From NCBI GenBank assembly GCA_012034595.1, contig JAAUPE010000047.1, positions 1-46,613 on the forward strand: a DNA stretch of 46,613 bases, written 5' to 3'. Below the pieces are notes generated by a model that was given only the letters and a program-made list of their open reading frames with translations, did not search any database and was not told the DNA's origin. A program made the position numbers and the translations under genes. Source of the DNA: Calothrix sp. CSU_2_0. Its GTDB lineage: Bacteria > Cyanobacteriota > Cyanobacteriia > Cyanobacteriales > Nostocaceae. The first letter of the stretch is position 1. Each line of letters begins with the position of its first letter. Positions 1 through 46,613 of this stretch are shown here, piece after piece.

Positions 1-1
1 G

Positions 2-127
2 GGATTAAATGAAGGTTGGTTGCTTGTGTTTGATAGACGTAAAAATGCTTTACCAATTGAAGAACGTTTATCGACGCAGGTTGTTGTGACGGAAAATCAA
101 CGAAATATTACTGTGATTCGGGCGTAG
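2..127 (+). CDS. C-terminal end of an unidentified protein, cut by the window edge
   Basis: An open frame enters from the window edge and stops at TAG 125-127, giving 41 residues with the core 'EGWLLVFDRRKNALPIEERL'. This resembles, from memory, the tail of AAA-ATPase/PD-(D/E)XK-type proteins that often end in 'G-LLIFDRR'. The assignment is tentative because only the tail is visible. It is followed 43 bp later by an attC-like site (171-256). Confidence 0.45.
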   Translation, partial: GLNEGWLLVFDRRKNALPIEERLSTQVVVTENQRNITVIRA

Positions 128-170
128 GATAAAATTATAGCATTGTCTTTATTGTGTGTGGTTTGAAGTT

Positions 171-256
171 TCTAACGACCCCGTTCACCCTCTGCTAATA
201 GCTTCTCAAGCTCAACGAAAAGGCTGAAAACGGTCGTGTGCAACGGGATTGTTAGC
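171..256 (-). repeat. attC-like integron recombination site
   Basis: Two imperfectly complementary arms enclose about 45 bp. The left arm is CTAACGACCCCGTTCACCC (172-190). The reverse complement of the right arm reads GCTAACAATCCCGTTGCACAC (236-256). Both end in the GTTAG/CTAAC core. The right arm carries one extra G (GTTGCAC against GTTCAC), which is the extrahelical-base asymmetry of attC arms and puts the R''/L'' arm on the right, so the site is oriented on the minus strand. That matches the minus-strand pentapeptide gene upstream. The size (86 bp) is normal for attC. Confidence 0.75.
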
Positions 257-285
257 TGGCTTTAACCTAAACTATTTACACCTGC

Positions 286-427
286 ATTTCTCACAAGTAT
301 TGCGATCGCCTATCTCGTAATCCCTAGCCAGAAAGTGTTTCGAGCCTTTTGGATGGGTCATAATTTTTCGCAGTGCAAAACGCATAAATCTAGGATTTAT
401 AAGGCTTTGAGAGATGTGGTGAGAAAT
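286..427. repeat. possible small non-autonomous element between attC and IS630
   Basis: The 9-bp inverted ends ATTTCTCAC (286-294) and GTGAGAAAT (419-427) bound 142 bp with no open frame. This resembles a MITE or IS remnant, but the ends are short and I see no target duplication. Confidence 0.3.
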
Positions 428-484
428 CCGGGTTACAGTATATCTATTGTCGCATCTGTATGAGCTAGTATTTGGGCTAAGTGG

Positions 485-1483
485 TTAGGCAAAATTAATT
501 ATATATTCTTCTCCAAAATTCAGTAGTACATATTCAACCGATCTAACTAAATTCTCCCAAGAAAAGTATGCATCAACTTCTAACCACTGATATTTGATAA
601 AACGCCATAAAATTTCAATTATATTTAGTTCTGGAGAATACTTAGGTAAAAAGAATATTCTTAAGTTTTTGTCTGACCATTCTTTTTGTTTATTCAGAAA
701 TTTGTTACTTGTATGAATTGATGCATTATCTATTACTAATACAGTTGGCTTGTCTTGTTTTTTGGAAAAATCATCAATACAAGCTATCACAACATCACTA
801 TTTATATTACATTCAAATAAATAAGTTTCCAAATCATTTTTTCTATTTAAAAATCCGAAAACATTTAAGCGCTGGCTTCTTTCGCATTCGACAACAACTT
901 CATCTCCTTTCTCTTGCCATGCATAAGGAACATAAGAATTTAAGGAAAATCCAGATTCATCTACATACACTAAGTTTATTTCTCCTCTATCATCTTGTTC
1001 CTTTAGGGTTTCTAGTTCCGCCTTTTTATCCTTGTATTCCAAAGCATCTGGCTCTCCACTGACTCTTCTTGTTATGCGATGCCAACTCATATTAAAAAAG
1101 TTGATAATTCTCTTGACTGTATCTTTACTAATATAAATTCCCCATTCTTCTCTCACATTTTTTACAACTACATGTAAATTTCTAGAATTCTCTTTAGTCC
1201 ATTGTTTTACTTGTAACTTTTGCTCATCATTTAATTTTGATTTTCGTCCTCTTCCTTTTTCATCATATAATCCAACTAAACTAAAATCATCCCAATCGTT
1301 CAACCAATTTATTATCGTTAAACGAGTCACATGAAATATTTTAGCTAAATCGTTAACTTTATGTCCTTCATAGCTCAATTTAATACATTTCGCTCTTCGT
1401 CTCACATGGTGATATTTACTTTGCTTATGAATTCTTTCTAATAGTTTGATCGTATCTATATATAATCCTTTAATAAAGCGCAC
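485..1483 (-). CDS. IS630-family transposase (332 aa)
   Basis: This DDE transposase inserts the element at TA-type targets. An N-terminal helix-turn-helix region (about residues 40-65, 'VNDLAKIFHVTRLTIINWL') is followed by a DDE catalytic domain. The acidic triad is visible as VYVDESGF, VLVIDNASIH and YSPELNIIEILW. The frame is uninterrupted and of normal family length. The last residues (YIINFA) are encoded by the left inverted repeat, and the stop codon TAA (485-487) lies outside it, so the flanking DNA supplies the stop. No frameshift is needed, unlike many IS630 elements with two frames. It is probably competent, though activity cannot be judged from sequence. Confidence 0.9.
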   Translation of the reverse strand: MRFIKGLYIDTIKLLERIHKQSKYHHVRRRAKCIKLSYEGHKVNDLAKIFHVTRLTIINWLNDWDDFSLVGLYDEKGRGRKSKLNDEQKLQVKQWTKENSRNLHVVVKNVREEWGIYISKDTVKRIINFFNMSWHRITRRVSGEPDALEYKDKKAELETLKEQDDRGEINLVYVDESGFSLNSYVPYAWQEKGDEVVVECERSQRLNVFGFLNRKNDLETYLFECNINSDVVIACIDDFSKKQDKPTVLVIDNASIHTSNKFLNKQKEWSDKNLRIFFLPKYSPELNIIEILWRFIKYQWLEVDAYFSWENLVRSVEYVLLNFGEEYIINFA

Positions 1484-1553
1484 TTTAATATCCTCATATT
1501 ACTTTAAAATATCTCCCATAAAAGACTATCATGAAATGTATAATTAATTTTGC
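489..1553 (-). mobile_element. IS630-family insertion sequence, apparently complete
   Basis: Perfect 15-bp terminal inverted repeats GCAAAATTAATTATA lie at 489-503 and, inverted, at 1539-1553, bounding 1065 bp with one transposase gene. It sits directly behind the stop codon of the pentapeptide gene (1562), so it separates that cassette-like gene from the attC-like site at 171-256. TA dinucleotides occur close to both ends (486-487 and 1556-1557) but not at symmetrical distances, so the target duplication is not certain. Confidence 0.85.
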
Positions 1554-1561
1554 ATTACTAC

Positions 1562-2820
1562 TTACTGATTGCAGCCTGTATTATCGACTGAACCATTCGG
1601 CATGGTTGTATTACAAAGGCGGGAAGTTTTCAAATTATCATCTTTAAGAGAAGCATCCAATAAATTTGCATTTTGAAAATTTGATTCCATAACAAAAGTT
1701 TTTTGAATGATGCGCGTTGTAAATTTGCATTCTGAAAACTTGTGTACGTCACCATAGCAGCATTCCAAGTTGTACTACTAAGATTAGCACCTTGAAGATT
1801 GCTCCCGCTCAATATACTGCGATCACTGATTTCGGCTTGCTGAAGATTTGCATTTTGAAGATTTGTCAAGATCATAGATACTGAACGCAGGGACGACTTA
1901 GCTAAGCTTGCATTGGTTAAGTTAGCTCCAGTCAGATCAGCGGGAAGAAATTTTGCTGATCGAAAAGATGTTTGGTCTAGATTTGCTTCAGATAAGTCTG
2001 CCCAGTGAAACCTTGCTCCATTTAACTCTGCGCCAGTTAATCTTGTCCGTCTCATAGATGCAAGTGAAAAAAAAGCAACTTTCAGATTCGATTGACTCAA
2101 ATCTGCATCATCAAGTGAAGCGCCTATAAAATTTGCATCTTCTAAGTTAGAGCCTTTTAGATTCGCGCCTTTCAAATTTGCACCTTCTAGATTAACTCTA
2201 CGAAGGTCAAGGTTAGCCAAGTTTGCACCCCTTAAATCGCAACGAACACATGAACGTGATGCTACGAGTTCGCTAACTGTAGCACTGACATCTTTAGGGT
2301 TCTTTTCAGGTAATACAGCCTGTAGCCTTCCCAGCATTTCAAAACGAGGTTTCGCATCTTCACGATGCTGTTGAAGCACGGTTCGTCCCGTTTCGGAAAG
2401 AGCATTCACATTAAGGGGGTTAAATTTACGTTCTGTCACCACTTTTTCAAAGTTCAAAAAATTGGCACGATTACCAGACGATTGATCGCTACTTGTAAGG
2501 TATCCAATGTAGCCTTGAACTTGTCCGCCGATTGATGAAGTTAAAAGAGTCACCGAGAAAATATCTTTTAGTGGTATTTTTATTTCTTGGCTATTTTTCT
2601 TAATGAAGACTGTTAACACTTCACCTTCTAGAACAAACTTACAGTGACCACCAAGGAAAATATTAGGCATCTGGGAACCACAAGACAACTCTGTTCCAGG
2701 AATATCCCTTAAATCAAATGAACCCTGAGTAACCTGAGCATACGCCTTTTGTATACACAGAGTAAAATCTACCCCTACTGCTAGTAAAGCTACCGTGAAT
2801 GTGATTCTAGATAAATTCAT
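1562..2820 (-). pseudogene. secreted pentapeptide-repeat protein, frameshifted near the C-terminus
   Basis: The start is taken at ATG 2818-2820 behind GAGGCAGG; an upstream in-frame ATG at 2838 lacks such a site. A signal peptide (MNLSRITFTVALLAVG...AYA) points to export. After about 170 residues come tandem A(N/D)LXX pentapeptides, a right-handed beta-helix fold of unknown partner. The repeats run to '...QRASFKK', then the frame slips. In the next frame they continue as TFVMESNFQNANLLDA and end in LCNTTMPNGSVDNTGC, a common C-terminus for cyanobacterial members. The slip is at a run of six T (1699-1704, six A in the coding strand) where seven would restore the frame, so a sequencing error is possible. 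Its place next to an attI-like leader and its minus orientation suit an integron cassette. Confidence 0.8.
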
Positions 2821-2918
2821 CCTGCCTCTTTCCCTCAACTATGCATCGAATATTCTTTATTCAAAACTAATACAGCCTTACATTCCGAATCAGTATTTCA
2901 GCCTTGTCTTTGTAGCCA

Positions 2919-3068
2919 GCTAACTATTTATTATACCGAATGTTTCCATATAATCCCCTTCTACAAGGTGTTTATACCAAAATATTTCCTTATAAACAAC
3001 CTTTTTAAGCGGGTTATACGGAATATTTTCCGTATAAATCCCCATACAGGGTTATTCAAAAGAACGAT
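2919..3068. repeat. attI-like leader of the integron, copy 1
   Basis: This 150-bp AT-rich block begins with GCTAAC (GTTAGC on the minus strand, an integron-type core) and is repeated at 4890-5072. In both copies a minus-strand gene starts shortly beyond the GTTAGC core (2820 here, 4835 in copy 2). On the other side lie pieces of the integrase gene. A position between the first cassette and intI is where attI belongs, hence the call. Internal palindromic TATACGGAATATTTTCCGTATA-like sequence may hold the integrase promoter or regulator sites. Confidence 0.6.
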
Positions 3069-3195
3069 TCCGTATAAACCCCCCATTTGCTTGGTTAAAC
3101 GGAATTTTCAGTGTAAGTATCGGGGTTGTCTCAATATTATCCAGATAACATGATTTATCAGGACACAAGAAGCGATATCTACCAACAAATGTACT

Positions 3196-3535
3196 ATGGA
3201 ACAGCGTCCAAAAAAGCTAATGGAGCAGGTGCAAGATGCCATTCGACTGAAACATTATTCATATCAAACAGAGAAGACATACGTTTACTGGATTCGACGG
3301 TACATATTTTTTCATGATAAACGCGACCCCAAAGATATGGGGACTCGATAAATAGAGGCTTTTTTGATAGATTTATAGCGGTTCTCTGTCCGATGCAATA
3401 CAAGGGAGGACAGGGAAACCCTGCCCCTACAAGCTTTGTGATTTAAACTTGTACCTCACTGATCTGAAAACCGCTATAGTAGTCAACCAAAAAATTGCTG
3501 CTTCCACGCAAAATCAAGATGTAAACCTGTGGTTG
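3196..3535 (+). pseudogene. intI: integron integrase (intI-like), N-terminal remnant broken by a stop and a MITE
   Basis: From ATG 3196 the frame reads MEQRPKKLMEQVQDAIRLKHYS...YVYWIRRYIFFHDKRDPKDMG, the N-terminal core-binding region typical of integron integrases. It then meets TAA 3349-3351 where family members usually have a glutamate (context MGTR-stop-IEAFL). The reading continues IEAFLIDL up to 3373, is interrupted by a 105-bp MITE, and resumes at 3479 with VVNQKIAASTQNQDVNLW, matching the family's 'AASTQNQALNAL' segment. After about 3530 the homology is lost in a short tandem repeat. The protein cannot be made. The C-terminal part lies separately at 5076-5195. Recognition of the family is firm; descent from one gene copy is inferred. 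Confidence 0.85.
3374..3478. mobile_element. 105-bp MITE inserted in the integrase gene
   Basis: The terminal inverted repeats TATAGCGGTTCTC (3374-3386) and GAAAACCGCTATA (3466-3478) match at 12 of 13 positions. The internal part holds 'gggaggacagggaaaccctgcc'-type sequence seen in many cyanobacterial intergenic repeats. TA flanks both ends, as expected of a TA-targeting (IS630/mariner-like) element. The integrase reading frame matches the family on both sides, which shows that this is an insertion. Confidence 0.8.
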
Positions 3536-3627
3536 GTGCGATCGCGTAAATTCTCAAAGTATAGTAATTTCGTGGTTCTAGCTGATGTGCGATCGCTTAC
3601 TTACACAAGTATCGCAATTTCGTGGTT
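3536..3627. repeat. imperfect tandem repeat, period about 51 bp, with HIP1 sites
   Basis: Two units each begin with GTGCGATCGC and end with AATTTCGTGGTT (unit ends at 3577 and 3627). Integrase homology stops where this repeat begins. The stretch from 3628 to 3710 shows nothing recognisable. Confidence 0.6.
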
Positions 3628-3710
3628 GCTTAATATGTCAAACTTTTGGAATGTGAAGCCATTTATAGGAATATTATGCTAGTCCAGCGACTCGAAGAGT
3701 AGTTTTTCTC

Positions 3711-3793
3711 AGTAACAGTAGTGTTGAGCCGCTTCCAAAATTTTGCAATGCACCAAGAATTTGAGTAAATCCACTCCAACACATTTGTTAGCC
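3711..3793 (-). repeat. attC-like integron recombination site of the DUF3592 cassette
   Basis: The left arm TAACAGTAGTGTTGAGC (3713 onward) pairs with the right arm, whose reverse complement is GGCTAACAAATGTGTTGGAG (3774-3793). The GTGTTG boxes match exactly. The right arm has one extra G after GTGTTG, again the extrahelical-base asymmetry that puts R''/L'' on the right and the site on the minus strand. It lies 85 bp beyond the stop codon of the minus-strand gene 3879-4835, the usual place for attC in a cassette. Length is 83 bp. Confidence 0.75.
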
Positions 3794-3878
3794 TTGCTTT
3801 TCGCTCACTAACTCCCTAGTCTAATCCAAAAGGCAACCATCAAATCACTGAACACATGAGTTTCCACCTTGATTTGAT

Positions 3879-4835
3879 CTATATTGCGTCTACTCGAACA
3901 AAAGGGTATTGAAGTAAAAATACACTTAGAGCAGTCGATAAAAAGAAGTTTAAACAACCGACTATTAAATTAAACAGCCAATGACCTCTTCGGTCTAAAG
4001 AACCATTTTCATGTTTCAGAGCGCTGCTTCTACTTATTAGACAATCAGTTATAAATGCAAGAACAATCATTATAAAGGGAATATACAGTGTTAGTAGCAA
4101 AACCAGACCTAAAACAATAGGACTCTGAAAAGCTATCGCAGCAGCAACTACAGTAGAAATGCAAGATGAGAAGCTAATTATTAACCGTGCTAGCCAAGTA
4201 TACTTACGTCCTGGATGGGAGTTTTGCAATCCGACAATTAAACGTTGAAAAGTATCTGCAATTAGAATAAAACTAGCATAGAAGATAGGTATAAGACCTA
4301 CAACGCCTAGTCTCGCAATATAAAGAGACAAGTCAAATAGAAGCCTCTTGTTTGATAAATTTACAATTGACGGGAGTATCACATTGATACCACTCACCAA
4401 TAATCCAGATCCCATGAACAATCCAGTTAAATACAGAAGTATAGAACTACAACTTAAACCAATGTCAGAAGAATTAATCTGAGGATTCTTTGGGTTGTAG
4501 GCAATTTCAACATCTTGCCCAATCGGGTATAACCGCGTCGCTGCAATTTCTGCATGTGCGAATGTTTCAAATCCTCGGGCATTAAACCCACTTGATTGAT
4601 ACGTTATTCCTGAAACATCATAACTGTACTTAACTTCATACCCCCAAGATGTCACGGTAGTATCTTTGCGATAAGTGGTGCGTAAACCTACTGAATATCC
4701 AGTGATTTTTGCCTGAACAGGAATCCAGTTTTTGCTTTGGGTACCAAACCAAAGCCCTCCCAGACATGCATCTATTATCTGCCAAACTATTCCGAAATAT
4801 ATGACTCCTATTAATACAGCCCAAATAATTGTCAT
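3879..4835 (-). CDS. DUF3592-type membrane protein, integron cassette gene
   Basis: This 318-residue protein has an N-terminal membrane segment (about 5-27). A soluble segment follows, with 'YSYDVSGITYQSSGFNARG' and 'RLYPIGQDVEIAYNPKNP', the pattern of DUF3592 domains. Five to six further hydrophobic segments lie at about 135-160, 190-210, 222-240, 242-268 and 290-310. Function is unknown. The gene starts 55 bp inside the GTTAGC core at 4890-4895 and ends 85 bp before an attC-like site, so core-gene-attC (about 1.1 kb) has the anatomy of an integron gene cassette. Between the gene and attC I see nothing else. Confidence 0.75.
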   Translation of the reverse strand: MTIIWAVLIGVIYFGIVWQIIDACLGGLWFGTQSKNWIPVQAKITGYSVGLRTTYRKDTTVTSWGYEVKYSYDVSGITYQSSGFNARGFETFAHAEIAATRLYPIGQDVEIAYNPKNPQINSSDIGLSCSSILLYLTGLFMGSGLLVSGINVILPSIVNLSNKRLLFDLSLYIARLGVVGLIPIFYASFILIADTFQRLIVGLQNSHPGRKYTWLARLIISFSSCISTVVAAAIAFQSPIVLGLVLLLTLYIPFIMIVLAFITDCLISRSSALKHENGSLDRRGHWLFNLIVGCLNFFLSTALSVFLLQYPFVRVDAI

Positions 4836-4889
4836 TTCTGTAGGTTATTGAGTATTGACGAAGCTCGTTTTCTGGTAAAGACCGAGAAA

Positions 4890-5072
4890 GCTAACTATTT
4901 ATTATACCGAATGCTTCAATATAATCCCCTTATACAAGGTGTTTATACTGAACTTTTAATCCACCTAAATACAATACCATACCGAAATATTTCCTTATAA
5001 ACAACCTTTTTAAGCGGGTTATACGGAATATTTTCCGTATAAATCCCCATACAGGGTTATTCAAAAGAACGA
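4890..5072. repeat. attI-like leader of the integron, copy 2
   Basis: Second copy of the block at 2919-3068, starting with GCTAAC and ending with CAAAAGAACGAT in both. It carries a roughly 34-bp insertion near 4950-4983 that copy 1 lacks. Right after its last shared base the sequence passes into the integrase C-terminus, so everything from the leader through most of intI is missing here. Confidence 0.7.
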
Positions 5073-5075
5073 TAT

Positions 5076-5195
5076 GGTTATGATATCCGCACGATGCGGG
5101 AATTACTCGGACACAAAGACGTGAAAACTACAATGATTTATACCCATGTTCTCAATCGTGGTGGTAAGGGTGTTCGTAGTCCTCTAGATTTTTAA
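5076..5195 (+). pseudogene. intI: integron integrase (intI-like), C-terminal remnant
   Basis: Thirty-nine codons read [20 protein letters not shown] then [19 protein letters not shown] and a TAA. This is the conserved end of integron integrases, with the GH box and the nucleophilic tyrosine in IYTH. There is no start codon or upstream domain; the leader repeat abuts directly. The last codons overlap the final codons of xisC on the other strand (xisC stop at 5184-5186), a tail-to-tail overlap of 12 bp. Confidence 0.85.
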
Positions 5196-6659
5196 GTGCA
5201 ACTTTAACCTTTCATTCTCCATCCGTAGCGCTAATATTTCATTCTTCTGCAATTCAACAAGTGACTTTTGACTAATTACCTCACCAAAGGCTTTTTTACG
5301 GTTTTCAATGCCAAACCAGCGCTGGTAGGTTTTCGTATGCTCATCAACAGTATGACCTAAGTTGTCTGCTGCGGCTTTGATGGGTATTCCCTGGAGGTGC
5401 GATCGAATCGCGCAAGCATGACGCAAATCGTAGGGTTGAAACTCAATCCCAACTTTCCTAAACCATCTAGATATATCTCTTCGCATCCAATTAATGTTTT
5501 GCACAGATGTAATTTTTGCAACCTTTTTATCTAAAATTTTTAATGGTTGGGGATTTTTTAAATCGAATAATTCTATCCATTCGGGAACAAAGGGGATGAC
5601 TTCTCGATATCCAGTTTTGGTATCTTTATGGACTTTCCAAGTATTATCGGCATTTTGTGGAGATATCCACCAATTAATATCTGGTTGGACAAATAATTCC
5701 CTTGGTCGTAATCCAAATGTTGCCAGCATTCCATATACCCAACGCCACATTTCCCAGGTGTCGATTTCATCGCAGATATTGGTATTTTTGCGGCTGAGGG
5801 CGAATTTTTCAAATAGGGTAAATGAGTGAACAATTTTCTCGTTGTCGGGAATTTCTCGGAAGGCTGGAGTCACTTTATCTCGTGTGACATCAAGGTTAAA
5901 TCCCAACTGAAAGGTTTTAATAAAAACAGAAGTTACTGCAATAAGTTCATTTTTTTTATTTCCCTGGAATGAATTAATGATTTCCTCAAAATTATTCTTT
6001 GTCGCTAATATTTTTAGAGGAAAGTTTCTTTTAATTACAGATGTATAATTTGCAAAAGTGTTTTCACTAGTTATAGTTAGTTGACGAGTTTTGTAATAAT
6101 TTTCTGCAAATTGCTCTAATAATTCCCCAATTGTTTTTATCTCTTGTTTCTCTCTCGATTTAATCCCTAAATACTTCTCATTCCACTCAAAAGTATGACG
6201 AGCGATTAATTTACCCAATTCGTAACTTTCCTCGATCGCAGTTTTTAGTCCATCTAAATTTGCTGGTATCCCCAAAGACAAATCATACTGCTTTTTCTCT
6301 TTACTCATGCGATCGCCTGGTTTTAAAGGTAGGGTAGCTCGTAATTGGAGGGAATTGCCAGTTTGTTTGATGCTAACTCTAACTCTATCCCTTTTTAAAT
6401 TAGTATTTGCTTCGACTAACTTCTGCTCAAAAACTTCCTGATAGTGTAATTCCGTCGCTTTAATTTTCGCCATTGTTCCCCTATAACTGCCGTCTGTGGT
6501 GTTTTGCGGCTCAAAATCTGCAAAAATATCGGCGAATAAGTCGGTTGAGTCTTCGTTTGCATACTTATCATTTGCATACTTATGTGTAGATGCGGGATAT
6601 GCCTCCGACATTAAGTTTTGCTTATTGCAATCATCCTGGTTTTGATTTTGCCCGCTCAT
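5184..6659 (-). CDS. xisC: XisC, hupL-element excision recombinase (491 aa)
   Basis: This tyrosine-type site-specific recombinase excises the element from hupL during heterocyst development (role known for Anabaena XisC). The catalytic domain is visible: Arg318 in FGLRPREL, a Lys near 348, the motif Y410-D-L-R413, His436 in NLGH and Tyr445 in TYQRWF. A tyrosine stands where most family members have the first histidine of HxxR, a trait shared with XisA. The roughly 100-residue N-terminus is polar and low-complexity, and the C-terminus ends in a Leu/Glu-rich helix. The gene lies 115 bp inside the element core (6775-6790) and points away from hupL. XisC and not XisA because of length, the N-terminal extension and the adjoining hupL core. 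Confidence 0.93.
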
Positions 6660-6774
6660 TCCCTAAATATTCCCTTATTTATAAGCTGGAATGGTGAAAA
6701 TAAAATGTTAGCGAATAGCATTAAATACGAATAAACAAGTTACCCGCTAACATTTTCAGCATATCACCAGTTGC

Positions 6775-6790
6775 CACAGCAGTTATATGG
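6775..6790 (+). repeat. hupL-element core recombination site
   Basis: CACAGCAGTTATATGG, the 16-bp direct-repeat core I recall for the Anabaena hupL element, sits where element DNA passes into hupL coding sequence. In frame it encodes HSSYM(V). The partner copy is not in the window, so the left end of the element lies upstream of position 1. Confidence 0.9.
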
Positions 6791-7875
6791 TGCCTGGTGG
6801 GGTCATGTGTGCCCCGACTTTGACCGATGTGACTCGCGCTTGGTCAATTTTGGAATATTTCCGCCGCAATTGGATTGAAGCGGTATGGTTGGGGTGTTCT
6901 TTGGAACGATATGAAGAGATTCGTACTTACGATGATTTCATGGTTTGGCTGAATGAAAAGCCCGAACATTGGAACTCGGATTTGGGAATTTATTGGCGAA
7001 TGGGTTTGGATATTGGACTCGATAAATTTGGTGCGGGAGTAGGCAAATATGTTTCCTGGGGATATTTGCCCCATGAGACAAAATATCAGAAACCAACCAT
7101 TGCTGGACGAAATGCGGCAATGATTATGAAGAGTGGGGTATATGACGGTTTTACCGATACCCATACATCAATGGATGAAGGTTTCGTGCGGGAAAACATG
7201 ACCCACTCTTGGTATGACGAAAGCGAAACCGATATTCACCCACGCGATCGCACTACTAAACCCAGTGTGAATAATCAGAAAGACTTCAATAATGCCTACA
7301 CTTGGTCAACTGCTGTATTGCACCAAAACTTAGGTAGACTGGAAGCTGGACCCCTTGCTCGTCAACTCGTTGCGGGTGGTACACATGGGGAGGGTTGGCA
7401 GCATCACGACGGATTTATCCTAGATGCATTCAAAAAAATGGGTGGTGCTAGTGTTCACCTGCGACAATTAGCACGGATGCATGAAATTGTAAAATTATAC
7501 CGTCAAGCTGAACATTGTCTACGGGAATTCCGCCTCAGTGAAGAATGGTACATTAAGCCTGAAGAACGGGATGGGCAAGGATGGGGTGCAACTGAAGCTT
7601 CACGGGGAGCGCTTTGTCACTGGATTAATATTCAAGGTGGCAAAATTAAGAACTACCAGATTATTACACCAGGAAATTGGAATATTGGACCCCGCGATAG
7701 TCAAGGGATACGTGGACCAATAGAGGAGGCACTAATTGGTATACCAATCCAAAACCCCCGCGATCCCATCGAGGTTGGACATGTGGCACGCTCTTTCGAT
7801 TCATGCTTAGTTTGTACAGTTCATGCCCACGATGCCAAAACAGGGGAAGAATTAGCACGTTTTAGAACAGCATAA
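6775..7875 (+). CDS. hupL: Uptake [NiFe]-hydrogenase large subunit, 3' segment interrupted by the hupL element
   Basis: The frame from the core onward reads HSSYMVPGGVMCAPTLTDVTRAW and continues for 362 residues from Met 6787, about the C-terminal two thirds of HupL; the N-terminal part lies beyond the element, outside the window. The C-terminal nickel motif is DSCLVCTVH, and the tail after that histidine (AHDAKTGEELARFRTA) is the peptide normally removed by the maturation protease, whose gene hupW is at 10010. HupL oxidises H2 made by nitrogenase in heterocysts and is complete only after excision by XisC. The ATG at 6787 is an internal methionine, not a real start. Confidence 0.95.
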   Translation, partial: HSSYMVPGGVMCAPTLTDVTRAWSILEYFRRNWIEAVWLGCSLERYEEIRTYDDFMVWLNEKPEHWNSDLGIYWRMGLDIGLDKFGAGVGKYVSWGYLPHETKYQKPTIAGRNAAMIMKSGVYDGFTDTHTSMDEGFVRENMTHSWYDESETDIHPRDRTTKPSVNNQKDFNNAYTWSTAVLHQNLGRLEAGPLARQLVAGGTHGEGWQHHDGFILDAFKKMGGASVHLRQLARMHEIVKLYRQAEHCLREFRLSEEWYIKPEERDGQGWGATEASRGALCHWINIQGGKIKNYQIITPGNWNIGPRDSQGIRGPIEEALIGIPIQNPRDPIEVGHVARSFDSCLVCTVHAHDAKTGEELARFRTA

Positions 7876-7896
7876 CCAGGTTTATATTTTATTTTT

Positions 7897-8022
7897 CCCC
7901 CTTGCCACGGGAGGATTAAGGGGGGTAATTCCGATGTGTACATCGTAAGAGGTTCTGATGTACCTTACGATGCCGGAAACGTTATAAGCGCTTTCGTCTT
8001 GTTCCCAGGGAATACCTGGGAA
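7897..8022. terminator. three successive hairpins behind hupL
   Basis: Inverted pairs are CCCCCTT/AAGGGGG (7897-7925), CATCGTAAG/CTTACGATG (7941-7972) and TTCCCAGG/CCTGGGAA (8002-8022). None is followed by a strong T-run, so they may be terminator, mRNA-end or repeat structures. The rest of the gap 7876-8249 is AT-rich and shows no gene. Confidence 0.45.
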
Positions 8023-8249
8023 TAAATATCAGAAATTACCAGCTTTCATTACTAATAAATAAATTTACAATCAAATTTATAATCAAAAACAACAACTAAA
8101 ATTAGTAGCAAAATGTACTATTTTGTTTTGCTAGAAAGGTTAGTCTTTCCTCATTACACACTATTCAAAGTCAGAAAGAGACATGTCTACTATTTATTAA
8201 AATAAAGTAAATTTACCAATGTTCGTACTACTCAAAGGAGCTACAGTAA

Positions 8250-8576
8250 ATGAATATTATTCATAACGATACATTCCCTGTAAATATAACAGTTCAGATT
8301 AGAAAGAATATCTACTCAGCCGAATTATATTTTGATGAGAAAGCTCATATATCCTATTATCACGATATCAGCGAAGCTGAAGACTACTATATTAAGTTGC
8401 TAGTCTCAGAGGTAACGCCAAAATATAAGCATAAAGGTAAGTATTTTTTACTACTCGACTTACGAAATGTGCCTAAAGTCGGCATGGTAATTATGCCGCT
8501 TGACAAAATAAATGAATTATATACTTTTGCCAAGAATACTGATAATGAAAGCTTGATTGCTAATACGAGTATCTGA
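8250..8576 (+). CDS. hypothetical protein (108 aa)
   Basis: A good ribosome site (AAAGGAG, 8 bases before ATG) supports this as a real gene. The product is a soluble, mixed alpha/beta protein rich in Tyr, Asp and Lys with no membrane segment or motif I recognise. A PilZ-like or sensor-type fold cannot be argued from what I see. It stands alone between hupL and the next gene, 163 bp from each side's nearest signals. Confidence 0.6.
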   Translation: MNIIHNDTFPVNITVQIRKNIYSAELYFDEKAHISYYHDISEAEDYYIKLLVSEVTPKYKHKGKYFLLLDLRNVPKVGMVIMPLDKINELYTFAKNTDNESLIANTSI

Positions 8577-8738
8577 AAGTATCGCTTAATTCGCTATGGG
8601 TCATTAATTTTTAGTTATTTATCATCAGTAATTACAAACAACAAAGATAAAAGTTGATTACTATATTGCTCAAGATTAGAAACAAATTTAAGCAAGTTGT
8701 AGTACTAGATTCACATCATCATTAATTAAGGAAAAAAA

Positions 8739-9173
8739 GTGACTGAATTAGAATTACATCCATATCTTCCTCGTCTATCTGAAGTCGCATTAAAAGAATT
8801 TACTGAATGGTGTGTGGTCGAACAAGCTACTGAAGCTGGATTTGAATTGATTGTAGATGAAAGTAGATTAGTAAACTTAGCACCAGCTTATTATATCGAA
8901 GAGCTAGTTGACCAATTTGTCAAGGCAACAAGAGAATCAATTGCAGGTGGGATGGCAATATTGGCAGCAGGGAAACAAGCTGATACACATGGTTTGAATG
9001 GAATTGCGATCGTAGTAGATTTTATCTCGCTTTATGTAAAATATTTAGTTCCCAAAGGGGAAAAAAATATGCTGCCTATAGATGAAAAATTGGCTCAAGC
9101 AGCACAAGAGCAATTTGATAAATTGAGTGAAATTGCTAATAAGTATGGCGTTGATTTAAAAGCTGATATTTAG
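8739..9173 (+). CDS. hypothetical protein (144 aa)
   Basis: Starts at GTG behind AAGGAAAAAAA. The protein is acidic, mostly helical and soluble, with a hydrophobic stretch 'GLNGIAIVVDFISLYVKYLV' that is too polar at its edges for a clear membrane segment. I do not recognise a family. Same strand as hupL and the following phosphatase. Confidence 0.6.
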   Translation: MTELELHPYLPRLSEVALKEFTEWCVVEQATEAGFELIVDESRLVNLAPAYYIEELVDQFVKATRESIAGGMAILAAGKQADTHGLNGIAIVVDFISLYVKYLVPKGEKNMLPIDEKLAQAAQEQFDKLSEIANKYGVDLKADI

Positions 9174-9331
9174 ACTCATATTGCTCATGATTGGCGAAAA
9201 TTAGGGTGTAGAGATGCTTCACCATATAGCGTCTCTATCGCTCTTTTTCCCTTTCTGCTAACTATTTATCAACCAAATCACCCATCCTCATGCTACGATT
9301 CCCAGACAACCATTGAGGAATGGGGGCAATA

Positions 9332-9991
9332 ATGGCGCTAGTGTGGTTAATTAGACATGGTGAGAGTGAAGCAAATGCGGGTTTTCCTACCGATGAACAA
9401 GTAAATATCAAGCTAACTGAGAAAGGGCATCAGCAAGGCAAGCAAGTAGCCTCATTTTTCTCACAACAACCTGCATTGATAGTTACTTCACCATTCTTGC
9501 GTACTAAACAAACTGCTCAACCAACCATCGATAGATTTCCCTCAGTTCCACTGGCAGAATGGCAAGTTGAGGAATTTAATTATTTAGCAACAGCACGACG
9601 TAAAAACACAACACTTGCTGAAAGAAAACCGATGGCTGAGGAATATTGGCAACGAAACGATCCTTTTTATGTAGATGGGGAAGGTGCAGAATCGTTTGCG
9701 GAAATGATGAGTCGTGTATCTAGTTTACAAGAACAAATTAGAGATTTACAAGATGAATTTGTAGCTATATTTACTCATGGAATGTTTATGCGAGCGTTTT
9801 TGTGGTCACTAATTTTTAATTCTGTTGAAGCTACTGCTAAAACTATGGGTGAAGTCCATGCATCATTAGATTTTTTTAATATTCCGAATGGTGCAATATT
9901 AAATTTACAAACACAGAATAAAAATATTTGGTTAGGTGGAGTAATAACCTCGCACTTGTTTGATTTAACCGCTTTGAATAACGCTGATTGA
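9332..9991 (+). CDS. histidine phosphatase family protein
   Basis: A phosphoglycerate-mutase-like phosphatase. The RHGES motif (LIRHGESEANAG) carries the phosphorylated histidine, TSPFLRTKQTA the second arginine box, and FTHGMFMRAF the second catalytic histidine. The start at ATG 9332 places RHG at the usual distance from the N-terminus; the in-frame ATG at 9320 would only add four residues. Substrate unknown. It lies 18 bp before hupW on the same strand and may be co-transcribed. Confidence 0.85.
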   Translation: MALVWLIRHGESEANAGFPTDEQVNIKLTEKGHQQGKQVASFFSQQPALIVTSPFLRTKQTAQPTIDRFPSVPLAEWQVEEFNYLATARRKNTTLAERKPMAEEYWQRNDPFYVDGEGAESFAEMMSRVSSLQEQIRDLQDEFVAIFTHGMFMRAFLWSLIFNSVEATAKTMGEVHASLDFFNIPNGAILNLQTQNKNIWLGGVITSHLFDLTALNNAD

Positions 9992-10009
9992 CAGTAAATT
10001 TAATATCCC

Positions 10010-10468
10010 ATGCTAACAATAATTGGTTGTGGCAATCTCAACCGCAGCGATGACGGAGTTGGTGTCATTGTTGCTCAACATCTCCAGCAATATCTTATAG
10101 AAAACCCCCACTCTGATGTGCGTGCTTATGACTGCGGAACATCTGGAATGGAGGTAATGTTTCAAGCACGTGGAAGCACAAAACTAATTATTATTGACGC
10201 TAGTTCGACAGCTTCCCAACCAGGTACAGTATATAAAGTTCCTGGTGAAGAATTGGAAGCTTTACCCGAACCCAGCTATAGCTTACACGATTTCCGTTGG
10301 GATCATGCGATCGCATCTGGGAGAAAAATATTTCAGCAGGATTTTCCCCAAGATGTGACGATATACCTAATCGAAGCAGCAAATTTAGGCTTTGGTTGGG
10401 ATTTAACTCCTGCTGTACAACAAGCAGCAAATTTTGTAATTGCAGAAATAATGAGTATGCTGAGTTAA
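10010..10468 (+). CDS. hupW: HupW, uptake-hydrogenase maturation protease
   Basis: A 152-residue endopeptidase of the hydrogenase-maturation family (M52). It removes the C-terminal peptide of the large subunit once nickel is inserted. The signatures are GCGNLNRSDDGVG near the start, YDCGTSG, and LHDFRWDHA, which carry the expected acidic and histidine nickel ligands. The target peptide is visible at the end of HupL in this window. The assignment to the uptake enzyme (HupW and not HoxW) rests on location near hupL. Confidence 0.9.
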   Translation: MLTIIGCGNLNRSDDGVGVIVAQHLQQYLIENPHSDVRAYDCGTSGMEVMFQARGSTKLIIIDASSTASQPGTVYKVPGEELEALPEPSYSLHDFRWDHAIASGRKIFQQDFPQDVTIYLIEAANLGFGWDLTPAVQQAANFVIAEIMSMLS

Positions 10469-10511
10469 AGACAGTTTGCAATCAAGAATACTGTAGGGGC
10501 AAACAACCGTT

Positions 10512-10627
10512 TGCCCTAATTTATATTGCATTCAATTGTTTGCCCTAATTTGTATTGCATTCAATTGTTTGCCCTAATTTGTATTGCATCCAATTGTTTG
10601 CCATAATTTGTATTGCATTCAAATGGG
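10512..10627. repeat. 29-bp tandem repeat, four copies
   Basis: TTTGCCCTAATTTGTATTG plus CATTCAATTG repeats with exact 29-bp spacing (TGCCC/TGCCA at 10512, 10541, 10570 and 10599). The copies touch each other without spacers. The array fills the gap between the convergent genes hupW and 10648-11025. Confidence 0.9.
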
Positions 10628-10647
10628 ACATGCTTATAGCTCTGTTA

Positions 10648-11025
10648 TTATGCACCTTCTTGATGTTCTCGATATACTCCGAGTTCATCGACACGCATTT
10701 CAAATGGTATTCCTTGCACTTCTGGTGGACAGATACGAATTTTTGCACTACTCACAACTTTTTTGAGCAATTTTGCCATTAGTACCATCTTCCGCAAAAC
10801 TTGCCAATTGATAATTAGATCGGGACACTCAATCACTAAAGTCAACGTACCATCAATGGTTGTAACATACCAACGACAGTCAGAAAGTAAATCTTTAATA
10901 CTGCGATCGCATGCATTATAAAAGTATTTACTTATCGAATATTCAAGTTGTTGACGCAGAATAATATCTGCTGATGTTAATTGAGATGGATGTGAATCTT
11001 CGTCGTTAAAAAAGTTCTTTGCCAT
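10648..11025 (-). CDS. hypothetical protein (125 aa)
   Basis: Soluble protein with a central 'CRWYVTTIDGTLTLVIECPDLIINWQVLRKM' segment that looks like paired strands followed by a helix, and a C-terminal 'CPPEVQGIPFEMRVDELGVYRE'. No family recognised. It converges on hupW across the 29-bp repeats. Coding character (HIP1 site, codon use) is like the neighbouring genes. Confidence 0.6.
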   Translation of the reverse strand: MAKNFFNDEDSHPSQLTSADIILRQQLEYSISKYFYNACDRSIKDLLSDCRWYVTTIDGTLTLVIECPDLIINWQVLRKMVLMAKLLKKVVSSAKIRICPPEVQGIPFEMRVDELGVYREHQEGA

Positions 11026-13311
11026 TTCCTCGTCGCTTAATCTCCTCTAATAAATTTTGAATTACACTTGCGAAAAGTATTACTTTCTATTTCCATAAAT
11101 TCTTTGCTTTATTACTATCAAATGCACCCTCTATTTTTCGGTTTGAGATAGAAATAAAGTCATCGAAACAAATCTACCGAAACATATCCAGCGAAAACCT
11201 GATGCACTCACAAATAACCAGCTTAAGTTAACTGATTTTTTTTTAAGAGCGATTCATAACCAATCCTTGGTCAACTTTGCTTGTCCAAGCCATTTTTTAA
11301 AATGCAAAATTCTTCTGGTTAGAATCGACTACTGATAAAAATTAATTATGGAAGACTGCCTTGAAACTTTTTCTAAAGAAATATCTAGTTTCAGGAAAAA
11401 AGTTAAGGTTTCTTAACTCCCTTTGGCAAACAGTCAGTATTGATTTTGCTTTATAACTATTTTGGACAAACCAATTTTGTTCAAAACAATCACTATCATC
11501 ATTTCGAGAGATATAATTCCTGAGCAGAAAAAATTGGATAAGTTGCTTTTGAGTCGCGATTAATGCTATATTAAAAACCCAATTTAGCTTTTGAACTTGA
11601 TTCTTAAACAAATAGCAGGTAAGCAAATTTATCAGCTTCAGATAGGGATGTCACACGGTCTAGACTATTCACCAAATAACCTTCATCTACTAAAAATCAA
11701 TATATCCTTCTCCTTGTTTCTAATTTATAGCTAGACCTATAATAATGGTAGCTATTAAAAAAAAAGAATCTGTTTATACTATTACTTAGTAACATAATAA
11801 TTTTGCCAACTGCATAATAAACTTTATCAAGAGCTTTTAGAGAAAAATTTGCAAAAACTATTTGAGAATGATTTTTAATTATTGTTTTATATCCGCAAAC
11901 TTCAACGTAAAACTCGAATAAATATCTCATCTGCTTTAATAAAATCATTCGTTGTGATGTAAAAAGATATTGATAAATATTTTTAAATAAAAATGTCAAA
12001 ATATATCCAATAAAAAAGTTAATCAAATTAACATAATAGCTAAAACTCAACTTGCACTGATGGATATACATAGTTACTAAGTTAAAATGCTCACTGACTT
12101 TTAGTTTGGTGGCTCTTTGTAAAACCTAGCAATAATTTTTCTTTCCGACATATTTGACTATACTGAATATTTTTATTCTTGCAAAACCAATATTCTTGAA
12201 AGTAGTTACATCACAATTATTTTGATTGTCAAGATTCATATTTGCTGCTAACTGTAATTTTGTCAAGTAATAATTGCTACTAATACAAGCCAGTCAAAAA
12301 CATCATTGCGATAAGATTATGACTTACACAAAAAACTAGTTTCTAGGCAAAACCGTTGTTTTGACGACCAGTTACTAGGAAAAAACCGGGTTTCTGGCTT
12401 CACATGCGTAAGTCATGAATATAATTTTCCAAGAATTGATACAAGTACCAGAATCAATCAATGATAAGAATCCGGTGTGAATTTTGAATAGAATTAGGTA
12501 TTGTAGGGTACTTTTTTAATAGAGTTAGTTACGCACCAAACTCTTAGAAAAGTGTACATTAATACGTATATATTCAAAAAAATAGTAATCTTATACTTGA
12601 CAAATTAATAAACACCTTCTACATTTATTTTTCTTAGAACTACATCACCATTTTCAACTAGCTTATTTAAATTTAGGTTATCAAAAACATTACTTATCAA
12701 TTATTTTTTGGCAGTCAAACTTAACTTATTCGTAACTTACTCCATAAAGCACGTGAGAAATCTTGCTTCTTAGATAAACCTATTTTACCTATTAAAAAAT
12801 AATCCCATATTCGTCAATTAAAGCTTTTGCAACAAATCTGAAAATTTTATAAAAAGTTATTAAATATTATTTATGCTAGATACTTGTAATAGTAGGATAA
12901 GAGCTAAGTAATCACTATATAATTGTGGTATATTCTCATTTTTAGTTCGTAATCAGAGAAAAATTAAACTGTTATTGCATAGCTTACTACTCAAAGAAAG
13001 TCTACCCGCAGTGTCAAGGAACGATATTTCCGTCATTGCGATCGCAATGAAAAAATCAAATCTGCAAAAAAGTAGTATGCTCTGTATGCTCTCATAAAAT
13101 CATGACACAGGTTATGTAGCTGCTTATTCGCTCCGCAAATATTTATCTTGTAATCTCTTGTTCTTTAAGTACTTTATAATAACCAGCCTCATATTTTAAT
13201 GTCAAGAATTACTAATTAATCATGAACAAAAGTTGAAGAAAACAATCAATGTAATTAGCTATTGATAAAATTAGTAAGTAAAAATTACTAGTAAATCGGA
13301 AAATCTAGGAT
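11026..13311. other. 2.3-kb stretch without convincing genes
   Basis: Very AT-rich, with frequent stops in all frames. It holds one MITE-like unit (12319-12416) and two weak minus-strand frames (11342-11626 and 11697-12071) whose translations are low-complexity Phe/Tyr/Ile/Lys and lack ribosome sites. I see no RNA gene. Confidence 0.6.
12319..12416. mobile_element. 98-bp MITE-like unit
   Basis: The terminal inverted repeats ATGACTTACAC (12319-12329) and GCGTAAGTCAT (12406-12416) match at 10 of 11 positions. The inside contains two 'ACTAG..AAAACCG'-type segments. Small units with ATGACTTACGC ends are common between genes in heterocystous cyanobacteria, to my knowledge. Confidence 0.65.
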
Positions 13312-13520
13312 ATGAAAATTAGCGCACGCAACACAATCAAAGCAACTGTCAAAAAATTATACCAGGAGTGGTTAATACTGAAGTAACCCTCGAAATTGCT
13401 CCTGGTGTGGAAGTTACCTCGGTGATTACGAAATCTTCTGCTGAGAAACTACAACTGTCACTAAATAAAGAGGCATATATAGTGATTAAAGCAACAGATG
13501 TCATGGTTGCTGTTGAATGA
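13312..13520 (+). pseudogene. mop: molbindin (Mop-domain) gene with a one-base frameshift
   Basis: ATG 13312 reads MKISARNTIKATVKK, then slips. In the next frame it continues IPGVVNTEVTLEIAPGVEV, TSVITKSSAEKLQLSLN and KEAYIVIKATDVMVAVE to TGA 13518-13520. Joined, this is a complete single Mop domain of about 69 residues, a molybdate-binding storage or homeostasis protein, sensible beside a Mo-nitrogenase cluster. The slip lies at a run of six A (13351-13356) where seven would restore the frame, so a homopolymer error is possible. Confidence 0.85.
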
Positions 13521-13785
13521 AATTTGTAACTAGAGGGTTTTGATATTTAGCTTGAAGTATTCATAACAAGATTAGAAAGTTTGATAAAAGTAAGCTTTAG
13601 CTTAAATGGTGTGTTAGTGTTTATAACGCACCATCAAACTACCTATGTTGTAAACACAAATGTGGGCTAAATCAACAATAAAATTCTAAGTCGAAATACA
13701 TAAAAAAGTCATAACTGAATCGTAGTTATGACTTGAATATAAACCAACTCGAAAAATATAAAAATCAGAGAATCATACCAATCAT

Positions 13786-14085
13786 TTATGCCAAGTAAGG
13801 TTCTTGATGAGTTTTGATTGTACAATTAGAACGAGGATACGTAACACAAAGTAATGCGAAACCTTTAGACATTTGTTCATCATCCAAAAAGTTTTGATCT
13901 GATTGATCGATTTCACCTTCAACTACCTTGCCAACACAGCTAGAGCAAGAACCCGCATGGCAAGAAAAAGGTAATTCAATACCAGCTTCTTCAGCACCAT
14001 CTAAAATAGTGGTATCTTCGTCAATTTCAACAACGGTATCAAGTTCTTCTTTTTTGTTGATTAATCTAACTTGATAAGCAGCCAT
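13786..14085 (-). CDS. fdxH: heterocyst [2Fe-2S] ferredoxin FdxH
   Basis: Plant-type ferredoxin of 99 residues, the electron donor to nitrogenase reductase in heterocysts. Cluster ligands are in [13 protein letters not shown] and the distant cysteine in ALLCVTYP. The whole length is very close to my memory of Anabaena FdxH, including the ending [11 protein letters not shown], so FdxH and not a vegetative PetF. AAGGAGAACAAAAAAATG-type ribosome site upstream. Last gene of the nif/hes series; hesB lies 243 bp upstream. Confidence 0.95.
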
Positions 14086-14250
14086 TTTTTTGTTCTCCTC
14101 AAAGTAAAGAAATAAAATTCGACATTATCATTCGTAACAAGTTATTACTTGTTTAAATCGAGATTTTTATCAAGTTTAAACAAGCAGATTTATCAGGTGT
14201 TTAGACTACAATTACAAAGATAGATTATTGAGATTTTAAATATTAAATAT

Positions 14251-14279
14251 TAAAATCTAAAATCTAAAATCTAAAATCC
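14251..14279. repeat. AAATCTA heptanucleotide array
   Basis: About four tandem copies of TAAAATC, an STRR-type repeat between hesB and fdxH. Confidence 0.75.
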
Positions 14280-14328
14280 ATAATTGGTCTTAATTGCAAC
14301 AGCTAATAACGGCTGAATATAGAGTTTG

Positions 14329-14709
14329 TTATTGGCAAGGTGTTGCCTTAGGAGTACAATCGCCAGCACTGAAAGACTTACCGCAACTGCAAGTATTTGT
14401 AGCGTTTGGGTTAATAAACTTAAAGCCGCTTTCTATCACACCTTCAACGAAATCGATCACCATTCCTTCCAATAAAGGAGCGCTTTTAGCATCGATATAA
14501 ATCACTACCTTACCTTGTTCAATCACAACATCATCAGGTTTAGGTGAAGAAGTAATTTCCATACCATATTCATAGCCATTACAACCACCATCTGTAGCCG
14601 AAACGCGAATGCCTTTAGTTGGCTTTAGCTGATTAGAATTTGGTGCAGAATCAAGCAGGAATGATTGTAGACGGGATTCCGCTTTTTCTGTCAACGTAAT
14701 AGTCATCAA
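14329..14709 (-). CDS. hesB: HesB, IscA-type iron-sulfur assembly protein
   Basis: A-type carrier of 126 residues. The three conserved cysteines are visible in GGCNGYEYG and the C-terminal TCSCGKSF. An insertion of about nine residues after the first helix and a short cysteine-containing tail are as in nif-cluster HesB. It probably supplies clusters to nitrogenase proteins. The spacer to the next gene upstream (14710-14840) contains AGTTATTAGTTA-type short repeats. Confidence 0.92.
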   Translation of the reverse strand: MMTITLTEKAESRLQSFLLDSAPNSNQLKPTKGIRVSATDGGCNGYEYGMEITSSPKPDDVVIEQGKVVIYIDAKSAPLLEGMVIDFVEGVIESGFKFINPNATNTCSCGKSFSAGDCTPKATPCQ

Positions 14710-14840
14710 TCCTCCTATGAATTGGTAGTTATTAGTTAAGAGTTATTAGTTAGAAGATATCAGTCATTTGTGATTTATTCTTAATCTAGTTATTGAGGAG
14801 ACTAGTATTTAATGACCTGTCAACTATTAACAATAAACTA

Positions 14841-15044
14841 TTAACTATTAACTTTTTTGTTTATGGTAATGATGAAAGCGATCGCAACTAGTGTTTCAAC
14901 TGGAAAAGGAGAAGAAATGAAACTTAAACCTACCCAGAACATAGCCATTAAACTAGCTGCTAGCTGGACAATTTCCAGATGAACCTTATACACCACAACA
15001 ACACAAACAATTGCGAGTGTTAGAGCAATCAACGAGTCCTGCAT
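14841..15044 (-). CDS. small membrane protein in the hes operon (67 aa)
   Basis: Two hydrophobic segments (about 5-22 and 25-42) and a third weaker one; no motif. It begins six bases after the hesA stop codon, which suggests translation with hesA. Function unknown. Being short, it is supported mainly by the tight spacing and membrane profile. Confidence 0.6.
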   Translation of the reverse strand: MQDSLIALTLAIVCVVVVYKVHLEIVQLAASLMAMFWVGLSFISSPFPVETLVAIAFIITINKKVNS

Positions 15045-15050
15045 GTATAC

Positions 15051-15848
15051 TTACTTGCAATTGCTAGTAGTTTCTACCGAATTAGAACCCGAATAGCGCC
15101 ATGGTGCATTATTGCCGCATACCGGACATTCGCGATCGCGATAAGAACGACGTTTGGCAAACTCCATCCGATGCAAGTCAATTGTCAGCAACTGTGACAG
15201 CAAAGGCTGGCTAAACCCAGTAATCAACTTCACCGCTTCCAGAGCAGTCAAACAAGCTAGCATTCCAGAGACAGCACCAAGAACCGAGAAAGCACGTCTA
15301 TCCCAAACAGGTTTTTCAGGAAATAGACAGGACAGACAAGGAGTGACACCGGGAATAATCGTAGTCAGATAAGCTTCCATCCCATCCATAGCTGCTTCCA
15401 CCATCGGTTTGCGCCATCTCACGCAAGCATCATTGAGCAAATCGCGTTCGGTGAAATTGTGGGCACAATCCAACGCCATATCAGCCGATTGCACTAACGA
15501 ATCTACATTCTCTGGGTTGATGTAGTCAAAGACAGTTTCAATTTCCACGTCAGGATTGATACCCTGTAGTGTTTCTTTTGCTTTGAATACCCTTGGCTTA
15601 CCAACCCAATCATCCGCCATTAAAATCTGACGGTTCATATCATCAAGTCGTAAGTCACCACCCCGAACGAGAATCAGTCGCCCAACGCCCGCAACTGCCA
15701 GGTAAAGCGCTGCTGTGCCACCCAATCCTCCCACACCTGTAACCAGCACTGTCGCTGACTTTAGACGCTTCTGTGCCAATTCGCCAAAGTTAGGGAGCAT
15801 CATTTGGCGGCGATAACGTTCCAATTCGGTAGGCGTTAGGTCAATCAC
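15051..15848 (-). CDS. hesA: HesA, ThiF/MoeB-family protein
   Basis: E1-like adenylating protein of 265 residues found in nif clusters. The nucleotide-binding loop GVGGLGG lies near residue 40, a central PCLSCLFPEKP holds the active-site cysteine region, and ECPVCG near the end completes the zinc site. Its exact role in nitrogenase assembly is not settled; it is thought to act in sulfur or metal-cluster supply. It lies 10 bp after nifW. Confidence 0.92.
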   Translation of the reverse strand: MIDLTPTELERYRRQMMLPNFGELAQKRLKSATVLVTGVGGLGGTAALYLAVAGVGRLILVRGGDLRLDDMNRQILMADDWVGKPRVFKAKETLQGINPDVEIETVFDYINPENVDSLVQSADMALDCAHNFTERDLLNDACVRWRKPMVEAAMDGMEAYLTTIIPGVTPCLSCLFPEKPVWDRRAFSVLGAVSGMLACLTALEAVKLITGFSQPLLSQLLTIDLHRMEFAKRRSYRDRECPVCGNNAPWRYSGSNSVETTSNCK

Positions 15849-15858
15849 TTTGTACCTC

Positions 15859-16176
15859 CTAATCAGACGTGATTTCTGTCAGCGTGACTACATTTTTAGC
15901 CTTCTGGTTAAACACTTTGAAAAGCTTTTGTTCTTGAGGTGTTGAGTCCAGAAAAACTTGATAAGCTTCTTCCAAAGCTGCAGAATAAAGGCTGAGTTTG
16001 TCAGCAAAACTCAAGCTGGGATTTTGTTTATCTATTTCTTTAATATTTAAAGAAAACTTCTTTAAAATATGTAGACGATTAACATTTACAACATTTACAT
16101 CATAAGGAAGCTCAAAAAATTTAAAATATTCCTCTGCATCGACAATTTGTTTAAAAGTTTCAAAATCTGCATTCAT
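15859..16176 (-). CDS. nifW: NifW, nitrogenase stabilising protein
   Basis: A 105-residue protein with the NifW pattern (DAEEYFKFFELPYD near the start, VNVNRLHILKKF in the middle, and VFNQKAKNVV near the end). It associates with MoFe protein and protects or matures it. Its start overlaps the stop of the preceding DUF683 gene by four bases, so the two are translationally coupled. Confidence 0.93.
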   Translation of the reverse strand: MNADFETFKQIVDAEEYFKFFELPYDVNVVNVNRLHILKKFSLNIKEIDKQNPSLSFADKLSLYSAALEEAYQVFLDSTPQEQKLFKVFNQKAKNVVTLTEITSD

Positions 16177-16391
16177 TTTTCTTTCTCCATTCTTTTTAAG
16201 TCTTGCTTCATTTCATCTAACTTACGAAAAATTTCATAAGTTTCCGCAGCAACATCCATTAATGTTTGGTAATCAGTTGGCAAACCTTCAGCAAGGTCAT
16301 GTAAATCCATCTTCATTTGACCAGCTTTACTATTCAGACGCTTAATTTGCATCTTTAAATCCTCGATAGCAGTCTCACTCATTTGAGCCAT
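16173..16391 (-). CDS. CCE_0567/DUF683-type small nif-cluster protein
   Basis: 72 residues forming two predicted helices (SETAIEDLKMQIKRLN, and YEIFRKLDEMKQDLKRMEK) with no cysteine. The short coiled-coil pattern and position between nifX-type genes and nifW match the DUF683 family found in nif clusters. Metal binding has been reported for a homologue; not testable here. Confidence 0.85.
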   Translation of the reverse strand: MAQMSETAIEDLKMQIKRLNSKAGQMKMDLHDLAEGLPTDYQTLMDVAAETYEIFRKLDEMKQDLKRMEKEK

Positions 16392-16567
16392 AAGCCATCC
16401 TATTAATAATAGTTATTAGTTAAAAGTTATGAGTTATGAGTTAATAGCTAGAATTAATATTGATAGATTATAAATTAGGATGCATAAACAAGCAAAGTTT
16501 GAGTATTCTGAAGATTAGGTATCAATTAAAGGTTATCAGAAAAACTAACCACAAAAGGTTCCTACCT

Positions 16568-16661
16568 CTTAACTCCTAACTCCTAACTCCTACCTCCTAT
16601 CTCCTAACTCCTAACTCCTAACTCCTAACTCCTACCTCCTACCTCCTACCTCCTACCTCTT
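16568..16661. repeat. STRR heptanucleotide array (AACTCCT/ACCTCCT)
   Basis: About thirteen tandem 7-mers, mixing AACTCCT and ACCTCCT, directly behind the DUF269 gene. This is the classic short tandemly repeated repetitive sequence of heterocystous cyanobacteria. A shorter run of the same unit lies at 17686-17705. Genes on both sides stay intact. Confidence 0.9.
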
Positions 16662-17138
16662 CTATAGATTTCCAACTTCCGGAAATCGCCTTGCTAAATC
16701 TGTTGCTTTAGCAATTAATTTTTCACCTTCTTCCGCAACCTTTTCTAGTGAATCATACCCGAAACGATGGGCATCACGTATAGTTTTGCGAACCAATAAT
16801 AGATTACCCGCAAATACTAAAATCCAGCCAAAACCTTCATGATTTAAATCGACAACAACCTGCGATAATAATCCTGTTTCTTTTTCAATGCAAGCAGCAG
16901 TAGCACGATAAAAAGCCATAATTCTGCTAACCGTCATCGGATCAACATCACCATCGACAGGAATTTCACGTTTCTTCTGCCTGTTGATTACATAAGGTTT
17001 CAGAAGTAACTCATCCGACCAACTTCGATAAACACCATATACATCTTGCCCGCGAATTTGTTGTGCGATCGCTTTCAAAAAAGGCGATTTATCAACATCA
17101 AACGAAGGATTCGGTTTGACACTATTTGTATCGCTCAT
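16662..17138 (-). CDS. NifX-associated protein, DUF269 family
   Basis: 158 residues with the family's landmarks 'DVYGVYRSWSDELLLKPYV' and 'GFGWILVFAGNLLLVRKTIRDAHRFGY'. Found next to nifX in most diazotrophs; function poorly known, probably FeMo-cofactor handling. The start overlaps the nifX stop by four bases (ATGA type), so expression is coupled. Confidence 0.92.
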   Translation of the reverse strand: MSDTNSVKPNPSFDVDKSPFLKAIAQQIRGQDVYGVYRSWSDELLLKPYVINRQKKREIPVDGDVDPMTVSRIMAFYRATAACIEKETGLLSQVVVDLNHEGFGWILVFAGNLLLVRKTIRDAHRFGYDSLEKVAEEGEKLIAKATDLARRFPEVGNL

Positions 17139-17557
17139 ACAGTTGCTTCTTCCTCCAAATCTTCTTCAAAACTTTTGACTTTTGGTTGTTGTAATGCTTT
17201 ACGCAGCCAAGGTGGTGGATTGCCCTTTAGAGTCTGTACCAACTTATTTAAAACATCAGCAATTTCATCATCGTCAGACTTTGCTTTAACAGGAGTTACA
17301 CCTTTTTTAATTAATTTTGCCGCAGCAGTTCCACCAATAGCAGAAACATAAACTATTGTGCAATCATACAGAGCTTCAAGCTTAGGAGTAACCTTATCTT
17401 CATTACCGTCTTGCTTCAAGTCTCCCTCAAAAGTTAGTGTTTCAATAAACTCATATCCTTTATCAGTAATTTCATATACATCAATTTCCTTTGCCCACCC
17501 AAAATGAGCATTTATATGTACTCTGTCACTAGTAGTAAAAGCAATTTTCATCAACAT
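17135..17557 (-). CDS. nifX: NifX, FeMo-cofactor precursor carrier
   Basis: 140 residues of the dinitrogenase iron-molybdenum cofactor-binding family: KIAFTTSDRVHINAHFGWA at the N-terminus, then VYVSAIGGTAAAKLIKKGV. NifX shuttles NifB-co and cofactor intermediates to NifEN. The first ATG adds two residues (ML) before MKIAF; either start is possible. It follows nifN after about 150 bp of repeat-rich spacer. Confidence 0.93.
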   Translation of the reverse strand: MLMKIAFTTSDRVHINAHFGWAKEIDVYEITDKGYEFIETLTFEGDLKQDGNEDKVTPKLEALYDCTIVYVSAIGGTAAAKLIKKGVTPVKAKSDDDEIADVLNKLVQTLKGNPPPWLRKALQQPKVKSFEEDLEEEATV

Positions 17558-17705
17558 AATCCTTAATTAATGTTTATGATTTATGAATTCCGAATTCTGA
17601 ATTCTGAGTTATGAATTGTGAGTTAAATAAAAAATTGTTAAACTAATAATTAGGCTTTGGCTTGCAATCAACAATTATTAGTTATTAACTCCTAACTCCT
17701 AACTT

Positions 17706-19024
17706 CTACATTTCATACTTTAAATCTCTAGCCTTCCTCTCTTCTGTATCTAACAAGATATTGCCAATCTCAAACAAAATATCCATCGTACCTTTGTACC
17801 CAACCTTAGTGACTTGACCATTGCCCAAACGGTCATAGATAGGAATACCTTGACGATAAAATGGAATATTTAAACGTCTAGCAACATTACCAGCATGAGA
17901 ATTACCAATTAATAAATCAGAACCCCGAGCTAAATCCTCAAAATCTTCATAGTCACCAATAACAACCTTATCAATTGGTAGTTGCTCTAAAAGTGGCGAT
18001 CGCGTTGTCGTCACAGCAGCTTGAATTTCTGCCCCCATCGATTGCAAAAACAGAACTGTTGACCACAACAAATCTGGCTCTAATGCTAAAGATATACGCT
18101 TACGCCCAAAATAAAAGTGCGTGTCTAACATCGAATCCTGTAATTGTTTACGTTGACGACGAAACTTCTCAGGAACACTCACCCCACTCACATCAGAAAG
18201 TGCCTGCAAAAACTCATCCACAGGTTGCAAACCAGTCAATTCTGTAAACACCTCAATGGTATTTCAAATCGCTGTTCCAAAATTTCCGCAGCACCTCGCA
18301 CACTTTCACCTAAAGCAATAGTAAAACACGAACTACCTACTTTTCTTAACTGTTCTAAAGTCGTTCCACCAACAGTAATCGGACTCCAAGAATCATCCAA
18401 ATGACCATCCATTGAAGCCGATAAATCCGGCACAACAATAGGTACTAATCCAAACTCAGCAACAATATCTTTAACCTGCTGAATATCACCCGGAGTAAAT
18501 GCCGAACCAGCTAATATATTCACCTGTTGAGGAATAGTTCTACCCGCTTCCGGTAATTCCCTAACAATACCCTCCACTGCTGCGGCAAAACCATCCTGTA
18601 ATGCACCTTTAAAATCAGGTGAAGAAACCAAAATAATTGGTAAACTATCCAACTCAGGATGACTCTTACGGAAATCCTTCAGAATTCCCTGCATATCATC
18701 TCCTCGCGTCTCCGTCAGTCCAGTCGTACACAATCCGATAATCTCTGGATTTGACTTCTCCATCAAAGTCAGAATTGCCTGTGTAATATTATCTTCACCA
18801 CCAAGAATAGTAGTCACCTCAGTCATCGCAGTAGTCGCAAGTGGAATTGCCTCACGGAAATGTCGTACTAAAATCACCTTCGCAAAAGCAGTACAACCCT
18901 GCGAACCATGTAAAAGTGGAACCATTCCCTTCAGTCCTAAAAAAGCCATCGCTGCACCTAACGTCTGACTTTGTTTAAGAGGATTAACCACAACAGATTT
19001 ATTTGGAACCGAAACCATCGCCAT
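17706..19024 (-). pseudogene. nifN: nifN, split by a one-base frameshift
   Basis: Cofactor scaffold subunit that works with NifE. The first frame (19024 to 18236) holds the N-terminal 260 residues, including KGMVPLLHGSQGCTAFAKV with its cluster cysteine and GLCTTGLTETRGDD. It ends ...EQRFEIPLRCLQN and stops. The second frame (18251 to 17706) continues VFTELTGLQPVDEFLQALSD to the normal C-terminus. Joining them needs one added base near 18254-18257 (CCATTGAGG where CCATATGAGG is expected for PYE). Total length then is about 440, usual for NifN. I see no slippery site or stimulator. Either an assembly indel or a real lesion in a gene needed for nitrogen fixation. Confidence 0.9.
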
Positions 19025-19152
19025 TTATTTACCTCCCAGAATGCGATCGCACTTTAAATACACACCCCTACCCATCTTTTATTTCTTCTCTTCTTGGCGT
19101 TCTCCGCGACTTGGCGGTTTAATAAAAATATTTTTAACCAAAGACAGAAAAA

Positions 19153-20583
19153 CTAAACAAAAATCTCCTCCGGCAAATCCAACCAATCCAAGCAAGACTC
19201 ACCAAGAATCTCAGTCCCCAAATCCCAAGGAGCAGGCTTACGAATTTGCTCCCACACAGGACTATGAAGAGCCTCATCCAACTCCCGTGCCATCTCCACC
19301 ATGCCACTATACCCAGCATAAGTATGATGACGCTCTTGGTTAATATCAAGAAAAGGAATCCGAGCCTTCAGCGCAGTGTATTGGTTACGACCACCAGCAA
19401 TGAGCATTTCAGCTTTTGTATCATCAATCACTCGCAAAATCTCTTGAGGATTGCCTTTTTCCAATGTCACCCCATCTTTACCAAGTAATTTTTTAATTTT
19501 GGCTTTGTCCTCTTCCGTACTCTTTTTAGTACTGGTAGCAACAACATCCATTCCTAAATCTTGTGCTGCCGAGATAATCGACCAACTCTTCACGCCACCC
19601 GTATAAATTACAACTCTGCGCCCCTTGAGCCTGGCACGATAAGGAGCTAGTGCAATATCTAATTTCGCATTTTCTTCAGCAATTAACTGTTCCGTACGCG
19701 CTTGCAATTCCACATCACCTAATTTTGCGGCAATATTCCGCAAACAACGGTTCATATCCTCAATTCCGTAAAATGATTCTTCAATGTAAGGAATACCGTA
19801 GCGTTCCTCCATCTTCCGCGCCATATTAATCAACGCTTTCGAGCAAATCATTACATTTAATTTGGCACGGTGAGCATAAGTGATTTCCTGATAGCGAGCA
19901 TCACCCGTGATTTTAGATAAAACACGAATACCTAATTTTTTCAACAAAGGCAATATATTCCACATTTCACCAGCAATATTATACTCACCAATAAGGTTAA
20001 TATCGTAAGGAGTAGAGTATTCTGGTTCACCAGTACCAACAACATATTCGAGTAAAGCTTCACCACCGATACGGTTGCCAAGGTTTTTACTACCTACGAA
20101 GCCAGCAGCATTAACTGGAATAATGGGTATGTTGATTTTTTTTGCTGCCGCTTGGCACACCGCATCCATATCTTCGCCGATGAGCGCTGTAACACAGGTC
20201 GAGTATACGAATATCGCTGCGGGGTTGTAACGCTTATGGATATCCAGGATAGCTTTATAGAGCTTTTTTTCTCCGCCGAAGATAACGTCATTTTCGCTTA
20301 AGTCTGTTGTAAAACCCATTTTATAAAGCGTTGGACCCGACGATAGACTTCCGCGACTACCCCAGGAATTACCAGCGCAAGCAATGGGTCCGTGTACTAA
20401 ATGAGCAGCATCAGTAATTGGTACAAGGGCAATCATTGCACCATCAAATGCACAACCTCCTTGCGCTGCTCCTGGTTGTGCTTGTTGGCTACATACTTTC
20501 TTCTTCTCACCATTTTTTTGACTGTTATGTTCGCATCCCGGTTCGGTCAAAAGTTCGTTAATTTTCGCTTGGGTAATTTTCAT
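19153..20583 (-). CDS. nifE: NifE, FeMo-cofactor assembly scaffold
   Basis: 476 residues, homologous to NifD; forms the NifE2N2 scaffold on which the cofactor is finished. Cysteines that hold its cluster are visible in [28 protein letters not shown] and [12 protein letters not shown]. Uninterrupted and of normal length. It is preceded by a 394-bp spacer after nifK. The spacer to nifN (19025-19152) carries a 'CTTCTTGGCGTTCTCCGCG'-type repeat common between cyanobacterial genes. Confidence 0.95.
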
Positions 20584-20977
20584 ATTTTTTGATATTGGAT
20601 GAGATAGTTTAATTTGGATAGTTTAATGTGTAATCGATAATTGTTACAGCTATTTTTTGGTAAATAAACTAGATATTTTTATTTCACACAGGGCGCGGAG
20701 AGAAGTAGCTAGGGTCGTTTTTCGTCCCCGCAAAATTAGTCAAAGGCGCAAAGAGAAATAAAATAATATTCTTAAATAAATCAAAAGTAATGTATTTACT
20801 AGCTCCTAAATCTTAACTAATAAGAAAAAAGGAAAGGAAATGACTAGATATAGGTAATTGAGAAATAGTAATTAGTAATTAAGAATATGTTCATGACTAC
20901 CGATTAACTATTACCCATTACCTACTTCCTTAAGCCTTTTCCTTTTCCTTACCGGGCACGCTGCGAGTGATTAATTC
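20584..20977. other. nifK-nifE spacer
   Basis: AT-rich spacer with a GGGCGCGGAGAGAAG...GGCGCAAAGAG dispersed-repeat fragment (20693-20755) and AATTAGTAATTAAG-type short repeats (20865-20925). No gene seen. A promoter for nifEN may be present, but no site can be named with confidence. Confidence 0.5.
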
Positions 20978-22513
20978 TTAACGAACTAAATCGAAGGAGA
21001 TGTCTGTTACACCAGTGATGTTGCTGTTGCGATCCATTTCATCAAGTAGTGTATTAACAACCCAGTTGAGAATATTCAAACCACCTTGATAACCAAGGGT
21101 CGAGTAACGGTGTAAGTGGTGACGGTCAAAGATAGGATAACCAATGCGTACCATTGGAATCTTAGTATCACGCCACAAGTATTTACCGTAGGAGTTGCCA
21201 ACAAAGAAATCTACAGGTTCGGTGAACAATAAGCTACGGAAGTGCCATAAATCTTTTTGAATCCAGACAGTTGCACCTTGACCAAATGGGCTAGCTTTAA
21301 GCATAGTTTCCATTTCAGTCTTAAATTCTTCGTCACCGTTGTTGCAAAGAATGTGAACTGGTTCAGCACCCATTTCTAGCAAGAAACTGGTAACGCTATA
21401 AATTAAATCCGGGTCTCCGTAAATAGCAAACTTCTTACCGTGAATCCATGCATAAGAGTCAGTCATCGCGTCAACCAAACGACCACGTTCGACTTCCAAC
21501 TCGGTAGGAATAGATTTACCAGTAATTTCAGAAATAGCCATTAAGAACTCGTCAGTACCCTTAACGCCAAAGGGACGGAGAACTTTGGTATCTTGCTTCC
21601 AGTTTTTCTCAATGTACTCGCGAGTTTTCTGGGTGGTGTAGCGTTGCAAACAAACAGTGGCTTTAGCATTGATTGCATCTTCTACATCTTCAATCTTGGT
21701 TCCACCAGGATACATTTGGAAGTCACCATCATTAGGTGAGTCAAAGTAATCGCTGGTGTCAGAAACGATTGTGTGAGGAACATCCATCACATTAAGCATC
21801 CGCTTAACTTCGCGGTTATTACCTACATAGGTATCAAAACCAGAGATAATGTTAACTTTGCCGTTAGCTTTACCCTTCTTACCTTCAGTCAGGTTAAGAA
21901 GAATACCCTTCATCATGTTGTCATAGCCAGTGGTGTGGGAACCAACAAAGCTAGGAGTATGAGCAAAAGGAACGGGTAAATTTTGGGGAACTGCACCAGC
22001 ATTCTTAGCACTACCGATGAATGCACTCAAGTCATCACCAATTACCTCTGCCATACAGGTGGTGCAAACTGCAATCATTTTGGGTTTGTAAAGTTTGTAA
22101 GAAACTTCCAAACCTTCAATCATGTTATTTAAACCACCGAAAACAGCAGCATCTTCTGTCATTGAAGAAGAAACAGCCGAGCAAGGCTCTTTGTAGTGAC
22201 GGCTAAGGTGTGTACGGAAGTAAGCTACGCAACCTTGTGAACCTTGAACAAAGGGAAGTGTGCCTTCGATACCAAGGGCAGCGAACATTGCTCCTACAGG
22301 TTGACAACCCTTAGCAGGGTTAACGGTTAAAGCTTCACGAGCGAAGTTCTTTTCCCGATATTCCCAAGATTTTGTCCATTCGGAAACACGTTCAACTTCT
22401 GCATCGGGGTGAGCACCTTCAAATTGGTCATGCTTGTTCTTGAAGAGTTTAGTGTATTCTTCCTGCTTAAATAGTTCTAAGTGGTCTACTATTCTATCTG
22501 GATTTTGTGGCAT
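20978..22513 (-). CDS. nifK: NifK, nitrogenase MoFe protein beta subunit
   Basis: 511 residues. P-cluster cysteines are in NPAKGCQPVGAMFAALG, VQGSQGCVAYFRTHLSRHY and AVCTTCMAEVIGDD, with the conserved serine-rich AVSSSMTEDAAVFGG beside them. Full length and intact. Starts 165 bp after the nifD 3' end. In normal operons nifH-nifD-nifK are co-transcribed; here transcripts from the nifH promoter must cross the elements in nifD before reaching it, so expression should depend on excision or on a local promoter. Confidence 0.97.
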   Translation of the reverse strand: MPQNPDRIVDHLELFKQEEYTKLFKNKHDQFEGAHPDAEVERVSEWTKSWEYREKNFAREALTVNPAKGCQPVGAMFAALGIEGTLPFVQGSQGCVAYFRTHLSRHYKEPCSAVSSSMTEDAAVFGGLNNMIEGLEVSYKLYKPKMIAVCTTCMAEVIGDDLSAFIGSAKNAGAVPQNLPVPFAHTPSFVGSHTTGYDNMMKGILLNLTEGKKGKANGKVNIISGFDTYVGNNREVKRMLNVMDVPHTIVSDTSDYFDSPNDGDFQMYPGGTKIEDVEDAINAKATVCLQRYTTQKTREYIEKNWKQDTKVLRPFGVKGTDEFLMAISEITGKSIPTELEVERGRLVDAMTDSYAWIHGKKFAIYGDPDLIYSVTSFLLEMGAEPVHILCNNGDEEFKTEMETMLKASPFGQGATVWIQKDLWHFRSLLFTEPVDFFVGNSYGKYLWRDTKIPMVRIGYPIFDRHHLHRYSTLGYQGGLNILNWVVNTLLDEMDRNSNITGVTDISFDLVR

Positions 22514-22540
22514 TTCTTTATCTCTTTCTGTGTGGAGTTA

Positions 22541-22580
22541 TGGGCTGGTAATGGGGGAGTGGAGAGTGGGAAGTGGGGAG
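22541..22580. repeat. GGGGAGTG-type short repeats between nifD and nifK
   Basis: Purine-rich near-repeats (GGGGAGTGGAGAGTGGGAAG...) on the plus strand, followed by CTTCCCTACTCCCTATTCC (22641-22670). Same type as the STRR families elsewhere in the cluster. Confidence 0.6.
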
Positions 22581-22677
22581 GAATAGAAGATGAAAGGTAG
22601 AAGATAAAGGTCTATTTTCCTTATTTCTTTTAACTTTTACCTTCTTCCCTACTCCCTATTCCTTACTCCCTCTCTAA

Positions 22678-22819
22678 TTAAGCTGCTTTTTTAGCAGCAA
22701 CTTTGGCTTTTTTCCAAGGTGTACCAATCAATGACCATGTGGGGCTATTGAGTGCTAAGTCCATATCGCGAGCGAAGATTGCGAAACCGTCGTAACCGTG
22801 ATAAGGACCGGAGTAATCC
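22678..22819 (-). CDS. nifD: nifD, 3' segment (last 47 codons) beyond the nifD element
   Basis: Reading from the element core the frame is [20 protein letters not shown], then [20 protein letters not shown] and AAKKAA-stop, the C-terminus of the MoFe alpha subunit. It has no start of its own and is made only as part of nifD once the inserted DNA is removed. The rest of nifD should continue across the 11-bp core, but see the remnant at 32660-32710. Confidence 0.97.
22809..22819 (-). repeat. nifD-element core site, nifK-proximal copy
   Basis: CGGAGTAATCC (GGATTACTCCG on the coding strand), the 11-bp XisA core known from Anabaena. It is the exact border between nifD coding sequence and element DNA and encodes (W)DYS. 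A second identical copy in the same orientation is at 32660-32670. Confidence 0.95.
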
Positions 22820-22908
22820 TTTTTGTGGTTTAGCAATTTTAAATAGTTTTATGTTATTGATAAGCAATATTAAACAGAATTATGCTTGTTGATAACACAT
22901 TTATTTTT

Positions 22909-23002
22909 AGTCTAAATCTAGGCTAAATCTAAGTCCAAAATCTAAGTTCATAATCTAAGTTCATAATCTAAACTCAAAATCTAAACTTAAAATCTAAATT
23001 TG
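22909..23002. repeat. AATCTAA heptanucleotide-type array inside the nifD element
   Basis: About twelve copies of AATCTAA/AAGTTCAT-like 7-mers in series between the core and xisA. The remainder of the 22820-23174 gap is AT-rich; no NtcA palindrome (GTA-N8-TAC) is evident. Confidence 0.75.
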
Positions 23003-23174
23003 GCTCTCTCTGGTAAGTAATTTATTTATGTGAGTTTGGAGAGATGAAGATTTTATCAATAAAAAGGAGAAAGTGTAAATTTGATAAAAGTTAGTTTTTG
23101 CAGGTTCAAATTTAATTTATTTAGCGATACATTTTTGGTTAAAGCTTGTAATCTCCTAACTATAAAACGAGTAT

Positions 23175-24470
23175 ATGCAAACAAAATTACAACAGGAAGT
23201 AGAACTAATAAATATACGATTGAAATCTGCAAAGACAAAAGTGACAATTAGGGAATCAAATGGAAGTTTACAGTTACGAGCGACTTTACCAATTAAGCCA
23301 GGAGATAATGACATAAAAGGAACAGGAAGAAAGCAATATAATCTAAGTTTGAATATTCCTGCTAATTCAGATGGACTTAGAACTGCTGAGGAAGAATCAC
23401 AAGAATTGGGTAAGTTGATTGCTCGCAAAAATTTTGTATGGAATGAGAAATATTTAGGAAATGAAATAATTAAAAAAGACTTTAAAACTATCGGAGAACT
23501 ACTAACCCAATTTGAATGTGAGTATTTTAAAACACATAAACGTACGATAAAAAGTGAACATACTTTTTTTTATTATTTTTCCCGAACCCAGCGATTTACT
23601 AATTCTCAAGACTTAGCAACTGCGGAAAATCTGATAAATTCGATTGAGAAAATTGATAAAGAATGGGCAAGATATAATGCAGCAAGGGCTATCTCGGCAT
23701 TCTGTATTACATTTAAAATTGCAATAAATTTATCTAAATATTCAAAAATACCTAATAATAGTTACCGAAAAATACCAACTGATGTAGAAATATCGCAGGG
23801 AATTAACAAGTTTGAAAGTTACTTAAATAATAGAGGTAATCAAGTTAATCAAGATGTGCAAGATAGTTGGAAACTTTGGAGATGGACTTATGGGATGTTA
23901 GCAGTATTCGGTTTACGTCCGCGTGAACTTTTTATTAATCCCGATATAAATTGGTGGTTAAGTTCAGAAAATGTAGACTTAAGTTGGAAGGTAAATCGAG
24001 ATTGTAAGACAGGGGAAAGGCAAGCATTACCTTTATATCGACAGTGGATTGAAGAATTTGATTTAAGAAATCCGAAATATTTAGAAATGCTGGAAACCGT
24101 AATTAATAAAAAAGACAGTACTAAACATGCAGAAATAACTGCATTAACTCAACGAGTTAGCTGGTGGTTTCGGAAAATTGGTTTGGATTTTAAACCCTAT
24201 GATTTACGTCATGCTTGGGCAATTAGAGCGCATGTGTTAGGGATTCCCATCAAAGCTGCGGCAGATAATTTGGGTCATAGTGTCCAGGTTCACACCCAAA
24301 CTTATCAGCGTTGGTTTTCTTTGGATATGCGGAAATTAGCGATTAATCAAGCTTTGAGTAAGAGGGATGAGATTGAAGTGATTAGGGACGAGAATTGGCA
24401 ATTAAAAATAGAGAATGAGAGGTTGAAGTTAGAGATTGAAAAATTGAAAATGAATATGGTTTATAAGTAA
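23175..24470 (+). CDS. xisA: XisA, nifD-element excision recombinase
   Basis: Tyrosine-type recombinase of 431 residues. The catalytic residues are Arg248 (FGLRPREL), a Lys near 278, Tyr342-D-L-Arg345, His368 (NLGH) and Tyr377 (TYQRWF). It shares its plan with XisC in this window (both have [16 protein letters not shown] and DLRHA) but lacks the roughly 80-residue polar N-terminus. A C-terminal Glu/Leu/Lys coiled-coil tail follows residue 390. It lies 355 bp inside the core and points into the element. The start is the first ATG; no strong ribosome site precedes it, and a longer form cannot be excluded. Confidence 0.94.
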   Translation: MQTKLQQEVELINIRLKSAKTKVTIRESNGSLQLRATLPIKPGDNDIKGTGRKQYNLSLNIPANSDGLRTAEEESQELGKLIARKNFVWNEKYLGNEIIKKDFKTIGELLTQFECEYFKTHKRTIKSEHTFFYYFSRTQRFTNSQDLATAENLINSIEKIDKEWARYNAARAISAFCITFKIAINLSKYSKIPNNSYRKIPTDVEISQGINKFESYLNNRGNQVNQDVQDSWKLWRWTYGMLAVFGLRPRELFINPDINWWLSSENVDLSWKVNRDCKTGERQALPLYRQWIEEFDLRNPKYLEMLETVINKKDSTKHAEITALTQRVSWWFRKIGLDFKPYDLRHAWAIRAHVLGIPIKAAADNLGHSVQVHTQTYQRWFSLDMRKLAINQALSKRDEIEVIRDENWQLKIENERLKLEIEKLKMNMVYK

Positions 24471-24504
24471 ATTTGAACCTGTTTAAAAGTCTAATAAATA
24501 TTTT

Positions 24505-25608
24505 CTAGACTGCGACTTCAACGCGATCCCGTCCTTTTATTTTTGCCTGATAGAGAGCAATATCGGCACGTTTTGTTAGTGATTCTATGGTGTCGCAGGA
24601 TTGGGAGATAGCAATACCAAAGCTAGCTGTAACTCTGTTAACAGGTAAATAAGAGTGTTGGGAAATACATCTGCATAAGTTATCTGCTAGATTAACCCCA
24701 TCTTGGAGTGTCACCTCATTCATGACAATCAGAAATTCTTCACCACCCCAACGACCTAAGCTACACTTACTACTGATACCATTTTTGAGTACATTTGAGA
24801 TTTCAATCAGAACTCTATCCCCAGTCTGATGTCCATATTTATCATTAACTTGTTTGAAATGGTCTATGTCAAGTAAAATCACAACTACCTTGGTATTGAT
24901 ATTCTTTGCTTTGGTGAAACTTTGCTGAAGAATCTCATTGATGGCACGTCTGTTCGCAATTCCAGTCAAATAATCAAAATTTGCGATGATTTTTAGAGAA
25001 TCGACTTGAACTCTGGCTCTAATCAACGACTTTTCCATGAAGCTAATCCATAGCAAAGCTGCAATATAAATAGGATGGGAAAAAACCATCTGAACTAAAA
25101 CTGGCAAGATATTATCATTCGAGGCAAGATTCAGACCAAATGCAAATTTTAAGAGAAAGGGCAACAATAGTGATGTATAAATTAAAATTGACGCGACAAT
25201 AGCTTGATGTCTTTGCAAAAAAATGAATATGATTATATAAACAAGGGGAAAACATTGAGCAAAAACATCTATATAGTCGTTGTTTTCAAATGGCTCATAT
25301 CCGTAAATGGCAGCTTGTAGATAAATCGCATAGTAAACAGCAAAACCTCCGACGCTAATTGAAGCTGCGAGATTGTAACCATTTTGCCAAAAGCAAAGAA
25401 TTACTATTGAAGCTAACATTAAAACCATTAGGCTTGGGTAAGCTATGTAGTTAATGCAGTTGTCTAATATCGATGCGTGGCTTCCCCATACTAAAGCAAT
25501 TCCTGCGATCGCTAACCCAATAATTATTTTCAGTAACCGTATTTGAAAGCTACGAATTTCAATGCATGTGGAGTCTACATTCTCACCTGACAAAGAGTTT
25601 GTAATCAT
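24505..25608 (-). CDS. membrane-anchored GGDEF diguanylate cyclase
   Basis: 367 residues. About six hydrophobic segments fill residues 25-200 (a 7TM/MASE-like sensor of unknown ligand), followed by a GGDEF domain with FDYLTGIANRRA, DIDHFKQVNDKYGHQTGD and the active-site signature GRWGGEEFLIV. It should make cyclic di-GMP at the membrane. The RxxD inhibitory site normally five residues before GGEEF is absent (SSKC), so product inhibition by that route is unlikely. It faces xisA tail to tail, 34 bp apart. Confidence 0.92.
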   Translation of the reverse strand: MITNSLSGENVDSTCIEIRSFQIRLLKIIIGLAIAGIALVWGSHASILDNCINYIAYPSLMVLMLASIVILCFWQNGYNLAASISVGGFAVYYAIYLQAAIYGYEPFENNDYIDVFAQCFPLVYIIIFIFLQRHQAIVASILIYTSLLLPFLLKFAFGLNLASNDNILPVLVQMVFSHPIYIAALLWISFMEKSLIRARVQVDSLKIIANFDYLTGIANRRAINEILQQSFTKAKNINTKVVVILLDIDHFKQVNDKYGHQTGDRVLIEISNVLKNGISSKCSLGRWGGEEFLIVMNEVTLQDGVNLADNLCRCISQHSYLPVNRVTASFGIAISQSCDTIESLTKRADIALYQAKIKGRDRVEVAV

Positions 25609-25674
25609 TATTATTTGGTAGAAATATTAATTCATTGTCCTCTACCAAATCTTAAATAATAATAAATTAAATTG

Positions 25675-26140
25675 AAAATGTGGAAATTACGGATATAGCA
25701 AACAATTTTGCCTATTTTGACGAAAATAGACAAATGCAACAAGACTTACTTTTTTCAATATTAATATTTATATTAATGTTTTCCAATTTTAAATGAAAAT
25801 GGGGAAAATACTGATATAATAGTTAAATTTATGTTTTAATCATAGATTAAATAACATATAAACAGTAATTTATGTCTATGATTATAATCATAAATCATGA
25901 GTATTTAAAACCAGAATGTGGAAAATACTGATATGATATTAGTCGCTACTGAAGACCATAGTAAAAGCACTATAGCAATTATAGATTCATGCGATGTGCC
26001 AAATGTATGGATAAAAGCAGCTAAAGCCTGTTTGTATATGCTTCGCGAGCATTGTTACAGAAAAAGTTGCTAAAGTTTTTATGTCACTACGTTTCAGAGC
26101 ACTAAGGTTCCACTTCAGAATAATGTGGAAATTACTTAGG
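25675..26140. repeat. iterated motif AATGTGGAAAWTACKGATAT, four copies
   Basis: Copies begin near 25676, 25797, 25915 and 26121, all in the same orientation. The first three are about 120 bp apart; the last is weaker. They lie in the 959-bp gap between the GGDEF gene and the EF-G gene. No function can be assigned; regulatory or iteron-like roles are possible. Confidence 0.55.
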
Positions 26141-26203
26141 TGATTTCAATTAGATAAGTTTACCGCCACCGTTAGTTTCAGCACTTTGACAAGCTCAGTG
26201 CAT

Positions 26204-26365
26204 CGCTTCGCTCAACCAACTAAGGAGCGAGAGTTGAGCGAAGCGGAAACTCGTCAATCTGAGTATATTCTTTGCCAGAAATCACCTTAAAGTATTCGTA
26301 TTCCAAGAAAAAAAGTGCCGTCATTACGTAGCTTGCTTCTGGTGCTTCGGAGTACGCAATGACGG
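26204..26365. repeat. two REP-like hairpins
   Basis: CGCTTCGCTCAAC/GTTGAGCGAAGCG (26204-26245) is a perfect 13-bp stem. CCGTCATTACGTA/TACGCAATGACGG (26318-26365) pairs at 12 of 13. Similar palindromic units are scattered in cyanobacterial intergenic DNA. Confidence 0.65.
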
Positions 26366-26461
26366 GTTTTAGATCGTTTATTTGTTGGAACACTCTTATA
26401 CTGAGATTTCCGAAGTTTTGGAAAAATATTTTTGTGATAAAACCTGAAGCTAACCGTCAAG

Positions 26462-26495
26462 AAAAAACCGATCGCATTGATTGAATGCGATCGGT
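26462..26495 (-). terminator. Rho-independent terminator of the EF-G gene
   Basis: A perfect 12-bp stem ACCGATCGCATT/AATGCGATCGGT with a 5-base loop (26467-26495) is followed on the minus strand by TTTTTT (26462-26467). It lies about 70 bp beyond the EF-G stop codon. Confidence 0.85.
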
Positions 26496-26567
26496 AGATT
26501 CGGGTATATAAAGGGAGAGGCTATACAGCTAACACATCTCTACATACATGATTGGGCATATAAAATC

Positions 26568-28658
26568 CTATTTAGCTGCTGCGGCTTCCCGTTCTTTGGT
26601 TTCCTTAATTACAGTCTCTGCTACGTTGGTAGGACAGGGAGCATAATGGGAAAATTCCATTGAGAATTGACCGCGACCAGAAGTCATGGTACGTAAATCA
26701 CCGATGTAACCGAACATTTCACTTAAAGGTACGTCTGCTTTGATACGTGCGCCTGTGGGTGTGGCTTCCTGGGATTTGATGATGCCACGACGACGGTTTA
26801 AGTCACCGATCGCATCTCCCATATAATCCTCTGGGGTGAATACATCGACTTTCATGATGGGTTCGAGCAACTGGGGTGCAGCTTTAGGTAAGGATTGACG
26901 ATAAGCTGACCTAGCGGCAATTTCAAATGCGATCGCGGAGGAGTCAACGGGGTGGAAACCACCATCAATTAAGGTAATTTTCAAATCTACGCAAGGGAAT
27001 CCAGCCAACACACCTTTGACAATGCTTTGCTCGAAACCTTTTTGCACTGCGGGCCAGTATTCTCTGGGTACGCTACCACCAGTGATTTTTGTCTCGAATT
27101 TGAAACCGCTTCCGGGTTCACCAGGTTCGATGATGTAGTCGATTTTCGCGTATTGACCGGAACCACCGGATTGCTTTTTGTGGACATAACCGTCTTCGAG
27201 TCGCTTGGTGACAGACTCCCGGTAAGCAACTTGAGGTTTACCTACTTCCACTTCTACCCCGTGGGTGCGTCGGAGAATGTCAACTTTGATGTCGAGGTGT
27301 AGCTCACCCATCCCTTTGATGATGATTTCGCCACTTTCTACGTCGGTTTCCACCCGGAATGATGGGTCTTCTTGCACCATTTTACCCAGGGCAATACCCA
27401 TTTTCTCCGAGGAGCCTTTTTTGCTTGGTGTCACCGAGATCGAAATAACTGGTTCGGGGAATACCATCGGTTCCAAAGTTGCGGGTTTTTTCACATCGCA
27501 TAGGGTATGTCCGGTTTGGACGTTCTTCATCCCCACGATCGCAACAATATCCCCAGCTTGGGCAGAGTCAATTTCTATGCGATCGTTGGCGTGCATTTCC
27601 ACCAAACGGCTGATCCGTTCGGTTTTTCCGGTTGCAGTATTGAGAATTGTATCACCCTTGTTTAAGACACCTGAATAAATCCGGGTAAAGGTGAGAATAC
27701 CGAAGCGATCGTCCATAATTTTGAATGCCAGCGCTCGCAATGGTTTGCTGGGATCGACTATCGCAAATTCTCCGGTTTCGTTACCTTCTAAATCGACTTC
27801 CGGTTGGGGTTTAACTTCCGTGGGGTTGGGTAAATAATCCACAACCGCATCTAACACCAATTGCACCCCTTTATTTTTAAAGGAGGAACCGCAGTAAGTG
27901 GGGAAGAAGGAAAGATTGATTGTACCTTTGCGAATACAACTCTTAATTTCTTCGATGGAAAGTTCCTCACCTTCGAGGTATTTTTCCATCAATGCGTCGT
28001 CCTGATCGACGGCAGTCTCAATCAACTGCTCCCGGTACAGTTCCACCTCATCCTTCATTGCATCGGGGACTTCCTTGATTTGGTAATTCATTGGATCACC
28101 CGAATCATCCCATATCCAAGCTTTGCGGGTGAGCAAATCCACTACCCCAACAAATTCATTCTCCGTACCAATCGGCAGCACCATCACCAACGGTTTAGCC
28201 GCCAAAATATCATTAATTTGCTTGACAACTCGGAAGAAATCTGCTCCTGTACGGTCGAGTTTATTGATATAAACGACGCGAGCAACCTCCGAGTCATTGG
28301 CATAGCGCCAGTTGGTTTCCGATTGGGGTTCCACACCACCGGAAGCACAGAATACACCAATACCACCATCCAGAACTTTGAGAGAGCGGTAAACTTCGAT
28401 TGTGAAGTCTACGTGTCCCGGTGTATCAATAATATTGAATTGGTGGTCTTTCCAAAAGCAACTTGTGGCGGCGGATTGGATTGTAATACCTCGCTCTTGT
28501 TCCTGCTCCATGAAGTCTGTGGTCGCCGCACCTTCATGTACCTCACCGATTTTGTGGATTTTTCCGGTAAGTTTAAGGATTCGTTCGGTGGTGGTGGTTT
28601 TACCAGCATCTACGTGAGCAAAGATACCGATATTTCGATAACGAGTGAGGTCTTTCAT
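26568..28658 (-). CDS. elongation factor G paralogue (EF-G 2 type)
   Basis: 696 residues, complete five-domain EF-G. GTPase motifs are [11 protein letters not shown] (G1), DTPGHVDF (G3) and NKLD (G4). The opening [20 protein letters not shown] and the phrase [17 protein letters not shown] resemble the second EF-G ('EF-G 2') of marine gammaproteobacteria, unlike the standard cyanobacterial form of the rpsL-rpsG-fusA-tufA operon. It has no ribosomal-protein neighbours. Probably an accessory translocase or recycling-type EF-G. Being inside the nifD element, it would be lost from heterocysts, so it cannot be essential there. Confidence 0.9.
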
Positions 28659-29254
28659 GTTTAATGTTTAACTAATCTATTAGAATCGTTGGTGTTGGCG
28701 TAAGCCACTCCTTTCTGGAGTATCGCTTTGGCTTCCCTTGAGGAAGCTAGCCCTAAAATGGCAGCTATATAACTTAATCTGAAAAATTAATTAATATTGC
28801 CTTCTTAGCCAGCAAGGGCTGGATTTTTGTAACCTAGAATGGAGGATGTTTGTCCTTGATGTTCTGGGTAAACTTACATAATTGTTAAATAATTATAAGT
28901 TAACCTGTGTTTACTCAGGTCGATTTGGGTAGAAAAAAGCCCAGACTTTAATTGTAGACAGAGATAATCCTTCTGTGGGTGGTTGGGAGGTAATTACACC
29001 ACGGATTACGTTAACACAATTTTTTTGGCGATGGGGGCATTTTGTGGTATTGAGGGGAAGATTTATGAATTGCGATTTATTCCCAACTGAGAATTTAATT
29101 CTACAAAAAATCGTGTAATTAGGGGGTAGGGTTGTCTCGAATATAACAGGGGAAAAGCCGAACAATATTTATAGTTACCCTCACAAGCGATCGCACAAAT
29201 GAATATGTGCAATGTGAGGTAAACTGATTGCGAATATGCAATTAACTAAGGATT
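28659..29254. other. gap between EF-G and BASS genes
   Basis: Divergent promoter region of about 600 bp. It holds a nested hairpin AAGCCACTCC...GGAGT...TGGCTT (28702-28734) of a type common in cyanobacterial spacers. A minus-strand frame at 28911-29165 looks non-coding. Confidence 0.5.
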
Positions 29255-30136
29255 ATGGAATTTAATCTATTCACTGCCATTGTTTTACCTATAGCTTTAG
29301 GAATCATAATGCTAGGCATGGGTTTGAGCTTAGTACCCGAAGATTTTCTCGTAGTTACAAAAAAACCTAAAGCGATCGCAATCGGTTTAGTTAGTCAATT
29401 GGTTATTCTCCCTATTATTGGTTTTGCGATCGCGAGTATTGTGCCAATGCAACCTGAAATAGCAGTTGGGTTGGTGATACTATCAATATGTCCGGGGGGA
29501 CCATCTTCTAATCTAATTACTTACTTAGCAAAGGGAGATATAGTTCTTTCCGTTAGTCTCACCGCATTGAGTAGCATTATTACAGTATTTACAATCCCCA
29601 TTTTTGCTAATTTGGCATTACAACGCTTCCTTGGAGAAAGTGCCGCGATCGAATTACCAGTTGTTCAGACAATGGTACAAATATTTTTAATTACTCTTTT
29701 GCCTTGCGGTTTAGGAATGTGGATAAAACAGCAATTTCCCGATATTGCCAGACGATTAGAAAGAGTAACTAATAAACTGGCAATTATATTTTTATTTGCA
29801 ATTATCTCGGTTTTGATTATACGTGAATGGCAACGTCTTCCTAACTTTATTACTCAAGTTGGGATTGGAGTTGCCTTGTTAAACATAATTTCTTCATTCA
29901 GTGGATTTTGCTTGGGCAAGCTTTTTCAACTCAAACTTTCCCAACAAATTTGCATTGCCATCGAAGTCGGGATTCAAAATGGTACCCTTGCGATCGCAAT
30001 CACTGCGGGTTTACTCAAAAATCCGGATATGGCAGTTCCAGCAGCAGTTTATAGCTTGTTTATGTATGTGAGTGCTGCGATCGCAATTTTTTACGGTAGA
30101 AAGTTTGCAGCTACTAAGGTTATGAAGGTGAGCTAG
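29255..30136 (+). CDS. BASS-family (bile acid:sodium symporter-like) transporter
   Basis: 293 residues with about nine membrane segments. Family signatures are ICPGGPSSNLITYLAKGD (sodium-site loop) and EVGIQNGTLAIAI in the second repeat half. The real substrate in bacteria of this subgroup is unknown; organic anions are likely. TAAGGATT ribosome site 5 bases before ATG. The next membrane gene follows after 48 bp. Confidence 0.87.
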   Translation: MEFNLFTAIVLPIALGIIMLGMGLSLVPEDFLVVTKKPKAIAIGLVSQLVILPIIGFAIASIVPMQPEIAVGLVILSICPGGPSSNLITYLAKGDIVLSVSLTALSSIITVFTIPIFANLALQRFLGESAAIELPVVQTMVQIFLITLLPCGLGMWIKQQFPDIARRLERVTNKLAIIFLFAIISVLIIREWQRLPNFITQVGIGVALLNIISSFSGFCLGKLFQLKLSQQICIAIEVGIQNGTLAIAITAGLLKNPDMAVPAAVYSLFMYVSAAIAIFYGRKFAATKVMKVS

Positions 30137-30184
30137 TGAAATTACGCTAAATAAAATGTCGGAATCGTTTACTCGCTGGGTTGT

Positions 30185-30793
30185 GTGATGATAAAATATC
30201 GCTCTATTTTATGGCTCAATAGTTTATGTCTATTTACCGTCTTTGGTTTGCTTGCCTACACCAAATATGTCAATACATCAGCCGGAGCTTTATTCGCACC
30301 ACCCCATTTTCCAGATTCACCAACTGAGGGATTATTAACGAATATTTTTCAAATATTATGTGCCATTCCACCGTTTATTTGTGCTTTTAGTTTCGCGACT
30401 CTAAGAAAAATTAATCCTCAAAATAAAAATAATAATTTCATTCTTTATTCAGCATTATTAACATTAGGATTTTTGCTAAATGAAAAATTTAGGATTCATA
30501 TCATACTACTTACAACATTTGGAATCCCCAAGTTTGTAACCATAGTTGTTTACGCTCTAATTGGTCTTTGTTATGGAGTTGTTTTCAAACGAGAAATAAT
30601 CAAATCAACACCTTATATTTTACTTTTAGTCGGTTTGGGTTTACTCATTTCCGGTGTTTTAGTAGATTTATTACACTTGGCAAAGAGTTCTTCGACTCCC
30701 TTAGAAGGAATTCCGAAGTTGTTTAGCGGAATTAATGTGGTGCTTTACTATTGGCTGGTTTGTGATCAAGAAGTAGTAAATTCTTTTAAATAA
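30185..30793 (+). CDS. hypothetical membrane protein (202 aa)
   Basis: Five to six hydrophobic segments (about 8-26, 50-70, 82-97, 108-133, 142-163), the last half with 'VGLGLLISGVLVDLLHLAKSSS'. No motif recognised. Located just after the BASS transporter and on the same strand, so possibly one transcript. Confidence 0.65.
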   Translation: MMIKYRSILWLNSLCLFTVFGLLAYTKYVNTSAGALFAPPHFPDSPTEGLLTNIFQILCAIPPFICAFSFATLRKINPQNKNNNFILYSALLTLGFLLNEKFRIHIILLTTFGIPKFVTIVVYALIGLCYGVVFKREIIKSTPYILLLVGLGLLISGVLVDLLHLAKSSSTPLEGIPKLFSGINVVLYYWLVCDQEVVNSFK

Positions 30794-31064
30794 ACGTGAG
30801 TTCGATAGCGATCGTAAACTAGTTCAAATTCAATCCCAGAAAACTTAAACTATCAAAAGCCAAAGCATTACATCTGAATTATCCGCAGTAAATAAATACT
30901 TAATACCTAGTACTATCTAAAACCGCTACTTTTATCGTCGATTTCAAAAATGTGTGGTTGATTGACTTTTTTGGTTGATTCCTTTGTCGTTGTGTCACAT
31001 AATCGATCGCGAGATTGATGGTATTTTATGTACAACCTCCTTTATCCCAATCGCGATACAAGCT

Positions 31065-31703
31065 ATGACACTCAATTTATATTTACTGCGACATGGAGAA
31101 ACTACTTTTAGTCAAAGTGGTAATTTCTGCGGTGAAACTGATGCGGAGTTGACAAGAGAAGGGATGCAGATGGCAGAGAGTTTTGCCGATGTTTATCAAA
31201 AATTGAAGTGGGAAGCTGTTTATGTTAGCCCGATGAAGCGCGCAATCGCAACTGCCAAGCCATTTTGTGATGCTATCGGTATGAATATGCAGTTGCGTGA
31301 CGGACTTAAAGAAGGTAGTTATGGAGAATGGGAAACTAAGAGTAAATCATTTGCTCAAGAGAATTTTGCAGAAAACTATGTAAAATGGTTGACAGAACCC
31401 GCTTGGAATGCACCCAAAGGTGGAGAAACTGCGGTAGATATTGCTAACCGTTCTATGCCTGTAATTACTGAAATCCAAGAAAAACATCCCCAAGGTAATG
31501 TTTTAGTGGTTTCCCATAAAGCCACAATTCGGATTATGCTTTGCAGTTTACTGGGAATTGATTTGGGACGCTATCGCTATCGGGTAAATATTTTGGTCGC
31601 GTCGGTAAGTATGGTTAAATTTGACGTTAATGGTCCTTTGCTAGAAATACTAGGCGATCGCCATCATATACCCGATCTTATTCGCTCTCGTCCGGGAACA
31701 TAA
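31065..31703 (+). CDS. histidine phosphatase family protein (second copy in window)
   Basis: About 212 residues from ATG 31065, where MTLNLYLLRHGETTFS puts the phospho-histidine motif at the usual place; the longer frame from 30975 is unlikely. VSPMKRAIATA carries the arginine box and VVSHKATIRIML the second histidine. Resembles alpha-ribazole phosphatase/phosphoglycerate-mutase-like enzymes; substrate not known. Only moderately similar to the copy at 9332. Confidence 0.87.
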   Translation: MTLNLYLLRHGETTFSQSGNFCGETDAELTREGMQMAESFADVYQKLKWEAVYVSPMKRAIATAKPFCDAIGMNMQLRDGLKEGSYGEWETKSKSFAQENFAENYVKWLTEPAWNAPKGGETAVDIANRSMPVITEIQEKHPQGNVLVVSHKATIRIMLCSLLGIDLGRYRYRVNILVASVSMVKFDVNGPLLEILGDRHHIPDLIRSRPGT

Positions 31704-31912
31704 TATTTCCTACTAGTACAGGACGGCGGAAATAAGTTTACCATATTAAATGGCTGAAAAGCTTATAGAATATTCTTTATTCCTTCCGCCTTCTGACGCA
31801 TCGTAATCGTGTTGCGATCGCGCTAATGGGGATGGTCGTTGCGCGATGGTTTTATAATTTTTTGGGAATAATTATATTAATGATATATTAATGACAAAAA
31901 ATCATCAAAAAT

Positions 31913-32359
31913 ATGAATATCCAAGTTAAAGGTACGATCGCACCAGGTTATGGAGTCGCATCAGGGAAAGGTGGGGATTCCCGTTTTCCCCAAGGGACGA
32001 TCGCAATGCAAATACCTTTCTTCCAAGAATTAGGTTTGGATTTAAGTCCGTATTTTTCTGGTACGTTGAATATTTCGATTCATCCCCATCGCTATCGAGT
32101 AAAAAATTTTAAATATACATTTAGAAATGTTAAATGGTCTTCAACCGAACCAGCCGAAGATTTCTCTTTTTCTGATTGTCGGATATTATTTACTAATTCA
32201 TCTTTTGAGGGTTTAATTTACTATCCCCATCCGGAGACTAAACCCGAACATTTTCAAGCAGCCGATATTTTGGAAGTAATTGCACCAAAAATCAATGGTT
32301 TGAAGTATGGAGATATGGTGATATTAGAGTGCGATCGTACTCAAATCAATATCGTATAG
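31913..32359 (+). CDS. conserved-looking hypothetical protein (148 aa)
   Basis: Soluble protein starting MNIQVKGTIAPGYGVASGKGG. The pattern of a glycine-rich start, a 'PYFSGTLNISIHPHRYRV' strand and a late 'KYGDMVILEC' faintly recalls the CTP-dependent riboflavin kinase fold, but the resemblance is from memory and weak. Last gene before the second nifD core. Confidence 0.6.
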   Translation: MNIQVKGTIAPGYGVASGKGGDSRFPQGTIAMQIPFFQELGLDLSPYFSGTLNISIHPHRYRVKNFKYTFRNVKWSSTEPAEDFSFSDCRILFTNSSFEGLIYYPHPETKPEHFQAADILEVIAPKINGLKYGDMVILECDRTQINIV

Positions 32360-33202
32360 TTAAAAATATTAGTAATCTAGACAACTACAGTTTTCAAAGT
32401 AGACATGATTTATTATTTAGTTTAAAAATTAGTCTAAAAATTTATCTAATAAAAAAGAATTGAATTATACAGATACTCTTCAATGTAGATGTCAATTAAT
32501 ACGAAAACATATATTATATCTAGCTTTGATTGTTACCACACTAAATAAACATTGTTATTAATAAACTAAACTAAGATGATTTAGGCTAAAAATAGAAACA
32601 TAATTTTATTATCAAAACAAACCCCGTCGCTGCCTATATACCAACTCGATTACCAAGCTCGGAGTAATCCCAAGAATGCATTTGGCGGAAAGGTAAACCC
32701 ATCTTTTGGATATGATGTGGTAATCAAAAGCCAAACTCCAGTTCTTGGGGAGGACAAGATTATTAAAGTTTTGTCAATGCATAAACATGCAAATAATTAT
32801 GCGCTAACTAGCCAGACTTAGTAATAAAAAGTCAGCATAATACATACAGATGCAGAAAATTAATCAATACCTTCACAAGTACAAAAGCCATTTTGTTAGT
32901 AGATATTAAGCAATAAAAAAGAAATAAATCAACATAAAACGAGATATAAAACTATGCCATCAGAAATTCTGTATGCTAACAATTATTATCATTTAGTAGT
33001 TAGCATTCCTCATTTAGCAAATTAAGTTTATGTTTTAACAAGTTAATTAGCCTTGTTCATCGATTATCTAATATATAAATTATTGAACTAGCATGAATTG
33101 GTGTGTAGCTATATTTATAAATAATCAACAAATAGTCAAAGACAGATTTATCAAAAGCTAAAGTCAAGCTATTTACAAGGAAAAATCTACTATCCAAGAC
33201 TT
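32360..33202. other. element junction region
   Basis: Contains the second nifD core and the short nifD remnant, then about 490 bp of AT-rich DNA without genes before the lipoprotein. I could not find further nifD sequence here in any frame. Confidence 0.7.
32660..32710 (-). pseudogene. nifD: short nifD remnant with the second element core
   Basis: On the minus strand this reads QKMGLPFRQMHSWDYS, the NifD segment just before the excision site, ending in the core GGATTACTCCG (32660-32670). Upstream of QKMG the match stops: residues read ..LPHHI preceded by TGA, where NifD normally has a long conserved stretch. Only about 13 codons outside the core are nifD. The remaining roughly 420 codons are not in the window. 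Confidence 0.92.
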
Positions 33203-34078
33203 ATGAATAAAACTTTTAAGAAAACATTATTAGCAGTTGCAATTATAACAACCTTCACTAGTGGCTGTAGGTCTAAAGATGAATATAGAAAATTTGCTCA
33301 AGCTGGAAAGAATTTTGCTGACGCTAATAATGCTCTATTAGATGCTGCTGGAAACGTTACAGTTGATACAACTTCTGAAAGATTGTTAAGTTATAGAACT
33401 GGTCAAGAACTTAACCCGTCAGATGCTCAAAAAACTGCTGCTCGTTATGAAGAATTATCAAATCAAGATATAGAGCGTCTTGAGCTTATCAAAGAGCTTC
33501 GGAAGCATAACCAATTTTTGCAAGATTACTTTAATAAACTTATAGATTTAGCTGGTTCTGACTCTCCTGATAAAACTCAGAAGTCAGTTGATAATATAGC
33601 GTTACAGTTACAAAATAGTGGTGTCAAGCTGATAAATTTTGGCAAAATAGGTAAACTACCACCCGTGACAAAGATAATTCTTGATGCTCGAATTCGTGGT
33701 GCTATTAGAAAAGAATTAGAAAGGCGTAAAGAAACGATTTATCGAGAAATATCAATACAAGAAGAATCATTAAAAGTCCTGAGTAAGTCAATGGAGGATG
33801 ATATCAAAGTAATGCGAGATTTACAAAAATATCGTCTTGTTATTAAACCTCTACTTCAAGCAGAAAATATCGATGAAGATGATTGGATCGAAACAAGAAA
33901 TAAGCTAATAATACAGGACGATAGCGTAATATTAACTATTAATCAAGCAAAAGGAAGTTTAGGAGAACTAAAACAAATATTTATCGCTTCTATAGAGGGA
34001 GAATTAACTAGTAAACGGCTGAATAAATTTATTCAAGAAACTAATTCATTTTCAGAATTGGTGCTTAACAAAAAATAG
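33203..34078 (+). CDS. putative lipoprotein with coiled-coil character
   Basis: 291 residues. A lipoprotein-type signal (MNKTFKKTLLAVAIITTFTSGC, Cys22) is followed by a mostly helical, charged body (helices around 70-125 and 170-235). The -3 position of the lipobox is Thr, so lipidation is likely but not textbook. No enzyme motif. It is 19 bp before the caspase-like gene on the same strand and probably works with it; the role is unknown. Confidence 0.7.
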   Translation: MNKTFKKTLLAVAIITTFTSGCRSKDEYRKFAQAGKNFADANNALLDAAGNVTVDTTSERLLSYRTGQELNPSDAQKTAARYEELSNQDIERLELIKELRKHNQFLQDYFNKLIDLAGSDSPDKTQKSVDNIALQLQNSGVKLINFGKIGKLPPVTKIILDARIRGAIRKELERRKETIYREISIQEESLKVLSKSMEDDIKVMRDLQKYRLVIKPLLQAENIDEDDWIETRNKLIIQDDSVILTINQAKGSLGELKQIFIASIEGELTSKRLNKFIQETNSFSELVLNKK

Positions 34079-34097
34079 TTATGGGAGTATCTACACA

Positions 34098-37049
34098 ATG
34101 TCTATTAATTCTGAAACCGATGCTAAAGCGATTTTGGCACAATTAAGAGAAGCTGACTTAAAACTCAATCGACCAATTATTCAGGTTGCCATGCAAAGTG
34201 AAAGCAAGACGCGGGTAGAAGCATTTAACAAAGCGCGATCGCAAATTGCTGTTCAGATTAGAGAAATTGAGAATAGAACAATCTCCGAATTATTAACAGG
34301 TCTAAAATCAAACGAAGCTTCACTACAAAAAGGAATAGACAACTTAAACCGCGAAATTGAAACAGCTAATAATATAGCTAAAATTACGCAGGCAATTGAT
34401 AAAATTCTTAGTATTGTGACTGCGGTGTTGAGTCCAACGCGAGGAATCGAAAGTCGGAAGTTATATGCTTTGCTTGTGGGAATTGATAAATACCCCAACC
34501 CAAATCATTGCCTCCAAGGTTGTGTAAATGATATTACAGCAATTGAAGAGTATCTCAATGAACGCTTTGATAAAGAAGAATACCAGCTGCACTTACAAAC
34601 ACTAAAAGATGAACAAGCAACCCGTGAGGCAATTATTAATGGCTTCCGCAACCATCTTTGTCAAGCGGGAAGAGATGATGTAGTTTTGTTCTACTACAGT
34701 GGTCATGGTTCTCAGGAATCAGCACCCAAGGAATTTTGGCAGATAGAACCAGATGGTTTAGATGAAACTTTAGTATGCTACGACAGCCGTACCGAGAACG
34801 GTTGGGATTTGGCAGATAAAGAACTGGCAAAACTCATTACCGAAGTGGGAGAAAAAGACCCACATATTACCCTTATTCTCGATTGTTGCCACTCTGGTTC
34901 TGGTAGTAGAGACCAGATGGAAAAAGCTAAAGAACGTCGCTTAGACACAGACAAGCGATCGCGTCCATTGGATAGCTTTATTTTTAAGCTGGAAGATTTA
35001 GAAAAATTATCAGGTACCCGTGACCCAGAGAAACACTCCACTGGTTGGAAAATACCTACAGGTCGTCATGTGCTTTTAGCAGCATGTCGAGATTATGAAA
35101 CAGCAAAAGAATACCCTGGCAAGTTTCGGGGTTATTTCTCCTATTTTTTGATGGATACACTTGCCAAAGCCAATGGGAAGCTGACTTATCGGGATTTATT
35201 TGCACGCACAAATGCTATTGTCCGTAGTGAAAGACCAGATCAGTCTCCGCAATTGGAAGTAAATCACATCGAGGATGGTAACAAATTTTTCCTCGATGGT
35301 GCGATCGCAGAGGTTGAATCATACTTCATTGTCAACCATGACAAAACCTCTGCCTGGGTGATTGAAGGTGGTGCTGTCCACGGAGTACAACCACCCAAAA
35401 ATGGCGAAACGACTTTGTTAGCACTATTTAAATTTGACGCTAATAACGATGATTTGCGCGACCCGTCAAAATCTGTGGGTACAGCAAAAGTTACGGATGT
35501 ATTGCCAACTAAGAGCAAAATAGATATAGATATCGAAGGGGTAGAAAATCTGTCTACTGACACCACTTTTAAAGCAGTTGTCACCAGTTTACCACTACCG
35601 CCTCTAGGGGTATACTTTGAAGGAGATGAAGCGGGTGTAAATTTAGCCCGTGAACATCTAAAAATAGCCGGACTAGATAGTAAACCCTCAGCATATGTGC
35701 GTGAACCAGAAGACATTGACAACGCAGAGTTTCGCTTATTATGTCGCAATAATCAGTATATAATCACTAGACCCACAGATGAGCGTCCCTTAGTAGCCCA
35801 AATTGATGGTTACACCCCAGACAACGCAGACAAGGCAATTAAACGCTTAGAACATATTGCCCGGTGGACAACAATTACTCAACTTGCAAATACTTCAGCG
35901 ACCCAAATTAAAGCTGCTGATATGAAGATGGAACTCATCTTTGCGGATGAGGATTTATCGCAATCACAGCAGATGCGTTTGCAGTATAAATATCAAGATG
36001 GGAAATGGCAAAATCCAGAATTCAAACTGAAACTTACCAATACAACCAACAAACCACTCTACTGTGCTTTAGTCAACCTTTCAGACAGTTTTTCAATTAG
36101 TGCCCCATTTTTTACAACAGGTAGTGTGAGACTGGAAAAAGGACAAGAAGCCTATGCTTTAGATGGAGAAGAATTGGTACTCCAAGTCCCAGACAAGTAT
36201 TGGGAACAGGGGATTACCGAGTACAAAGATGTAATTAAATTGATTGTGAGCAACAATGAATTTGATGCCAGATTACTAAATCAGGATAAACTTGATGCTC
36301 CTAGACCTACAACTAAAGATATAGAATCTTCAAATCAAAGTAGTCTTGAGCGTTTGATGAATCGCACGCAAAATCGTGAAATCAGAGCTAAAAGTGAGGC
36401 AGTGAGCTTTGACGATTGGTATGCTGAGGAAATTACAATCACCACAGTCCGTCCCCTAGATTCTACCCCAGTTTCTCAGGAACAAGAACGACAATTAGCA
36501 ACAGGGGTAATACTACAACCTCATCCCAGCTTAATCGCCAATGTTCGCCTCACAACCTTACCGCAAGTCAGCCAATATTTGGGTAATAAAATTGTGCCCC
36601 CCATCCTGCGGGAAAATCCAGAAGTTATTCAACCCTTTCAATTTACCACTAGTCGCGGCACAGACCCAGGATTAAGTGTATTGGAATTAACTGAAGTTGC
36701 AGACTATGCAATTGTGACTTCAGATGCACCTTTAAAATTATTAGTTGATAGACAACTAGCAAACAATGAATACTTGCTGGCTGTGGGTTATGATGGCGAA
36801 TTTTTCTTACCATTAGGTTCTGGAAAAGCAACTACAAATGGCAAAATAGAAATTGAGTTAGAAAGATTACCAGCCCCTGTGAGCGAGGGAGAACGTAGTT
36901 TGCAAGGCTCCATTCGCATCTTCTTTCAAAAAGTCATTAGCCAGGGTTTGGGACGAGAATTTAACTGCGATCGCCTGAGTTATTTCCTGAGCGAACAGAC
37001 CACAGTTGGCTTAGAAGCTTTAGTTACAGCTATTAGACTACAGAAATAA
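34098..37049 (+). CDS. caspase-like protease (C14/metacaspase-type), 983 aa
   Basis: An N-terminal helical segment (about 1-115) precedes a caspase-hemoglobinase-fold domain: LYALLVGIDKYP, His203 in YYSGHGSQ and Cys264 in LILDCCHSG, so the His-Cys dyad is intact. After about residue 410 comes a long beta-rich part (SSLPLPPLGVYFEGDEAG..., then DUF4384-like 'PLKLLVDRQLANNEYLLAVGYDGEFFLPL') that may act as a sensor or partner-binding region. Such proteins are numerous in filamentous cyanobacteria, and few have known targets; roles in regulated cell death or phage response are proposed for the family, not shown here. Confidence 0.88.
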   Translation: MSINSETDAKAILAQLREADLKLNRPIIQVAMQSESKTRVEAFNKARSQIAVQIREIENRTISELLTGLKSNEASLQKGIDNLNREIETANNIAKITQAIDKILSIVTAVLSPTRGIESRKLYALLVGIDKYPNPNHCLQGCVNDITAIEEYLNERFDKEEYQLHLQTLKDEQATREAIINGFRNHLCQAGRDDVVLFYYSGHGSQESAPKEFWQIEPDGLDETLVCYDSRTENGWDLADKELAKLITEVGEKDPHITLILDCCHSGSGSRDQMEKAKERRLDTDKRSRPLDSFIFKLEDLEKLSGTRDPEKHSTGWKIPTGRHVLLAACRDYETAKEYPGKFRGYFSYFLMDTLAKANGKLTYRDLFARTNAIVRSERPDQSPQLEVNHIEDGNKFFLDGAIAEVESYFIVNHDKTSAWVIEGGAVHGVQPPKNGETTLLALFKFDANNDDLRDPSKSVGTAKVTDVLPTKSKIDIDIEGVENLSTDTTFKAVVTSLPLPPLGVYFEGDEAGVNLAREHLKIAGLDSKPSAYVREPEDIDNAEFRLLCRNNQYIITRPTDERPLVAQIDGYTPDNADKAIKRLEHIARWTTITQLANTSATQIKAADMKMELIFADEDLSQSQQMRLQYKYQDGKWQNPEFKLKLTNTTNKPLYCALVNLSDSFSISAPFFTTGSVRLEKGQEAYALDGEELVLQVPDKYWEQGITEYKDVIKLIVSNNEFDARLLNQDKLDAPRPTTKDIESSNQSSLERLMNRTQNREIRAKSEAVSFDDWYAEEITITTVRPLDSTPVSQEQERQLATGVILQPHPSLIANVRLTTLPQVSQYLGNKIVPPILRENPEVIQPFQFTTSRGTDPGLSVLELTEVADYAIVTSDAPLKLLVDRQLANNEYLLAVGYDGEFFLPLGSGKATTNGKIEIELERLPAPVSEGERSLQGSIRIFFQKVISQGLGREFNCDRLSYFLSEQTTVGLEALVTAIRLQK

Positions 37050-37113
37050 TCTGCAACCAGTCTATCTTTTGCCTTACTCATTTTTGCTTTTATTCGGCTA
37101 AGGGGGTGCATTA

Positions 37114-40100
37114 ATGTCCAAACATAATTTTCACCGTAATTTCGCTGTTATTATTGGTATTAATAGTTATCAAAATGGTGTTAGAAAGTTAAAAACGGCA
37201 GTTCCGGATGCTCTGAAATTAGCTGAAATTATTCAAAAGCAACATGAGGCTCTAAAACCCCAATATCAAGAGCAGAATAGGTATGAAGTTCAATTATTTT
37301 TAAATCAACGTGCAAGTCTCAGTCAACTAAAGCAATTAATTGCCGACTTCCAACAAGGAAAAATAACTTTTGATAACGAAAAAGTTACAGTTACCAAAGA
37401 CGATCGCCTTCTTTTCTACTTTGCTGGACATGGCATTGCTTTAGATGCTTTGGAAAATCAAGAAGGACCAGTGGGTTACTTGATTCCTCAAGATGCCACA
37501 TCAGGAGATAGCAGTACCTACTTGCCGATGCAGGAATTACATGATGCCTTGAATGCACTTCCCTGTCGGCACATGTTAGCAATTCTCGATTGCTGCTTTG
37601 CTGGAGCTTTCCGTTGGGCATGTCTCAATCGAGAAATTGCACCCAAGTTCAAAGTATACAAGGAACGCTACGACCGTTTTATCCGCGATCGCGCTTGGCA
37701 AGTAATTACGAGTGCTGCCGACGATCAGAAAGCCTTGGATTCTTTGGGAAGACGAGGAATTGTCACAGAGGAAAATGAAGAACATTCTCCTTTTGCTAAA
37801 GCTCTGTTTGATGCAATGCTTGGGAAAGGTGCAGATTTAAATCAAGATGGCATTATTACCGCAACTGAAATTTACTCACATTTGCGGGATCGGGTAGAAA
37901 TTGTCACCGAAACCTACTACCAGCGCCAAACTCCTAGTTTGTGTCCACTGAGGAAACATGATAAAGGGGAATTTATCTTTCTCTCCCCTGAGTTTGACCG
38001 AGATAAATTGGAAGATGCACCTCCACTAAATATAGAAAATAATCCCTACCGAGGATTATCTTCCTATGATGAAAAAGACAAGGATTTGTTTTTTGGTAGA
38101 GAAGAACAAATTCAAAAGCTTTACCAGAAAGTAGTTGATAACAAACAACAATTAACATTAGTGTTGGGTGCTTCGGGAACGGGTAAATCTAGTTTGGTGA
38201 AAGCTGGACTTATTCCTAAACTCAAGAGGGATGATAAAACTTGGCGTATCCTGCCCCCTTTTCGACCAGGGGAGTCTCCTTTGAAGTCATTGAATAACGT
38301 ACTAGAATCGGTCAAGCAGCCTTTAATCCAAGCAGCAACATCTTCCCGTTTATTCACCCCAGCCGAAGAAAGTTTGGGAAATTGGTTCAAGAATAATCCT
38401 CAAGCAAAGCTACTGGTGGTTATCGATCAGTTTGAAGAATTGATAACTTTATCTAAGAGTGAAGAAGGAGAAAAATTTCAGATATTTATTAAAAATTCAC
38501 TTAAGAAATATCCCAATAAAATCCATGTAGTTATTACCTTGCGACTCGATTTTGAAGCGCTGTTTCAAACCTCGGTACTCAAAGACTTTTGGAATGATGA
38601 TGCTCGGTTTGTTGTTTCACCAATGAGCCAAAATGAATTCCGGGAAGCAATTGAGAAACCTGCATTACAAAAAGTTATATATTTCGACCCTCCCAGCTTG
38701 GTAGACGAACTAATTAATGAAGTCCTACAAATGCCAGGTGCTTTACCTTTGCTGTCTTTTACCCTGAGTGAATTGTACCTGAAGTATTCAGCGATCGCAC
38801 TAGGGATAACCGGGCTGTAACCAAGAAAGATTACGAAGATTTGGGAAGGGTGGTTGGTTCTCTAACCAAGCGTGCAAACCAGGAATATGAGGAATTAGTT
38901 AAAGAAAACCCCGCTTATCAAGATACGGTGCGTCGGGTAATGTTACGGATGGTTTCATTGCAAGGTGGGGAATTAGCAAGGCGACAGGTTACTAAATCGG
39001 AACTGGTGTATCCTAGTCAAGAAGAAAGCGATCGCGTACAAGAAGTAATCAAACGTTTTTCTGAAGCCCGTTTAATAGTTGAAGGTTCCAATTCCGAAGG
39101 TGAACCTTATGTAGAGCCAGCACATGATGCTTTGGTGCAGGGGTGGGATAAGTTGCTGGCTTGGAAAAAAGAAGATGAAGAGAAAATAATTTTACAACGG
39201 CGACTGACACCATCTGCCGAAGAATGGAAAAGCAAACAACAGCCGCAGTTTCTTTGGAATGCTGATCCCTACCTGGATGTGTTGAAAGAGATACTTAACT
39301 CACAAAACAACAACTGGTTGAACCAAGTAGAAACTGAATTTGCGCGACGAAGTATTAAGCGAAGACGTAACAACAGTGTTACCCGTTGGAGCCTGGTAAA
39401 TGCTGCATTTCTAGTATTGATTGTTGCTACTGGTATTGCAACTATATATGGTATTGATGCTCAAAACCGATTACTTGAAGCTTCTAGTGCTTTAACACAA
39501 GAACGTTTAGCTTCTAAGGATGAGTTAGAAGCACTCATAGAAGGTATTAAAGCCGGAGAAAGTCTGAAAAATGCGTTTCCATTTGTGATTAGGGAAGATA
39601 CCAAGATGCGAGTCATCCTTGCTTTAAGAAAGACCGTTTACGAGATGAGGAAGCGCAATCGTCTGGAGGGACATGATGGGGATGTTATGAGTGTAGCTTT
39701 TAGCCCCGATGGTGAGGTGATTGCTTCAGCAAGTGCGGACAAAACCATCAAATTGTGGCGGCATGATGGTAAAGTTCTCCAAACGCTCAAAGAGCATAAA
39801 GGCGAAGTTTTTAGCGTCAGTTTTAGTCTTGATGGTAAAATTCTCATCTCTGCTAGCTCTGATAAGACGATAAAACTGTGGCAGTATCAGCCGAATCAAA
39901 CTTTCACATTGCTCAAATCTATAACAGACAAAGAAGGAATTGGGGCTGTTAGTTTGAGTTCGGATAAACAGACTATCGCAACTGCTACAAATGCAAATTC
40001 CACAGGAAAGTATACCGTAAAGCTTTGGCATTGGAATGGTAAACTACTCTCAACTTTTCCCGGACATAACGATCAAGTTAGGGGTTTGAATTTTAGTCCT

Positions 40101-41479
40101 GATGGTCAAACTATTGCTTCAGCAAGTTTGGATAACACTATCAAACTCTGGAATGTTAAAAACTACAAGCTAGTCAAAGATATAAAAGGCACTGAAAATT
40201 TTTTTGGGGTACGTTTTGTTGATAATCAATTAATTGCGGCAGCTAGCGCTGACAATACCGTACAACTTTGGAATGTCAAAGGTCAACAAATCGGTACTTT
40301 GACACGTCATACAGATGATGTACATTACTTGGATGTGAGTCGAGATGGCAAAATGATCGCTTCTATCAGCAAGGATGAGACGGTTAAAATTTGGAGCCTA
40401 AAAGATAGTCAAGAAGTGCAAAATATTGAAATTCCTAATGTAACTATCAACCAACCTAGTTTTAGTCCAGACAGCCAATGATAGCTTTAGCTAGTACCGA
40501 TCAATCTGTACATATCTGGAGCCGTAATGGTATGGCATCACCGACAAGTTTACGAGGAACTAGCCTTAGTTTCAGCCCAAATGGTCAAGTAATTGTTTCA
40601 GGAACTGAGGATGGTACTGTGAAGCTATGGCATAGAAATGGCAAGTTATGGCGAACTTTTAAAGCACACAATCAGAGAATATTAAGAGTTAAATTTAGTC
40701 CTGATAGTAAAACAATTGCTTCTATTAGTAAAGACGGAGTGCTAAAATTATGGAATCTTAAAGGGCAATTAATTAACACTATAAAAGACAAGAAAAATCG
40801 TGTTTTAGGTATGAGTTTCAGCCCAGACAGTAAAAAAATTGCCTCAGCCAATAGTGACAAAACAGTGAAGCTTTGGGAACTAGATAGTAAGCTCACATTA
40901 CCTAAAATTATGCTCGATCATAATAAAGAGGTTCGGAGCGTGAACTTTAGCCCAGATGGCAACACGATTGCTTCAGCTAGTGATGACAGAACAGTTAAGC
41001 TTTGGAGTTTAGATGGAAAATTACGCAAAACTTTTTTAGGTCATGAAAAGGCAGTTTTAGATGTCAATTTCAGTCCCAACGGTAAGATGATTGTGACCGC
41101 TAGCAGCGATAAGACTGTAAGAATTTGGGATATAAATAGAAAATTGCTTAAAATCCTTAAGGATGAAAAAAATAATTTTTCAAAAGCTAATTTTAGCCCT
41201 AGCGGTCAAAATTTAATTTCCGGAAGTAGTGATGGAACAATTAAAGTATGGAGTTTGGATGGCAGTTTGTTGGGAACTTTGCAAGGGGATAAGACTTATG
41301 TATTTGATGTCAGTTTCAGTAATGACGGTAAAACAATTGGTTCGGCTAGCTATCCAGAAAAAGTGATTCTTTGGAATTTTGATTTGGATGATTTACTCAG
41401 CCACAGTTGCAGTTGGTTACGTGATTATCTAGGTAATAAATCAAGCGCTAATCAGACCAATATCTGCCACCAAAACTAA
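37114..41479 (+). pseudogene. caspase-STAND ATPase-WD40 fusion, broken by two frameshifts
   Basis: Three consecutive frames (37114-38820, to 40481, and 40478-41479) make one protein of about 1,450 residues. In order: caspase domain (His106 in FYFAGHGI, Cys161 in ILDCCFAG); an EF-hand-like loop DLNQDGIITATE (241-252); a STAND ATPase starting NPYRGLSSYDEKDKDLFFGR with Walker A GASGTGKS (352-359) and Walker B VVIDQFEEL; a winged-helix part; one membrane segment (VNAAFLVLIVATGIATIYGI); and 14 WD40 repeats, enough for two seven-bladed propellers. The first slip is near 38788-38791, just after LSELYLKYS, where the other frame continues TRDNRAVTKKDYEDLG. The second is at 40476-40478 inside WD repeat 7 (SPDSQ / MIALAS) and leaves an ATGA stop-start overlap. 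Confidence 0.87.
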
Positions 41480-41849
41480 CTAAAAATAGCTAGTAACCCT
41501 CAATCAGTTGTTTTACCTTGGCGTAGCTTCGCTTGCGCTTAAACTATGATTCTTTAGACATAGAAATGCTAAGTCTCTATAGATTTTTAATTTTTCATAA
41601 TTCATCTATTATTACTATAATTATATATTATTAATGGCATCAAAATTAAAAAAAAATATTCAAAATATTTTTATGAAAATGGAGAATAAAATCATTTTTT
41701 ATGAATATAGAAATGATAATTATGCTATCATATTAATTATGATATTTACAGCAGTTTTCAAACAAAGCCGTCACAAAAATAATTAAAAAAAGCCCAGAAT
41801 AAGTTTTAATATTTCTATCTGTGACAGGTTTGATTGCAATTTACTGTAA
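41480..41849. other. gap after the WD40 gene
   Basis: Strongly AT-rich, with no coding frame, hairpin or repeat that I can support. Confidence 0.5.
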
Positions 41850-41888
41850 ATGCAAAATACCAGATCGAAATCTAAATTTTTAACGCAT

Positions 41889-42104
41889 ATGCCACTACCA
41901 ATTTATAGTTCAAATTCCAACGATCCCAAGTACCGAAGAGCTAACGTTTTATATGACGAGGCTATGTCAATCGCTTATACCGATAAAGCAACAGCCCTAA
42001 ACAAACTTAGAGAAGTCATACCACTCTTACAAAGCTGTAATGAGACGGGAGGAATCGAATTGGTAAAACAGAAAATTAGAGAATTAGGAGGGAGGGTAGA
42101 TTGA
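41889..42104 (+). CDS. small hypothetical protein (71 aa; 84 aa from the upstream ATG)
   Basis: From ATG 41889 the frame reads MPLPIYSSNSNDPKYRRANV and continues as a helical, TPR-like segment (LYDEAMSIAYTDKATALNKLREVIPLLQSC). The in-frame ATG at 41850 would add 13 basic residues. No membrane segment. Real but unassigned; start uncertain. Confidence 0.5.
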   Translation: MPLPIYSSNSNDPKYRRANVLYDEAMSIAYTDKATALNKLREVIPLLQSCNETGGIELVKQKIRELGGRVD

Positions 42105-42480
42105 GTTATCTTTTATGCCAGTTTCAAGAGCGATCGCACTGTCCGTGAGAGTGTAACATCAACTACTCGTTGAGCTTTGCGATGGTTGCTGATAAATGCG
42201 ATCGCTTGGAGGTCGATTTATTAGGGTTTCTTGGAAAGTGCGATCGCCTTCTCCAAAACCTCTTGGTGCAAAAGTCCGATCGCTCTTTTTGTAAAAATGT
42301 ACAAAATCCTGTATGAGATTTGCACTTTTGTGCATAGATTAAAAATTAATCTGCAATTAGAATTAGCACATACTTCAATATTTATATTCCTACACTAAAA
42401 AACTTCAGCTTCCTTAACATGGGTAGAGTGTGATGGCAATAGTAAGCTTAGAAAAACATCAAATTTATGGGTATTGACCA
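42105..42480. other. HIP1-rich spacer upstream of the two-component genes
   Basis: Several GCGATCGC or near-HIP1 sites occur between 42129 and 42285. A TGTAAAAATGTACAAAATCC segment (42290-42310) could be a regulator site for the downstream operon, without firm support. Confidence 0.5.
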
Positions 42481-43143
42481 GTGGAAAAAAAGTTGGATAT
42501 TCTGGTTGTCGATGACCATCAATTAGTTTTGACTGGCACTCTGGATACATTAAGTAAACAGTATCCAGAAGCGAATATACTAAAAGCTCAGACAGCCAAA
42601 GAGACGCTGACTTTACTTCAATCTCAATCGTTTTACCTGATTATGATGGATTTGTCGATTCCCAATCAGCCAGGAGAAACGGCAGAAATTGATACGGGAA
42701 TTAAACTGTTGCAAACTTTGCTCAAAGAATATCCCGATCGCAATTTCATGGTGCAAACTAGTTATGTAAAGGCATTAATCCGGATTAAGCACGAGATTGA
42801 CAACCATCAGGCTGGTTTTACGATCGCAGATAAAGGATTATCCAAAGCGGAAATGCTGATACGGGTTAATTTGGCTCTTCAGGGTGGCACTCACACCAAA
42901 GACATCAAAACAAGTATTGAACTTAAACCGGAATGGTTGGAAGTGTTGCGGTTGGCTTTTGAAGAGAGTTTGACAGATAAAGCGATCGCCGATAGGATGT
43001 ACAAATCTGAGCGAGCAGTACGTACTTACTGGACGAAAATTCAAGATGTGTTGGGAGTGTATCCGGAAGACTGCAAGCAAAGCGGTAAGAATATGCGAAT
43101 CCAAACCGAAATTCGTTCCCGTGAAGAAGGTTTAATTGACTAA
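42481..43143 (+). CDS. response regulator, receiver plus LuxR/NarL-like HTH
   Basis: Starts at GTG 42481. The receiver domain has the acidic pair Asp11-Asp12 and phospho-acceptor Asp57 (LIMMDLSIPN), then the lysine in IADKGLS. Residues about 150-205 form a four-helix HTH (ALTDKAIADRMYKSERAVRTYWTKIQ). An insertion 'QPGETAEIDTGIK' after the active aspartate is unusual. It lies 28 bp before the histidine kinase, so it is very likely its partner. Confidence 0.87.
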   Translation: MEKKLDILVVDDHQLVLTGTLDTLSKQYPEANILKAQTAKETLTLLQSQSFYLIMMDLSIPNQPGETAEIDTGIKLLQTLLKEYPDRNFMVQTSYVKALIRIKHEIDNHQAGFTIADKGLSKAEMLIRVNLALQGGTHTKDIKTSIELKPEWLEVLRLAFEESLTDKAIADRMYKSERAVRTYWTKIQDVLGVYPEDCKQSGKNMRIQTEIRSREEGLID

Positions 43144-43171
43144 GACGCAGGATTATTAATCCGGAAACGAG

Positions 43172-45061
43172 ATGGAAAGGAGAATCTGGAATCGCATTCG
43201 TCAAGAATTGGGATTATGGTCGCAGGCTGCACCACCGGGGATAATGGTGTTGGTTGTGGTGATATTGATCCGTATTACTGGAGGAATGCAATCTTTAGAA
43301 TGGATGCTCCTTGATACTATGTTACGTCTTCGTCCAGTAGAAAAAGTCGATGAACGTGTAGTCATTGTGGGTATCGATGAAGAGGATATTGAATGGGTTG
43401 GACAATACCCAGTTCCAGATGAAAAAATTGCCCAGTTACTCACCAAGCTAGAAACCTATCAACCGTTAGCAATTGGATTAGATATCTTTAAAAACGTCCC
43501 TGTGCAACCTGGTGGTGAAAAACTCACACAGGTATTGCAGAAAAATACAAATATTATTGGGATTGAAAAAATATTACCACCGGGAGAAACTCCCCCACCT
43601 CGAAGTTTGCCACCGGAACAAGTTGGATTTGTTGATTTACCTAATGATGGGGATAGCAAAAATCGACGCTATTTGTTGTATACAGCAAATCCTAGTAATC
43701 CTGATAATATCAACGAAGATAAATATTCTCTAGCATTGCGGTTAACTATCAAGTACTTCAAAGCGGCAGGAATTGATTTAGAAACAGGAAAAAAAGACCA
43801 GAATACAATCAGATTTCGTGAGATTGAATTACCACGCATCACCAAGAATTTTGGTGGATACGTGAACGTTGATGATGGGGGATTGTCAATTGTGATGAAC
43901 TTCCGCAACAATTCTCAGCCTTTTCATATTGTGTCGCTACAAGATATTTTCAATGGGAAAGTTGATGGAAAATTGTTGCGCGATCGCATTGTCTTAGTTG
44001 GCAATCGCAATATGAGTACTGGGGATATTTTTTATACATCTGCGTTGCCAAACTTAAAATTAAGTGGTCAAATTTATGGCATTGAATATCACGCTCATGT
44101 CATTAGTCAAATTCTTAGTACTGTCATCGAGAATCGCCCAATGTTGCACAGTTGGGGGGATATAGAAGAGTATATATGGATATTTCTTTGGGGATTTTTA
44201 CCGATTGTGATTGGACGAATAACCCAATCTGTATGGAAAAATATACTTAGTGTTGGTGTCACAGGATTTTGTCTGTTTAGCTGTGGGTATGTAATGCTGT
44301 GGGTATGGGGTATCTGGATACCTGTAGCACCAAGCTTGCTGATATTAGCGTTGAATGGGGTTGGCTTGAGTGCTTTTGCATTTTACCAGCACGATAAATT
44401 CTTGCGATCGCAAATAAACGAACGTCAAAATACAATTCAAAACACTTTTACAATCATACATAATGGTCCTTTGCAAACCCTTGCCTATGGATTACAGCAC
44501 ATGCGTACTCAAGATATCCCCTATGAAGAACTGATTCGGCAATTTGAAAAACTAAATCGAGAAATTCGGGAAATTGGCGAATTTCTCAAAGTTGAAGCAT
44601 TAACAAAAGAAGAGAGTTTGCGTTTAGGTAGTGGATTAATACTTGAATTAAATCGACCACTTCACGATTTATTATATGAAGTTTATTCAAGTACTTTGGA
44701 ACGTCAAGACTTTGAAAATTTTCAAACATTAAAAGTCAAGATTCGTAATTTCGAGCCGATTGATGATAAGTATTTAACTAAAGAATGTAAACGAGGAATA
44801 TGTCTATTTCTGGAAGAAGCTTTATGTAATGTTGGTAAACATGCTCAAGGAGTCAAGCGCGTTCAAGCATCTGGTGTTTATATTGGGAATATATATAAGT
44901 TATCGGTCAAAGATAACGGTTTAGGAATTAAATCAAAGCTAGAAAATAAAGGCACAAAAAATTCTAAAATCCTTGCCAAACAATTAAGAGGAGAGTTTCG
45001 ACGAGAATCTCTTTCTCCTCGTGGGACTATATGCGAACTTAGTTGGACACTTATGAAATAA
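43172..45061 (+). CDS. CHASE2-domain sensor histidine kinase
   Basis: 629 residues. An N-terminal membrane segment (about 22-36) is followed by an extracytoplasmic CHASE2 domain (VVIVGIDEEDI, LAIGLDIF, LRDRIVLVGNR, DIFYTSALP, YGIEYHAHVISQIL). Three more membrane segments lie at about 330-410. The kinase core has a phospho-histidine in IIHNGPLQTLA (NarL-family kinase style) and an ATPase with FLEEALCNVGKHA and VKDNGLGI. It should sense an unknown envelope signal and phosphorylate the response regulator encoded just upstream. Confidence 0.9.
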   Translation: MERRIWNRIRQELGLWSQAAPPGIMVLVVVILIRITGGMQSLEWMLLDTMLRLRPVEKVDERVVIVGIDEEDIEWVGQYPVPDEKIAQLLTKLETYQPLAIGLDIFKNVPVQPGGEKLTQVLQKNTNIIGIEKILPPGETPPPRSLPPEQVGFVDLPNDGDSKNRRYLLYTANPSNPDNINEDKYSLALRLTIKYFKAAGIDLETGKKDQNTIRFREIELPRITKNFGGYVNVDDGGLSIVMNFRNNSQPFHIVSLQDIFNGKVDGKLLRDRIVLVGNRNMSTGDIFYTSALPNLKLSGQIYGIEYHAHVISQILSTVIENRPMLHSWGDIEEYIWIFLWGFLPIVIGRITQSVWKNILSVGVTGFCLFSCGYVMLWVWGIWIPVAPSLLILALNGVGLSAFAFYQHDKFLRSQINERQNTIQNTFTIIHNGPLQTLAYGLQHMRTQDIPYEELIRQFEKLNREIREIGEFLKVEALTKEESLRLGSGLILELNRPLHDLLYEVYSSTLERQDFENFQTLKVKIRNFEPIDDKYLTKECKRGICLFLEEALCNVGKHAQGVKRVQASGVYIGNIYKLSVKDNGLGIKSKLENKGTKNSKILAKQLRGEFRRESLSPRGTICELSWTLMK

Positions 45062-45530
45062 ATTTAAAGCACAGAATCAAGTTCCTGTGAATGCGCTTGA
45101 ATTAGTTCCGTAAAATATTACACAGTAACCAAATTTATTTGGTTAGTTCAAATTTTTGTGTATTCCGAAGTGGAGAAGCGGATATACCTAACTTGTATAA
45201 GAGTTTTGATTTTTTGTATGTCGTTACACAGCTATGTTTATCCGAGCCAAGCTACTTAATTTTGTATTAGTACCTGTATTTTATATATATCAGTATATTT
45301 TGAGTAAGTGCATAAATTGATTTTGCTAGTACCTATAAAAGAATGTCAAAGAAAAACTGCACCGCTTGACTTTCATTCAGTAAATCACGCAGGCATATTG
45401 TAGAATTACAATTGTGTGAATGTTTAATTCCTAAAAATTTGTTTTAAGTTCAAATTTTTATTAATGATGAGTTGAATAAAAAGTTCGGAAAGTAAGAGTT
45501 TTAGACAGCCATACAACCAACAACAGCACC
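45062..45530. other. gap between kinase and DUF928 genes
   Basis: AT-rich, 469 bp, with no gene or clear terminator seen. It probably holds the promoter of the DUF928 gene. Confidence 0.5.
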
Positions 45531-46271
45531 ATGAGACACCAACCTTTTGGATTTTGGCAAAATAAAAATAGCCATAGATTTACGAGCTTAGTTGTGGGAG
45601 TGCTTTTCTTGATGACTGCACTTCCAGTATCTGCCCAATATAAACCACGCGATCGCAAACCAGCAAGCGGAAATAGCCGTGCAGGTGGTTCCCGTGGATG
45701 TTCGAGTAACGGTATTCCCCTAACCCAACTTGCACCTCAGACATTTGTTGGAAAAACTGCTTCTACACGTCCAATGTTAGCTTGGTATATGTCAAGTTCT
45801 CAAAACGTGCGATTCCGACTGTTTGAAGTTGATTCCGCAAAAAGCGTTAAACAAATCGGCAAAGTTCAAGAGATACCCACAATAATCGGGATTAATCAGC
45901 TAAAACTTCCCCTCAATTACCCCGAACTCACAGTAGGTAAAACATATTTATGGCAAATTGTCATTGACTGCAACAATACTACAATTCTTAACCAAGCAGA
46001 ATTTATCGTCATCCAACCTCAATCACTGCCCAAGAACCAATTTACTACCATTCCAGAAAGGGTCAATTATTATGCTGGAAATGAACTATGGTATGAAGCA
46101 CTGGAAGAAGCATTGAAAGAAACCAATAATGGTCAATTAGGGAAAATTGCGGCAACTTTAGTTCAAGAGCTTGCACAGTTGGAAATACTAAAGGGTAGTG
46201 ACAGCAACAGAGATATAAAAAATATTCAGCAACGAATCGAACATCTCCAGAAAATTGCCAGCGAAAACTGA
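45531..46271 (+). CDS. DUF928 family secreted protein
   Basis: 246 residues. A signal peptide (FTSLVVGVLFLMTALPVSAQ) is followed by a Gly/Ser/Arg linker and the DUF928 body: GIPLTQLAPQTFVGKTASTR, MLAWYMSSSQNVRFRLFE and LNYPELTVGKTYLWQIVI, then a helical C-terminus (YYAGNELWYEALEEALKE). The family is known mainly from cyanobacteria and often sits near CHASE2 proteins, as here; its function is unknown. It may be the extracytoplasmic partner of the CHASE2 kinase (inferred). Confidence 0.85.
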   Translation: MRHQPFGFWQNKNSHRFTSLVVGVLFLMTALPVSAQYKPRDRKPASGNSRAGGSRGCSSNGIPLTQLAPQTFVGKTASTRPMLAWYMSSSQNVRFRLFEVDSAKSVKQIGKVQEIPTIIGINQLKLPLNYPELTVGKTYLWQIVIDCNNTTILNQAEFIVIQPQSLPKNQFTTIPERVNYYAGNELWYEALEEALKETNNGQLGKIAATLVQELAQLEILKGSDSNRDIKNIQQRIEHLQKIASEN

Positions 46272-46574
46272 GAGGAAATAGAAGCAAACGAATCAACATA
46301 CTTAGGAATTGCGAATAAAGCTATAACCTTTGCAAAATATTAGTTTTAACCCTTTTTCAGGCAAATAAGTGCCATTCGTTATGGGATTTAAAGGCTCAAA
46401 ATCCATGCACTTTGGTGGAAAATATCTGGGTGAATTTTGAATTTGACCATCTTTTAAATTAAAAGTCAAAAGTAAAAAGGTAAAAGAAAGAAGAATATTT
46501 CTTTTTATCTTTATCTCAACGGATACAAGCCCCTGAATTGATTCATGGAGAAAGATAAAGATTCCTTGTTTCAA

Positions 46575-46606
46575 GCCCCTAGATTTATCTCTGGGGTTTT
46601 CTTTTT
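46575..46606 (+). terminator. Rho-independent terminator
   Basis: CCCC/GGGG plus AGA/TCT form a short stem (46576-46596) followed by TTTTCTTTTT. It probably ends the DUF928 transcript. Between 46272 and 46574 I see no further gene. Confidence 0.65.
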
Positions 46607-46613
46607 ACCTTTA

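Follow-up and report, generated by a model that had tools for sequence, protein, structure and literature searches.

Can the nifD gene of Calothrix sp. CSU_2_0 still be made whole, and by what route? The window analysed here is the whole of contig C46 (46,613 bases), one of 306 contigs of a draft assembly of 7.44 Mb with a stated completeness of 96.5%. On the minus strand of the window, the part of nifD that lies past the distal copy of an 11-bp repeat measures just 40 nt (Q K M G L P F R Q M H S W). It ends at position 32710, and the DNA beyond bears no relation to nifD. A preliminary description of this stretch had noticed the same thing, i.e., about 13 codons of nifD past the repeat core at 32660 followed by unrelated DNA, and had proposed a second insertion in the gene. 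The insertion is present, but the count was too low: we find four elements, not two.

The missing parts of the gene were located by a Pfam search (PF00148) and NifD searches across the whole genome of the strain. These recovered nifD in five pieces distributed over four contigs, C198, C10, C59 and C46 (the window):

Contig C198: nifD piece 1, NifD residues 1-240.
C10:5454-5530, minus strand, both repeats included: nifD piece 2, about 22 codons, NifD residues about 237-262.
Contig C59: nifD piece 3, NifD residues 259-444.
Window 32660..32710, minus strand: nifD piece 4, a 51-nt micro-exon with the repeats on both sides counted in, QKMGLPFRQMHSW.
Window 22678..22819, minus strand: nifD piece 5, the 3' end with the stop codon, NifD residues 448-496 at 96% identity, beginning with the 11-bp repeat.

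Exact end overlaps of 15–150 bases among these four contigs were searched for and none was found, so that the element sizes given for this strain are minima and the order of the pieces rests on coding collinearity. At each of the four junctions the neighboring pieces share a short repeat in the register of nifD:

Site 1, nt 710: repeat TCGGT (5 bp), at C198:19722-19726 and C10:5526-5530.
Site 2, nt 777: repeat GTCCGGTGAC (10 bp), at C10:5454-5463 and C59:3999-4008.
Site 3, nt 1310: repeat TCCAAAAGATGG (12 bp), at C59:4532-4543 and window 32699-32710, minus strand in the window.
Site 4, nt 1350 in the numbering of this gene: repeat GGATTACTCCG (11 bp), at window 22809-22819 and 32660-32670, both on the minus strand.

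Joined at these in-register repeats (12, 10, 5 and 11 bp), the five pieces give a coding sequence of 1491 nt for a NifD of 496 residues, with no stop. The chance of an in-register repeat, estimated per junction as (run length + 1) x 4^-(run length), gives an expectation of about 1e-5 to 8e-7 for the matches of 10–12 bases and of about 0.6% for the match of 5 bases; the short repeat of element 1, 5 bp, was counted against the reading with four elements. The repeat of site 4 occurs twice in the window, with a mean of 0.00 in 100 shuffles. For site 3, one suggestion of the preliminary description was that the codons for F and Q of FQKMG are separated by a further excisable element, of at least 13.9 kb, to be recognized if the 5' segment of nifD broke off at ...YVF beside a short repeat of the same sequence. 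This suggestion is supported: nifD in C59 reads ...KYVF|QKMG and carries there the same 12 bases found in nifD register at the outer edge of the micro-exon, an XisF-class recombinase gene lies close to the end of the element, and the same place is occupied in related genomes.

Taken together, these sequences make it very probable that four elements of the heterocyst interruption kind, excisable and site-specific, divide nifD here. Elements 1 to 3 would each be excised by their own XisF-class serine recombinase, and element 4 by a putative tyrosine recombinase that resembles XisA. The excisions would take place in differentiating heterocysts, where four independent DNA excisions would rebuild nifD.

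Element 3, inserted at the outer edge of the micro-exon, is divided between the window and C59:

Window 32711..46613: the part of element 3 proximal to the 3' side of nifD (13.9 kb), recognized by the shared repeat and by an end sequence matching the elements of two other genomes of the genus, G068 and G019.
C59:4544-10902: remainder of element 3, at least 6.36 kb, including the recombinase gene.
C59:4602-5941: element-3 recombinase gene, starting about 58 bases from the repeat.
Window 34098..41479, plus strand: cargo, an ORF with a caspase domain followed by caspase-nSTAND1 and WD40 ORFs.
Window 43172..45061, plus strand: cargo, CHASE2-domain protein.
Window 45531..46271, plus strand: cargo, DUF928 protein.

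In total the element measures at least 20 kb. Its far end holds the gene of an XisF-type serine recombinase, and the element shows the traits of an interruption element: insertion within a gene, a reading frame restored by its removal, direct repeats at the ends and a recombinase gene near one of them. In this assembly the recombinase gene is broken by a frameshift, one fragment matching the Pfam Resolvase domain and the other the Recombinase and zinc ribbon domains. Open versions were found in G019, G068, G117, G208 and G146, all at site 3; those of G019 and G068 are 95% identical, and those of G117, G208 and G146 are 53–54% identical to that of G019. With the NCBIfam XisF model (NF041201, cut-off 375 bits) the G019 protein scored 464.8 bits, and the N-terminal fragment of our strain, taken alone, scored 222.3, below the cut-off. 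In a tree the six site-3 recombinases grouped together with weak support (75/49), compatible with one origin or with two. The end sequences of the element are near-identical in our strain, G068 and G019. Between our strain and G068, sharing is confined to these end sequences and the recombinase end, and the cargo present in the window, which also includes response-regulator proteins, gave no match in the G068 element (tblastn, 1e-6). The caspase-nSTAND1-WD40 gene is apparently a single gene split over three frames, with another caspase-domain ORF adjoining it.

The recombinase genes of elements 1 and 2 have open frames:

C10:5591-6928: element-1 recombinase, XisF-class.
C59:2590-3939, minus strand: element-2 recombinase, XisF-class.

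Both scored over the XisF cut-off, with 491 bits for element 1 and 411 bits for element 2. The XisF-class recombinases of elements 1 to 3 share the Pfam Resolvase, Recombinase and zinc ribbon domains, and each gene starts about 60 bases from one end of its element. The element-1 protein is 96% identical to that of G068 and 85% identical to that of G019, each encoded next to site 1 in the same orientation; the element-2 protein is 49–54% identical to recombinases encoded next to site 2 in G021, G071, G122 and G132. Matches to the XisH family were found in all six genomes searched, ten of them in our strain, and none could be placed within elements 1 to 3. The cargo of element 2 resembles a type I secretion set, with a C39-peptidase ABC exporter, an HlyD protein, a PPIase and an RTX-repeat protein (C10:131-4922 and C59:290-1801).

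Element 4 lies entirely within the window and is of the nifD-1355 type:

Window 22809..32670: element 4, 9851 bp from repeat to repeat, with the 11-bp repeat at both ends.
Window 23175..24470, plus strand: putative element-4 tyrosine recombinase, xisA-like, with a weak Phage_integrase match and a protein 82% identical in the G068 element.
Window 26571..28667, minus strand: paralog of elongation factor G (EF-G).

Its site, at nt 1350 in our numbering and with an 11-bp repeat, fits the nifD site at about 1355. The recombinase reached 21.9 bits with Phage_integrase, below the cut-off of 27.1, and its best NCBIfam score was 16.6 bits for a cut-off of 220; no XisA model in NCBIfam matched it. The EF-G paralog is 95.7% identical to its counterpart in G068 (G068:C1:4161908-4164004), and is thus retained in both nifD-1355 elements though that of G068 spans just 4.7 kb.

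A first search covered 145 genomes of the family, in which the genus is represented, besides our strain, by G068 and G019. The nifD of G068 consists of four pieces (NifD residues 1-238, 233-445, 436-453 and 447-496) that are collinear on a single contig of 7.2 Mb (C1), a near-complete chromosome, and spread across about 225 kb of it, as judged by blastn positions. Its elements at sites 1, 3 and 4 measure about 156.9, 61.6 and 4.7 kb, site 2 is empty, and the joined NifD has 494 residues and no stop. In G019, site 1 (right end only) and site 3 are occupied and site 4 is empty; the first 233 residues of its NifD were not found. A single contig covers NifD 435-496 in G019 (C439) and 439-492 in G146 (C161), in both cases with site 3 occupied and site 4 empty, which indicates that elements 3 and 4 are separate units. 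In G117, from another genus, sites 3 and 4 are both occupied within one contig (C250) by elements of about 11.5 and 10.8 kb, around the same micro-exon. Besides the two genomes of the same genus, three from two other genera have the element at site 3, in these cases diverged.

Typing of the sites was extended to 213 of the 217 available genomes of the family (G024, G134, G192 and G209 gave no rows), any nifD copy spanning a site being counted as uninterrupted. Site 1 is uninterrupted in 210 of the 213; the three in which it is interrupted are those of this genus. For site 3, 176 genomes are uninterrupted and at least six interrupted (G000, G019, G068, G117, G208 and G146, from three genera), the remaining 31 having no listed downstream piece. 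Of these six, G000, G068, G117 and G208 also have an element at site 4, which is empty in G019 and G146. At least seven genomes have an interrupted site 2 (G000, G021, G071, G088, G103, G139 and G122); the nifD of G122 lies in two pieces on opposite strands although its row extends past the site. A search of the 217 genomes at E<=1e-80 gave relatives of the element-3 recombinase in 10, in six of them at site 3. No NifD was found in the flanks examined of those from G107, G083, G012 and G100 or of a second relative in G117. Some of the relatives located elsewhere (L187, L188 and L190) have a similar end motif, TGTGGTA(A/C)TA, shortly upstream of the gene. In G192 two contig ends (C328:1-63 and C138:1-99) both begin near NifD residue 436 and may represent one more site-3 case; the main nifD piece of this genome was not found.

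Selection on the pieces was estimated from their substitutions. Compared with G068 over codons 1-470, dN/dS was 0.044 (128.5 synonymous and 30.5 non-synonymous changes), and compared with G019 over codons 238-496 it was 0.017 (40 synonymous and 3 non-synonymous). Even the counted parts of the smallest pieces follow this trend, with 11 synonymous and 0 non-synonymous changes in piece 2 and 3 and 0 in piece 4. By this measure the nifD pieces have been under strong purifying selection since these strains diverged, and a gene that is never restored by excision would not be expected to show such constraint.

Some neighboring genes are in a different state. In our strain nifN is split into two frames (window 17706-19024); G068 and G019 have it in one open frame. 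The nifH of the nif cluster, upstream of nifD (C198:18709 to about 18850), has lost its middle, and what is left is about 23 codons at the 5' end and 20 at the 3' end; a full-length nifH is present at C38:69677-70486. G068 and G019 also have nifH in several partial pieces, and G068 has in addition a full-length copy. The frameshifts in the element-3 recombinase and nifN and the internal deletion in nifH may reflect decay of the nif cluster in this strain, or indel errors in the assembly. For these damaged genes assembly error, recent loss and, for element 3, a recombinase acting in trans are all possible. An error bound to a particular sequence motif was considered for the two frameshifts and gained no support from word counts, ACCATTTG and ACCATTG occurring 4 and 23 times in our strain, 8 and 22 times in G068 and 7 and 65 times in other cyanobacteria; a sporadic sequencing error is possible.

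It is from this damage that the most durable rival explanation draws its strength, namely that nifD is dead and its elements are remnants fixed in place, with a broken recombinase in element 3 and a decaying nif cluster, as the frameshifts in that recombinase and in nifN and the deletion within nifH would suggest. We regard it as unlikely. The five nifD pieces contain neither stops nor frameshifts and rejoin in frame, so that the coding sequence itself lends no support to the dead gene that the preliminary description had listed among its options. The dN/dS with G019 points the same way, though a recent loss would be compatible with that value. Besides, the element-1 and element-2 recombinases, nifK and nifE are open, and nifN is the only split gene among the 17 genes of this strain matched by reference ORFs, a set that does not include the element-3 recombinase.

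With its own recombinase seemingly frameshifted in this strain, element 3 would need to be excised in trans by another XisF-class enzyme, or else by the frameshifted product. The complete scheme, with four excisions by four recombinases, new sites at about 710 and 1310, pieces down to 13 codons and element 3 removed in one of these two ways, is in its full detail unlikely.

The other alternatives fare much worse. Some genomes of the family, e.g., G107 and G132, have two nifD rows, and the locus could in principle be a second, degenerate copy beside an intact nifD, an outcome that the preliminary description had foreseen as fatal to its proposal. This is very improbable here, as the whole-genome PF00148 and NifD searches gave no other nifD in an assembly that is 96.5% complete, and among the other PF00148 places only NifE matches NifD at E<=1. 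A further alternative is a composite, in which the DNA past 32711 would belong to the XisA element after capture of an old junction, so that nifD would be restored by one excision starting at an ...HSWDYS site upstream. Judged from the window by itself this was a reasonable option, but we found nothing in its favor and reject it: the upstream piece in C59 ends in ...YVFQKMG rather than ...HSWDYS, and G019 and G146 have site 3 occupied with site 4 empty. A misassembly at about 32711, conceivable in a fragmented draft and in a window that stops at a contig end, is practically ruled out by independent assemblies, given that the micro-exon and its flanking ends recur together inside one contig of G068 and again, with a diverged element, in G117.

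For the four-element reading, the likely points of crossover could be narrowed down further. For each element, the two ends were joined in silico as they would be in the excised circle, and the joint was scored for dyad symmetry against 500 base shuffles. In the case of element 3, tested in our strain, G068, G019, G117 and G146, the dyad was centered in all five joints on one and the same dinucleotide, TG in the ATG codon of Met440 (window 32700-32701). The number of pairs out of 25 was 17 in our strain (p 0.004), 16 in G068 (p 0.012), 16 in G019 (p 0.026), 16 in G117 (p 0.004) and 17 in G146 (0 of 500 shuffles). In G068, G019 and G117 the repeat at the left of site 3 is not identical to the one at the right, yet they agree across this ATG, as a crossover there requires. 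In both joints tested for element 1 the dyad was significant, centered on TC in our strain (17 pairs, p 0.004) and on TT in G068 (17 pairs, p 0.002). Element 2 gave no significant dyad, the best having 13 of 25 pairs and lying outside its repeat (p 0.196). From these symmetries we infer that crossover would occur at the TG of the Met440 codon for element 3 and at TC (TT in G068) for element 1. Excision would then be expected to leave in heterocyst DNA, at one site, the rejoined nifD junction GTCTTCCAAAAGATGGGTTTACC, and to produce the circle joint GATTACCACATCATATCCAAAAGATGGATTATAAATATAATGTGGTAAT. With such candidate dinucleotides at hand, the site choice of XisF-type recombinases is open to direct test.

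The elements belong to a known kind. In the part of their survey available to us, Hilton, Meeks and Zehr (2016; PMC4874684) report 101 interruption elements, 34 of them in nifD, with four nifD variants, and name the nifD positions 227, 895 and 1355. The features common to those heterocyst elements, i.e., an interrupted gene, repeats at the ends, a serine or tyrosine recombinase near one end and several elements per gene, are those seen here. The orientation of the recombinases also corresponds to what the survey describes, the one oriented like nifD (element 3) standing at the start of its element and the opposed ones (1, 2 and 4) at the end. The survey already includes a nifD with four elements, that of Rivularia sp. 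PCC 7116. It also mentions EF-G paralogs in several elements, among them the Rivularia nifD-1353 element, and describes cargo as generally variable; element 4, with its EF-G paralog and other cargo, is in this light an ordinary member. The preliminary description was therefore right that multiple insertions in nif genes are known (PMC4874684), and the novelty that it saw in the arrangement holds for the sites but not for the number of elements. No later survey of nifD elements was seen in the open-licence literature.

Which of the sites are new depends on the fourth nifD variant. The nifD of G103 is interrupted at codons ~80, ~260, ~304 and ~450, and that of G139 likewise. G103 we take to be Rivularia PCC 7116 or a close relative. 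The interruptions of these two genomes indicate that the fourth variant is most likely at the element-2 site (codon ~260, nt ~777). The sites of our strain at about 710 and 1310 differ from this position and from 227, 895 and 1355, the variants that can be identified from the survey (Hilton et al., 2016), and they seem to be new, in a comparison in which the fourth position is itself deduced.

Individual elements can also be compared with the best known cases. The fdxN element of Nostoc sp. PCC 7120 is associated with XisF, and the recombinases of elements 1 to 3 likewise fall in the class defined by the NCBIfam XisF equivalog cut-off, although these elements sit in nifD, at three separate sites. 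The repeat of the fdxN element is presumably of 5 bp, like TCGGT of element 1. Element 4 lies at the same site as the XisA nifD element (nt ~1355), has 11-bp repeats and carries its recombinase at the nifK-proximal end; we assume that its repeat is the XisA repeat. Outside the cyanobacteria, we know of no case of several elements in one gene among elements of the SP-beta and skin kind. Developmental excision of SP-beta and skin rebuilds host genes of sporulation (PMC4191935, PMC5025042); those elements are prophages or prophage-like and reside in spore-formers, unlike the nifD elements considered here.

It is well supported, then, that a known kind of element has divided this nifD into five pieces by four insertions, two of them at seemingly new sites, and excision is what the sequences would imply. 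The fragmentation is extreme for a developmental gene under strong selection, with coding islands of only about 13 and 22 codons, and with four pieces spread over about 225 kb in the sister genome. The set of nifD elements gains two insertion sites with their own recombinases, one of them common to three genera. Other interruptions were also seen. At G129:C109:57916-61003 nifD is interrupted at about codon 158, which is not among the sites 227, ~777, 895 and 1355. In G068, nifK holds an insertion of about 8.6 kb (G068:C1:4149866-4158486), and an additional XisF-like recombinase is encoded immediately upstream of nifD (G068:C1:4384963-4386279).
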